This document shows, one piece after another, positions 1-49,621 of a stretch of DNA of 49,621 nucleotides (position 1 is its first letter; the number at the start of each line of letters is the position of its first letter). The translations under genes were made by a program, and so were the position numbers. Source of the DNA: Candidatus Nanopelagicales bacterium (GTDB lineage: Bacteria; Actinomycetota; Actinomycetes; S36-B12; GCA-2699445); the NCBI GenBank assembly GCA_030700225.1, contig JAUYJT010000064.1, positions 1 through 49,621 of the forward strand, given 5' to 3'. Below the pieces are notes generated by a model, which saw only the letters and a list, made by a program, of their open reading frames with translations, was not told where the DNA came from and made no database searches.

Positions 1-75
1 GACCCGGCTGCCGGGTCAAGAGGCGAGGAACCAACACCATCGAACATGTGTCCGATACTAATCGACCCCCCCGAC
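1..75 (+). rRNA. 23S ribosomal RNA, 3' end (partial)
   Basis: The first 75 or so bases resemble the last helices of an actinobacterial 23S rRNA. A hairpin (gacccgg/ccgggtc, 1-17) is followed by an AGAGGCGAGGAA-type stretch and then CCGATACTAATCGACC at 44-59, the counterpart of the conserved CCGGTACTAATAGGCC element at the 23S terminus. The gene continues off the left edge of the window. The mature 3' end is approximate. Identification is by recalled consensus, not by alignment. Confidence 0.72.
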
Positions 76-176
76 AACCCCACCCAACGACACGGCCAGA
101 AGCAAGAAATCACCCACAACCCGCAGGTCCCCACTGGAATCCGAAGTGCCGTCATAGCGTTTCCGCCTGACGAGAC
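76..176. other. post-23S spacer with no intact 5S rRNA
   Basis: This is the gap between the 23S end and the stop codon of the convergent thioesterase gene. A 5S gene would be expected here but does not fit. Only the short string GTCATAGCG (152-160) resembles the usual start of an actinobacterial 5S (GGTGGTCATAGCG), and the following bases do not continue as 5S. No terminator hairpin with a T-run is visible. Confidence 0.4.
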
Positions 177-1136
177 TTACCCGCTCTGTCTTGGCGTCGA
201 TCGTTCTCGAACCAGAGCCTCTTGAGCCACGGACGCTACTAGGATTCCGTCCTGTTTGAAGAACTGCCCGCGAGCGAATCCGCGTCCGTCACGGGCGACT
301 GGGCTGTCGGTGACGAGCAACAGCCACTCATCGGCCCTGAATGGCGCGTGGAACCACATGGCGTGATCGATGGACGCCTTGTCCAGATTCTGTGTCTGGG
401 AACTGCCTCCGTGCGGCCCGAGGACGGTTTCGACGAGGGTCAAGTCCGACACGTAAGTGACTGTGCAGACATGGATCAATGGTCCGTCCGGCAGGGTCTC
501 CCGAGAGCGGACCCAAGTCATCTGATCGGCGCCAAACGGCGTGATTCGGCGGACGACAGCAGGGTCGATGAAGCACAGCTCAAGCAGTTGACGATCCGGG
601 AAACCAGCGTCGTGCATCTCGCTGCCTCGATGGGCCGAGTCAGTCGGGTGGCCGACGTCGACGCGGGAGAGTATGTCTTCGCCGTTGAGATCCTCAGGAC
701 TGGGGATCGACCCCATCCAGCCGCCGTCGGCGCCCACGGCAGGAGGCTTCTGATGCGACGGCCCTGGCCTGTGCAACGCGAACGACGCCGACATCATGAA
801 TATCGTTTCTCCGTACTGGACCGCTCGCACGCGCCTCGTTGAATAGGAGCGTCCGTCTCGCGGTCGGTCCACGATGTAGACGATGTGGTCCGTGGTCCTT
901 CCGGGACGCAGGAAGTATCCGTGCAACGAATGGACGGATCTCTCGCGATCTTCGACGGTGCTACCCGCCGCGACGAGGGCCTGAGCCGCGACCTGCCCTC
1001 CGAAGGCACGAAGCGGGGCGCCAGCATGGCACCAGCCGGTGAAGATGTCCCGGTCAATGCGCCTCAATGCCAGCCGTTCCACTAGGTGTCGCTCGGCGCC
1101 GGGCGGGTGGTTGTGGCGTGGAGTTTCGGGTGTCAT
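177..1136 (-). CDS. tesB: acyl-CoA thioesterase II (TesB-like)
   Basis: A 319-residue double-hotdog thioesterase that hydrolyses acyl-CoA to free acid and CoA in the cytosol. The E. coli TesB triad Asp204/Thr228/Gln278 maps with a constant offset of 27 to Asp231 (TYVSDLTL), Ser255 (ASIDHAMWFH) and Gln305 (ASVAQEALVR), so the active site is intact apart from a Thr-to-Ser change. Length and both hotdog halves are complete. The ATG lies 11 bases after the xylB stop on the same strand, so it is probably the last gene of the xylA-xylB transcript. Pairing an acyl-CoA thioesterase with xylose genes is unusual and may be only positional. Its 3' end converges on the rRNA remnant. Confidence 0.9.
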   Translation of the reverse strand: MTPETPRHNHPPGAERHLVERLALRRIDRDIFTGWCHAGAPLRAFGGQVAAQALVAAGSTVEDRERSVHSLHGYFLRPGRTTDHIVYIVDRPRDGRSYSTRRVRAVQYGETIFMMSASFALHRPGPSHQKPPAVGADGGWMGSIPSPEDLNGEDILSRVDVGHPTDSAHRGSEMHDAGFPDRQLLELCFIDPAVVRRITPFGADQMTWVRSRETLPDGPLIHVCTVTYVSDLTLVETVLGPHGGSSQTQNLDKASIDHAMWFHAPFRADEWLLLVTDSPVARDGRGFARGQFFKQDGILVASVAQEALVRERSTPRQSG

Positions 1137-1147
1137 CTAGCTGCCCT

Positions 1148-2557
1148 TCACTGGGTTCCGCGCGCCGATGCGTATTGGTCTCGAATCGTGGGCTCCGGAT
1201 CCGCGCGGTAGTCGTCGCTGCCGCCAAGTTCCCACCGCGGAGGCTGCGCTTCGCCGGAAAGCACCCACGCTGCCTGTCGGGCGGCGCCATCCGCGACGTA
1301 CTCACCGGGTTCGGGGACTACCACCGGAGCTGCGAAGACCTGTGGTGCGATATCGCGGACCGCCGCCGACCTAGCGCCCCCGCCGATGAGTATCACTCGA
1401 CGCACGACGATCCCCTGAGCCACGAGGGCGTCCAATCCGTCAGCTAGCCCGCAGAGCACGCCCTCAACGGCCGCCCGGGCAACGTGGGTCGGGCTCATGT
1501 TGGACAGTGTGAGCCCATGTAGCGTGCCTGTCGCATTGGGGCGGTTTGGCGTGCGTTCCCCTTCCAGGTAGGGCACGAATGCCATCCCGTCGCATCCGGC
1601 TGGGGCTCGCAGAGCCATGGCCGAAAGCTGGTCAAGGCCAACGCCAAGAACCTTCGCTGTGGCATCGAGTACGCGCGCGGCGTTGAGCGTGCAGACCAAG
1701 GGAAGGTAGTTTCCTGTGGCGTCGGCGAATCCCGCAACCTCCCCGGATGAGTCGTGTGTAGGCGATTCAGACACCGCGCAAACAACGCCCGAGGTGCCGA
1801 TGGACAAGATCACGTCTCCGACGCTAGCTCCGACACCCAGCGCCGCGGCCATGTTGTCCCCGGTACCGGGACCAACCACGGCAGATTCGCTGAGGCCGGG
1901 AACTGCCGTCGACCCTGCCCGTTGGCCTGGACCGAGGACTCGCGGGAGCTGGACGTCGTGGCCCAAGGCCGCCCGCAGCAGATCCGGGCAGTACGTTCCG
2001 GCTTCGGGGTTGAAGTAGCCGGTACCGGACGCGTCGCCTCGATCCGTGACCAGGTCTTTGATTTCGAGAAGCTTCGGGCCGCCCATCAGCATCCACGTCA
2101 GCCAGTCATGTGGAAGACACACCGCGGAAGTGCGACTGGCGTTAGCTGGCTCGTGCTCCGCCATCCACGCCAGCTTCGTGATCGTGAACGAGGCTACTGG
2201 GACCGACCCGGTCTCGTCGGCCCAGAAGCGGGGCCCACCGAACTCGCCGACTAGCCGCTCGGCCTGAGGCGCCGAACGCGTGTCGTTCCACGACAGCGCT
2301 GGCCGCACGCTGTCGCCCGCGTTGTCGAGCGCGACCATGCCGTGCTGTTGACCGCCGACCGCGATCGCGGCCACGTCGTTCAGGCCTCCCGCCGCTTGGG
2401 CAGCCTCCTTGAACGCCCGCCACCACGCCTGCGGCTCGACCTCGGTTCCCTCCGGGTGGGCCGCGCGGCCCTGGCGGACTAGCTCACCAGTGGAAGCTTC
2501 GCGGATGACTACCTTGCATGACTGGGTCGAGCTGTCGACCCCGGCAACCAGCGTCAC
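1148..2557 (-). CDS. xylB: xylulokinase
   Basis: A 469-residue FGGY-family sugar kinase that phosphorylates D-xylulose to xylulose 5-phosphate with ATP, feeding the pentose phosphate pathway. Visible marks are the N-terminal phosphate loop VDSSTQS (residues 7-13), the substrate loop GGQQHGMV (68-75), and GTGDN with the catalytic Asp at 234 (Asp233 in E. coli XylB), followed by the ATP-site string SIGTSGVV. The start is GTG and overlaps the xylA stop by four bases (GTGA, 2554-2557), so the two are translationally coupled. Context with xylose isomerase makes xylulose the likely substrate. Confidence 0.93.
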
Positions 2558-3750
2558 GGCCGCCTGACTCCCAGGAGGTGATTCACGGCGAGCTGATTCA
2601 GCTTGACGTATCCACTGCCCTTGACAGCGGCGGCGTCCGCGTCGAAGTCCTCGAACGCGGACTTATCGGCCCGGAAGTCGGCGATGCTCTCGCCTTCGCT
2701 GAGAGTGGGCTCGGCGAGTCCTGACAGACCCGACTCCGCCAGGGCCTCGGCAACGGCCGGATCGGAGCGGAAGGCGAGCGCGCGCTCCTTCAGGAGTAGA
2801 TACGTCGTCATGTTGGCGGCAGCGGCCTCCCAAACGCCTGCCATGTCCTCAGTCCGCAGAGGCTTGAAGTCGAAGTGCCGCGACCCTTCGTATGCCGGTC
2901 CGCCTCCGATCGCGCCGTTCTCCAGCAGGTCAACGAGGAAGAAGGCGTTGATCAGGTCCCCGTGTCCGAACACTAGGTCCTGGTCGAAGCGGGGGCCGTG
3001 CTGGCCGTTGAGGTCAATGTGGAACAGCTTGCCGTGCCAGAGTGCCTGCGCCACGCCGTGAGCGACGTTGAGCCCCGCCATCTGCTCGTGACCGACCTCC
3101 GGGTTGACTCCCACCATGTCGGAATGCTCGAGGGTGTTGATGAAAGCCAGCGCGTGCCCGATCGTCGGCAGGAAGATGTCCCCACGCGGCTCGTTCGGCT
3201 TGGGCTCGACAGCGAACCGGATGTCGTAGCCGTTGTCGATGCAGTACTGGGCCAGTGTGTCCAGACCATCCCGGTACCGGTCCAGCGCGGTCCGCACGTC
3301 TTTGATGCCGTCTGTCTCGGCTCCCTCACGGCCTCCCCAGAAGACGTAGACTCCGGCGCCCAGTTCAGCCGCGAGGTCCAGGTTGCGCATGACCTTGCGC
3401 AGCGCGAATCGGCGAACTGAGCGGTCCGGGCTCGTGAATGCTCCGTCCTTGAATACAGGATGCGTGAACAGGTTCGTGGTCAACATCGGAACCGCGAGCC
3501 CCGTGTCAGCTATGGCCTGCTTGAAGTTGGCGATGATCCGGTCTCGGGTGGCGCCGTCGGACCCGAACGGGACCAAGTCATCGTCGTGGAAGTTGACCCC
3601 GTAGGTCCCCAGCTCGGCCAAGCGGTAGACGGACTCGACCGGATCCAGGGGCGGGCGCGTAGGTTCCCCGAAAGGGTCACGCGCTGGCCAGGCGACGGTC
3701 CACAGCCCGAACGTGAACTTGTCGGCGGGGGTTGGTTGGGGCAGATTCAT
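2554..3750 (-). CDS. xylA: xylose isomerase, actinobacterial class I
   Basis: A 398-residue TIM-barrel isomerase converting D-xylose to D-xylulose with two divalent metals. It carries the short class I layout typical of Streptomyces. Catalytic and metal ligands are visible: His55 and Asp58 (GVNFHDDD), Trp17 and Trp138 (FWGG), Glu182 and Lys184 ([11 protein letters not shown]), Glu218 and His221 (NPEVGH), Asp246, Asp256 and Asp258 (HIDLNG...RFDQDL). The ATG is preceded by AGGAGG about five bases upstream (3754-3763 on the minus strand). It heads the xylA-xylB-tesB operon, divergent from a TetR gene. No xylose transporter or ROK-type XylR is in the window. Confidence 0.95.
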
Positions 3751-3805
3751 GGATCCCTCCTAAGTTGTCCTTGACGCTAGTGGGCTGCGAGCCCCGGATG
3801 CCCGT

Positions 3806-3836
3806 CCACTGACTCGATGGCGACGCCGGTCAGTGG
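3806..3836. promoter_or_regulatory. inverted repeat between xylA and tetR, probable operator
   Basis: CCACTGAC (3806-3813) and GTCAGTGG (3829-3836) form a perfect 8-base inverted repeat with a 15-base spacer. It sits in the 112-base divergent gap, 14 bases upstream of the tetR -10 hexamer. The position fits an operator through which the TetR protein controls itself and perhaps xylA-xylB-tesB. Binding is inferred. Confidence 0.5.
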
Positions 3837-3850
3837 TAGTCGAGCGTTGG

Positions 3851-3856
3851 TACGAT
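3851..3856 (+). promoter_or_regulatory. -10 hexamer of tetR, leaderless start
   Basis: TACGAT fits the actinobacterial TAnnnT -10 consensus and ends six bases before the GTG at 3863. Transcription would begin at or next to the start codon, and no Shine-Dalgarno sequence is present. This supports GTG 3863 over the in-frame upstream ATG at 3833. Confidence 0.5.
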
Positions 3857-3862
3857 GCGAGC

Positions 3863-4507
3863 GTGAGCGCACCGGCACAGGCTCCCAGGGCTCGACTGAT
3901 CAAGGCGGCGGAGGACCACTTCCGGCGCTTCGGGTACAAGGGCACAACCGTCGATGACATCACGGGTGAGGCCGCGACCGGCAAGGGCAGCTTCTACTTG
4001 CACTTCGACTCCAAGGAGCAGGCCTACCTCGCCGTCGTCGAGGCATCGATGGAGCGATTCTTGGAGCGCGCCGCTGAAGCTCTGCGCGGCGAGGGAACGG
4101 CGCCGGAGCGCCTCCGGGCACTCGTCGCAGTGACCGCGGAGCACTACGGCGATGATGAGTTCCTTCGCTCATCGATGTTCGGCGGGGGCAAACTCGTGGA
4201 CGGTGAGGTCGCGCGACGCGCCGCCGAGATTCAGCGAGGACGAATCCGCGGCCTGCTCGGCGAGACGCTCGCGGGTGGCCAGTCCGAGGGAACGATCCGA
4301 GCCGAACTCGATGTTGACGCCACCGCCGCGATCCTCTTCGAAGTCGGCTGGGCCGTGGTGCGGACCGAGTTGGAGGGAGCCTCTCAGATCTCGCTCGGCG
4401 CGGCGCTCGATGCGCTCAACGACATGATCGGACTCGGTCTGCAGCCGCGCGAGACCCCAGGGGACGTCAAGCCCGCTTCCCGTCGACGCTTCCTGGGCAG
4501 GGCGTAA
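3863..4507 (+). CDS. TetR/AcrR family transcriptional regulator
   Basis: A 214-residue one-component repressor. The N-terminal TetR helix-turn-helix covers about residues 8-55 (ARLIKAAEDHF, then TVDDITGEAATGKGSFYLHF and SKEQAYLAVVE). The C-terminal half is a variable helical ligand domain. The GTG at 3863 is chosen because a -10 hexamer lies six bases upstream and the fold starts right after it; an ATG at 3833 would add ten residues that overlap the promoter. It is divergent from xylA with a perfect inverted repeat between them, so autoregulation plus control of the xyl/tesB operon is plausible. The ligand is unknown. Confidence 0.85.
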   Translation: MSAPAQAPRARLIKAAEDHFRRFGYKGTTVDDITGEAATGKGSFYLHFDSKEQAYLAVVEASMERFLERAAEALRGEGTAPERLRALVAVTAEHYGDDEFLRSSMFGGGKLVDGEVARRAAEIQRGRIRGLLGETLAGGQSEGTIRAELDVDATAAILFEVGWAVVRTELEGASQISLGAALDALNDMIGLGLQPRETPGDVKPASRRRFLGRA

Positions 4508-4560
4508 GCCGCCTCGGGGCGGCCCCAGGCCTCGACCCGCCGCCCGCTCAACCCCCTCAC

Positions 4561-4708
4561 CGCGGAAACGGCCGTTCCCGCCAAACGCGCCTGTTTGGGT
4601 ACAGACGCGCCCGTTTCAACGAGTGTTTCCTTGCGGAACGGGTGCGTCTATCAGGAACGGCCGCAAACGCAGAACGGGCGTGCTGTTTGGCGCTCGAACC
4701 CGGTAGCC
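4561..4708. repeat. palindromic dispersed repeat, copy 1
   Basis: This stretch lies in the gap between tetR and the next gene. It is built of repeated and inverted motifs: aacggccgtt (4567-4576), caaacgcgcctgttt, gggtacagacgcgcccgttt (4597-4616), and inverted versions such as gcggaacgggtgcgtcta (4633-4650) and aacggccgc. The left part matches the last 70 bases of the window with few changes (copy 2, 49551-49621). It has no coding potential. It looks like an intergenic palindromic element (REP/MITE-like) able to fold into a branched hairpin. Confidence 0.6.
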
Positions 4709-4789
4709 ATTGCGGCAACGAGTGACCAGTAGGCTAGGCCAGTCAGTGTTCACCAAGGGTGGATCGGTGTGCAGGCGAGGAGGCGTGGC

Positions 4790-5566
4790 GTGGCGGACGA
4801 GGTGTTGCTCAGAGTGGAGGGCGACGTGGCCACGGTCACGCTCAACCGCCCCGAACGGCTGAACACGCTGGCCGTCGATACCGTCGACCTGCTGTGCGAC
4901 GCATTATCGCGAGTGGCGGCATCGGACGCCCGCGTAGTAGTTCTGGCGGGGACGGGACGTGTGTTCTGCGCCGGTGCCGACCAGGCTGAGATGGTCGAAC
5001 GGACAGCTGGGGACTGGGAGCCGATCGTCCGCAGGTACTTGGACCCGATCAGGGCAATAGTCGCCATGCCGCAGCCGGTCATCGCCGCGCTGCACGGAGA
5101 TGCCGTCGGAGGAGGGTTCGGCCTAGCGCTGGCGTGCGACATTCGAATCGCGGCGGCCGGGATACGGATGGGTGCGCCGTTCACGCGCCTCGGCCTCGCG
5201 GGGTGCGACATGTCGGCGGGCTGGTTCTTGCCCCGGTACGTCGGTCTGGGCAAGGCGACGGAGCTGATGCTGACTGGTCGGTTGATCGAGGCGGAGGAAG
5301 CCGCCGCGCTGGACCTGGTGCATGGTGTGGTTCCCGCCGAAGAACTTCAGGCTGAGGTTGACCAGTGGGCGCGGCGGTTCGCCGCTGGACCCCCGATCGC
5401 CCATCAGTGGACAAAGCGCGCGATCCATCGCTCCATCGGATCGGACATGGATGCTGAATTCGAGCTGGAGATTTTCGCGCAGGTGCAATGCCTCCAAAGC
5501 GCCGATCACCGCGAGGGAATCACGGCATTCCGGGAAAAGAGGCGTCCGGAGTTCCGAGGTGCCTGA
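4790..5566 (+). CDS. crotonase-fold enoyl-CoA hydratase/isomerase homologue lacking both catalytic Glu
   Basis: A 258-residue member of the enoyl-CoA hydratase/isomerase superfamily. The oxyanion-hole regions are clear (FCAGADQAEM near residue 60; GDAVGGGFGLALACD near 105-117). The two glutamates of classical crotonase (Glu144 and Glu164 in the rat enzyme) align here with Gly111 and Phe131, so ordinary hydration of enoyl-CoA is doubtful. It may act as an isomerase, hydrolase or lyase. The start is GTG 4790, with GAGGAGG six bases upstream; the GTG at 4769 lacks such a site. Its stop overlaps the next gene's start by eight bases, so it works with an acyl-CoA dehydrogenase. Confidence 0.85.
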   Translation: MADEVLLRVEGDVATVTLNRPERLNTLAVDTVDLLCDALSRVAASDARVVVLAGTGRVFCAGADQAEMVERTAGDWEPIVRRYLDPIRAIVAMPQPVIAALHGDAVGGGFGLALACDIRIAAAGIRMGAPFTRLGLAGCDMSAGWFLPRYVGLGKATELMLTGRLIEAEEAAALDLVHGVVPAEELQAEVDQWARRFAAGPPIAHQWTKRAIHRSIGSDMDAEFELEIFAQVQCLQSADHREGITAFREKRRPEFRGA

Positions 5567-6707
5567 CCTCACCGAAACCCAGGTGCGGTTCCGCGCGGAG
5601 GTGGCCCGATTCGCCGCCACGGAGATCGCGCCCCACGCGCAGGAGTGGGACGAGACGGGGGAGTTCCCGAAACATCTGTTCGGGAAGCTCGGGGAACTCG
5701 GCTGGCTCGGAGTCGGCCTGCCGCCCGAGGCCGGGGGATCGGGTGGCGGTGCGACTGATCGTTGCGTCCTGATCGAGGAGCTGGCTAGAGCATCGGCGGG
5801 TGTGGCGCTGGGGATCTACGTGCACTTCGCGCTCGCGGCATCGGCGATCGCCATCGTCGGATCCGGAGAGCTGGCCGAGAAGTACGTGCCCGCGATGCTC
5901 GCCGGCGAGGCGACCGGAGCCTGGGCATACGCCGAACCCGACTCAGGAGCAGACGTCACCCGGGTCCGACTCAGCGCGCGCGAAGACGGCGACCACTACG
6001 TATTGAACGGCAGCAAGCTATACATCACGAACGCCACGTTCGCTGACGTGCTCGTCGTCGTCGCACGCACCAGCGGTGAGCCCGGAAGCCTCAAAGGCAT
6101 TTCCGTGTTCGTTGTCCCGGGTGATTCCGCCGGGATGGAGCGCCGGCCGATGCGCAAGGTTGGGATGAGGGCCTCCGAGCTCGGCGAACTGCACTTCACC
6201 GACTGCCTTGTGCCCCGGGATCACCTCGTCGGGCAACCGGACAACGGATTTCGACAATGCCTGCCGGTGCTTTCCCAAGGCCGGGTATTCGGCGGAGCGC
6301 TGGCCGTTGGCTTGGGCAGCGCTGCGTTGGAACAGGCCGTGCGCCATGTGAGCACCCGAGAGCAGTTCGGCGGTCCGCTGACGGATCTACAGGGCGTCAG
6401 GTTCACGATCGCTGACATGGCGACGCGGCTGCGCGCCGCCCGTTCGCTCGTCTATTCCGCGGCGGCCAAGCTGGACTCGGGCCAGGCGTATGACGCCGAG
6501 GCCTCGATCGCGAAACTGTTCGCTTCCCAGACGACAACCTGGCTTGCCGAGCGGGCCATGCATTTGCACGGCGCCCAGGGGTTCATGATGGATTCCCCCG
6601 TCCAGCGCTTCTACCGCGACTGCAAGATCCTGGAGTACGGAGAGGGAGCAAACGAAGTCCAGCGCGAGATGATCTTCAAGTCCGTCGCGGGTGGCTTCAG
6701 GCCGTAG
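5559..6707 (+). CDS. acyl-CoA dehydrogenase (FadE type)
   Basis: A 382-residue FAD enzyme that introduces an alpha,beta double bond into an acyl-CoA thioester. All three ACAD regions are present: the N-terminal helical domain, the central beta domain with AYAEPDSGADVT and NGSKLYITNA, and the C-terminal helical domain with the flavin-contact string REQFGGPLTDLQG. The probable catalytic base is Glu362 in LEYGEGANEVQ, the orthodox C-terminal position. The GTG at 5559 is chosen because the domain begins directly after it and it overlaps the crotonase stop. The two form one transcription unit that runs convergently, with a 30-base gap, into the alcohol dehydrogenase of the large minus-strand operon. 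Confidence 0.92.
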   Translation: MPDLTETQVRFRAEVARFAATEIAPHAQEWDETGEFPKHLFGKLGELGWLGVGLPPEAGGSGGGATDRCVLIEELARASAGVALGIYVHFALAASAIAIVGSGELAEKYVPAMLAGEATGAWAYAEPDSGADVTRVRLSAREDGDHYVLNGSKLYITNATFADVLVVVARTSGEPGSLKGISVFVVPGDSAGMERRPMRKVGMRASELGELHFTDCLVPRDHLVGQPDNGFRQCLPVLSQGRVFGGALAVGLGSAALEQAVRHVSTREQFGGPLTDLQGVRFTIADMATRLRAARSLVYSAAAKLDSGQAYDAEASIAKLFASQTTTWLAERAMHLHGAQGFMMDSPVQRFYRDCKILEYGEGANEVQREMIFKSVAGGFRP

Positions 6708-6737
6708 CGGTGGCTTCAGCGGCGGTTGGTAGAAGCC

Positions 6738-7772
6738 TCACGGCTCGACTACGACGCGCACGACTCCGCCGTCCCGGCTGGCCAGATGCCGCAGGGCCTC
6801 ATCCGCGGCGCTGAGGGGATAGCGTGCCGAAACTGAGCCGCTGAGATCGAGCCTGCCCGCCGCGATCAGTGAGTACAGGTCGACGATGTCGGCTGGGTCC
6901 ATCCCGAACGAACCCATGACCTGCTGTTCGCGCCCGACGAACGCCGCCAGCGATGGGAGAGCCGGGCCTCCAGGGCCGACTCCGACCAGCACAGCTCGGC
7001 CCATCTTCCCCAACGAGCGCATAGCCTGTTCGGACGTCGCGGGCCTGCCGACGAACTCCAGCGCCAGATCCAAACCCCCGAACGCGCGCACCTCGCGGGG
7101 CACGTCGGTTTCACCCGGGTCCAGCGCGACGTCGGCTCCGAGTCGCAGCGCTCGATCGCGCGCATGCTCGTCGGGGTCAACAGCGACGATGCGCGCGGCA
7201 CCCATGAGTCGAGCGAGCATGATGGCGTGGGTTCCGAGTCCTCCGCAGCCAAACACGCCCACGGTCTCGCCGGCCCGCAATTGACCCCGGGTGCGCAGCG
7301 CGTGGAACGGAGTCGCCACGCCGTCGGTGACTACGGCCGCGACGGGGAAATCGATGACGTCGGGCAGCGGCACGAGGGTTCTCGCGGGCACGCTCACGAA
7401 TTCGGCCAGTGCGCCATCGCGGCTCATCCCGTAGACCTTGGAGTTGTCGCACAGCGATGGTCGGCCAGCGAGACAGAATCGGCACCTGCCGCACCAATCG
7501 GCGGGGAACATAGCGACGCGCTGCCCGACAGATAGGCCGTCCACGTCAGCGCCGAGCCGGGCGATGACACCCGCAGCCTCGTGCCCGAGCGTGATCGGCG
7601 TGCGCGCCACGGGGAGGTCACCGACGACGGCCAGATGAAGGTCCGTCCCGCACAAGCCGCACGCGCGAACAGCCACGAGGACCTCATCGCGCCCTGGAGT
7701 CGGCACCGGAACTCGCGTGATCGCCAACGGCTTCCCGGGCGCCACGAGCTGGGCCGCGAGCATAGTCGTCAT
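6738..7772 (-). CDS. zinc-dependent medium-chain alcohol dehydrogenase
   Basis: A 344-residue MDR-family dehydrogenase. Catalytic zinc ligands are Cys41 (CGLCGTDLH) and the His64-Glu65 pair (TLGHEAAG). The structural zinc site is complete, with Cys94, Cys97, Cys100 and Cys108. The Rossmann motif is GVFGCGGLG at about 172-180, and an acidic residue after the next strand (VAVDPDE) favours NAD over NADP. It is the last gene of the 12-gene operon; its ATG overlaps the TetR stop by four bases (7769-7772). It probably oxidises an alcohol or reduces an aldehyde or ketone made by the pathway. The substrate is not evident. Confidence 0.9.
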   Translation of the reverse strand: MTTMLAAQLVAPGKPLAITRVPVPTPGRDEVLVAVRACGLCGTDLHLAVVGDLPVARTPITLGHEAAGVIARLGADVDGLSVGQRVAMFPADWCGRCRFCLAGRPSLCDNSKVYGMSRDGALAEFVSVPARTLVPLPDVIDFPVAAVVTDGVATPFHALRTRGQLRAGETVGVFGCGGLGTHAIMLARLMGAARIVAVDPDEHARDRALRLGADVALDPGETDVPREVRAFGGLDLALEFVGRPATSEQAMRSLGKMGRAVLVGVGPGGPALPSLAAFVGREQQVMGSFGMDPADIVDLYSLIAAGRLDLSGSVSARYPLSAADEALRHLASRDGGVVRVVVEP

Positions 7773-8416
7773 CGGGCGGCTCCGCTGCCAGCGACGGCCT
7801 TGGCGGAGGCCAGCCCGTCGAGAAGCAGGTCCAGGGCTTCGCCCAGTTCGTGGTCACTCGGGTGCGCCGGGGCGCCGAGGTTCACCCGCGAGTCATGCAG
7901 CACGCCCAGACCAACGAAGGTGGCCCACAGAACGTCCACAGCGACCCGAGCCAGTCTCTCGTCTGCCTTGTCCATGAGTTCGGCGACGCGGCGGAAGTTG
8001 TCGCCCGAGCGCCGTGCCAGTTCCGCCTTGACTTCAGGGGACACTCCGGTCGTCGCGTCGGGATTGGCCAGCGAAGTGAAGACGTGGAAGTACTCGGGGT
8101 ACTGGGAGCGCAGTTCGGAGAACATGCTCCACAGTTCCCGCACGAGCTGCGCGGGCGGCCTTGGCTCACCCGCCCCGGCCAGGGCCGCGATTCGCGACTC
8201 CATGAATTCGATCGCCTCGAACAGCAGCGAACTGAAGATCTCCTCCTTGCTTTGGAAGTACCAGAACAGCGTCGCCTCCGACAACTCGCAGTGCGCCGCG
8301 ATCTCCTTGGTCGTCGTGCCGTTGTACCCGTGTTGCCGGACTAGCGTGCGCGTGGCGTCCAGGACGGCCTTGCGCCTGGCGTCACGTTCACGCTGACGGC
8401 GTTCCTGAACTCCCAT
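7769..8416 (-). CDS. TetR/AcrR family regulator inside the catabolic operon
   Basis: A 215-residue repressor. The N-terminal helix-turn-helix is clear at about residues 9-55 (TTTKEIAAHCELSEATLFWYF, SKEEIFSSLLFEAI). The start ATG at 8416 has AGGAG five bases upstream; a GTG two codons earlier (8422) would overlap that site. The gene overlaps the 3' end of the hotdog gene by 29 bases and the alcohol dehydrogenase start by four, so it is co-transcribed with the pathway it probably controls. The best operator candidate is the TGAGTAATACTCA palindrome in the operon promoter at 16234-16246. Its ligand is probably an acyl-CoA intermediate, by analogy with other degradation-cluster TetR proteins. Confidence 0.87.
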   Translation of the reverse strand: MGVQERRQRERDARRKAVLDATRTLVRQHGYNGTTTKEIAAHCELSEATLFWYFQSKEEIFSSLLFEAIEFMESRIAALAGAGEPRPPAQLVRELWSMFSELRSQYPEYFHVFTSLANPDATTGVSPEVKAELARRSGDNFRRVAELMDKADERLARVAVDVLWATFVGLGVLHDSRVNLGAPAHPSDHELGEALDLLLDGLASAKAVAGSGAAR

Positions 8417-8810
8417 TGGCACTCCTCATCGCGTACGAGAACGTTGCTTCGAGCACGGCTAGTCCATCTTCGTCCGTGACTTTAGCCTCGACGGTCGCGT
8501 CCGTGCCCGCGACGGAGGTGACTGTCGCCGTGGCATGGACTTCACCGGTCGCGCGTCGCGGATACCGGATCTGGACGTCCCGGACAAGGACAATGATGGC
8601 CGGATCCGATCTGATACACCACGCTGCCACACCGGCGGCCGTCTCGGCCGCGCAGTACAGAGCGGACGCGTGCAGGCCACCGGCGATGTTGGCATTCCCC
8701 GGGTCGTCGGGCATTCGGACGCGGACCTGGGGGCCGACGTGCTCGATGACCAGGCCATGGCTGCGAACATACGGGATGCCGTCGAGCATCTCCTGCAGCG
8801 TGTTCCGCAT
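8388..8810 (-). CDS. PaaI/DUF4442-type hotdog thioesterase
   Basis: A 140-residue single-hotdog protein. The core helix and strand pattern GGLHASALYCAAETAAGVAAW (residues 45-65) and the following IRYPRRATGEVHATATV strand resemble DUF4442/PaaI-like acyl-CoA thioesterases, which release CoA from dead-end or product thioesters. It starts three bases after the amidohydrolase stop and overlaps the TetR gene by 29 bases. Family membership is fairly clear; the substrate is unknown. Confidence 0.78.
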   Translation of the reverse strand: MRNTLQEMLDGIPYVRSHGLVIEHVGPQVRVRMPDDPGNANIAGGLHASALYCAAETAAGVAAWCIRSDPAIIVLVRDVQIRYPRRATGEVHATATVTSVAGTDATVEAKVTDEDGLAVLEATFSYAMRSANGSSGTPSA

Positions 8811-8813
8811 AGG

Positions 8814-9668
8814 TCAGCTAGTGAGCCGGAAGGCGCGCAGCGCGTTGTCGCGGACGACCTTGGTGTAGATGGTCTCTCCCAGCCCCAGGTCCTCCAGCTC
8901 TGAGAGAGTCCGGTCGAACGACAGCAGTGGATAGTCCGTCGCCCACAGCACCTTGTCCTGGCCCCAACCACGCACGAACTCGGTGAACGACGCCGGCCAG
9001 TGCTTCGGAGTGCGCGCGGACGTCTCGACGTAGACGTTGGGGTGTTTCCAGGCGAGCGTCATCATCTCGTCGTGCCAGGGCTGGCCCAGATGGCAGCCGA
9101 TGATGGTCAGATCCGGGAAGGCCAGGGCGACCTCATCGAGATAGATCGGACGCCCGCATTCTGATGGCAGTAGCGGACCGGTGTGCCCGACCTGGATGCA
9201 CACCGGAACCCCAAGTTCGGCGCACTTCAGATACACCGGCCAGTAGTGCTTGTCGTTGGGGGCCATGCCCGTCATGCCGTCGCCGTACATGTACGGCTCG
9301 AGCCGGATCGCGCGCATCCCCAGCTCGGTGATCAGGTACTCGACTTCGCGGCCGACGTCCAGGGGCTTGCGCAGGACGTTCACCGTGCCCGACCCGACGA
9401 ACCTGTCGGGGAACTTCGCGACGGCTTCGGCGACCTCCTCGTTGGAAACCACGGCCGTGTCCTTGTGGTAGAAGGCGGACAGCAGGCAGCGGTCCACTCC
9501 GGCGTTATCCATATCGGCCAGGACGTCTTCGATGGGCATGCCTTCGAAGATCGTCTGAGGTGAGCGGTACTTGCGGAAGATGTGCAGGTACTCCGTTGGC
9601 CAGCGGGTGGCCCCCTCCGGGCTGATCCAGCTCGCCCAGGCGTCAATGGCGATGCGGTCGCGGGTCAT
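8814..9668 (-). CDS. amidohydrolase-2 family protein lacking the HxH metal motif
   Basis: A 284-residue TIM-barrel protein of the amidohydrolase-2 family, which includes ACMSD-type decarboxylases, gamma-resorcylate decarboxylase and C-C hydrolases. Later metal or active-site residues are recognisable: His162 (QVGHTG), His193 (GCHLGQPWH) and Asp245 (WATDYP). At the N-terminus the usual DxHxH is replaced by Asp9-Ala-Trp11-Ala-Ser13, so two metal ligands are missing. Either metal binding differs or catalysis is metal-free. The ATG 9668 has AAGGAG upstream and overlaps the BKACE stop by four bases; a longer open frame upstream lies inside BKACE and is rejected. The reaction may be a decarboxylation or C-C hydrolysis. 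Confidence 0.82.
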   Translation of the reverse strand: MTRDRIAIDAWASWISPEGATRWPTEYLHIFRKYRSPQTIFEGMPIEDVLADMDNAGVDRCLLSAFYHKDTAVVSNEEVAEAVAKFPDRFVGSGTVNVLRKPLDVGREVEYLITELGMRAIRLEPYMYGDGMTGMAPNDKHYWPVYLKCAELGVPVCIQVGHTGPLLPSECGRPIYLDEVALAFPDLTIIGCHLGQPWHDEMMTLAWKHPNVYVETSARTPKHWPASFTEFVRGWGQDKVLWATDYPLLSFDRTLSELEDLGLGETIYTKVVRDNALRAFRLTS

Positions 9669-10543
9669 CTCGTTCTCCTTGTCTTGAAGGTTTCGCGGGC
9701 TTCTTGTGGACTTGCGGGACTGACGCCGAGTTCGCTCAGGATCCGAACGGCCTTGTCGACCAGCTCGGCGTTGGAGCTCGCCAGCTTGCCGGGCTCGAGG
9801 TAGATGTTGTCCTCCAGGCCGACGCGCACGTGGCCGCCCATCGCGACTATCGCCCCGAGCATTCGGAAGTGGTTGCGGGCGCCGATCGCGCTGACTAGCC
9901 AGTTGGTCCCGGGGGGCAGGCTCTCGGTGAGGAACGCCAGGTTTCTCACGGTGGCCTGCGTGCATTCGCCGGGGATGCCCATCACGAAGTTGACGAGCAG
10001 TGGTTCGGCCAGCACCCCCCGGCCTAGCAGGGCGTGGATGTTGTTCAGCATCCCTGAGTGATAGACCTCAAGCTCCGGTTTGACTTCCGCTTGGGCGAAT
10101 GTCCGGGCGACGGCTTCGAGTTCGGCGTGCGAGCTGAACAGGGGCACGAAGCGGTCACCGACCCAAGAGTTCGTTCGCTCATCCCAGCGGCCGAGCAGAC
10201 AGCCACCGCCAACGCTGAAGGACGCGATGTCGGGTCTCAACTCGGGTACGACCCGGGTGCGTTCGGCTGCCGGTAGGCCCGCGACTGCGCCGCCGGTTGT
10301 CAGGTTCAGCAGGGCGTCACACCCGGCTGACCGCAGCCCGTCGACGATCCGCGCGAACAGGCCGACATCAGCGCAGGCCCGGCCGTCGGCGTCGCGGGCG
10401 TGGATGTGCAGCACTGCCGCACCCGCCCTCCAAGCGGCCAAGCCTTGAGCCACGATCTCGTCCGGCTGCTCGGGCAAGTTCGGATTGGAGTCCTTGCCCT
10501 GCTGGGCGCCGGTCAGAGCACAGGTGATGATCGTCTTGCTCAT
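9665..10543 (-). CDS. BKACE (beta-keto acid cleavage enzyme, DUF849)
   Basis: A 292-residue TIM-barrel zinc enzyme. BKACE proteins condense a beta-keto acid with acetyl-CoA and cleave it to acetoacetate plus a new acyl-CoA, as first shown for 3-keto-5-aminohexanoate. Zinc ligands His46 and His48 (VLHIHARD) and Glu244 (RVGLEDN) are present, with the N-terminal ITCALTGAQ strand and the GKLASSN loop typical of the family. It is embedded in the 12-gene operon with four-base overlaps on both sides. Its presence implies that the pathway passes through a free beta-keto acid. Which keto acid cannot be read from sequence. Confidence 0.9.
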   Translation of the reverse strand: MSKTIITCALTGAQQGKDSNPNLPEQPDEIVAQGLAAWRAGAAVLHIHARDADGRACADVGLFARIVDGLRSAGCDALLNLTTGGAVAGLPAAERTRVVPELRPDIASFSVGGGCLLGRWDERTNSWVGDRFVPLFSSHAELEAVARTFAQAEVKPELEVYHSGMLNNIHALLGRGVLAEPLLVNFVMGIPGECTQATVRNLAFLTESLPPGTNWLVSAIGARNHFRMLGAIVAMGGHVRVGLEDNIYLEPGKLASSNAELVDKAVRILSELGVSPASPQEARETFKTRRTR

Positions 10544-11334
10544 TGGCCTGTGAACCTGGCTGGTCGCTTCTCGATGAAGGCCCGCATGCCCTCCTTCTGA
10601 TCGCGGCTGGAGAAGTTCAACATGACAGTGTTGATCGAGAAGTCGATCGCGGTCTCAAGATCGGTCGTCATCCACTTGTTGATGATCTCCTTCTGCGTGG
10701 CTAGCGCCAGGGGACTCTTCTCACCGAGGCGTTCGCACAGTGCGGTGACGCTGGACGCCAGTTCGGCGGGCTTCAGCACCGAGTGGAGAAGGCCGCGACG
10801 CTCGGCCTTCGCCGCGTCCCAGAGTTCGCCGAGGTATGCCATCTCCCGTGCTCCCTGGATGCCGATGGCGCCCGGGAGGATGGCCGCTTCTACGATCGCC
10901 GGGATTCCCCGATGGATGTTTGGTAGCCCGAACCGCGATCGGTCACTGGCGACCATTAAGTCGCACGACAGCGCGAACTCCAGACCGGCACCAAGGCACA
11001 GTCCATCGATCTGGCACACGATCGGGATCTCCGTCGTGCGCAGTGCTAGGAACGTGCGGTGCAACTCCCGGCCGATCTCGCGCGCCTGCGGTCCCTCCAT
11101 CTCCTTGACGTATGCCACGTCGATGCCTGCGGAGAAGGCGCGCTGCCCGGCGTGATCCACGAGAATGACTCGCGTCTGAGCGTCAGCTTGGGCGAAGGCC
11201 AGGGCGTCGCGCACTTCGCGAAGCAGACGTGCGTCGATGGCGTTGAGCACCTCTGGCCGATTCAGGGTCAGCCGAAGAATGGCGTCTTGTCTCGCAAGGG
11301 CGATCGTGTCGAGCTTCGGCATCCTACTTGCCAT
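10540..11334 (-). CDS. enoyl-CoA hydratase/isomerase family protein (one Glu replaced)
   Basis: A 264-residue crotonase-fold protein. Oxyanion-hole motifs are FSAGIDVAYV and IDGLCLGAGLEFALSCD. The first catalytic glutamate is present (GAGLE), but the residue matching rat Glu164 is Asn (GLPNIHRG), so isomerase, hydrolase or retro-aldol chemistry is as likely as hydration. The start is taken at ATG 11334, with GGGAGG nine bases upstream; ATG 11322, one base after the previous stop, is the alternative and would remove four residues. The stop overlaps the BKACE start by four bases. Confidence 0.85.
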   Translation of the reverse strand: MASRMPKLDTIALARQDAILRLTLNRPEVLNAIDARLLREVRDALAFAQADAQTRVILVDHAGQRAFSAGIDVAYVKEMEGPQAREIGRELHRTFLALRTTEIPIVCQIDGLCLGAGLEFALSCDLMVASDRSRFGLPNIHRGIPAIVEAAILPGAIGIQGAREMAYLGELWDAAKAERRGLLHSVLKPAELASSVTALCERLGEKSPLALATQKEIINKWMTTDLETAIDFSINTVMLNFSSRDQKEGMRAFIEKRPARFTGQ

Positions 11335-12115
11335 GGAATCGGGCCTCCCGTTTCTCGATGAACGCGCGTATGCCCTCCTGGGCGTCGGCGCTTGCCCTGA
11401 CCGGCTCGGCGTAGAATTGCTCGAGGCGCAGCGCGTCGCCGAGGGGAAGATGCGCTCCGTTGAGGACCGAGGCGCGGATCGCCCGAACGGCAAGCGGTGC
11501 GTTGGACGCGATCCGCTGGGCCAGATCCATCGCCGCGCCGAGTAAGTCGGCGGAAGGCACAACCCGGTTCACCAGTCCGAGCCGAAGTGCCTTGGCGGCG
11601 TCGATCGGAGCGCCGGTCAGGAGCATCTCCAGCGCCATGGCGGGATGGGTCATCCGTGGCAGCCGCTGGGTTCCCCCGGCGCCCGGGATTATCCCGCGGC
11701 GAACTTCGGGCAGTCCGAAAGTGGCGTGCTCCGCGGCGATGCGCAGATCGCAGGCAAGTGCGACCTCGAAACCGCCTGCCAGGCAGTGGCCGTTGACCGC
11801 TGCGATCACCGGCTTGCCAACGTCGAGGTTGCGGGTGATGCCACCCAGTCCGGGTTCGTGTTCACCTCGGTCCCGGCGTTCAGTCGGCGTCATGGACGCG
11901 TAGTGGGCCCCCATTTCCTTCAGGTCAGCTCCAGCGCAGAACGCCTGTTCACCGGCGCCGGTGATAACGGCGGCTCGCAGATCCGGGTCATCCCGGAGCC
12001 GGGTCCACGCCTCGCAGAGCTCGCGACTCATCGCCCGATTCAGGGCATTCCTGGCCTCGGGGCGGTCGATCGTCACGACCAGCACGGCGTCGTCGGTCTG
12101 GGTGCGAATAGTCAC
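11324..12115 (-). CDS. enoyl-CoA hydratase (both catalytic Glu present)
   Basis: A 263-residue crotonase that most likely hydrates a trans-2-enoyl-CoA to the 3-hydroxyacyl-CoA. Both glutamates of the rat enzyme are found with the right 20-residue spacing (LAGGFE and FGLPE), and the string IIPGAGGTQRLPR matches mitochondrial-type hydratases closely. The GTG start overlaps the upstream DUF35 stop (GTGA, 12112-12115). Of the three crotonases in the window it is the only one with orthodox catalytic residues, so it is the best candidate for the hydration step after the operon's acyl-CoA dehydrogenase. Confidence 0.92.
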   Translation of the reverse strand: MTIRTQTDDAVLVVTIDRPEARNALNRAMSRELCEAWTRLRDDPDLRAAVITGAGEQAFCAGADLKEMGAHYASMTPTERRDRGEHEPGLGGITRNLDVGKPVIAAVNGHCLAGGFEVALACDLRIAAEHATFGLPEVRRGIIPGAGGTQRLPRMTHPAMALEMLLTGAPIDAAKALRLGLVNRVVPSADLLGAAMDLAQRIASNAPLAVRAIRASVLNGAHLPLGDALRLEQFYAEPVRASADAQEGIRAFIEKREARFHGK

Positions 12116-12486
12116 GCGATCACCTCGAAGCCTTCAAGCTCCCCGTTGGCGAAGCGTGGGCGGACGCGGGCCCCGATCTCGGCCTGACCGAGGAGTCGGT
12201 GAAGCATCGCCGTGTCCGCGCCGTCAAGCCGGACAAGGGCATACCGACCCCGGTGCGATACGTCTGTCCACGATGCGATCTGGCCGTTCGGGCCGACGTC
12301 CGGTGCCTCGTCCGCCGGTGAGCCGCAGAAGGGGCACAGCGAGCGGGCGGGGCTGAGCACTTTCAAGCACGACGCGCAAGACGTGGCGCTGAACCGTCGC
12401 TCATCGCGCAGGGCTGTCAGATACGCGCTGCCTACACGGCCAGCCGCGTACCGGAACGGCAGGTTGATCGCTTCCGACTTGATCAT
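12112..12486 (-). CDS. DUF35 zinc-ribbon/OB-fold protein, copy 2
   Basis: A 124-residue protein with an N-terminal rubredoxin-like zinc ribbon (Cys37, Cys40, Cys51, Cys54) and a C-terminal OB-fold (IASWTDVSHRGRYALVRLDG). DUF35 proteins bind thiolase-family partners and position CoA thioesters, as in the ChsH2 C-terminal domain with Ltp2, BbsA with BbsB, and the archaeal HMG-CoA synthase complex. It overlaps the neighbours on both sides by four bases and follows a second DUF35 gene, suggesting one DUF35 subunit for each of the two thiolase-fold proteins upstream. Confidence 0.87.
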   Translation of the reverse strand: MIKSEAINLPFRYAAGRVGSAYLTALRDERRFSATSCASCLKVLSPARSLCPFCGSPADEAPDVGPNGQIASWTDVSHRGRYALVRLDGADTAMLHRLLGQAEIGARVRPRFANGELEGFEVIA

Positions 12487-12932
12487 CCGATCACCTCGAA
12501 GTGGGAGATGTCGTGCATCGCGCCTACCAGCTCATCGCGCCAAACCGCCCGCAAGCGGGTGCCCAGAGCCAACTCGTCCGCGATCGTCACGAAGTGGTTC
12601 AGCGTCGTGTCAGCGCCGTCGAGGCGGATCAGTCCCATGCCGCACGGCACCGGCCGCGCTTCGCCGGTGCGGCTGTCCAGGACGGGAATGTGAAGCACGG
12701 TCCACGCGACAAGTTGCCCGGTGTCGGCGACTGGCACCCAGCGGCTCATCCGCATGTAGCACCGGCCGCAGAACGGACGCGGCGGTAGGTATCGGCGGCC
12801 GCACGCGTCACATGCCAGTGCTTCGATCCGTCGTTCGCGCAATCCGCCGAGGAAGCGGGCCATCGGTTCACTCGCGGCGTAGCGCCAAGTGATGTCCATC
12901 GTCAGCGGCACGGTGACTAGATCGCCGGTCAT
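12483..12932 (-). CDS. DUF35 zinc-ribbon/OB-fold protein, copy 1
   Basis: A 149-residue DUF35 protein with zinc ribbon Cys41, Cys44, Cys55, Cys58 (ACDACG...FCGRC) and an OB-fold (LVAWTVLHIP...GLIRLDGADTTL). It is longer than copy 2 and has an extra N-terminal helix (EPMARFLGGLRERR). The start ATG 12932 overlaps the thiolase stop by four bases; a longer upstream frame is a shadow of that gene. It probably forms a complex with one of the thiolase-fold proteins encoded immediately upstream. Confidence 0.87.
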   Translation of the reverse strand: MTGDLVTVPLTMDITWRYAASEPMARFLGGLRERRIEALACDACGRRYLPPRPFCGRCYMRMSRWVPVADTGQLVAWTVLHIPVLDSRTGEARPVPCGMGLIRLDGADTTLNHFVTIADELALGTRLRAVWRDELVGAMHDISHFEVIG

Positions 12933-14083
12933 GGCCGCCCCCCCAGGACGATCGCGTCGGCCCAGGCATACACGCCGTATCCGGTCGCCAGGGCTGTCTT
13001 CGCGTTTGGGACCTGCCGGTCGCCGCCTCGCCCGTGGATCTGCAAAGCGGCCTCGGCGACGCGGATCACTCCCGACGCCCCGACAGGATTGGTCGACAGG
13101 ACGCCGCCGGAGGGGTTGACCGGCAGCTCGCCGTCCATGTCGGTGATCCCCTTGTCGATCAGCGACCCCGCCTCGCCGTCGTCGCAGAACCCGAGTGCCT
13201 CGTACCACGCCAGCTCGGCGTATGTGACCGGCTCGTAGATCTCGGCCACGTCCAGGTCCCGGCGGGGATCCCGTATCCCGGCGCGGGCGTATGCGGCTTT
13301 GGCCGCGTCGCGCAGCGTCGGCATAGTCAGCAAGCGGCGGTCCAGGTCACCGATGTAGCACTGGTCGTGTCGCGTGACGGCTGACCTGACCCAGGCGGGC
13401 TGGGGATTGTGCCGATCGGCGAGGTCCTGCGAGGCGACGACGATCGCGGCTGCTCCGTCGGATTGGGGGCACATGTCCAGAAGGTGCAACGGGTGCGCCA
13501 GAACCCTCGAATCCAGGACTTGGTCAACGGTGAGGTCCGGGAGTTGCAGATGCGCGTGGGGATTGCGGGCGGCGTTGTGCCTGGCCTTGACAGCGACCTT
13601 CGCGGCCTGCTCCTGTGTCACTCCGCGCTCTGCCACGTACTGCGATATCGACAGCGCGAAGTTACCCACGGCTCCCGAGGCGACGGCCCGGTCCCAGAAG
13701 GGGTCGGTCAGCGCCATCCCCGTCTGAGTGTGGCCTTCGGAGTGCTTCTCGACCCCCACGACAAGCACCGAGTCGAACAGTCCGGATGCCACCTGATTGA
13801 AGGCGGCGATGCAGGCGCTTGTGCCGGATGTGCCCCCGGTCGCGATCTTCAGGCATGGCTTGCCGTAGGCGAACGCCCCGGCGCCTAGCCACATTTCCGG
13901 CATTGCCCGGCCTTCGAACAGCTCCATGTTCGAGATCAGCACCGCGTCGATGTCGGACGGTGACATGTCGGCGTCCATCAGGGCGGCGGTAACCGCCTCG
14001 TGCACGAGCTCGGGCTGAGACACGTCATCCCGGCGGCTGGCGTGGTTGGTCTGGCCGGTGCCAATCACGGCGACGGGCCTCAT
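12929..14083 (-). CDS. SCP2/thiolase-fold protein, Ltp2-like, without thiolase catalytic residues
   Basis: A 384-residue thiolase-superfamily protein. The N-terminal strand VAVIGTGQT and the C-terminal NPSGG...NPVGASG region are typical of the lipid-transfer-protein branch. The nucleophilic Cys of Claisen thiolases aligns with Gly84 (ATGGTSGTSA), the HPxGATG His is Asn332, and the C-terminal CxG is replaced by GYGVYAWAD. It is therefore unlikely to be a thiolase. Ltp2-type retro-aldolases, which use tyrosines and need a DUF35 partner, are the closest known precedent; Tyr283, Tyr288, Tyr294 and Tyr369/372 are candidates. Its position next to two DUF35 genes supports an aldolase that splits a 3-hydroxyacyl-CoA. 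Confidence 0.83.
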   Translation of the reverse strand: MRPVAVIGTGQTNHASRRDDVSQPELVHEAVTAALMDADMSPSDIDAVLISNMELFEGRAMPEMWLGAGAFAYGKPCLKIATGGTSGTSACIAAFNQVASGLFDSVLVVGVEKHSEGHTQTGMALTDPFWDRAVASGAVGNFALSISQYVAERGVTQEQAAKVAVKARHNAARNPHAHLQLPDLTVDQVLDSRVLAHPLHLLDMCPQSDGAAAIVVASQDLADRHNPQPAWVRSAVTRHDQCYIGDLDRRLLTMPTLRDAAKAAYARAGIRDPRRDLDVAEIYEPVTYAELAWYEALGFCDDGEAGSLIDKGITDMDGELPVNPSGGVLSTNPVGASGVIRVAEAALQIHGRGGDRQVPNAKTALATGYGVYAWADAIVLGGRP

Positions 14084-15054
14084 GCGGCGCGCTCCAGAAC
14101 CGCGACGGCGTGAGCTTGTCCGGCTGGCCCCCATGTGCCGTGGGCGAGAGCCCTGCCGGGAGCGGCTCGAAGTGCTCGGGTGGCCGCGACCAGTTGCCCC
14201 AGCCCGGCGGCGACGGGGGCTGCCCCGGCGAACAGGCCGCCGGTCGGCGCGAGGCCAGTGGCTGTCCGGAACAGCTCCTCCTCATGCGGGAAGCGGCACG
14301 AGTCAGCCACGACGTCGAAGGCGCCGTTGCCGTGACCGCCAGCGCGTTTGAACGCCCGTCTGAGCCCCGGCCATGAGCGCAAGTCGCGGTCGCCGGGAGC
14401 ATGTGCGTCGAGGTCGAATCCGACTGACTTGACCGTGACTCCGGGCTGGTTCGCGCGCAGCACGACCGCGAAGGCGGCGTCCGCGTCGGGTGCTTTCATG
14501 AGCGCTCGCAGCGGCGCGGCGCTGATCGGCGAATCCAGCACGTCGGTGATGTCGCACCCGCGCAGCTCGGCCGCTCGCCGCGCCCAGCGCCGCTCGGCTC
14601 CCTCGGTGGCAAGGAGCTGAGCCTGGAGCCCGGAACAGACCATGAAGCTGGCGCCCAGTGGTTGCAGGAGAACCGGGTCCATGACCCATTCGCTGAGAAG
14701 ATCCTGCGGTGCCATCGACGCCTTGCCGTGTGCGACGACCAGAACTGTGTCGTACGCGCCTGCCCAAACCAGGCAGGCCGCGTGGGCCAGGGCGGCGAGT
14801 CCGTCCCCGGCGATACGGGTCTCTGGCTTCATCACCGCGCCGACGACCTCGGTGATCGCGATGTTCGACGCGGTCAGGCCGTCATACAGGTCCACCGAGG
14901 CGGATACGACGGCGTCGATGTCGGCGAATCCGATTCCGGCGTCACCGATGGCGTCTTCTACGGCAGTCAGAACCATCTCCGGGATCGAGCGCGGATCCTG
15001 TGCGACCGGCCCCGAGGCGCCCAGGCCGACGATGCCCGCCAAAGGTCTTGTCAC
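14080..15054 (-). CDS. short degenerate thiolase-fold protein (probable partner subunit)
   Basis: A 324-residue protein with the thiolase N-terminal pattern (GIVGLGASG, IDAVVSASVDLYDG, DTVLVVAHGK) but about 60 residues shorter than its neighbour. No nucleophilic Cys (IAGDGLAALAHA), no HPxGATG histidine (FAGAAPVAAG) and no C-terminal CxG are visible, so catalytic activity is doubtful. It is probably a structural or regulatory partner of the full-length thiolase-fold protein. The GTG start overlaps the acyl-CoA dehydrogenase stop (GTGA, 15051-15054), and its stop overlaps the next start (ATGA). The frame is open throughout, so it is not a pseudogene. Confidence 0.78.
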   Translation of the reverse strand: MTRPLAGIVGLGASGPVAQDPRSIPEMVLTAVEDAIGDAGIGFADIDAVVSASVDLYDGLTASNIAITEVVGAVMKPETRIAGDGLAALAHAACLVWAGAYDTVLVVAHGKASMAPQDLLSEWVMDPVLLQPLGASFMVCSGLQAQLLATEGAERRWARRAAELRGCDITDVLDSPISAAPLRALMKAPDADAAFAVVLRANQPGVTVKSVGFDLDAHAPGDRDLRSWPGLRRAFKRAGGHGNGAFDVVADSCRFPHEEELFRTATGLAPTGGLFAGAAPVAAGLGQLVAATRALRAAPGRALAHGTWGPAGQAHAVAVLERAA

Positions 15055-16196
15055 GGCGTTAGGCCCTTGGTGGCGGCGATGATCTCGCGCATGACTTCGC
15101 TGGTGCCAGCCCCGATGGAGAACGCGCTTGAGTCGCGGTGGAGGCGTGCGATGAGTTGTTCCTCCATGAACGCGTTGCCGCCGAAGATCTGCGCGCAGTC
15201 GTGCGCGACGCCCACACAGGTTTCGGCGGCGAACAGCTTGGCCATTGAGATCTCGGCGTTCGCCGCGTCGCCGCGCACATGCATGTCGATCGCCCGGTAG
15301 GTGAGCGCCTCGGCCGCTTCGATCTTGGTGAGCGCGTCGGCCAGGCGGTGACGCCAGACCTGAAATCCGAGCAGCGGGTGTCCGAATGCCTGGCGCTGCA
15401 GTCCGTACTCGCGCGCCTCGTCGAACATCAGGCGCATCTGAGCACAGGCGATGATCGCCAGGACGAGACGTTCGCCCTCGAACCCGCTCATGATGTATTG
15501 GAATCCGCGGTTCTCCTCGCCGATGAGGTTGGCCACCGGCACATGACAGTCCTGGAAGAACAGTTCCGCGGTGTCCGACGACGGCACGCCGATCTTGCGA
15601 AGCCTGCGGCCGACCTTGAGGCCAGGGGTGTCGCTGGGCACGATGATCAGGGAGATCCCTCGGGGTCCGGGTTCACCGGTTCTCACCGCGAGAGTGACGT
15701 AGTCGGCGATCGTGCCGTTTGTGATGAAGATCTTGGAGCCGTTGATCACGTACTCGTCGCCCACGCGGACCGCTCGGGTGCGGATCGCCCCCACGTCGCT
15801 GCCGGCTTCGGGTTCAGTGATCCCAAGCGCCCCGACCAACGAGCCGGAGACCGCTGGCCGCACGAAGCGATTCTTCAGGTCATCCGACCCAACACGGTCG
15901 ATCACTTTCGTCGCGAATTCCGCGTGGACCATGACGCTGACTGCCACGCCCACAGAGCCGCAGCGAACGAGTTCCTGGACCAGGACCGTCGTGAACCTGA
16001 AGTCGCACCCGCCGCCCCCGCACTCCTCAGAGATGCGAACGCCCAGGTAGCCGAGTTCGCCAAGCTGATTGAACAGTGCCCGGGGGACTTGGCCGGATTT
16101 CTCCCAGGCAGTCACGTTCGGCGTGATCTCGCTGTCCACGAACGCCCGGACTGCCGAGCGGAACCTCTCATGGTCCTCGCTGAAGCCGCCACCCAT
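15051..16196 (-). CDS. acyl-CoA dehydrogenase with relocated catalytic base
   Basis: A 381-residue FAD-dependent dehydrogenase, first gene of the 12-gene operon. Domain marks are LGITEPEAGSDV, INGSKIFITNG and FGHPLLGFQ. The usual C-terminal base (GEGTSE) is replaced by Ala363 (IGAGTSEV). A glutamate at 242 in GFEGERLVLA matches the isovaleryl-CoA dehydrogenase position (LERLVLA), suggesting the base sits there, as in enzymes for branched or bulky acyl chains. The ATG is preceded by GGAGG and by a clear promoter at 16226-16254. It probably catalyses the entry dehydrogenation of the pathway. Confidence 0.92.
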   Translation of the reverse strand: MGGGFSEDHERFRSAVRAFVDSEITPNVTAWEKSGQVPRALFNQLGELGYLGVRISEECGGGGCDFRFTTVLVQELVRCGSVGVAVSVMVHAEFATKVIDRVGSDDLKNRFVRPAVSGSLVGALGITEPEAGSDVGAIRTRAVRVGDEYVINGSKIFITNGTIADYVTLAVRTGEPGPRGISLIIVPSDTPGLKVGRRLRKIGVPSSDTAELFFQDCHVPVANLIGEENRGFQYIMSGFEGERLVLAIIACAQMRLMFDEAREYGLQRQAFGHPLLGFQVWRHRLADALTKIEAAEALTYRAIDMHVRGDAANAEISMAKLFAAETCVGVAHDCAQIFGGNAFMEEQLIARLHRDSSAFSIGAGTSEVMREIIAATKGLTP

Positions 16197-16225
16197 GGCT
16201 GTCCCTCCGCCCCACTTGTTCAGGA

Positions 16226-16254
16226 ACGGTAGTTGAGTAATACTCAGGCGTCAA
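16226..16254 (-). promoter_or_regulatory. promoter of the 12-gene operon with operator palindrome
   Basis: On the minus strand TTGACG (16249-16254), a 17-base spacer and TACCGT (16226-16231) make a good sigma-70-type promoter. A perfect palindrome, TGAGTAATACTCA (16234-16246), fills most of the spacer, the classical place for a repressor. On the plus strand the same palindrome overlaps a possible -10 (TAATAC/AATACT), with TTGTTC at 16217-16222 as a possible -35 for the HAD gene. One repressor could thus control both directions; the operon's own TetR is the natural candidate. Confidence 0.65.
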
Positions 16255-16282
16255 GTAACGCTCGGGACAAGTTCCGGGGGCA

Positions 16283-16972
16283 ATGCTAGGGGTGCCAGTG
16301 ACGGATGCCGGTGCGGCTGCCGCGTTCTTCGATGTCGACAAGACGCTGATCCGTGGATCGAGCATGTTTCACATGGCGTGCGGATTCGCCATGCGCGGAT
16401 TCTTCACACCGGCGCAGGTCGGCGGCTTCGTTGTGAAGCAGTTGAGGTTCGCGGCGGGTGGCGAGGACCTGCGCGACATCTCGGTGATCCTTGAGCAGGC
16501 GCAGATGATGGCCAAGGGACGCGATGTCACTGATCTAGTGGCCGTCGGCGAGGAGATCTTCGCCGAACGAATCATCGACAAGGTGCGTCCGGAAGTGCTC
16601 GATCTGGCCCGGGATCACCTCGCCGCCGGACGCGGAGTTTGGCTAGTGTCCGCGACCGGTCAGGAGATCGCGGACATGTTCGCCAGACGATTGGGCCTGA
16701 CTGGGGCTCTTGGAACCAGGTCCGAGACGTCGGGCGGCGTCTACACCGGACGTATGGCAGGGCCGGCGATGCACGGTCCTCAGAAGGCTGTCGCCATCAC
16801 CGAACTCGCTGAGAGCCAGGGCCTTGACCTGCGCCAGTGCTTCGCCTACGCGGACTCGGCCAACGACATCGCCATGTTGTCGGTGGTTGGAAACCCCGTC
16901 GCCGTCAACCCCGACAAGCGCTTGCGGCAGCACGCGCTGGAGCATGGATGGCCCATCCGGCGCTACCGGTGA
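16283..16972 (+). CDS. HAD-superfamily IB phosphatase (SerB-like)
   Basis: A 229-residue HAD hydrolase. Motif I is FFDVDKTL with the nucleophile Asp17 and acid/base Asp19, motif II is LVSATG, and motif III/IV is FAYADSANDIAML. The helical C1 cap between motifs I and II places it in the PSPase/HAD-IB branch, often annotated SerB-like or cardiolipin/acyl-phosphate related. A small phosphate ester is the likely substrate. It is divergent from the 12-gene operon and shares its promoter region. The start ATG 16283 has only a weak purine tract upstream; a GTG at 16292 is possible. Confidence 0.85.
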   Translation: MLGVPVTDAGAAAAFFDVDKTLIRGSSMFHMACGFAMRGFFTPAQVGGFVVKQLRFAAGGEDLRDISVILEQAQMMAKGRDVTDLVAVGEEIFAERIIDKVRPEVLDLARDHLAAGRGVWLVSATGQEIADMFARRLGLTGALGTRSETSGGVYTGRMAGPAMHGPQKAVAITELAESQGLDLRQCFAYADSANDIAMLSVVGNPVAVNPDKRLRQHALEHGWPIRRYR

Positions 16973-17014
16973 TCTCGCCGCGCGATTCGTGGCGCGCGCT
17001 GACAGTATGCGGTT

Positions 17015-18010
17015 GTGCGACTTCGGAATCTGGCCCTCTGCGTAGCGGTCGGCTCCGCGGTGGTGGCTGCGGGAGTGGCGGCGCTGGTGCGTCGGCCCGA
17101 GCTGCCGGACGGACCGTTCACGCCGGAAGCCGCGTCGATCATCTCAGATTCCGGGATCAGGGTGACGTTCCTCGGGGTGAGCACGCTGGTGATTTCCGAT
17201 GGCGAGACGAATCTGATCACCGACGGGTTCTTCACGCGTCCGAGCGTGAGGCAGATGCTTTTCGGCAAGATCGCGCCGGACGCGGATGTGGTGGATGAGT
17301 GCTTGGATCGGGCCGGAGTCCACGAAGCTGCCGCCGTCCTCGTCGCCCATTCCCACTTCGATCACGCGCTCGACTCGCCCCTAGTGGCACAGCGGACGGG
17401 CGCGCAACTCGTTGGATCGCGGTCGACGGTGCAAGTCGGACTGGGCTTCGGCTTGCCTCCGGAGCAGATGGTCGAGGTTGTGGCTGGCGAGCCCCTGAAG
17501 TTCGGGAGGTTCACCGTCACGATGGTGCTCTCCGAGCATTCCCCGCACGGGAAGTTCCGGGGGTCGATTGACGCGCCGCTGCGACTCCCAGCGAAAACCA
17601 GCGAGTTCAAGATGGCCGAGTGCTACGCGATGCTCATCGAGCACACGGATGCCTCGGGGCTGAGTCATAGCTTGATGATCAACGCCAGCGCCGGATTCCG
17701 GCCCGGGATGCTCAACGGGTTGAGTGCCGACGTGGCCTACCTGGGCATAGGAACCCTGGGCAAGCAAAGCGCTGAATTCAGAGACGCCTACTGGCGCGAA
17801 ACCGTCCTGGCCACCGGAGTCCGCAGGGTCATACCGATCCATTGGGATGACTTCACCAAGCCACTGTCCAGCCCGCTGGTTCCGATGCCCTACGTCGCCG
17901 ACGATATGGGCGAATCCCTGAGGTTCCTCGCCGAGCGTGGCGCCCGGGACGGCGTGGATCTGGAGATCCCGCGCGAGTGGTCAGTGACCGATCCATTCGC
18001 GGGCCTTTGA
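17015..18010 (+). CDS. membrane-anchored MBL-fold metal-dependent hydrolase
   Basis: A 331-residue protein. An N-terminal hydrophobic segment (residues 5-25, LALCVAVGSAVVAAGVAALV) acts as signal anchor. The metallo-beta-lactamase metal motif HSHFDH is at 112-117, and further ligands probably include His180 region residues (SEHSPHG) and His275 (PIHWDD). The fold resembles the UlaG/NAPE-PLD-like branch of L-ascorbate or phospholipid-type hydrolases. The substrate is unknown. It follows the HAD gene by 42 bases on the same strand and may share its transcript. The start is GTG. Confidence 0.82.
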   Translation: MRLRNLALCVAVGSAVVAAGVAALVRRPELPDGPFTPEAASIISDSGIRVTFLGVSTLVISDGETNLITDGFFTRPSVRQMLFGKIAPDADVVDECLDRAGVHEAAAVLVAHSHFDHALDSPLVAQRTGAQLVGSRSTVQVGLGFGLPPEQMVEVVAGEPLKFGRFTVTMVLSEHSPHGKFRGSIDAPLRLPAKTSEFKMAECYAMLIEHTDASGLSHSLMINASAGFRPGMLNGLSADVAYLGIGTLGKQSAEFRDAYWRETVLATGVRRVIPIHWDDFTKPLSSPLVPMPYVADDMGESLRFLAERGARDGVDLEIPREWSVTDPFAGL

Positions 18011-18113
18011 TGGGCCGTCCACGACGCCACCAGGCCAGCAGCGACAACACGCGCAGTGAGCAACGTCGGACTATCTGCGTCATTCTGGAAGTCGAGGCAC
18101 AGGCACGGCGGAG

Positions 18114-20027
18114 ATGGAGACACCGGCCATGACCGATGGGCTGCATGGCGAGTTGATGCGGCAGCTTAGCTGCAGCGGGCTGCCAGTGCCGCGCGCGCTC
18201 AAGCCGGGGTCGCGCTTCGTGAAGTTCCTCGCGCTCGTAAGTGCGACCTACCAGGAATTCGATCCGGACGACCGCACAGGAGGCACTTCCTCCAGCGCGC
18301 TGTCGGCGCTGGCTGTGGAGAAGAACAGACTGGAGGCCGTCTTCAACACGACAGCCACCGGGCTGTGCGTTATTGACGCGGAGCAGAGGGTTTCGCAGAT
18401 GAATGCCGCCGCGGCCCTGATGCTGGAAGTCGACGCTGACGAGGCCACGGGCGGGCCGCTGGCCGATCTGATCCGTCCGGATGCGCGGTCGCCAGCCGAC
18501 GCGAGATCCTGCTCCCAGCTCGTCGCCGCCGTCGCCGAGTCCAGCGAATGGCGCGCGCCGATGGTTTCGCTGCGAACCGGCCAGGGCGGTGTACTTCCCG
18601 CGAGTTTGGCCTTCACGCCGTTGTCCGGATCCTGTGCGCGTGGATTCGCTGGAGGGGTCTTGGCGATAAGTGACATGACGCAGCAGGAGCGAATGGCTTG
18701 GCAAGCCAGCCACGACTCGCTGACGGGATTGCGGAACAGGGCATCGATTACGAAGTACTTGTCCGCGCGAGCCGGCGAGCGTCCCAGGCCATTCACATTG
18801 CTGTTCATTGATCTTGACCACTTCAAGACGGTCAATGACACGCTGGGCCACTCAGTCGGGGACCAGCTCCTGGTCGCGGCCGGGGCGAGGCTCAGACAGG
18901 TCACCAGGCCGGGTGACGTCATAGCGCGGCTTGGCGGTGACGAGTTCGTGGTCGCCCTGCCAGGTCTGACGCAGCCCCAGGCGAAGCGTATGGCCGAGCG
19001 GATACTGTCCGCGCTGCGTCGCCCGTACGAAGTGGGTGGTGAGCGGGTCTACTCCTCGGCGAGTATCGGCGTGGTGAGCAGCCGCGCGACCGGCGACGCG
19101 AACGCGATTCTGCGTGACGCCGACTTGGCTATGTACAGCGCGAAGGGGTCGGGCCGCGACAGGTTCGCGGTGTTTGATGAGCAGTTGCGGGTCGACGCTT
19201 CCAAGCGTGCCGCCCTGGAGACCAGGCTGCGCGGAGCTATGGCACGCGGCGAGTTGCAGGTCGCGTATCAGCCGCTGTTCTCGATAGCCACACCGCAGCT
19301 CGTCGGCTTCGAGGCTCTAGTGCGTTGGCCCGACTCGTCCGGCTACGTGGAGCCCATGCGGTTCATCCCCGTCGCCGAGGAGTCGGGATTGATTGGCGAA
19401 CTTGGTCGGCGCGTGCTGCTTGACTCCTTGGGCTTGGTGAGGCGGCTGCACGCCTCGCATGAACGAGGTCTGTATGTCGCCGTCAATCTGTCAGGGATGC
19501 AGCTGTCTGGTGGAGACCTGCCAGACCTGATTCGGTCAGCCTTGGCGCGCTCGGGCGTTAGCGGGTCGGAGCTGCGCCTTGAGCTGACCGAATCGGTGCT
19601 GCTGGAGAACAAGCTAGAAGCGCGAAGGCAGTTGGAGGAGATCAGGGGCCTTGGAGTGCGGATCTCGCTCGATGACTTCGGAACGGGCCAGTCATCGATG
19701 TCCCTGCTCCATGAGTTCCCGCTCGACAGCATCAAGATCGACCGCAGTTTCGTCGCGGGAGTCACGACAGATCGCAGCAGTCGCGCAATCGTGGAGGCCA
19801 TAATCGGCCTGGGCCACTCGTTGGGCTACGAAGTAGTCGCGGAGGGAGTCGAGGAAGAAGAGCAGATGGCCGAGCTGATGGATATGGGCTGCGATGTGGC
19901 CCAGGGGTTCTTGCTTGGCAGGCCACTCCCGCCTAGCCAAGCTGTGGCCTTGGCGGCGGAGTGGGTGCCTTCCCAGCGCCACAGGGCACCGGACGGGGCC
20001 GCGGAGCGACCGGCGTTCATCGCTTGA
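18114..20027 (+). CDS. PAS-GGDEF-EAL cyclic di-GMP protein
   Basis: A 637-residue protein with a short N-terminal region, a PAS domain at about 70-190 (EAVFNTTATGLCVIDAEQRV), a GGDEF domain at about 195-355 and an EAL domain at about 365-620. The GGDEF signature is intact (274-278) and is preceded by an RxxD inhibitory site (RPGD, 265-268), so diguanylate cyclase activity with product feedback is plausible. The EAL motif (400-402), ELTES and DDFGTG (520-525) are intact, so phosphodiesterase activity is also plausible. No transmembrane helix is seen; the PAS domain probably senses a cytosolic signal. ATG 18129 is an alternative start five codons in. Confidence 0.93.
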   Translation: METPAMTDGLHGELMRQLSCSGLPVPRALKPGSRFVKFLALVSATYQEFDPDDRTGGTSSSALSALAVEKNRLEAVFNTTATGLCVIDAEQRVSQMNAAAALMLEVDADEATGGPLADLIRPDARSPADARSCSQLVAAVAESSEWRAPMVSLRTGQGGVLPASLAFTPLSGSCARGFAGGVLAISDMTQQERMAWQASHDSLTGLRNRASITKYLSARAGERPRPFTLLFIDLDHFKTVNDTLGHSVGDQLLVAAGARLRQVTRPGDVIARLGGDEFVVALPGLTQPQAKRMAERILSALRRPYEVGGERVYSSASIGVVSSRATGDANAILRDADLAMYSAKGSGRDRFAVFDEQLRVDASKRAALETRLRGAMARGELQVAYQPLFSIATPQLVGFEALVRWPDSSGYVEPMRFIPVAEESGLIGELGRRVLLDSLGLVRRLHASHERGLYVAVNLSGMQLSGGDLPDLIRSALARSGVSGSELRLELTESVLLENKLEARRQLEEIRGLGVRISLDDFGTGQSSMSLLHEFPLDSIKIDRSFVAGVTTDRSSRAIVEAIIGLGHSLGYEVVAEGVEEEEQMAELMDMGCDVAQGFLLGRPLPPSQAVALAAEWVPSQRHRAPDGAAERPAFIA

Positions 20028-20033
20028 CTGGGA

Positions 20034-20064
20034 ATGGGGGGAGCCGGTAACGGACTCCCCCCAT
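20034..20064. terminator. bidirectional hairpin terminator
   Basis: ATGGGGGGAG (20034-20043) and CTCCCCCCAT (20055-20064) form a perfect 10-bp stem, with a further CCG/CGG pair closing a GTAA loop. It lies between the convergent GGDEF-EAL and lipoprotein genes. There is no T-run, as is common for actinobacterial terminators. Confidence 0.75.
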
Positions 20065-20070
20065 CATGCG

Positions 20071-20685
20071 TCAGGCCTCGCAGTAGTCCAGGATGCTCGG
20101 CGGCAATCCGGCGCTGGCCGTTCCGCAGATCTCACCCTTGGGGACTCTCACCCATTTGTCGTTCTCAACCTGGGCGAAGAAGACCTTGCCCGCGCCATCC
20201 TTCTCGGCCTTGATTCCGGCCCAGCCTTCGGCGCACGAGTAGCTGACGAGAGTCTCGTTCTTCTTCAGCACCGTGTTGATGGAAGTCGCTGTGCAGGTAG
20301 CTGCCGCTGGAGAGGCCGTTGGCGATGGGCTCGGCTTGGCCTTGCAGACTCGCTCGCCCTTCGTCGCGGCGTTCTTCAGCGCCTTGTCGGTCTGCGCGTC
20401 GAGTTCACCGGTGACGGGCAACCCGGCTGCCTGTTGGAAGTCGCGTATCGCCTTGTCGGTCTCGGGGCCTATGACCCCGTCGATGCCACCGGGGTAGCAG
20501 CCGACATCCGCCAGCTCGCCCTGGATGGCTTTGTTGAACTCAACTGTCGTGTTGGACGGACTTGGGGTCGGACTCGGGGTTGGACTCGGCGAAGGGGTGG
20601 ACGAGCAACCCGCGATCACAAGGGCTGCTGCGCCCGCGACCGCTAACAGCGCTACTCGTCTTCCGCGAGACGAACGGTTGTTCAT
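20071..20685 (-). CDS. lipoprotein with peptidoglycan-binding domain
   Basis: A 204-residue exported lipoprotein. The signal peptide (RRVALLAVAGAAALVIAGC) ends in a lipobox with the acylated Cys at 27. A Pro-Ser-Thr linker (SPSPTPSPTPSPS) follows, then a PG_binding_1-type domain at about 50-108 (VGCYPGGIDGVIGPETDKAIRDF). A second PSPSPTASP linker leads to a C-terminal Cys-containing domain of unknown type. It is probably anchored in the membrane and holds on to cell-wall peptidoglycan. The start ATG has AAGG upstream. Confidence 0.85.
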   Translation of the reverse strand: MNNRSSRGRRVALLAVAGAAALVIAGCSSTPSPSPTPSPTPSPSNTTVEFNKAIQGELADVGCYPGGIDGVIGPETDKAIRDFQQAAGLPVTGELDAQTDKALKNAATKGERVCKAKPSPSPTASPAAATCTATSINTVLKKNETLVSYSCAEGWAGIKAEKDGAGKVFFAQVENDKWVRVPKGEICGTASAGLPPSILDYCEA

Positions 20686-20809
20686 GGTTGGACCTTTCAG
20701 GATTAATCAGCGCACAGCGCGCCGCATGCCTGGTGTCTACCATGTCGCTTGCGCAGGACTGTGGAGGCTGTCCGCGCGAGGTTGAGTGTCGTCTGCCCGC
20801 GAATGGGCC

Positions 20810-22048
20810 TCAGTGCTCGGGGGGTACGACCCGCAGGGCCGCTGACAGGGTCGGCCACACGACGTCGGTTGGCGGTGTTCTGTCACCGGTCCATGGCGCC
20901 CTAACTGCTTGCAGGTTGTTCGCGAGAGCGTACGCTGGGTGCTCATACGACTCACGCATGCGTTGAAAAGTGAGCCACGCGCGGTTCGGGTGCTCGTCCA
21001 TGGGGAAGCTCGCTCGCTCCATCAGGTCCCAGGCATGGTCGAACTCATCCCGGTGCATGGTGCTAGGTCGCCGGTCCAGTTCAGCGACCAGCTTCTTGGG
21101 AACGTCCGCCTCCGTTCGCGCGGCATCCGACACTATTGCCCGAAGCACTCGGGTCGGACCGTCCTCCTGGCCGTGAACTCGCTCCGCGGCGGCCCGCGGG
21201 CTCTTGCGGCGTGACGGATCCACGAGGTGCGGAGGCTGTAGAACGGTCAGCGCCCGGGAGCCCTCCATCACTAGGGAAACCGCCTCCATCCGGGGAGCAT
21301 CCCGGCATATGGCTACGTGAAGCGCCGCGGCATCCATGACCGCGATTAGCGCCACTACCCAATGCTGGCGTCCGCTCGGGGAGCGAAAGAGGTTCAGCTG
21401 GGGATACACGGTCTGGGTTAGGCGGACCTGCGCAGCCCATTCCGCCCATGCCGAGTAGGTGTCGCCCAGAGATGGCAGGTTGTCGGCTAGGGCGGCCCTG
21501 CACAGCAGCTCCGGGCCCCAGGCGGGGGCACCAGCTTCGAGCGCGAGCCTCGAGACTGGGGCTTCGCGCCGTAAGTAAACCGAGTAGATCGTGGTCAGCG
21601 TGCCGATCAACAGGGCGATCACGGTCAGGCCTGTGAAGGCGGAGAGGAAGACGATCACATCCTGGGAGTACCCGGTCGGTTCCACGATCCCGAGAGTTAG
21701 AAGGTTCGACCCAGCCTGATAGATGGAGTTCATCAGCGATAGGTCGCTCATCCCGAAGATGATCAGCCCGAAAGCGATGATGAAGAACGTGATCAGAATG
21801 GTCAGATCGGCGAGAACGATCAGGGGGCCGACCCAGGCGAGGATCGCGTCCCGCGAAAAGTAGCTGCGCCTTTGACGAGCCAGGAGCCGGAAAGGCGCGT
21901 GAACTATGCGCGTGGACAGGTGGGCGATGGTTGAGGCCAGTGCCCTTGGGATGAGGAAGGTTCTGATCAAACTGGCGAAGGTACTCGCGAGCAGCAGGCA
22001 GCCGAAGATGAAGGCCGCCGCGCGCAGCGCTGCGTAGCTAGTTCCCAT
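20810..22048 (-). CDS. channel-like integral membrane protein
   Basis: A 412-residue protein with hydrophobic segments at about 8-32, 70-98 and 128-155. Between the second and third lies a short re-entrant-like segment, YQAGSNLLTLGIVEP, resembling the pore loop of two-TM potassium channels, though the filter reads TLGI rather than TVGYGD. The C-terminal 250 residues are soluble and probably cytosolic, with no domain I can name. It is divergent from the next gene. It could be an ion-channel relative with altered selectivity; the evidence is topology plus one loop. Confidence 0.6.
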   Translation of the reverse strand: MGTSYAALRAAAFIFGCLLLASTFASLIRTFLIPRALASTIAHLSTRIVHAPFRLLARQRRSYFSRDAILAWVGPLIVLADLTILITFFIIAFGLIIFGMSDLSLMNSIYQAGSNLLTLGIVEPTGYSQDVIVFLSAFTGLTVIALLIGTLTTIYSVYLRREAPVSRLALEAGAPAWGPELLCRAALADNLPSLGDTYSAWAEWAAQVRLTQTVYPQLNLFRSPSGRQHWVVALIAVMDAAALHVAICRDAPRMEAVSLVMEGSRALTVLQPPHLVDPSRRKSPRAAAERVHGQEDGPTRVLRAIVSDAARTEADVPKKLVAELDRRPSTMHRDEFDHAWDLMERASFPMDEHPNRAWLTFQRMRESYEHPAYALANNLQAVRAPWTGDRTPPTDVVWPTLSAALRVVPPEH

Positions 22049-22175
22049 GAATCCTCAGGCGCAGCCTAACCTCAATCCAGCGGCTAGTGGGGGGCCTTTC
22101 GCCCAGGAAACGGGGAGGCGTGGTTCGCCAGGTCCGCGAAGTGGCCGAAGACCTGCACGCCCTCGCCTCAGGCCC

Positions 22176-22181
22176 TAGACT
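22176..22181 (+). promoter_or_regulatory. -10 hexamer, leaderless start of the PAKKA protein
   Basis: TAGACT fits TAnnnT and ends six bases before the ATG at 22188. No Shine-Dalgarno sequence precedes this ATG. Confidence 0.45.
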
Positions 22182-22187
22182 CCGGCC

Positions 22188-22508
22188 ATGTTGGGACTTG
22201 ACGGGGTTTCCGATGTCGTTGCAAGACACGTGACCGCTGGCTACTCAATGTTGAGGGGCGCTCATGTGCGAGTCCGGCGAGCTGGACCGTTCATCATCGT
22301 CAACGTTGTTATCAACAATGTTGAGCTGGGCTCGGCTGACACCGGGGATGTGATCACCCGCGTGGACATGGGTGTGGGCGACTTGGAAGAAGAACCGCAG
22401 GTGCTTGAAGAGGCCGACCAGGCGGAGGTTACTCCGGCCCCGGCGAAGAAGGCCCCGGCGAAGAAGGCCCCGGCGAAGAAGGCCCCGGCGAGACTTGGGA
22501 GTCGATGA
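22188..22508 (+). CDS. small protein with basic Pro-Ala-Lys repeat tail
   Basis: A 106-residue protein I cannot assign. Residues 1-65 look like a small folded domain (RAGPFIIVNVVINNVELG). An acidic stretch (LEEEPQVLEEADQAE) follows, then a C-terminal tail of APAKK units. Such tails resemble histone-H1-like or HU-type nucleic-acid-binding extensions of actinobacteria. The DNA for the tail is a 15-base tandem repeat and may vary in copy number. The stop is one base before the start of the HdeD-like gene, so the two are coupled. Confidence 0.65.
   Translation: MLGLDGVSDVVARHVTAGYSMLRGAHVRVRRAGPFIIVNVVINNVELGSADTGDVITRVDMGVGDLEEEPQVLEEADQAEVTPAPAKKAPAKKAPAKKAPARLGSR
22433..22492 (+). repeat. 15-bp coding tandem repeat (about four units)
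   Basis: The unit ggccccggcgaagaa is repeated nearly perfectly and encodes the APAKK units of the basic tail. In-frame unit length means slippage would change tail length without a frameshift. Confidence 0.8.
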
Positions 22509-22509
22509 G

Positions 22510-23115
22510 ATGTCTGACTTTGTTCCGCCGGAAGTAGCTCAGGCCCCCAGCGATGCGGAGGATCTCCTTGAGCGCGTGGGGAAGCACTGGTGGCTGTTCT
22601 TGGCGTTCGGGCTAGTCAGCCTGGGCGTAGGTGTCGCCGTCGTCGTCTGGCCAGCGGTGAGCGTTGAGGTGGTGGCGATCCTGCTTGGCGCCTGGCTGCT
22701 GGTTAGCGGAGTCTTCTCGCTGGTGGCCAGCCTCGCGGCAACGGGTGAGGTCCCGTCGGCTCGCGTGCTGGCGGGCGTCGTTGGCGCACTATCGATTCTG
22801 CTCGGAGTGCTGTGCTTCCGTGGGATCTTCCAGGCGATCGAGATCCTCGCGCTGTTCGTGGGACTGGGTTGGCTGATGCGCGGGATCTTCGAGTTGATCT
22901 CCAGCCTTCAGGATCGCGAGCAAGCAGGTCGCGGGCTGACAATCCTCCTTGCGGTCCTGAGCATCGTGGCGGGGATCGTTGTTCTCGTTTGGCCGGGGAT
23001 GTCGCTGTTGGCGCTCGCCTGGATCTCGGGAATATGGCTCGTTGTTCTTGGCGTGTTCCAAATCGTGAACGCGTTTCGGATCAAGTCGCTGGATCGCTCC
23101 GGCGCTCCATCCTGA
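22510..23115 (+). CDS. HdeD/DUF308 family membrane protein
   Basis: A 201-residue protein with about six predicted membrane helices (WWLFLAFGLVSLGVGVAVVVW, VVAILLGAWLLVSGVFSLV, ILLGVLCFRG, ILALFVGLGWLMRGIFELI and two more). The repeated pattern of paired helices with GxWLxxxGxxxL resembles HdeD, an acid-resistance-linked membrane protein in E. coli; the function in actinobacteria is unknown. ATG 22510 has GGGAG about eight bases upstream and follows the PAKKA gene stop by one base. Confidence 0.83.
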   Translation: MSDFVPPEVAQAPSDAEDLLERVGKHWWLFLAFGLVSLGVGVAVVVWPAVSVEVVAILLGAWLLVSGVFSLVASLAATGEVPSARVLAGVVGALSILLGVLCFRGIFQAIEILALFVGLGWLMRGIFELISSLQDREQAGRGLTILLAVLSIVAGIVVLVWPGMSLLALAWISGIWLVVLGVFQIVNAFRIKSLDRSGAPS

Positions 23116-23151
23116 GTCCACCGCCGTCACTCGCCTCCGCGGAGGCCCCGC

Positions 23152-23241
23152 TGATGCAAATCCTCTGCTGATCAAGCTCGTCAGCGATCTTCCCTTCCTG
23201 GGTGATCGTCGACCTCCATGATCAGCAGAAGATTTGCACCA
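23152..23241. repeat. 23-base inverted repeat between convergent genes
   Basis: Arms 23152-23174 and 23219-23241 are inverted copies with two differences, separated by 44 bases. They share the core GATCAGCAG and GATTTGCA. It sits between the convergent hdeD-like and lysozyme-like genes and could act as a bidirectional terminator, or be the remnant of a small mobile element (MITE-like). Confidence 0.55.
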
Positions 23242-23301
23242 TCTGTCTGTCTTGACCTGAGCTCGCCGACCCAGCCACCTCAGTCCGCGGTGGATTCAGC
23301 G

Positions 23302-23853
23302 TTAGGGGTTGAGCTTCCACGGCCACCAACCGACAGACGCCACGATCCGTGCGGCTGCCTTGGCGTTCCATCGCGGGACGAGGGCGGATGCTCCTGGCGC
23401 GCCTCCCGCGTACTGAAGAGTTCCGCCGTCGTTGAGTTGGAACAGCCCCCAGTCTTGCGTCTTGTTGCTGTTCGGCACGCCGACGGCGTTGGGGATTAGT
23501 CGTGACTCGCGCCAAGAGATGCGCAGAGCTTTCTGCCACGCGGCCTCGCCGAGTGGGCGCTTGAACGCGCGCCTGATGTGGAGGGCCGAGACTACCTGGA
23601 CGTCCATCAACCCAGCGGGCTGATCCATCTTGTCAGCGATGATCTTTGTGGCTTGACGCTTCACCCGTGGCAGCCGGAGCTGAGCGCGTGGCTTCAAGTG
23701 GCTCGGCAGTGACTTCACCGGGAGTGGGTACGAAGTTGGCGGGCTAGGGATGTTGGTGGACGCCTGGCCTGCGGTCTCAATACCGACAGGTAGCGCGATC
23801 GCGATACTTACCGCAACGGCGCCGATACGCAGAGTCGAAATCCTTGTGGACAC
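23302..23853 (-). CDS. secreted lysozyme-like/transglycosylase-fold protein
   Basis: A 183-residue exported protein. It has an N-terminal signal peptide (RIGAVAVSIAIALPVGIETAGQA), a Pro-rich basic linker, and a C-terminal lysozyme-like domain with the catalytic Glu at 116 in ISWRESRLIPNAVG, followed by DWGLFQLN. That pairing of an ESxxxPxA helix with a GLFQLN strand is the soluble lytic transglycosylase/Rpf-like signature. It probably cleaves peptidoglycan glycan strands outside the cell. The start is GTG; only a weak promoter-like TAGAGC lies upstream. Confidence 0.78.
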   Translation of the reverse strand: MSTRISTLRIGAVAVSIAIALPVGIETAGQASTNIPSPPTSYPLPVKSLPSHLKPRAQLRLPRVKRQATKIIADKMDQPAGLMDVQVVSALHIRRAFKRPLGEAAWQKALRISWRESRLIPNAVGVPNSNKTQDWGLFQLNDGGTLQYAGGAPGASALVPRWNAKAAARIVASVGWWPWKLNP

Positions 23854-24073
23854 GCGCTCTAGTGTTGCGAGACATGGACGGCTTTGCCTGGTAAACAGAG
23901 AAGTTCGGGCTCTTCCGCAACATTCTGGGGCCTATTCGCGCGACGAGTCAGACATTCCGGACAGGTTAGAGCCTGACGGACCAGCAGCTGTCTTCGCGGG
24001 TGGAATCGGCCCCGCGCGGGGGCGCCAGCGGAAGTACATGGACACCGAGCGTGCGGTCGGCCACGATAGCGGA

Positions 24074-24382
24074 ATGGCTGACGACGACATCGAGAAGTTG
24101 TTGCGGGAGATCGCCGCCATGGACGCGCAGGGGTCGAGTCCGAGCAAGGGCATGGAACCCGCTGCGAGCAGCCGCGACGTCCAACCGGCCGCGGAGAGCC
24201 GGAGCCCGCGTGTCAGGTGGGCGTTGATCGCCGCCGTCGGAAGTGGCGGAGCGGGGTTCGTAGTTGGCTCACTTCTGTGGATGCTTCCCTGGGTGAATGG
24301 CCTGTCCACTGGTATTGGAGCTGCTCTGGGCGGAGCCCTGGCTGGCCTGGTCGGCGGCCCACCCGGGTGGATGCGGCGCTGA
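24074..24382 (+). CDS. small membrane protein of unknown function
   Basis: A 102-residue protein. Residues 1-45 are polar (MADDDIEKLLREIAAMDAQG...), followed by two hydrophobic segments at about 48-70 (WALIAAVGSGGAGFVVGSLLW) and 76-95 (GIGAALGGALAGLVGG). It is a probable two-helix membrane protein with a cytosolic N-terminus. I do not recognise a family. ATG 24074 is chosen over an in-frame ATG at 24038 because a CACGAT near-consensus -10 lies six bases before it. It precedes comF on the same strand. Confidence 0.55.
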   Translation: MADDDIEKLLREIAAMDAQGSSPSKGMEPAASSRDVQPAAESRSPRVRWALIAAVGSGGAGFVVGSLLWMLPWVNGLSTGIGAALGGALAGLVGGPPGWMRR

Positions 24383-24485
24383 ACCGACGCCGCGCTGCGA
24401 TATCCACCGCGTTGAGCGCCAGGCGAGATGCCCACAGGGGCGATGTTCCTGCCGCAGGTGTCCGCTACGCAGCCAGTGTTGTGCC

Positions 24486-25139
24486 ATGCGGTCGCTTCAC
24501 CTGGTTGTGCGAGATGTGAGGGATCTGCTGCTTCCACGCGAATGCGTCGGGTGTGGTGGCGGTGAGCTCTGGCTGTGCAGGTCGTGCCTGGATTCACTGA
24601 ACCGAACTCCCGAGAGCAGGTGGCTGGGAGGTGCCGGGGAGCGGATTCGTCTGACCTATGCCGCGCCGTATGAGGGTGTCGCTGCCGCTGCGGTATTGGC
24701 CTACAAGGAGCGAGGGTTGCGCAGCATCGCTGACGTGCTAGCGGCTCTGGCCGTCCGGGCGGCGCGGGGTTCCGGAGGGGAGTTCGGCTGTGACCCACCT
24801 TGTGTGGTTCCAGTACCCGCGACGTGGCAAGCACGGTTGCGACGAGGCGGTGACACGTGGTTGCGGGTGTGCCGCCAGGCCTTTCCCTGTGCTGGGGTCG
24901 GCGATGTTTCCCCCGCTCTGCGCTGGGCGGGCTGGGTCCAGCCGCAGAAGACCTTGGACAAAGACGCACGCGGCAGGAATGTTCGTGGTCAGCTCACAGT
25001 CAAGCCCGGATGGACCGGCCCCGGTCGCGTGATCGTGGCCGACGATGTGGTCACTACTGGAGCGACGGTACTCGAAGCCGCCAGGGCGCTGCGCCTGGCC
25101 GGTTGGGACGTGGAAGGCGCCGCAGCAATTTGCGGATGA
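24486..25139 (+). CDS. comF: ComF family phosphoribosyltransferase-like protein
   Basis: A 217-residue protein. The N-terminal zinc-ribbon-like Cys pairs are Cys20/Cys23 and Cys31/Cys34. The C-terminal type I PRTase core shows VPVPATWQARLRRGG and the PRPP loop RVIVADDVVTTGATV. In naturally competent bacteria ComF helps DNA uptake; in actinobacteria the role is uncertain, although the gene is conserved upstream of hpf-secA (as in mycobacteria, Rv3242c-Rv3240c). The ATG at 24486 starts just before the conserved LLLPRECVGCG; a longer upstream frame overlaps the previous gene and is rejected. Confidence 0.88.
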   Translation: MRSLHLVVRDVRDLLLPRECVGCGGGELWLCRSCLDSLNRTPESRWLGGAGERIRLTYAAPYEGVAAAAVLAYKERGLRSIADVLAALAVRAARGSGGEFGCDPPCVVPVPATWQARLRRGGDTWLRVCRQAFPCAGVGDVSPALRWAGWVQPQKTLDKDARGRNVRGQLTVKPGWTGPGRVIVADDVVTTGATVLEAARALRLAGWDVEGAAAICG

Positions 25140-25239
25140 GCCGAACGTGTTACCTCTTGTCGGCAACGATGCCCGCGGACGGATAGTTTGGGTACTGGGC
25201 GGCTGGCGGTAGCTGGCCAAGTGAATGAGGGAGGCTGAT

Positions 25240-25869
25240 GTGGACATTGTCGTGCGCGGCCGACACATGGAAATCTCGGACAAGTTCCGGGAACTGGCCA
25301 TAGACAAGCTCGGTCGCCTGGACAGGTTCGGGCTCGACATCGCCCGCGTCGACGTGGAGGTGTCGAAGGACGGCAACCCGCGCAACGCGGACCGCGCGGT
25401 CGAAGTCGAACTGACGTGCATCGGTAGGGGTCAGCTTCTGCGGGCCGAGGCCCACGCGGAGGACAAGTTCGCCGCGCTCAACGACGCTTGCGACACAATC
25501 ACCGAGCGCTTCCGCAGAGCGGCGGACAAGCGGCGGTCCGTGCGTCGTAGGCGCACGCGGCTGATCGCGGCAGATGAAGCGATGCCGCTGCAAGTACACG
25601 TCGGGGCGGATGAGCCTTCCGCTTCTGAAGAGGTCGATCTGGCTTCAGACGTCGTTTTCGCAGATGGGCCTGTGACGGTTCGGGAGAAGGTCCACGTCAC
25701 TAGTCCGATGTCGGTTGCCGAAGCGCTTGATTCCCTGGAGATGATCGGACACGACTTCTACTTCTTCCTGGACTCCGAGACCGATCAGCCGAGCGTGGTC
25801 TACCGGCGCCGGGGCTTTGACTACGGGCTGGTGCGTCTTGAGCTCGCTAGTGCCCAGGCTGCCGGCTGA
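25240..25869 (+). CDS. hpf: ribosome hibernation-promoting factor, long form
   Basis: A 209-residue two-domain protein. The N-terminal S30AE/RaiA domain (about 1-100) has the family pattern VRGRHMEISDKFRELAIDKLGRLDRF. The C-terminal domain (about 150-205) carries the dimerisation signature MSVAEALDSLEMIGHDFYFFLDSET, so this is the long form that pairs 70S ribosomes into 100S dimers. GTG 25240 is preceded by GGGAGG at five bases, while ATG 25225 has no such site. The regulator gene follows after five bases. Confidence 0.93.
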   Translation: MDIVVRGRHMEISDKFRELAIDKLGRLDRFGLDIARVDVEVSKDGNPRNADRAVEVELTCIGRGQLLRAEAHAEDKFAALNDACDTITERFRRAADKRRSVRRRRTRLIAADEAMPLQVHVGADEPSASEEVDLASDVVFADGPVTVREKVHVTSPMSVAEALDSLEMIGHDFYFFLDSETDQPSVVYRRRGFDYGLVRLELASAQAAG

Positions 25870-25874
25870 GTCGC

Positions 25875-26543
25875 GTGGCTGAAGGGCGGTCGGCCTCCAC
25901 CAGGACCACCGTTTCAGTTGTTGCCGCTGACCTGTCCCCGGTGTTCTTACGGGGTTTGGTGGCGGTGTTGGATGGCTGGCCCCGGGCAGCGGGCGTGTCG
26001 GCGGCCAGTCATGTGGCCGTAGTTCGCGATGAGCTGGCCAAGTCCCCAGATCTGCTCGTGCTCGACTCGCGGATGCTGACCATGGACGCGGGCCTGTGCC
26101 GTAGCGCGCGGGAAATGGGCGCATCAGTAGTACTAACTTTGTCGAAGAACTCTCCCCAGGACTTGGCGGCGGCCGTTAGCGACGGGGCAATCGGACTTTG
26201 GGACCGGGAGGGTGAGGCCGAGGATCTCCTGCGCACCCTCGCATCAGCCCTGGACGGTCGGGCGGCGGTCTCGGCGGCGGCTGGGGCAGCTCTGGTGGAC
26301 CAGATGGCGGCCTCAAGCGACGCTCTTCGCGGCACGGCCGCGGACCAGTTGACCCGGCGTGAGATGGAAGTTCTGGCACTCATGGCGGGTGGGGCGAGCA
26401 ACCGGGGGATCGCGGAAGTGCTATTCATCAGCGAGAACACCGTTCGCAACCATGTGCGAAACGTGCTGGACAAGCTACGGGCCAGCACCAGGACCGAGGC
26501 GGTCGTCCGTGCCGCCAGAGGCGGACTGATCCAGCTGAAGTAG
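25875..26543 (+). CDS. orphan LuxR-family response regulator with degenerate receiver
   Basis: A 222-residue NarL/FixJ-type protein. The receiver-like domain (about 10-130) keeps a phospho-acceptor candidate Asp64 (LLVLDSRM) and Lys91, but the acidic pocket has only one Asp (AADLSP, Asp19), so phosphorylation may be weak or absent. The LuxR HTH at about 157-215 is intact (LTRREMEVLALMAGGASNRGIAEVLFISENTVRNHVRNVL). No kinase gene is near. The start is GTG, five bases after hpf, with no visible Shine-Dalgarno, so it is coupled to hpf. Its last codons lie inside the first copy of the 68-bp repeat. Confidence 0.88.
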   Translation: MAEGRSASTRTTVSVVAADLSPVFLRGLVAVLDGWPRAAGVSAASHVAVVRDELAKSPDLLVLDSRMLTMDAGLCRSAREMGASVVLTLSKNSPQDLAAAVSDGAIGLWDREGEAEDLLRTLASALDGRAAVSAAAGAALVDQMAASSDALRGTAADQLTRREMEVLALMAGGASNRGIAEVLFISENTVRNHVRNVLDKLRASTRTEAVVRAARGGLIQLK

Positions 26544-26740
26544 CGCGGTAACGGTTCCGGGGGATGGGGTAGGGACATGCGGCGTGAGGCTTGAAGCCGC
26601 ACGCGAAGTAGCGCGGTAACGGTTCCGGGGGATGGGGTAGGGACATGCGGCGTGAGGCTTGAAGCCGCAGGCGAAGTAGCGCGGTAACGGTTCCGGGGGA
26701 TGGGGTAGGGACATGCGGCGTGAGGCTTGAAGCCGCAGGC
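26537..26740 (+). repeat. 68-bp tandem repeat, three units
   Basis: Units start at 26537, 26605 and 26673 with an exact 68-base period and almost no changes. Each begins gaagtagcgcgg, so the first unit includes the last codon and stop of the regulator gene, and each contains the near-palindrome ggcttgaagcc inside a gcggc/gccgc stem. The third unit changes at its end into the complement of its own left part. There are no spacers, so it is not CRISPR. The unit length is not a multiple of three and it is not coding. Confidence 0.9.
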
Positions 26741-26762
26741 CCTACCCCATCCCCCGGAACCG
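26688..26762 (+). terminator. perfect 23-bp hairpin between regulator and secA
   Basis: The arm at 26688-26710 (ggttccgggggatggggtag core) is exactly complementary to 26740-26762. The 29-base loop holds a further gcggc/gccgc stem. The left arm also occurs at 26552-26574 and 26620-26642, so three identical arms can compete for one right arm. No T-run follows; instead comes a G-rich 11-base repeat (gggctggggcc, 26761-26796). It is a likely terminator or attenuator ahead of secA. Confidence 0.65.
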
Positions 26763-26824
26763 GGGCCGGGCTGGGGCCGGGCTGGGGCCGGGGTCGGACG
26801 TGCCGGTCGGATCGTCGAGGCTAT

Positions 26825-26830
26825 TACGAT
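26825..26830 (+). promoter_or_regulatory. possible -10 hexamer of secA
   Basis: TACGAT lies 59 bases upstream of the secA GTG, just after the repeat region. Transcription from here would give a leader of about 50 bases with an AGGAGGG site. No good -35 is seen. Confidence 0.4.
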
Positions 26831-26889
26831 GGCCCAAACCCAGTTGAGCCCGAATGCGCTCGAGGGTTGGGGATGAGGAGGGCGACGAC

Positions 26890-29712
<2,823 letters not shown>

Positions 29713-29715
29713 CGG

Positions 29716-30132
29716 CTAGCGAATCTCAACCGCGGTGGCCATCCAACGGTTGCCGCTTCGCCTGACCCTGACCGCGACGGCTTGGCAGTGCCGCGAACCT
29801 TGCACGATCGAGCATCCTTCGTAGACCGTGTCGCTGACCCGCACTACGCGGACGCTTAGCACCTTGTTGATTGGTGAGTTGCCAGAGCGCGAGTACGTAG
29901 TGCGCAGCCGCAGTCGCTCCAGGGCACCCGGCTCTACGCACCGGAACAGCTGGGCGGCCGGGCGATCTCCGGCGGCGACCTCGGCGACGATTCCGGACAG
30001 TCGTCCGATCCAGTTCTCAAGGCTCCGGGTCGTGCCACACCGCTTGGTTGACGCTGGCAGTGGCACGTCAGGATCGCTCGGCCACGACAGGGGGAGCGCC
30101 TGCTGCCGTGTCGGAAGGGTTGCGGCGGTCAC
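29716..30132 (-). CDS. Rv3235-like conserved actinobacterial protein
   Basis: A 138-residue protein. The N-terminal 45 residues are Pro/Arg-rich and probably disordered. The C-terminal part (VAEVAAGDRPAAQLFRCVEPGALERLRLRT...SRHCQAVAVRVRRSGNRWMATAVEI) matches my memory of the Rv3235/DUF6459 family found near secA across Actinomycetota. The function is unknown; a small NTF2-like fold is possible. It converges on secA with a three-base gap. The start is GTG. Confidence 0.68.
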   Translation of the reverse strand: MTAATLPTRQQALPLSWPSDPDVPLPASTKRCGTTRSLENWIGRLSGIVAEVAAGDRPAAQLFRCVEPGALERLRLRTTYSRSGNSPINKVLSVRVVRVSDTVYEGCSIVQGSRHCQAVAVRVRRSGNRWMATAVEIR

Positions 30133-30851
30133 TGGTCACCGCCTGCCTGCGCGCGCTGTCCGCTAGCGCGCTGGCTCAAGTTCAGATTGGACTGACATCC
30201 GGTCAGCAGATATCGATGCACAACGACCCCCCGTTGATCAGGCTCAATGCCTGGAAGCATCCGATCCGACGCGGCGGCTAATGTCAAGCTCGATTTGGCC
30301 GGTTGTGGTTATCGTCATACTGCTCCGCATGAAAAACGGGGCCCTTCGGCACAGCGTGTCGAAGAGCCCCGCGCACGTCACCTGCCTCGACCACGAACGC
30401 AGGCTGTGCGGTTCTCCGGTCAGCCCCCGCCGGCGCGGTACTGTGCCTTTCTCGATCTCCTAGAAGGGACGGGTAATCCGATCTTCGGATGCGCCTGCGA
30501 ATCAGGGATCTGGACACTGATCTCCGATGACCGCCAAGGCTGCTGCCCCGCATTCTCCCCGGACCAAGATTGAGTCCTGCCGACTCGTTCTTCCCGCTAT
30601 GGGCGTGACTTCACTTTGAACCTTTTCATCCCAGCTGATTCCAGACTCACTCGCCCAGAACTATGTTGGGACGTTCTCACTGTTCGCTGTCTACGTAGCC
30701 GATGCAACGCGGAGAGGGCCTGATCCGCAGGATTCACCCGTTCCGACGACTGGCAGCCTGCTCGCCGACACAGGGCTGAGCCATGGCACGATATTGCGCA
30801 GGTAGCGATGTCGGCGTACGTGACTTCGTCGGCCGACGAGGAGGTCTCAGC
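30133..30851. other. long intergenic region with terminator and palindrome
   Basis: About 720 bases separate the Rv3235-like start from the WS/DGAT start. It holds the minus-strand terminator at 30332-30371 and, just before the WS/DGAT ribosome binding site, a perfect 14-base palindrome TCGTCGGCCGACGA (30826-30839). Open frames here (for example 30247-30573, plus) have composition unlike neighbouring proteins and no start site. I see no match to tRNA, tmRNA, RNase P, SRP RNA or a known riboswitch. Confidence 0.6.
30332..30371 (-). terminator. intrinsic terminator on the minus strand
   Basis: Bases 30337-30371 form a 15-bp stem with one mismatch and an AGC loop (cggggc...gccccg at the base). 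Read on the minus strand it is followed by TTTTT, a textbook Rho-independent terminator. No convincing minus-strand gene ends here, so it implies an unannotated transcript from the 30372-30780 interval. Confidence 0.75.
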
Positions 30852-32270
30852 GTGGCGGATCGATTGAGTCCGTTGGACGTGTCGTTCCTGTATCTGGAGG
30901 AGCCGACTACTCCGATGCACGTTGGGGGCTTGGGAGTGTTCGAGGCCCCGGCTGAAGGCTTCGATCATGACCATCTGGTCCAGCTGATCAAGACGCGGAT
31001 CGCGTTCGTCCCCCGCTACCGTCACCGGATCCGCTGGGTGCCGGGCCGCGTAGCCAACCCCGTCTGGGTCGATGACGAGTCCTTCGACGTGACCTACCAT
31101 GTTCGTCGCTCCGCCCTTCCCCGGCCAGGAACGGAGTTCCAGCTTCACGAACTCGTCGCGCGGATCATGAGCCGACCGCTCGACCGGAGTCGTCCGCTGT
31201 GGGAGATGTACCTGATCGAGGGCCTTGAAGGAGGACGCTTCGCCATCTTGACCAAGACTCATCACGCCATGGTGGACGGGCTCGCAGCGGTGGACATCGG
31301 CCAGGTGATCTTGGACGTGACTCCTGAGCCCAGGCAGATGGGTACTGATGTGTGGCGCCCTGCCAGGGAGCCAACCTCGATGGAGTTGTTCGCCGGTGGC
31401 GTCGCCGACGCTTTCCGTTCGCCCGCGGCCATCGTCGACAACTTGAAGTCAGCCATGGGTGACCTTCGCGAGACGGCGGGGGGCGTGGGGCGCAGCGTCG
31501 CCGGAGTGCTGAGCGCGGCAGCCACTGTCGTGCGCCCGCCCATCGCCAGTCCCTTGAATGTCGAGATCGGTGAACAGCGCCGCTACGGAACCGCCGACAC
31601 ACAGCTTGCGGACTACAAACGCATCCGCAAGGCCCACGGCGGCACGATCAACGACGTCGTGCTGGCAGTTGTCGCTGGGGCCCTGCGCGAGTGGCTCATG
31701 ACTAGAGGGGAGAGCCTGTCGAACCGCAGCGAGATCCGGGCGCTGGTCCCGGTGAGCCTCCGTCCTGAGGGCAACACCGCATCGGGAAACCAGGTCGCGG
31801 CGTTCCTGTGCGACCTTCCGGTCGGCGAGCCCGACCCGGTCGTCAGGCTCCAGAGAGTCGCTTTCGAGATGGGGCAGTACAAGGCCAGTGGGCAGATGCT
31901 CGGGGCGCAGGCCATTGTCGGCCTGGCAGGTTTCGCGGCGCCAACGCTGCATGCCATTGGCGCCCGAGCGGCCAACGACCTGACGAGCAGGGTTTGGAAT
32001 CTCGTCGTTACGAACGTCCCCGGGCCTCAGTTCCCCCTCTACGCGGGTGGATGCCGGATGCTGGCCGCGTATCCCGTCGTGCCGCTGGCGAAGAACCAAG
32101 CCGTGAGCATCGGCCTGACGTCATATGACGGCGGCGTCTACTACGGGCTGAATGCCGACCGCGATGCCATGCCCGACGTGGACGTGCTCTGCCAGTGCAT
32201 CGTGCAGGCTGTCGCGGAGTTGCTCGACACCACCACACCGAGCGGTCGGCGGCGTACCGTAAAGGCATAG
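30852..32270 (+). CDS. wax ester synthase/diacylglycerol acyltransferase (WS/DGAT)
   Basis: A 472-residue bifunctional acyltransferase that makes triacylglycerol or wax ester from acyl-CoA at the membrane or lipid droplet. The N-terminal LSPLDVSFLYLE and the active-site motif HHAMVDG (137-143) are intact; NDVVLAVVAGALREWL and the C-terminal NVPGPQFPLYAGG are family hallmarks. GTG 30852 has GAGGAGG seven bases upstream; 23 codons of open frame before it are rejected. A WS/DGAT (tgs3) also sits in the secA region of M. tuberculosis. The following patatin gene suggests a storage-lipid synthesis and turnover pair. Confidence 0.94.
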   Translation: MADRLSPLDVSFLYLEEPTTPMHVGGLGVFEAPAEGFDHDHLVQLIKTRIAFVPRYRHRIRWVPGRVANPVWVDDESFDVTYHVRRSALPRPGTEFQLHELVARIMSRPLDRSRPLWEMYLIEGLEGGRFAILTKTHHAMVDGLAAVDIGQVILDVTPEPRQMGTDVWRPAREPTSMELFAGGVADAFRSPAAIVDNLKSAMGDLRETAGGVGRSVAGVLSAAATVVRPPIASPLNVEIGEQRRYGTADTQLADYKRIRKAHGGTINDVVLAVVAGALREWLMTRGESLSNRSEIRALVPVSLRPEGNTASGNQVAAFLCDLPVGEPDPVVRLQRVAFEMGQYKASGQMLGAQAIVGLAGFAAPTLHAIGARAANDLTSRVWNLVVTNVPGPQFPLYAGGCRMLAAYPVVPLAKNQAVSIGLTSYDGGVYYGLNADRDAMPDVDVLCQCIVQAVAELLDTTTPSGRRRTVKA

Positions 32271-32312
32271 TGGCTCGCGCCCTGCCGCGGGCCTGAGTGC
32301 CTTGGAGGTGGC

Positions 32313-33308
32313 ATGAGTCCCGCGCGCGATGCAAGACGCGGTCTGGTACTCGGGGGAGGAGGCGTCCTGGGCGCCGCGTGGATGGTCGGCGCTCTAGCGG
32401 CTCTGCAGAAGGTTCACGGATTCGACCCGCGCGACTCCGAGGTGATAACCGGGACGTCTGTTGGGTCAGTAATCGGGTCCTTGCTTGGCGCGGGAATCTC
32501 CGTGGATCAGATGATCGATCACCAGCGTGGGCTGCCAATCACGACGGGGCCCTTGGCTGGCTACTCATTTGACTACGAGAAGGCCGCGGGCGGTGGTCGC
32601 CCCCAGCGTCCCAAGATGACACGGCTGGGCTCGGCGGCCTTGCTCGGAGCTAGCCTGCGGAACGCCTGGCACATGCCACCAACCGCTATCCTCAGCGGCT
32701 TCATGCCTGCCGGTACTGGGTCGTTGGTGCGCGTGGGCCACTTGATTGACGCCATCACGCCCATGGACGAGTGGTCACCTCATCCCAACTTGTGGGTGAT
32801 CACCATGGATTACCAGGACGGCCGCCGCGTCGCCTTCGGCAAGCCCGGGGAAGTCGCCGCACCCCTGGCGCAAGCCGTGATGGCGTCCTGCGCGATTCCG
32901 GGGTGGTTCGCGCCCGTGGACATCGGGGGACGGCAATACGTTGATGGTGGGACGTGGTCATCGACCAACTTGGACCTGGTCGCCGGCCAGGCGCTGGACG
33001 AGGTTTATGTGGTCGCCCCGCTTGTGTCGTTCCATCTTGATCATCCCAAGGCGCTACTCACAAGGCTCGAACGTCGGTGGCGCCGACAGGTCACCAAGAG
33101 ATGCCTGAGGGAAGCTGAGGAGGTTAGGGCCAACGGTGCGTCGGTCACGATCTTGGGGCCGGGCCCGGATGACCTGAAGGTAATGGGCGGCAACGTCATG
33201 GACATGCCGAGGCGTACAGAGGTTCTGGAGACTTCGCTGCACTCCAGCATCCAGACGCTTCGGGATCCGGAGAATGTCGGTCCTGATCACGTTTCCGAAC
33301 TTGGGTAG
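32313..33308 (+). CDS. patatin-like phospholipase/lipase
   Basis: A 331-residue serine hydrolase. The oxyanion loop is LGGGGVLGAAW (13-23), the nucleophile Ser49 lies in GTSVGS (G-x-S-x-G), and the catalytic Asp211 lies in YVDGG, giving the complete Ser-Asp dyad. Patatin enzymes release fatty acids from phospholipid or triacylglycerol. The ATG follows GGAGG at five bases and the gene lies 42 bases after WS/DGAT, so the two are probably co-transcribed. There is no signal peptide, so it acts in the cytosol or on lipid droplets. Confidence 0.92.
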   Translation: MSPARDARRGLVLGGGGVLGAAWMVGALAALQKVHGFDPRDSEVITGTSVGSVIGSLLGAGISVDQMIDHQRGLPITTGPLAGYSFDYEKAAGGGRPQRPKMTRLGSAALLGASLRNAWHMPPTAILSGFMPAGTGSLVRVGHLIDAITPMDEWSPHPNLWVITMDYQDGRRVAFGKPGEVAAPLAQAVMASCAIPGWFAPVDIGGRQYVDGGTWSSTNLDLVAGQALDEVYVVAPLVSFHLDHPKALLTRLERRWRRQVTKRCLREAEEVRANGASVTILGPGPDDLKVMGGNVMDMPRRTEVLETSLHSSIQTLRDPENVGPDHVSELG

Positions 33309-33336
33309 CCCGTAGTTGCGAATTGCGAGGAGTGAA

Positions 33337-34965
33337 GTGGACGCTGTCACCAACACACCGAAGCCGGTCAATGAGCCTATCGGGGACTACGAGCCCGGCT
33401 CGGCGCAGCGAGACACACTGCGGTCCCGCCTTGACGAGCTAGCCAGTCAAACTCCGATCGATCTGCCTTCGTTCATCAACGGCGAATGGACCGAGGCCTC
33501 CGGAGAGCCGTTCGACGTAGTCCAGCCTCACGATCACGCGGATGTGCTTGGGGTCGCTCGTGCCGCTCTCCGGGTTGATGTCGACAAGGCGATCTCGAGC
33601 GCCCACGACGCGGCGCCTGGCTGGCGGGACATGTCGTTCGATGACCGCGCTGCGGTGATCTTGAAGGCAGCCGATCTGCTCGCGGGTCCGCGGCGGGCCA
33701 CTCTCAACGCCGCCACCATGCTCGGCCAGTCCAAGACCTGTTATCAGGCTGAGATCGACGCCGCATGCGAGTTGATCGACTTCTGGCGTTTCAACGTGCA
33801 TTTCGCGCGGCAGATCATGGCCGAACAGCCGACGTCCTCGCCCGGCGTCTGGAACCGCTCGGACTACCGCCCGCTGGAGGGATTCGTCTACGCGATCACG
33901 CCGTTCAACTTCACCGCGATCGCCGGCAATCTGCCCACGGCCCCAGCGCTGATGGGAAACACGGTGGTGTGGAAACCCGCTTCCACGCAGCTGTACGCGG
34001 CTCACTTCCTGATGGAGGTCCTGGCCGAGGCCGGATTGCCGCCTGGTGTGATCAACATGGTGACTGGGGCGGGGGCCCCGGTTTCGGATGCCGTGCTTGC
34101 CGATCCCGGCCTGGCGGGCATTCATTTCACCGGCTCTACGGCAGTGTTCCAGTCGCTTTGGCAGACCGTGGGGGAGAACATCTCCAACTACCACGCCTAC
34201 CCGCGGATCGTGGGGGAAACAGGCGGCAAGGACTTCGTACTGGCGCATCCTTCGGCAGATCCTGGCGTGCTGACCACCGCTTTGATCCGGGGCGCGTTCG
34301 AGTACCAGGGACAGAAGTGCTCGGCGGCGTCGCGCGCGTACATCCCCCGCAGCGTGTGGGACCGCATGGGATCGGAGTTCGCAGATCTGGTCGACTCGCT
34401 GCCGATGGGCTCGCCGCTGGACTTCGGGAACTTCCTATCGGCGGTCATCGACGCGAAGTCGTTCGAGTCGCTGAGCCGTTTGCAGGGCCAGGTTCGCAGG
34501 GACGACAAGGTGCGGATCGTGTCAGGAGGTGGGTCAGACGATTCGACTGGTTACTTCGTTCGCCCCACCGTCCTGTTGTGCTCCGACCCGGAACGCGAGT
34601 ACTTCAAGAACGAGTACTTCGGCCCGATCCTGACCGTTCACGTGTTCGACGACAGTGACTACGACCGCGTCGTGACGCAGATGGAGTCTGTGTCCAGTTA
34701 CGCGCTGACCGGCTCGATCATCGCGTCGGACCGGCGGGCGATCGCTGATGCCGCCAGTCGACTCAGGTTCGCTGCCGGAAACTTCTACATCAACGACAAG
34801 CCCACCGGCGCTGTAGTTGGGCAGCAGCCGTTCGGCGGCGCGCGCGCTTCCGGTACGAACGACAAAGCCGGGGCCCCACTGAACCTGCTCCGGTGGGTTA
34901 GCGCTCGATCCATCAAGGAGACGTTCGTGCCGCCCGTGGATTATCGATACCCCCACATGGGCTAG
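33337..34965 (+). CDS. pruA: L-glutamate gamma-semialdehyde (P5C) dehydrogenase
   Basis: A 542-residue aldehyde dehydrogenase oxidising glutamate semialdehyde/P5C to glutamate with NAD, the second step of proline catabolism. The length and the sequences AITPFNFTAIAGNLPTAP, GETGGKDF with general base Glu294, FEYQGQKCSA with nucleophile Cys328, and PFGGARASGTNDKAG are those of the monofunctional PruA class. GTG 33337 has AGGAG five bases upstream; a TTG at 33316 would add seven residues. No proline dehydrogenase gene is in the window. Its product, glutamate, is the substrate of the GDH encoded downstream. Confidence 0.95.
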   Translation: MDAVTNTPKPVNEPIGDYEPGSAQRDTLRSRLDELASQTPIDLPSFINGEWTEASGEPFDVVQPHDHADVLGVARAALRVDVDKAISSAHDAAPGWRDMSFDDRAAVILKAADLLAGPRRATLNAATMLGQSKTCYQAEIDAACELIDFWRFNVHFARQIMAEQPTSSPGVWNRSDYRPLEGFVYAITPFNFTAIAGNLPTAPALMGNTVVWKPASTQLYAAHFLMEVLAEAGLPPGVINMVTGAGAPVSDAVLADPGLAGIHFTGSTAVFQSLWQTVGENISNYHAYPRIVGETGGKDFVLAHPSADPGVLTTALIRGAFEYQGQKCSAASRAYIPRSVWDRMGSEFADLVDSLPMGSPLDFGNFLSAVIDAKSFESLSRLQGQVRRDDKVRIVSGGGSDDSTGYFVRPTVLLCSDPEREYFKNEYFGPILTVHVFDDSDYDRVVTQMESVSSYALTGSIIASDRRAIADAASRLRFAAGNFYINDKPTGAVVGQQPFGGARASGTNDKAGAPLNLLRWVSARSIKETFVPPVDYRYPHMG

Positions 34966-34980
34966 TCGCGCGTCTGGCTC

Positions 34981-35499
34981 TCAGTCGTCTTGGGGAGGCG
35001 GACCGCCCGCCTTCAGCCACTCGGAACCGACTTCGGATTCCTTGCGCAGGTACCGCTGCGTCCAATCAAGCGCGATCGACTCGATCTTCCTGGACAACAG
35101 CGGCACCGACGCCTTGATCATTCCGGTAGTCGTCAGCGAGGTCGAAGCGTCTTCCGCTGTCAATGACAAGCCGCCGTTGAAGGCGATTGGTGCCTTGCCG
35201 AAGTCGGCATGGAATGTCGCCGCTCTTGAACCTTCAGCGTCGGGCGGTCCCCACTTCTGGGTCTCGATCAGTGTGATCGTTTCCCCGACCATGCTCCGCG
35301 CGAACGCCGGGATCTTGGCTGGCAATACGCGGCGGCTCACGATGATCATTCCGTCGCCGTCGGTTTCGACATGGGCGGATACTTCGATCGACCCGCTCCT
35401 GCGGCACTTCAGTTCGATGAACTTCACGTCGCAGAGCATCAAGAAGACGTCTGGGGCGGGGGCGTCATACCGTCGGACGTCGTTGATTTGAGTCGACAC
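34981..35499 (-). CDS. DUF2505 family protein (START-like)
   Basis: A 172-residue protein beginning RRYDAPAPDVFLMLCDVKFIELKC, with a pattern of beta-strands and a long C-terminal helix (SRKIESIALDWTQRYLRKESEVGSEWL). This matches actinobacterial DUF2505, a SRPBCC/START-like fold of unknown function that may bind a hydrophobic ligand. It is convergent with pruA and divergent from the large GDH. The start is GTG. Family recognition is from memory of the pattern. Confidence 0.7.
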   Translation of the reverse strand: MSTQINDVRRYDAPAPDVFLMLCDVKFIELKCRRSGSIEVSAHVETDGDGMIIVSRRVLPAKIPAFARSMVGETITLIETQKWGPPDAEGSRAATFHADFGKAPIAFNGGLSLTAEDASTSLTTTGMIKASVPLLSRKIESIALDWTQRYLRKESEVGSEWLKAGGPPPQDD

Positions 35500-35601
35500 T
35501 TGACCTCCATGAGCTGCTAGGCAACACCATGCCGCAGGTCGCGGACGCGATGGAGCAGGCTTGCCGTGCGCGAACGACGAGCTTCGGGGGATCGGTGCGC
35601 G

Positions 35602-35607
35602 TAAGGT
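35602..35607 (+). promoter_or_regulatory. -10 hexamer of the GDH gene, leaderless start
   Basis: TAAGGT fits TAnnnT and ends seven bases before the ATG at 35615, which has no Shine-Dalgarno sequence. It favours ATG 35615 over an in-frame codon at 35561. Confidence 0.5.
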
Positions 35608-35614
35608 GCCGAAT

Positions 35615-38600
35615 ATGGTTGCGGACTGGGACGTGGCCGAGGCCCGAGCTCGCGACGACGTGATGGATGAGGCGCTTGCCGCCGCTGACGCGGTTCACCT
35701 GGAAACCGTCCCCGACCTGGCCGACTTCCTGCGCGTCTACTTCCGGGGCGTGGCGGTAGAGGATCTAGCGCGCGTTGACACCCTGGACCTGCTAGGGATG
35801 GCGCTGTCACATCGCCGTGCCGCGGAGCGCAGGCATCCAGGGGAGACGATCGTCTCGGTGTTCACCCCGACGGTTGAGGAGCACGGCTGGTCGAACGGCC
35901 ACACAGTCGTCGAAGTCGTCACCGATGACATGCCGTTCCTGGTTGATTCGGTGTCCGCTGGATTGTCGCGCGCGCAGTGCCTGATCCACATGGTGATCCA
36001 CCCGGTAGTGACCGCGACCCGGGACAGCGACGGACTGTTGCTGCGGGTCGAGGCGTCCAACGGCAGGCCAGTGCTGGATCAGCCAGACGCTGGGATCGAG
36101 TCGTGGATCCATTTCGACATCGATCGTGAGTCCGACCCCAAGGAACTCGAGCAGCTCAGGGCCCACTTGCTGAGCGTGCTGCGAGATGTCCGCGTGGCTG
36201 TGGAGGACTGGCCTGACATGAAGATGGTCGCTGAGACGATCACCGAGAATCTCACCACGCGGCCAGTCCCGGGGTTGGACGCTGGGCTCCAGTCCGAGAA
36301 CGTGGAGTTCTTGCGCTGGCTCATGCGTGAGCACTTCACTTTCCTGGGGTACCGCGAGTATGACTTGGTTGCCAGCCGCGAGGGTCTAGGCATCCGCGCC
36401 CATCCCGGCACTGGACTGGGCATCTTGCGCGACAGCGAGCGGGGCAAGGGCGCGTTCAGGTTGCTGCCAGAGGAGCTTCAGCGACGGGCACTTGGCCTGG
36501 GACCCCTGATCCTGACCAAGGCCAACAGCCGCTCGACCGTCCACCGGTCCGCGTATCTGGACTACGTGGGTGTGATGCGTTATGACGAAGCCGGCGAGGT
36601 GATCGGCGAGCACAGGTTCCTTGGCCTCTACACAGCCGCGGCCTACAACCAGTCGATCCGGCGTATCCCGGTGCTTCGGGAGAAACTGCGCCAAGTCCTG
36701 GCTAACAGCGGTTTCACCAGGGAGTCCCACACCGGCAAGGACTTGATGCAGTTCCTTGAGACATACCCAAGGGACGAGTTGTTCCAGGCTGACGCGGACG
36801 AGTTGCTGAGGACCGCGATGGCTGTTCTCCGCATGCAGGAACGCCATCAGACCAGAGTCTTCGTGCGGCGCGATCCTTACGGCCGGTTCGCGTCATGCCT
36901 GGTGTACTTGCCCCGCGACAGGTACACCACGACGGTGCGTCTGCGCATGGAGTCGATTCTTCGGACAGCGTTCAACGCCGAGTCAGTGGACTACCGGACC
37001 CGCCTCAGCGAGAGTGTCCTGGCCAGGCTGCACTTCGTTGCCCGGGTCCGACCCGGCGACACGCTGCCCGATCCTGACGTTGAGGAGCTCCAGCAGGATC
37101 TCGCGGCGGCCGCGCGGCTTTGGGATGACGAGTTCGCGGACGCGGTGTTGGAGGGTGTCGGCGAGGAGGAGTCCACACGCCTCGCCCGCAAGTTCTTGCC
37201 CGCGATCCCTGAGGCATACAAGGAAGCTTTCCCGGCACGGACTGCGGCAGCCGATATCCGTCACTTGGACACGCTCGAAGAGGGTGCCACGGAGCTCAAC
37301 CTCTACAGGCCCTACGGAAGTCCGATCCGCCAGCGGCGGCTCAAGATCTACCGCTCGGGAGAGGCCGTGTCGCTGTCCCGGATACTGCCGGTTCTCAGAG
37401 ACATGGGCGTTGACGTCACAGATGAGCGGCCTTTCCGGCTAGTGGATGACCAGGGACGGGCGTTTCGGATCTATGACCTTGGGCTGGTCTTCGACACCGA
37501 CGACGTTCCCAAGTCGGATTCGATCAAGGAGCGCTTTGAGGAAGCGTTCGTGCAGACCTGGCGAGGCCGCGCGGAAGTGGATGGTCTGAACGCTCTGGTC
37601 GTGGCCGCCGGGCTGACCTGGCGCGAAGTCGCGCTTGTGCGGGCGCTCACTAGGTACGCCAGGCAGGCTCCACTGCCATTCAGCCGCGAGTACGTCGAGC
37701 GGGTGCTGCTGGGACACATCGACATCGTTCGCAAACTTGTGAAGTTGTTCCACGCCAGGTTCCGCCCAGGAGATCAAGATCCGGTGGTTCGGGACGCCCG
37801 CGAAGGGCACATGCGAGCGGAGCTCAACGCCGCGCTGGACGCTATCGCGAGCCTGGACGTCGACCGGATTCTCAGGTTCTTGTTGACGTTGATCACGTCC
37901 TGCGTGCGGACCAGCTACTACCAAGTCGCCGAGGAGGGCGTTCCGCTGCGCATCTCATTCAAGTTCCAGCCCAAGCTGATACGTGAGCTGCCGGAGCCCA
38001 GGCCGGACCGCGAGATTTGGGTCTATGCGCCAGACGTCGAGGGGGTCCACCTGCGGTTCGGTGCGGTCGCTCGCGGGGGGATCCGCTGGAGCGACCGTCC
38101 GGAGGATTTCCGCACCGAGATCCTGGGGCTAGTAAAGGCCCAAGAAGTCAAGAACGCCGTTATCGTGCCGTGCGGAGCCAAGGGCGGCTTCTACGCTAAG
38201 GGGCTTCCGGACGCCGCCACCGATAGAGAAGCGTGGCAGGCAGGAGGTCGCGACGCCTACAGAAGGTTCATCTGCGGACTGCTGGATCTGACCGACAACC
38301 GCGAGCGCGGAGTGACCATCCCACCTGACAACGTCGTGCGGTACGACGGAGATGATCCGTACCTAGTGGTGGCCGCCGACAAGGGGACCGCGAAGTTCTC
38401 CGATCTGGCCAACGAAGTATCCGCGCAGTACGACTTCTGGCTCGGCGACGCGTTCGCGTCGGGAGGATCGGCGGGCTTCGACCACAAGGCCATGGGGATC
38501 ACCGCCAAGGGCGCCTGGGAGTCAGTCAAGCGCCACTTCCGTGAGATTGGCCTCGATACCTTGTCGAAGGACTTCACATGCGCCGGCATCGGTGACATGA

Positions 38601-40480
38601 GCGGCGACGTCTTCGGCAACGGAATGCTGCTCAGTGACCACATCAGGCTGGTGGCGGCGTTCGATCACCGCCACGTGTTCTTGGACCCTGACCCCGATCC
38701 GCTGACGTCGCTGGCTGAACGCCGGAGGCTTTTCGACCTGCCTCGCTCGTCGTGGGCTGACTACGACAAGTCGTTGCTCTCCGAAGGCGGCGGAGTGTGT
38801 TCGCGGTCGGCCAAGTCCGTGAAGGTCGGCCCGGAGGTGCGCGCGGCCCTGGGACTTGCCGATGACGTCACCAAGCTCACGCCGAGTCAGGCCGTCCGCG
38901 CGATCCTGAGTGCGAACGTTGATCTGCTCTGGAACGGCGGCATAGGCACCTACGTGAAGTCTTCTCAGGAATCCAATGCGGATGTGGGGGACAAGGCCAA
39001 TGACCTAGTGCGCATCGACGGGCGGGACCTTCGTTGCCGTGTGATCGGAGAAGGGGGAAACCTGGGGTTGACACAGAGGGGAAGGATCGAGGCCGCCCGG
39101 GCAGGAGTTCACCTGAACACCGACGCCGTCGACAACTCCGCTGGTGTGGATACCTCAGACCACGAGGTCAACATCAAGATCCTGTTGGACGGAGTCGTCA
39201 GAGATGGCGATCTGACGAACAAGCAACGCGACCATCTGCTCAAGAAGCTGACCGGGGATGTCGCGGAGCGCGTCCTGTTGACCAACTACGAGCAGAACCG
39301 CGTCCTTGGCAGTGCTCGCGCCCACGCCAGTGCCATGGTCAATGTGCACGCCCGAATGATGTCGGACCTGGTTGCCAGCGGAGAGCTCGACCGTGAACTG
39401 GAGTTCCTGCCAAGTGACGAGGAACTCGCGGAGCGGATGGCGACCGGAAGAGGGCTCTTGTCGCCCGAGCTGAGCGTGCTGCTGGCCTACGCGCGCCTGT
39501 CGCTGCGAGCCGCGTTGGCGGACAGTGACATGTCATCAGACTCACGCCTTGGGCTCGCCATTGAGCGCTACTTCCCCCATGAGTTGGTGAAGCGGTTCGG
39601 AAGCAAACTCAAGTCCCATCCACTCGCTGCCCAGATCGTGAACGCGCAAATCGTGAACGAAATGGTGAACAGGGGCGGGATCTCGTTCGCCACGCGCCTC
39701 GCCGAGGAGACTTCCGCCTCCCCGCTTGAGGTCGTCCGAGGGTTCGCGTTCTCGCGGTCGGTGTTCGACCTGCCGCAGGTCTGGGGCCGTATTCAGGCCC
39801 TGGACGACAAGGTCCCGGCGGATATCCAGGACGGAATGTTCTTAGAAGCTCGTCGGCTGCTGGATCGGGGGACGAGGTGGTGGGTGCAGTCAAGGGGATC
39901 CAGTGCGGACCTTGATAGCGAGCTGTGCCGCTGCGAATCGCCCATGGCGCGGCTGATCGAGCGGCTGCCCGAACTGTTGCGAGGGGTGGAGAAGGACCGC
40001 TTCGATTCGCAGGCGGCGGATCTGGTGGAACGGGGTGTCCCGGAGGACCTGGCGAGGGACGTGGCCGGGCTGCTGGATCGTTTCCCACTGCTGGACGTGA
40101 TTCAGATCGCGGCCCGCACAGGCGAGACGCCCGATGACGTCGCTACCGTGTACTTCTGCGTCAGCGAGCGTTACGGCATGGATGAGTTCCTGACATGGAT
40201 TTCGGACTTGCCCCGTGAGGGGCGCTGGCAGGCTCTGGCCCGGCTGGCTTTGCGCAGTGATCTGTACCAGGCCATCGCGGCGGTCACGACGCAGATAGTC
40301 CGCGCCACGAGCGGCTCTGAGATGGACCGCCTGGACCAGTGGGAGTCTGAGAACAGGGCGGAGGTAGCTCGCGTTCGCGAGACTCTGGCGGAGATCTCCC
40401 AGGTTGATCCGCAGAGCTTGGCTACCTTGTCGGTCGCGCTGCGGGCGGTACGGACTCTGGTCGTCCAGGCCAAGTCCTGA
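35615..40480 (+). CDS. NAD-dependent glutamate dehydrogenase, large 180-kDa class
   Basis: A 1621-residue enzyme that deaminates L-glutamate to 2-oxoglutarate and ammonium with NAD. Length and architecture match the GDH-180 (L-GDH) class of Streptomyces and mycobacteria: a long N-terminal regulatory part with ACT-like segments (TVVEVVTDDMPFLVDSV), a central catalytic domain (GGIRWSDRPEDFRTEILGL, PCGAKGGFYAKG with the catalytic Lys, GIGDMSGDVFGNGMLLS, LWNGGIGTYVKSS), and a long helical C-terminus. Together with pruA it completes proline-to-2-oxoglutarate catabolism. Allosteric or kinase (GarA-type) control is known in relatives but not visible here. Confidence 0.95.
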   Translation: MVADWDVAEARARDDVMDEALAAADAVHLETVPDLADFLRVYFRGVAVEDLARVDTLDLLGMALSHRRAAERRHPGETIVSVFTPTVEEHGWSNGHTVVEVVTDDMPFLVDSVSAGLSRAQCLIHMVIHPVVTATRDSDGLLLRVEASNGRPVLDQPDAGIESWIHFDIDRESDPKELEQLRAHLLSVLRDVRVAVEDWPDMKMVAETITENLTTRPVPGLDAGLQSENVEFLRWLMREHFTFLGYREYDLVASREGLGIRAHPGTGLGILRDSERGKGAFRLLPEELQRRALGLGPLILTKANSRSTVHRSAYLDYVGVMRYDEAGEVIGEHRFLGLYTAAAYNQSIRRIPVLREKLRQVLANSGFTRESHTGKDLMQFLETYPRDELFQADADELLRTAMAVLRMQERHQTRVFVRRDPYGRFASCLVYLPRDRYTTTVRLRMESILRTAFNAESVDYRTRLSESVLARLHFVARVRPGDTLPDPDVEELQQDLAAAARLWDDEFADAVLEGVGEEESTRLARKFLPAIPEAYKEAFPARTAAADIRHLDTLEEGATELNLYRPYGSPIRQRRLKIYRSGEAVSLSRILPVLRDMGVDVTDERPFRLVDDQGRAFRIYDLGLVFDTDDVPKSDSIKERFEEAFVQTWRGRAEVDGLNALVVAAGLTWREVALVRALTRYARQAPLPFSREYVERVLLGHIDIVRKLVKLFHARFRPGDQDPVVRDAREGHMRAELNAALDAIASLDVDRILRFLLTLITSCVRTSYYQVAEEGVPLRISFKFQPKLIRELPEPRPDREIWVYAPDVEGVHLRFGAVARGGIRWSDRPEDFRTEILGLVKAQEVKNAVIVPCGAKGGFYAKGLPDAATDREAWQAGGRDAYRRFICGLLDLTDNRERGVTIPPDNVVRYDGDDPYLVVAADKGTAKFSDLANEVSAQYDFWLGDAFASGGSAGFDHKAMGITAKGAWESVKRHFREIGLDTLSKDFTCAGIGDMSGDVFGNGMLLSDHIRLVAAFDHRHVFLDPDPDPLTSLAERRRLFDLPRSSWADYDKSLLSEGGGVCSRSAKSVKVGPEVRAALGLADDVTKLTPSQAVRAILSANVDLLWNGGIGTYVKSSQESNADVGDKANDLVRIDGRDLRCRVIGEGGNLGLTQRGRIEAARAGVHLNTDAVDNSAGVDTSDHEVNIKILLDGVVRDGDLTNKQRDHLLKKLTGDVAERVLLTNYEQNRVLGSARAHASAMVNVHARMMSDLVASGELDRELEFLPSDEELAERMATGRGLLSPELSVLLAYARLSLRAALADSDMSSDSRLGLAIERYFPHELVKRFGSKLKSHPLAAQIVNAQIVNEMVNRGGISFATRLAEETSASPLEVVRGFAFSRSVFDLPQVWGRIQALDDKVPADIQDGMFLEARRLLDRGTRWWVQSRGSSADLDSELCRCESPMARLIERLPELLRGVEKDRFDSQAADLVERGVPEDLARDVAGLLDRFPLLDVIQIAARTGETPDDVATVYFCVSERYGMDEFLTWISDLPREGRWQALARLALRSDLYQAIAAVTTQIVRATSGSEMDRLDQWESENRAEVARVRETLAEISQVDPQSLATLSVALRAVRTLVVQAKS

Positions 40481-40487
40481 CTTGGCG

Positions 40488-40493
40488 TACGCT
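40488..40493 (+). promoter_or_regulatory. -10 hexamer of prfB, leaderless start
   Basis: TACGCT fits TAnnnT and ends eight bases before GTG 40502. No Shine-Dalgarno sequence is present. The hexamer starts eight bases after the GDH stop. Confidence 0.45.
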
Positions 40494-40501
40494 GATTCGT
40501 T

Positions 40502-41611
40502 GTGGCGGATAGTGATCAGGTGCAGGTTCTGGCTGACCTGGACTCGACCCTGGCCAGCATCGAAGCGGTCATCGATATTGAGGCGGCGCGAGTCGAGATC
40601 GCGCGTCTTGAGCGTCAGGCGGCTGATCCGGGCCTGTGGAGCGACCAGGCCAACGCTCAGCGGGTGACCTCCCGGCTCGCGGCGGTGAAGCAGGATGTGC
40701 GGCGGGTCGAGTCCGTTCGCGCCAAGCTGGATGACGCTGCCGTTCTGTTCGAACTCGCCGAGGCGGAGTCGGATTTGGATGCCGGGCACGAGGCGCAGCG
40801 GGAGCTCGAAGAAGCGCGCGCGGAGATCGCCGCGCTGGAAGTGCGGACTCTACTGTCGGGCGAGTACGACAAGCGCGGGGCGCTGGTCCACATACATTCC
40901 GGAGCCGGGGGAGTGGATGCCGCTGATTGGGCCGCGATGCTGCTGCGGATGTTCACCAGGTATTGCGAGCGGCACGGATGGGCATACGAGGTATACGACA
41001 TCTCCTACGCCGAGGAGGCTGGGATCAAGTCGGCGACCTTCCAGGTCGACGCGCCTTTCGCGTACGGGACGTTGAGTGTGGAGCAGGGAACTCACCGGCT
41101 GGTGCGGATTTCGCCGTTCGACAACCAAGGACGAAGGCAGACGTCATTCGCGCGGGTGGAAGTGCTCCCCGTGACGGATCAGACCGACCACATTGAGATC
41201 CCGGACAGCGAGGTCAGGGTGGACGTGTTCCGGTCATCCGGGCCGGGTGGGCAGAGTGTGAACACCACCGATTCGGCGGTGCGCTTGACCCACGTCCCGA
41301 GCGGGATCGTCGTGTCATGCCAGAACGAGAAGTCGCAGATCCAGAACCGCGCGGCCGCGATGCGGGTCTTGCAGTCTCGGTTGCTGGAGCTTCAGCGCCA
41401 GCAGGAGAAGGCTGCGATGGACGCCCTGAAGGGGGACGCGAGTGGTTCTTGGGGCGACCAGATGCGTTCATACGTGCTCCACCCGTACCAGATGGTCAAG
41501 GATCTGCGCACGGGCGCCGAGACGGGCAATACGTCCGCGGTTCTCGATGGCGACCTGGACATGTTCATCGAGGCCGGGATCCGGTGGCGCATCACGGGGC
41601 AGCAGGCCTGA
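40502..41611 (+). CDS. prfB: peptide chain release factor 2
   Basis: A 369-residue class I release factor reading UGA and UAA. The tripeptide SPF (204-206) gives stop-codon specificity and GGQ (249-251) triggers peptidyl-tRNA hydrolysis. The N-terminal coiled coil and the [13 protein letters not shown] domain are present. The gene is one uninterrupted frame from GTG, so there is no programmed +1 frameshift at an early UGA as in E. coli; this is usual for actinobacteria. It precedes ftsE as in most actinobacterial genomes and ends in a strong hairpin. Confidence 0.96.
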
Positions 41612-41624
41612 TCGTAAGAATTGC

Positions 41625-41659
41625 GAAGGCCCCGGGATGGGGGGAATCCCGGGGCCTTC
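41625..41659 (+). terminator. hairpin terminator after prfB
   Basis: GAAGGCCCCGGGAT (41625-41638) pairs perfectly with 41646-41659 to give a 14-bp stem with a 7-base G-rich loop, 13 bases after the prfB stop. No T-run follows. A smaller 7-bp hairpin (41675-41694, GCACCGT/ACGGTGC) lies just beyond. Confidence 0.85.
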
Positions 41660-41812
41660 CACCTGGAGGGTGTTGCACCGTGGGGGTACGGTGCTGGCTC
41701 TGTCGGAAGTTGGGGGGATATCCGATGAGCCTTTTCTGTGAGTCCATAATGACGTTTAGCAACGTGACGCGCATCACCCGGTCATAACGATTTGGTAACG
41801 AAAGGCTGCGGG

Positions 41813-41821
41813 TTATCCACA
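41813..41821 (+). promoter_or_regulatory. single consensus DnaA box
   Basis: TTATCCACA is a perfect match to the bacterial DnaA box, in the intergenic region upstream of ftsE. Only one copy is present, so this is not an origin. It could be a DnaA-titration or DnaA-regulated site linking ftsEX expression to replication, or a chance match. Confidence 0.45.
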
Positions 41822-41889
41822 GGGCGCGGTTCGGATCTAGTCCGCGGCCCCCTCAGTGCCCGGACCGGCCGGTGGGTGGCGATGCGCTT

Positions 41890-41925
41890 CAGACCGCCGA
41901 GCCAGACCGCCGAGCCAGACCGCCG
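41890..41925 (+). repeat. 13-bp direct repeats upstream of ftsE
   Basis: cagaccgccgagc is repeated twice exactly (41890-41902, 41903-41915), with a third partial copy. It lies between the DnaA box and the ftsE promoter candidate. Confidence 0.75.
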
Positions 41926-41968
41926 CGGATTCAAGTTTGGGAACATTCGCGGGTAATCCTTCCTGGAT

Positions 41969-41997
41969 GCCCGCGCTTGTACATAGACTGCGCGGGC
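41969..41997 (+). promoter_or_regulatory. ftsE promoter candidate framed by an inverted repeat
   Basis: TAGACT (41984-41989) is a -10 candidate about 60 bases before ftsE. It is framed by a perfect 8-bp inverted repeat, GCCCGCGC (41969-41976) and GCGCGGGC (41990-41997). A protein binding the repeat would block RNA polymerase. No clear -35 is seen. Confidence 0.4.
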
Positions 41998-42048
41998 CGG
42001 GGGGCCATGTGGGATCGGAAGAAGGCTGCAGATGCGTGAGGCAGGGCG

Positions 42049-42738
42049 TTGATCCGCTTCGAGAACGTCACCAAGCTGTACAAGTCCCAGCAGACCCCCG
42101 CGCTGCGGGGAGTCAGCGTCGACATTGAGAAGGGTGAGTTCGTCTTTCTCGTCGGACCGTCTGGCTCGGGCAAGTCGACGTTTCTGCGATTGTGCTTGAA
42201 GGAAGACGATCCGACTTCGGGAACCGTCTGGGTGGCGGGCAAGGATGTGGGCAAGCTTCCTTCCTGGCGCGTTCCACACCTGAGGCGGCAGATCGGCACG
42301 GTGTTTCAGGACTTCCGCCTACTCCCCAACAAGACCGTCGAGGAAAATGTCGCCTTCGCCCTGGAGGTCATAGGCAAGCCCCGCACTGCCATCCGTCAGG
42401 TGGTGCCGGAAGTTCTCGAACTCGTGGGCTTGGACGGCAAGGAACGCCGCTTCCCGCACGAACTTTCCGGTGGCGAGCAGCAGCGCGTTGCGATCGCGAG
42501 GGCTTTCGTCAACCGACCCGCGATTGTTATCGCCGACGAGCCAACCGGGAACCTCGACCCAACGACTTCCATCGGAATCATGAAGCTGCTCGACCGCATC
42601 AACCGAACGGGCACCACAGTTGTCATGGCCACGCATGACTCCCAGATCGTGGACCAGGTTCGCAAGCGCGTCATCGAGCTGGAAGACGGCGCGGTTATCC
42701 GTGACCAGGCTCGCGGCGTCTACGGGCACACCCACTAG
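42049..42738 (+). CDS. ftsE: cell division ATP-binding protein FtsE
   Basis: A 229-residue ABC ATPase that with FtsX controls peptidoglycan hydrolases at the division site. Walker A is GPSGSGKS (36-43), the signature is LSGGEQQR (139-146), and Walker B is [10 protein letters not shown] (161-170). The start is TTG: the conserved N-terminus [11 protein letters not shown] begins exactly there and no in-frame ATG or GTG fits, so a TTG start is well supported. ftsX follows after 14 bases. The order prfB-ftsE-ftsX-hydrolase-smpB is typical of Actinomycetota. Confidence 0.95.
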
Positions 42739-42752
42739 CCAGGAGGATCGCG

Positions 42753-43658
42753 ATGGGATTCCGCTTCGTCATGGGTGAGGTCTGGACTGGGCTTCGCCGG
42801 AATCTGACGATGACGATCGCCCTGATCGTCACCATCGGGGTTTCGCTGGCGCTGTTCGGGGCCGGTGTGCTCGTGCGCCAGCAGGTTGGCCAGATGAAGG
42901 GATTCTGGTTCGACAAGGTCGAGGTTTCTGTCTTCATGTGCACGAAGAACTCGCAGGAGCCTTCATGTACCGGAGCGGTCACGACCGCTCAGCGCGATCA
43001 GATCAAGGCTGACCTCGAAGCCCTGAGTCCGCTGGTTTCGGAGATTTACTACGAGACGTCGCAGGAGGCCTACGACAGGTTCAAGGAGCAGTTCAAGGGA
43101 TCGCCCATCGTCGATGACGCCACGCCTGATGACCTCGGGGAGTCGTACCGGGTCAAGCTGACCGACCCTGACAGATACGCGGTGATCACCAAAGCGTTCA
43201 CCGGAAGGCCCGGCGTCGAACGCGTGGATGATCAGAAGCAGGTGCTCGACAAGCTGTTCAGGCTGCTCGACGGCCTCCAGGCGATCTCGCTCGGGATCGC
43301 GGCCGCCATGCTGCTGGTGACCGTGCTGCTGGTCGGCAACACGATGAGACTGGCTGCGTTCAGCCGACGGCGAGAGACCGGGATCATGCGCCTGGTCGGG
43401 GCGTCTAAGTTCTACATTCAACTTCCCTTCGTATTGGAGTCCGTCATTGCCGCGGCGGTGGGTGCGTTCCTTGCGATTGGGGCGATGGCGGGGGTGAAGC
43501 TCCTTCTGGTCGACAGGTTCCTTGAGCCGGAATTCCGGTTCACTCCGTTCGTGGGCTGGGAAACGGTGTGGCAGACGGCGCTGTTGATGCTCGTGCTCGG
43601 CGTTGGCCTATCGGCGGTGTCGGCCGTATTCACGTTGCGCAGGTGGCTGCGCGTCTGA
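42753..43658 (+). CDS. ftsX: cell division protein FtsX
   Basis: A 301-residue membrane protein. It has a cytosolic N-terminal amphipathic stretch, TM1 at about 20-42, a large extracellular domain (about 43-170) with a Cys pair (Cys63, Cys72), and three C-terminal helices (LGIAAAMLLVTVLLVGNTM, ESVIAAAVGAFLAIGAMAGVK, TALLMLVLGVGLSAVSAVF). The loop SRRRETGIMRLVGAS is the FtsX coupling segment to FtsE. The extracellular domain probably activates the M23 hydrolase encoded next. The ATG is preceded by AGGAGG. Confidence 0.95.
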   Translation: MGFRFVMGEVWTGLRRNLTMTIALIVTIGVSLALFGAGVLVRQQVGQMKGFWFDKVEVSVFMCTKNSQEPSCTGAVTTAQRDQIKADLEALSPLVSEIYYETSQEAYDRFKEQFKGSPIVDDATPDDLGESYRVKLTDPDRYAVITKAFTGRPGVERVDDQKQVLDKLFRLLDGLQAISLGIAAAMLLVTVLLVGNTMRLAAFSRRRETGIMRLVGASKFYIQLPFVLESVIAAAVGAFLAIGAMAGVKLLLVDRFLEPEFRFTPFVGWETVWQTALLMLVLGVGLSAVSAVFTLRRWLRV

Positions 43659-43720
43659 GGTTCGGAACAGGGGACGCCACATTACGAAACGGAAATACAG
43701 CTGCGGAGTTACCGATCTGG

Positions 43721-43741
43721 CGCCAATTGGCGATGTAGCGT
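43721..43741 (+). promoter_or_regulatory. palindrome and -10 hexamer of the M23 gene
   Basis: CGCCAATTGGCG (43721-43732) is a perfect 12-base palindrome. TAGCGT (43736-43741) fits TAnnnT and ends seven bases before GTG 43749. A repressor on the palindrome would cover the promoter spacer. Confidence 0.45.
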
Positions 43742-43748
43742 GGCGGGC

Positions 43749-45062
43749 GTGACAGCACATACTTCGAGGCGAGCAGGCGCGCGGTCCTCAACGGGCCGGG
43801 GTCTTGCCAAGGCCTCGGTCGGGGCTGCGGTGGCTTTCGCCTTGTCGCTGGGGCTCGTGACTGGGCCGGGCGCCCAGGCGGACAACCTCACTGACCGCAA
43901 GCGCCGCGTCGAATCGCGCCTTGACGACGCGCAGGACGGTGTGAGCTCGGTCAACAAGAAGATCGCTCGCGCGACGCGCCGTGTCGTGGACGTACAGGCC
44001 CAGTTGCCAGCCGCGCAGGCCAACCTGAAGCGGGCACTCGACGCCAAGGCGGCGGCAGAGGCGGCGAACGCCAAGGCAGCTGCGGCCCTAGATCAGGCTA
44101 CGAAGGAAATGATCGCGGCTGAAGCCAAGCTCGCGAGACTGGAGAAGCGGCTCGAGGAGTTGCGGGCCAGTGTGGGCGACTTCGCCCGGCGCGCCTACCA
44201 GATGGGTCCCTTCGCCGAAGTCGAGATGCTGTTGGATGCGGAGGATCCGGCCGAGTTCACAGACCGGCTGGCCGCTATCCAATCTGTGGGGAGATCGAAG
44301 AACAACACGCTCGCCCAGATGAGCGCCGATCGCGCCGACATGGCCTACACCGAGCTACGGCTGGAGGCGCTTCGAAAGGCCGCTCAGGACAAGAAGGCTG
44401 AGGCCGCGGCCCGGGTCGCCGAGGCTAAGGCCGCTGCGGAAGGGGCGGCTGCCGCCAAGAGCCTCGTCGACGCCCTTGTCAGACAGAAGCAGTCAGCCTT
44501 GCGTTCCGTCCGGGCCAAAGGCGCTGCCATCAAGGCCGAGTACCAGCGTCTCGCCGCAGAGCAGGAGCGGATACGCCAGGAGATCGCGGCGGCCGCCGCA
44601 CGGCTGGAGAACTCCACCGGCATCAAGCCAGGAACCGGAACCGGTTCGGGTGCCTGGTACTTCCCGCTGCCGGGGTACGCCATCGGATCTGACGCCGGCT
44701 GGCGGTTCCACCCGATTCTGCATTACATGCGCTGTCACGCGGGGGCTGATATCGGGGCGCCGTCGGGTGTGGCCATTCGCGCTGCGGACAACGGTGTCGT
44801 CCTCACAGCGGGCTACAGCGGCGGGTATGGCAACTTCACGGTCATCGCTCATGGTGGGGGCTTGACCAGCGGGTATGCCCATCAGAGCCAGATCAGCGTG
44901 GGCGTCGGACAGCGAGTGAAGCGGGGGCAGGTCATCGGATACGTTGGCACGACCGGCCTTTCGACCGGACCACACCTGCACTTTGAGGCCCGGGTAAACG
45001 GGCAGCCGTACAGCCCCAAGGGTTGGTTCGGGCAGGGGCCCAAGATCCCAGTCTGCGTTTAA
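43749..45062 (+). CDS. secreted M23 (LytM) peptidase with coiled coil, FtsX-partner type
   Basis: A 437-residue exported protein. It has a basic N-terminus and signal peptide (about 1-45), a long Ala/Lys/Glu-rich coiled coil (about 47-285) and a C-terminal LytM domain. Zinc ligands His330 and Asp334 (CHAGAD), catalytic His378 (YAHQSQ) and the HLH motif with His409/His411 (GPHLHFE) are all present, so it is an active endopeptidase cutting peptidoglycan cross-links. The layout is that of EnvC or PcsB/RipC-like hydrolases whose coiled coil is gated by FtsEX. GTG 43749 is preferred to GTG 43740 because a -10 hexamer ends seven bases before it. Confidence 0.9.
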
Positions 45063-45087
45063 CGCCTCGGCGAGGCACACTTGTCGG

Positions 45088-45570
45088 ATGCCACGTGAGA
45101 CGGGCCGCAAGCTGATAGCGGCCAATCGCAAGGCACGTTACGACTACGCCGTGGATTCCACGTATGAGGCCGGCATCGTGCTAGTGGGCACCGAAGTGAA
45201 GTCCCTGCGGGCAGGACGCGCCACGATCGTTGACGGCTACGCCACGATCAGGGATGGCGAAGTGTGGCTCTACGGCGTGCACATCCCTGAGTACACGATG
45301 GGTAGCTGGACGAACCACGAGCCGCGTCGGCCGCGCAAGCTGTTGCTGCATGGCCACGAGATCAGCCGGTTGATGGGCAAGACGAAGGAGTCGGGTATGA
45401 CGTTGATTCCGCTCTCGTTGTACTTCTCCGACGGCCACGCGAAAGTTGAACTCGCCCTCGCGCGAGGGAGGCATCGGTACGACAAGCGTCAGGCGATAGC
45501 GGAACGGGAGTCCAAGCGCGAAACCCAGCGCGCGATCGGGCGCAGGATGAAAGGCCGGGAGGCGAACTAG
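45088..45570 (+). CDS. smpB: SsrA-binding protein SmpB
   Basis: A 160-residue OB-fold RNA-binding protein that carries tmRNA to stalled ribosomes. The core [32 protein letters not shown] and the C-terminal [24 protein letters not shown] tail, which enters the empty mRNA channel, are clear. It follows the M23 gene by 25 bases. No tmRNA gene is visible downstream, where ssrA often lies; the next gene starts two bases later. Confidence 0.96.
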
Positions 45571-45572
45571 CA

Positions 45573-46985
45573 ATGGCAGGATTCGACGAATTCATAGACG
45601 GCTTCTACCCCTACCGCCGGGAGACTCAGTCCTACAAGTCGATCCCCGAGGAACCGCGGCCCAGGGCGGAAGTGCTTGCGGAGATCGCTGGCATGGCGGG
45701 TCGCGAGGACGCAATGGGAGACGACGGGCGCGTTTCGGGAAGCCTCTACAGCGGCGACCACGAGCACTACGAGTACTTGGGGGAAGTGTTCACGCTGTTC
45801 TCCCACGCCAACGTCCTGCAGCGTGACATGTACCCGTCGGCCACGAAGTTCGAGGCTGAGATCGTTGCGATGGCGCTCGACCTGGTGCATGGCTCGGCGG
45901 CTGGTGGCGATGCCTGCGGTGTCGTCACCGGTGGAGGTTCGGAGAGCCTGATCACCGCGCTGTACAGCTACCGGGAGGCTGCTCGCGAACGCGGAGTCAC
46001 AAAGCCCAATCTGGTCATGCCGAACACGGCTCATGTGGCGTTGGACAAGGGTGCCTACTGGATGGACATCGAGGTGCGGCACTCCCCCGTGGGGGACGAT
46101 TGCAAGGCCGACGTCGCCGCCATGGCGGACATGGTCGACGACCAGACAATCGCCGTTGTGGGGTCCGCCGGGAACTACCCATATGGCGTGATCGACCCGA
46201 TCCCCGAGATCGCCGAGTTGGCCGCGAGCAAGGGCATCGGGATGCACGTGGATGGGTGCCTTGGAGGATTCGTGTGGCCATGGGCCGAGGAACTCGGCTA
46301 CCCAGTGCCGCCGTGGGACTTCCGAGTACCTGGAGTCACGTCGATCTCAGCGGACACGCACAAGTACGGGTATGGGCTGAAAGGCACATCGACTTTGATG
46401 TATCGGACGAAAGACCTTCGTCGGCATCAGTACTTCACGCACGCGACCTGGCCCGGAGGGCTGTACCTGTCGCCGGGACTGGCTGGTTCGCGGTCCGGCG
46501 GTTTGATCGCCGCGACGTGGGCGGCGATGGTTACGACAGGTCGTACAGGGTACTTGAGCGCGGCGAAGGCGATCCTTGAGACGGCGGCGACGATCCGGGC
46601 GGGGGTCGAAGCCACGGACGGCGTAGCGCTGATGGGTGATTCGCTGTTCGTCGCGGCCTTCCGCGCTGACGAGGAGGGGTTGGACATCTACCTTGTCAAT
46701 GACGCCTTGAAGCGCGACGGTTGGCGGCTGAACTCGCTGCAGTTACCCGCGGCGTTGCACTTCTGCGTGACTAGACCGAACACCAAGCCGGGGGTCGCGC
46801 AGGAGTTCGTGGCGAGCCTGGGCCGGGCTGTGGACTACGCCCGCGAGCATGTCGGCACGCCGGCGGAAAGTGGGGCGATGTACGGCTTCGGTGCGACACC
46901 GCAAGGCCGTCAGACGATGATGCAGCTGATGTCGGGCGTGCTCGATGCGATGCATGAGGTGGCCCCGGCCGTGGAGGAGTCCTGA
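45573..46985 (+). CDS. PLP-dependent lyase/decarboxylase, sphingosine-1-phosphate-lyase-like
   Basis: A 470-residue fold-type I PLP enzyme of the group II decarboxylase clan. The strings SGSLYSGDHEHYEYLGEVF, ANVLQRDMYPSATKFEAEIV, TGGGSESL, HVDGCLGGF (Asp227) and SISADTHKYGYGLKGTS (Schiff-base Lys264) resemble sphingosine-1-phosphate lyases more than glutamate or aromatic decarboxylases. Such lyases split phosphorylated 2-amino-3-hydroxy compounds by retro-aldol cleavage. There is no membrane anchor. It starts two bases after smpB and is followed after one base by an FGGY kinase, so a kinase-then-lyase pathway is suggested. Confidence 0.83.
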   Translation: MAGFDEFIDGFYPYRRETQSYKSIPEEPRPRAEVLAEIAGMAGREDAMGDDGRVSGSLYSGDHEHYEYLGEVFTLFSHANVLQRDMYPSATKFEAEIVAMALDLVHGSAAGGDACGVVTGGGSESLITALYSYREAARERGVTKPNLVMPNTAHVALDKGAYWMDIEVRHSPVGDDCKADVAAMADMVDDQTIAVVGSAGNYPYGVIDPIPEIAELAASKGIGMHVDGCLGGFVWPWAEELGYPVPPWDFRVPGVTSISADTHKYGYGLKGTSTLMYRTKDLRRHQYFTHATWPGGLYLSPGLAGSRSGGLIAATWAAMVTTGRTGYLSAAKAILETAATIRAGVEATDGVALMGDSLFVAAFRADEEGLDIYLVNDALKRDGWRLNSLQLPAALHFCVTRPNTKPGVAQEFVASLGRAVDYAREHVGTPAESGAMYGFGATPQGRQTMMQLMSGVLDAMHEVAPAVEES

Positions 46986-46986
46986 C

Positions 46987-48603
46987 ATGAACCAGGCCAC
47001 GTCGTGGATCCTTGGCATCGATCTTGGTAACGGTGGGCCGAAGGTCGCCGCCGTAGCCCCGGACGGCACGATCCTGGGCACCGGCTTCACCGGAGTAAGC
47101 GTCCACTTCGGGCTGGATGGCTCGGCGACCCAGGACGCTGAAGAGTGGACCCGGGCTCTGGCTGACGCGGTTGCGCAGGCCCTCGATTCGGCTGGGGTGT
47201 CAGGAGATTCGCTGCACGCGATCGGCATTACTGGACAGTGGGGTTCGACGGTGCCAGTTGGAGCTGACGGTGAGCCGGTGGGACCGGTGCTGCTGTGGGC
47301 CGACACCCGAGCGAAGCCGCTCATGCGTGACCTCGTGGGCGGACCCTTGTCCGTGTCGGGTTTCGCTCCGCACAAGGTCTTGCCGTGGGTCCGGGTCACA
47401 GGGGGTGCTCCCACTCCGAGCGGCGCCGACCCGACCGGTCACTCGCTGCTGCTGCAGAACGAGCTGGCGGACGTGGGGCGCCGCAGTCGTTGGTTGATGG
47501 AGCCGGTGGACTACCTGGCCTTCCGGCTGACCGGGCACGCGGCCGCGACGCCCGCGTCGATGATTCTGTCCTGGCTCACCGACAACAGGCCGGGCGCGAA
47601 GTTTGGCTACGATCCCGATCTGGTGCGGCGGTCCCGGCGCGACCCCCGTGCGTTGCCGGAGCTACTGCCCACTGGATCAGTGCAGGGCGAGCTCCAGCCG
47701 GAGATCGCCGAGCGGCTGGGCCTGCGGTCTGGCGTACCCGTGGTATGCGGGATCCCTGATGTGCACGCGGCCATCGTTGGCAGTGGGACGGTGGACCCGT
47801 TCGCTACTCACTTGGCGATTTCGACGACGGCGTGGCTGTCCAGCCGCGTTCCGTTCAAGAAGACTGACGTGTTTCACTCGATCGCGACGGTGCCGGGGCT
47901 CGACCCGGAATTGCCCCTGGTGGCGAACAACATCGAGACCGGCGGCGCCGCTCTGGCCTGGCTGCGCGAGCAAGTCATCGCCCCCAACGACGGTCTGATT
48001 GGCGGCGGCGCGGGAATTGGGGCTGAAGGTGCCGCTCCTCCGCGCGTTGAGCCCTCGTACGAAGCATTGATGGATCTGGCTGGAACCGCTCCGGCGGGCA
48101 GTGAGGGCGTCATCTTCGCGCCGTGGCTGGCTGGCGAACGAAGCCCGATCGAGGACAAGGCGCTGCGGGGCACTTGGCTGAACTTATCGCTGCGAACCAG
48201 CAGAGCGATCCTGGTCCGTTCGGTCCTGGAGGGCGTTGCGCTGAACGTCCGGTGGCTGATGGAGTACTACCAGAAGTTCATTGGCCGCGAGGTTCCAAGC
48301 GTGCGGATCATGGGCGGGGGGGCGCAGTCAGATCTGTGGAACGCGATCATTTCCTCGACCCTGGACTGTCGGGTGGAGAAGGTCGCGGATCCTTTGAACG
48401 CTCAGCTTCGCGGTGTGGCGCTGTGGGCCCGCGTTTGTCTGGGCGAACTGACACTGCGGGAGGCGGCTGACCTCGTTCCGGTGGAGGGAGTCTTCGAGCC
48501 GGATCCGCACGACCGCCTCGTCTACGCTGAGAAGTACCGCGAGTACCGGCGCCTGTACGGCACGCTGAAGGGCACCTACCGCCGCCTCAACGCCCGTGCG
48601 TGA
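46987..48603 (+). CDS. FGGY-family carbohydrate kinase
   Basis: A 538-residue kinase with the actin-like fold. The N-terminal phosphate loop is GIDLGNGGPKVA (10-21), the substrate segment is ITGQWGSTVPV and WADTR (104-108), the catalytic Asp is Asp258 (CGIPDVHAAIVGSG), and the adenosine motif is IMGGGAQSDLWNAI. Sequence is xylulokinase-like in general but not close to the xylB in this window, and it is longer. The substrate is unknown; a polyol or amino-alcohol feeding the PLP lyase is a hypothesis. ATG 46987 lies one base after the lyase stop; its end overlaps the next gene by eight bases. Confidence 0.88.
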   Translation: MNQATSWILGIDLGNGGPKVAAVAPDGTILGTGFTGVSVHFGLDGSATQDAEEWTRALADAVAQALDSAGVSGDSLHAIGITGQWGSTVPVGADGEPVGPVLLWADTRAKPLMRDLVGGPLSVSGFAPHKVLPWVRVTGGAPTPSGADPTGHSLLLQNELADVGRRSRWLMEPVDYLAFRLTGHAAATPASMILSWLTDNRPGAKFGYDPDLVRRSRRDPRALPELLPTGSVQGELQPEIAERLGLRSGVPVVCGIPDVHAAIVGSGTVDPFATHLAISTTAWLSSRVPFKKTDVFHSIATVPGLDPELPLVANNIETGGAALAWLREQVIAPNDGLIGGGAGIGAEGAAPPRVEPSYEALMDLAGTAPAGSEGVIFAPWLAGERSPIEDKALRGTWLNLSLRTSRAILVRSVLEGVALNVRWLMEYYQKFIGREVPSVRIMGGGAQSDLWNAIISSTLDCRVEKVADPLNAQLRGVALWARVCLGELTLREAADLVPVEGVFEPDPHDRLVYAEKYREYRRLYGTLKGTYRRLNARA

Positions 48604-49498
48604 CCAGGACGTTCCCGGCTACATCGAGCAGCTCGGGATACCCGGGATAGTAGACGCCCACGCGCACTTCATGCCCGACGCCTTGCTGAAGCGGATCTGG
48701 ACGTACTTCGATCAGGCTGGCCCGCTGCTGGGCCGCCAATGGCCGATCCGGTACAAGTGGACTCAGGAAGCCCGGGTGGCTCACCTGCGGGATATGGGCG
48801 TCGTCGGGTTCACGTGTTTGTCCTACGCTCATCGGCCCGGAATGGCCGAATGGCTGACCGACTGGGGTCTTGAGTTCGCCGCTGAGACCCTCCCCCACGG
48901 GGAAGAGGTGCCCCCAGGGGCGATCGCTAGCGGGACGTTCTTTCCCGAGCCGGGCGTGGACGCCTACGTTGCCTCGGCTCTCGACCGGGGCTGTCGGGTG
49001 TTCAAGATCCACCTTCAGGTCGGTGACTTCGACCCGCTGGACTCGACGCTGGTGCCCGTGTGGGGCCAGCTCGCGGACGCTGGCGTTCCGGTGGTTGTGC
49101 ACGCTGGATCGGGGCCGATGCCTGGTCGGTTCACGGGCGCCGCTCGGTTCGGTGAGGTTCTCACGGCTCACCCCGGTTTGCGCGCGATCATCGCGCACAT
49201 GGGGATGCCCGACGAGCGCGATTTCTTTGAGCTGCTGGACGAGTTTCCCGAGCTGATGCTCGACACGACCATGGTTGGCACGGACTTCATGGAGTCCATT
49301 CACCCGTTTGATGTCGGCCTCTTGCCGAGAATCCGCGATCTGGGCCTGTCTGGCCGGGTTCTGTTCGGTTCGGACTACCCGAACATCCCGTATCCATATG
49401 CCCACCAGGTCGAAGTGTTACGGCGCTGGGACTTGGGGGACGAATGGCTCGCCGCTGTGCTCTGGGGGAATGGGGCAGCGATCTTCGGCGTTAGCTAG
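48596..49498 (+). CDS. amidohydrolase-2 family metal-dependent hydrolase
   Basis: A 300-residue TIM-barrel hydrolase or decarboxylase. Unlike the amidohydrolase at 8814 it has the full N-terminal metal motif Asp20-Ala-His22-Ala-His24 (DAHAHF). Further ligands are visible in VVVHAGSG, IAHMGMPDE and FGSDYPNIPY. The family includes ACMSD, resorcylate decarboxylase and 2-pyrone-type hydrolases. It is the last gene of the smpB-lyase-kinase operon, starting at GTG 48596 inside the kinase stop region. The reaction may act on the aldehyde or acid released by the lyase, but this is not shown by sequence. Confidence 0.87.
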   Translation: MRDQDVPGYIEQLGIPGIVDAHAHFMPDALLKRIWTYFDQAGPLLGRQWPIRYKWTQEARVAHLRDMGVVGFTCLSYAHRPGMAEWLTDWGLEFAAETLPHGEEVPPGAIASGTFFPEPGVDAYVASALDRGCRVFKIHLQVGDFDPLDSTLVPVWGQLADAGVPVVVHAGSGPMPGRFTGAARFGEVLTAHPGLRAIIAHMGMPDERDFFELLDEFPELMLDTTMVGTDFMESIHPFDVGLLPRIRDLGLSGRVLFGSDYPNIPYPYAHQVEVLRRWDLGDEWLAAVLWGNGAAIFGVS

Positions 49499-49550
49499 GG
49501 CCCCGCCGTCCCGCCCCCCCCCCCGCCGCCCCCGCCGCCGAAGCGGCCGA

Positions 49551-49621
49551 AGCGGCCGTTCCGAACAAACGCGACCTTTAGGGTACAGACGCGCCCGTTC
49601 CAACGGGAGTTTCTTCCTGTA
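49551..49621. repeat. palindromic dispersed repeat, copy 2 (cut by window end)
   Basis: From 49551 the sequence gcggccgttcc, caaacgcg, gggtacagacgcgcccgtt (49580-49598) and caacgggagtttctt follows copy 1 (4566-4634) base for base with few changes. It again lies just after the last gene of an operon. It is preceded by a GC-only stretch with an 11-C run (49514-49524). The right part of the element lies beyond the window. Confidence 0.65.

Follow-up and report, generated by a model that had tools for sequence, protein, structure and literature searches.

A candidate operon coupling an Ltp3/Ltp4-type aldol-lyase to a beta-keto acid cleavage enzyme in uncultured bacteria

In a stretch of 49,621 nucleotides from a Candidatus Nanopelagicales bacterium (contig JAUYJT010000064.1, in the following the window), a run of twelve genes on the minus strand (16196 to 6738) may encode a self-regulated, horizontally spread catabolic route for beta-branched (3-substituted) acyl-CoA. 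We consider this reading to have about an even chance of being correct, and we infer its reactions and step order from the residues and neighbourhoods of the encoded proteins. A preliminary description had presented the same run as one unit ending at 6738: all twelve open reading frames were recovered, and the names given to them (FadE, two thiolase-fold proteins, two DUF35 proteins, two crotonases, BKACE, an amidohydrolase, a hotdog protein, TetR and a zinc alcohol dehydrogenase) are backed by Pfam and NCBIfam. Eight of the eleven junctions are indeed overlaps of exactly 4 bases (-4), and the other three lie within 30 bases: ECH1-ECH2 (+1), AMH-hotdog (+3) and hotdog-TetR (-29). The end of the unit, in contrast, had been placed wrongly, as a crotonase (ECH3, 4790..5566, plus strand) and a second acyl-CoA dehydrogenase (FadE2, 5559..6707, plus strand) also belong to it: both are convergent with the twelve-gene run here and lie inside the operon in L047, L069, L070, L072, L073, L074, L080 and L091. 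A second regulator (TetR2, 3833..4507, plus strand), common to the Acidimicrobiia-type modules L048 and L083, is probably part of the module as well.

Inheritance of the genes as a unit, also claimed previously, is supported by their occurrence together in about 28 further loci, and because the same genes recur jointly in this way their linkage lies far beyond chance. These loci, all from metagenome-assembled genomes, are labelled as six or seven phyla, a count that leaves out Acidobacteria and in which L074 is taken as the G049 genome, in the phylum of the window; the carriers include Actinomycetota, Pseudomonadota, Thermodesulfobacteriota, Chloroflexota and Nitrospirota, and also lineages labelled as anaerobes. 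Across the loci the gene order is rearranged and BKACE identity drops to as low as 45%, and about 25 loci show linkage between BKACE and the aldolase. The co-occurrence test suggested at the outset was run on 396 sampled genomes of the phylum and was positive: the set carrying a close Thl2 (the window's own, G049, G204 and G370) coincided exactly with the set carrying the top amidohydrolase orthologues. No cultured carrier was found in the plasmid collection at an identity of at least 60%, nor by title among 29 genome-contig matches.

Upstream of the first gene, FadE1, lies a putative tandem palindromic operator (16234..16264, minus strand) that matches TGAGTNNNACTCA-N5-TGAGTNNNACTCA at 16 of 20 positions, with a perfect copy at 16234-16246, and that covers the -35 element (TTGACG) and the -35/-10 spacer. 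Such an operator ahead of the first gene is common to most loci, and its conservation over the -35 element is compatible with the one promoter proposed earlier. A scan for consensus promoters gave no match upstream of FadE1, because the candidate -10 element (TACCGT) fits at only three of six positions. The putative operon regulator TetR (7769..8416), assigned by family match and 37-76% identical in 15 loci, would govern the whole unit via this operator, a pairing that we infer.

FadE1 (15051..16196), an acyl-CoA dehydrogenase by Pfam, conserved residues and PDB matches that include isovaleryl-CoA dehydrogenase, has E242 on helix G in all 25 loci and A363 at the site of the loop Glu in 23 of 25, which is the arrangement of isovaleryl-CoA dehydrogenase and LCAD, with the catalytic Glu on helix G and not on the loop. 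Such an arrangement fits a 3-branched substrate. FadE2 is of the MCAD/SCAD catalytic type (Glu362), and both it and the isomerase-like ECH3 were placed by family match, residues and recurrence in loci; ECH3 lacks Glu144 (F131 instead) and has an invariant D140. The EchA19/DpgD-like ECH1 (11324..12115; NCBIfam, residues, PDB) retains both catalytic Glu residues of a canonical enoyl-CoA hydratase (E137 and E163; 26 of 26 loci). ECH2 (10540..11322), a crotonase by NCBIfam and residues, carries Asn135 in place of Glu144 together with a new invariant E145 and is a candidate isomerase or C-C hydrolase.

Thl2 (12929..14083), Ltp3-like by profile matches, is the candidate aldolase: in 30 of 30 loci the thiolase nucleophile Cys is replaced by Gly84 (TGGTSG), the HDCF/YDHF motif has become Y283-E-P with Tyr283 retained, and N332-P is present. 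The protein lacks the marks of a catalytic thiolase (nucleophilic Cys in CxS, HDCF/GHP motifs) and has those of the DUF35-partnered Ltp/Sal-type aldolases (Cys to Gly; Tyr base in the (Y/H)D(H/C)F motif); Ltp2 and Sal are Tyr-base aldolases, and the Cys is likewise Gly in Sal (PMC12329534). These aldolases have a second acid residue, which is Tyr344 in Ltp2 and Cys304 in Sal; in the alignment with 6esq/4yzo, Thl2 has Pro285 where Sal has its Cys, and Asn332 close to the Tyr of Ltp2. That the counterpart of the second catalytic Tyr of TcLtp2 appears to be Asn332 counts against the scheme proposed below. Thl1 (14080..15054), a degenerate thiolase-fold partner, has no Pfam match and was placed as Ltp4-like by NCBIfam PRK07937 (6.6e-29) and by the fold match of its AlphaFold model to thiolases in the PDB (E 5e-16); it is 29-32% identical to mycobacterial and Streptomyces Ltp4-type proteins. 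DUF35a (12483..12932; Cys4 zinc ribbon, four Cys in 30 of 30 loci) and DUF35b (12112..12486; four Cys in 28 of 28) both show zf-ChsH2 and OB_ChsH2_C in Pfam and are homologous to the two-domain Rv3521-type DUF35 proteins. Two unequal thiolase-fold subunits stand beside two DUF35 units in the window and in most loci, as in the Ltp3/Ltp4 heteromer, and the four proteins match the mycobacterial Ltp4, Ltp3 and Rv3521 aldol-lyase set. In the Desulfobacterota-type loci L085, L087 and L090 Thl1 fell under the threshold used, and heteromer composition may therefore vary. The Ltp2-ChsH2(DUF35) and Sal-Shy aldolases share the thiolase fold without nucleophilic Cys, the Tyr at the HDCF position and the DUF35 partner, whereas the operon has no MaoC hydratase, a Y-E/D-P motif rather than YDHF/YDCY, and four separate subunits.

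BKACE (9665..10543) belongs to PF05853 (1.5e-84). In Kce the Zn ligands are His46, His48 and Glu230; here H46, H48, R240, E244 and D245 are present in 27 of 27 loci and E157/E159 in 26 of 26, giving Zn ligands, a conserved Arg and a Glu base, the base being E171 in BKACE15 (PMC11961710). With the known BKACE pathways (lysine fermentation Kce, phloroglucinol triacetate:acetoacetate-lyase, carnitine) the window enzyme shares the fold, the conserved Zn and catalytic residues and, as predicted, the acetoacetate co-product; it differs in that it would be fed by an aldolase and in that no named BKACE equivalog of NCBIfam recognises it above cut-off. AMH (8814..9668), an Amidohydro_2 protein by Pfam, residues and model, carries D9-x-W11-x-S/T in place of the N-terminal HxH motif of metal-dependent amidohydrolases (25 of 25 loci) and retains H162, H193, E201 and D245. 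Its model (pLDDT 85.9) is closest to 3irs, then to ACMSD-family decarboxylases, LigJ and LigY. A role as phloroglucinol-type cyclohydrolase was discarded, the known enzyme being a 'cyclase'-family protein and not an amidohydrolase. The zinc alcohol dehydrogenase (ADH, MDR family by family match; 6738..7772) has its catalytic and structural zinc Cys in 19 of 19 loci, and the hotdog thioesterase (DUF4442/4HBT by Pfam; 8388..8810) is accessory, being present in 9 of 31 loci.

The order dehydrogenation, hydration, retro-aldol cleavage and keto-acid handling, as put forward in the preliminary description, is supported by residue conservation. FadE1 would dehydrogenate a 3-branched, glutaryl-type acyl-CoA and ECH1 would hydrate the product to a tertiary 3-hydroxyacyl-CoA. 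Thl1, Thl2, DUF35a and DUF35b may together form an Ltp3/Ltp4-like aldol-lyase heteromer that splits this intermediate, much as HMG-CoA lyase does, and releases acetyl-CoA and the beta-keto acid in free form. BKACE would convert this acid and acetyl-CoA to a shortened acyl-CoA and acetoacetate, and since it joins the two, no ATP would be spent on re-activating the acid. Activation of acetoacetate would fall to an acetoacetyl-CoA synthetase, whose gene lies elsewhere in the host genome; it scores 817 bits (cut-off 521), and none of 14 controls exceeded the cut-off. As BKACE needs a beta-keto acid, a free carboxylate should adjoin the cleaved carbon in the aldolase substrate, and with no biotin carboxylase near the locus the glutaryl-type precursor has to be supplied from outside it. 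We guess that ADH, ECH2, AMH and the FadE2/ECH3 pair make or open the branched, probably alicyclic, precursor. The locus lacks a MaoC-type hydratase and a CoA ligase, as reported before. That CoA activation is missing altogether holds for the locus and not for its relatives, which supply CaiB/BaiF (L048, L071, L075), FadD (L083, L084, L091) or a CoA-transferase (L076, L078). For activation in the host, neither candidate was retained: the module-linked FadD has no orthologue there (best 28-36% identity), and its one gene of the CaiB family shares no more than 31% identity with that of L071.

Among the alternatives, an alicyclic acetic-acid route, in which FadE1, ECH1 and the aldolase strip a two-carbon arm off a ring (e.g. 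of cyclohexylacetyl-CoA), the resulting cyclic ketone is opened hydrolytically by FadE2/ECH3, ADH and either ECH2 or AMH, and a beta-keto acid derived from the ring reaches BKACE at a late stage, seems unlikely but deserves consideration. ADH, the crotonases and FadE generally resemble the hydratase-ADH-ring-hydrolase series of the benzoyl-CoA/cyclohexanecarboxylate pathways, there are sub-cut-off NCBIfam matches to 6-hydroxycyclohexene-carbonyl-CoA and cyclohexane-carbonyl-CoA dehydrogenases, and the C-C hydrolase LigY is among the structural neighbours of AMH. However, all proteins here fall below cut-off for every ring-cleavage family, hydrolysis of a simple cyclic 1,3-dione would give a delta-keto acid, which is not a BKACE substrate, and L064 has an otherwise complete operon without FadE2/ECH3. 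The related monoterpene systems were rejected as an identity for the operon: in the limonene lrc operon of a methanogenic enrichment, 3-isopropenylglutaryl-CoA is likewise proposed to be dehydrogenated and hydrated to a tertiary alcohol before cleavage, but the published passages on lrc and the Castellaniella mrc genes mention no BKACE or amidohydrolase, and they give an HMG-CoA-synthase-superfamily protein for cleavage and a BadI-type ring hydrolase.

Sterol side-chain catabolism proper, with the operon as an Ltp3/Ltp4-type module for C24-branched side chains, we hold to be improbable and rejected as the main reading. The closest named relatives of Thl1, ECH1 and AMH do lie in the mycobacterial Rv3504-Rv3523 sterol region, which has two unequal thiolase-fold subunits and two DUF35 units (fused in one protein), an EchA19-like hydratase, a FadE, a nearby amidohydrolase of the same HxH-less subfamily and, as predicted product, a free beta-keto acid. 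That region, however, has no BKACE, carries FadD19, P450 and PE genes, is under separate KstR control with sterol as known substrate, has Asn at AMH D245, and is only 27-45% identical. The host genome (95.7% complete) gave no match to PF01144 and hence none to IpdAB, marker of the actinobacterial cholesterol HIP pathway; MaoC, a ring-cleavage gene and a biotin carboxylase for C28 carboxylation are missing nearby, and the module occurs in anaerobe-labelled lineages. Of the steroid or branched-acid logic first suggested, dehydrogenation, hydration and retro-aldol cleavage find support, and a canonical steroid pathway is not indicated. BKACE with an unusual amidohydrolase had been called foreign to any known cluster. 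The amidohydrolase itself is not entirely new: its relatives adjoin IlvX and occur near Ltp3/Ltp4 in the mycobacterial (Rv3510c-type) sterol region, while the full combination was not found in the literature, where a search for Rv3510c with amidohydrolase or KstR gave nothing relevant. We give very little credence to an acyl-transfer complex serving biosynthesis or detoxification: some DUF35-thiolase complexes, such as PhlABC (PDB match 5m3k), are acyltransferases, yet the acyl-carrying Cys is missing from Thl2 in 30 of 30 loci, the two FadE proteins, the hydratases and BKACE belong to degradation, and liv/TRAP-type uptake transporters and FadD or CaiB adjoin the module in sister loci.

Returning to the branched acyl-CoA route, the enzymes are individually recognisable and their combination appears new relative to the literature searched, in which neither it nor its target compound is described. 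For limonene, an equivalent tertiary-alcohol split of 3-hydroxy-3-isopropenylglutaryl-CoA has been proposed (PMC12583861). In the sterol C24-branch route as described, the aldolase releases an acid that must still be re-thioesterified (see also PMC3546705), a step that BKACE would perform here. Somewhat more tentatively than for the operon itself, we suggest an undescribed oxygen-independent module in which both products of an Ltp3/Ltp4-type aldolase are consumed by BKACE, so that a tertiary carbon would be passed without ATP-dependent re-activation, and which, together with its own TetR operator, would have passed between unrelated uncultured bacteria, aerobic and anaerobic, as a means of using a branched or alicyclic acid that is common in the environment. 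Branched and alicyclic acids of terpenoid, sterol and naphthenic origin abound, and bacterial passage of tertiary carbons in the absence of oxygen is understood only in part. The operon appears to let unrelated, mostly uncultured bacteria degrade a branched acid at the carbon that blocks normal fat breakdown; the aldolase-linked BKACE is a concrete candidate for the re-thioesterification step of the sterol-type route, and the module, with a shared operator that defines a regulon, is useful for annotating many uncultured lineages.

All twelve minus-strand genes of the operon (16196-6738) were confirmed in the window, closely packed in the order FadE1, Thl1, Thl2, DUF35a, DUF35b, ECH1, ECH2, BKACE, AMH, hotdog, TetR and ADH; the tight packing with mostly 4-base overlaps given in the preliminary description is present, with exact 4-base overlaps at 8 of 11 junctions and the other three at +1, +3 and -29. 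Family scans (Pfam, NCBIfam) support the names given to the operon genes. Thl1 returned no Pfam match; a thiolase fold is shown by its match to NCBIfam PRK07937 and by its predicted structure (pLDDT 76.6), which matches thiolases of the PDB at E 5e-16. The window is one entire contig of the host assembly (2.6 Mb, completeness 95.7%) and also holds ECH3 (a crotonase) and FadE2 as a convergent pair (4790-6707). Both are located within the operon in many other loci, and the real unit is bigger than first bounded; the twelve genes are genuine. An FGGY kinase and xylose-isomerase-like pair adjoining the module (1148-3750) are ordinary sugar genes. A run of pyridoxal-dependent decarboxylase, FGGY kinase and second Amidohydro_2 protein (45573-49498; the last 29% to AMH), downstream of an smpB-like gene identified by eye, is unrelated to the operon.

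The Ltp3-Ltp4 aldol-lyase acting on C24-branched sterols is described as yielding acetyl- or propionyl-CoA and a carboxylate needing thioesterification (PMC6678751; PMC3546705), and cleavage of 3-hydroxy-3-isopropenylglutaryl-CoA is proposed for the limonene route (PMC12583861). In Ltp2/Sal aldolases the Tyr at the HDCF position is the base, and Sal likewise has Gly for Cys (PMC12329534); Thl2 has Gly84 for the nucleophilic Cys and Tyr283 at the HDCF position, both invariant, as is its Asn332, in 30/30 loci. Thl1, Thl2 and the two DUF35 proteins correspond to Ltp4, Ltp3 and the two-domain DUF35 proteins of mycobacteria and Streptomyces; the Ltp3-type protein of Streptomyces shares 44% identity and the YEP motif with Thl2. 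At one locus (L046, 5193-6602), an open frame carries two DUF35 domains around a GNAT acetyltransferase-like segment (by eye; 469 aa gene call).

BKACE retains H46, H48, R240, E244 and D245 in 27/27 loci and E157/E159 in 26/26. Such enzymes convert a free beta-keto acid and acetyl-CoA to an acyl-CoA and acetoacetate; downstream of an Ltp3-Ltp4-type aldolase, BKACE would consume both aldolase products and save ATP, and the acetoacetate would need activation. A PF01144 CoA-transferase was not found in the host genome by profile search; acetoacetyl-CoA synthetase scores far over its cut-off, as this activation step predicts. FadE1 shows helix-G Glu242 in 25/25 loci and, in 23/25, an Ala (Ala363) at the loop site; this is the isovaleryl-CoA dehydrogenase/LCAD arrangement, which fits a 3-branched substrate. 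FadE2 is of MCAD/SCAD type. Both Glu of ECH1 are retained (26/26 loci); ECH2 carries Asn135 and E145 and ECH3 F131 and D140, residues that mark both as other than ordinary hydratases. AMH is without HxH, yet retains H162, H193, E201 and D245. Among solved structures the closest in fold to AMH is 3irs, an uncharacterised protein, followed by ACMSD-family decarboxylases, the hydratase LigJ and the C-C hydrolase LigY. Its mycobacterial relatives adjoining IlvX, the Rv3510c-type amidohydrolases of L052, L056, L057, L058 and L059, likewise lack the HxH metal motif but have Asn at D245, the barrel Asp; a sterol-region role for them was not described in the papers found. The operon logic of the preliminary description (dehydrogenation, hydration, retro-aldol cleavage, keto acid handling) is judged correct; we infer every reaction of the scheme.

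The CoA-activation gene varies by locus: CaiB (L048, L071, L075), FadD (L083, L084, L091) or PF01144 CoA-transferase (L076, L078); no clear orthologue of these module-linked genes was found in the host. The liv-, TRAP- or Bug-type transporters flanking several loci (named by eye) point to a soluble organic acid. A GMC oxidoreductase and a small membrane protein that matches no Pfam family adjoin the module in one actinomycete (L047, 14177-16525) and two Chloroflexota (L076, 3294-5653; L078, 3383-5724), and may mark an alcohol from which the substrate derives.

A perfect palindrome, TGAGTAATACTCA, lies upstream of FadE1 (16234-16246), within a tandem pair TGAGTNNNACTCA-N5-TGAGTNNNACTCA that matches at 16/20 positions in the window and overlaps a TTGACG -35 element. 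With an identical 18-base repeat, this pair is the top match of the entire locus in about 17 others, directly upstream of the first operon gene, among them the Chloroflexota locus L084 (20/20), L083 (18/20) and L070, L071 and L075-L078 (17/20); simulated 20-kb sequences gave top scores of 11-15, mostly 12-13. From these matches we infer a putative operator of the operon TetR and a co-regulated unit. A distinct palindrome-like TGACC(A/G)G...CTGGTCA-type element precedes ECH3 in the window (4660-4800) and the FadE-AMH-ADH-ECH3-FadE2 operon in L048 (8600-8740), adjoining homologues of the second regulator, TetR2, of which it is a possible operator.

No close AMH orthologue was present in the 39 relatives searched (same family or order), and Thl2 matches at E<=1e-60 occurred in 4/166 order genomes; one of these besides the host, G033, holds module genes on a short contig (Thl2 78% over a fragment). 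In a 396-genome phylum sample, close Thl2 was confined to the host, G049, G204 and G370. Precisely these four also hold the top AMH orthologues, bearing out the co-occurrence that the preliminary description proposed to look for; the loci of the latter three hold the entire gene set. A Thl2 alignment, scanned against 84,980 species genomes, gave 29 loci (L079 taken as that of G204 and L074 as that of G049), every one in a metagenome-assembled genome, titled by submitters as Actinomycetota, Pseudomonadota, Thermodesulfobacteriota, delta-proteobacterial/Myxococcota, Chloroflexota, Nitrospirota and Rokubacteria, a carrier list possibly inflated by binning errors. The L074 contig (JACQXY010000008.1, 64,882 bases; taken as G049:C11) is titled Acidobacteria, its genome being placed in the window's phylum; the label is probably a submitter error.

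Over 31 distinct loci, window included and many interrupted by contig ends, Thl2 and DUF35a were each present in 30, DUF35b in 29, ECH2 in 28, BKACE in 27, ECH1 and AMH in 26, FadE1 and Thl1 in 25, ECH3 and FadE2 in 20, ADH in 19, TetR in 15 and hotdog in 9. Gene order is shuffled in Chloroflexota (L076, L078, L084), Nitrospirota (L088) and Desulfobacterota-type loci (L085, L087, L090), so recent transfer alone does not account for the linkage. The Thl2 tree, needing 11 label changes for 8 phylum-level groups (minimum 7) and having Chloroflexota as a single clade, suggests, short of proof, transfers. The module parts are of known kinds; the coupling of aldolase to BKACE and the broad spread of the module were not found in the searchable literature. 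The operon is genuine and conserved, and probably a laterally mobile catabolic unit.
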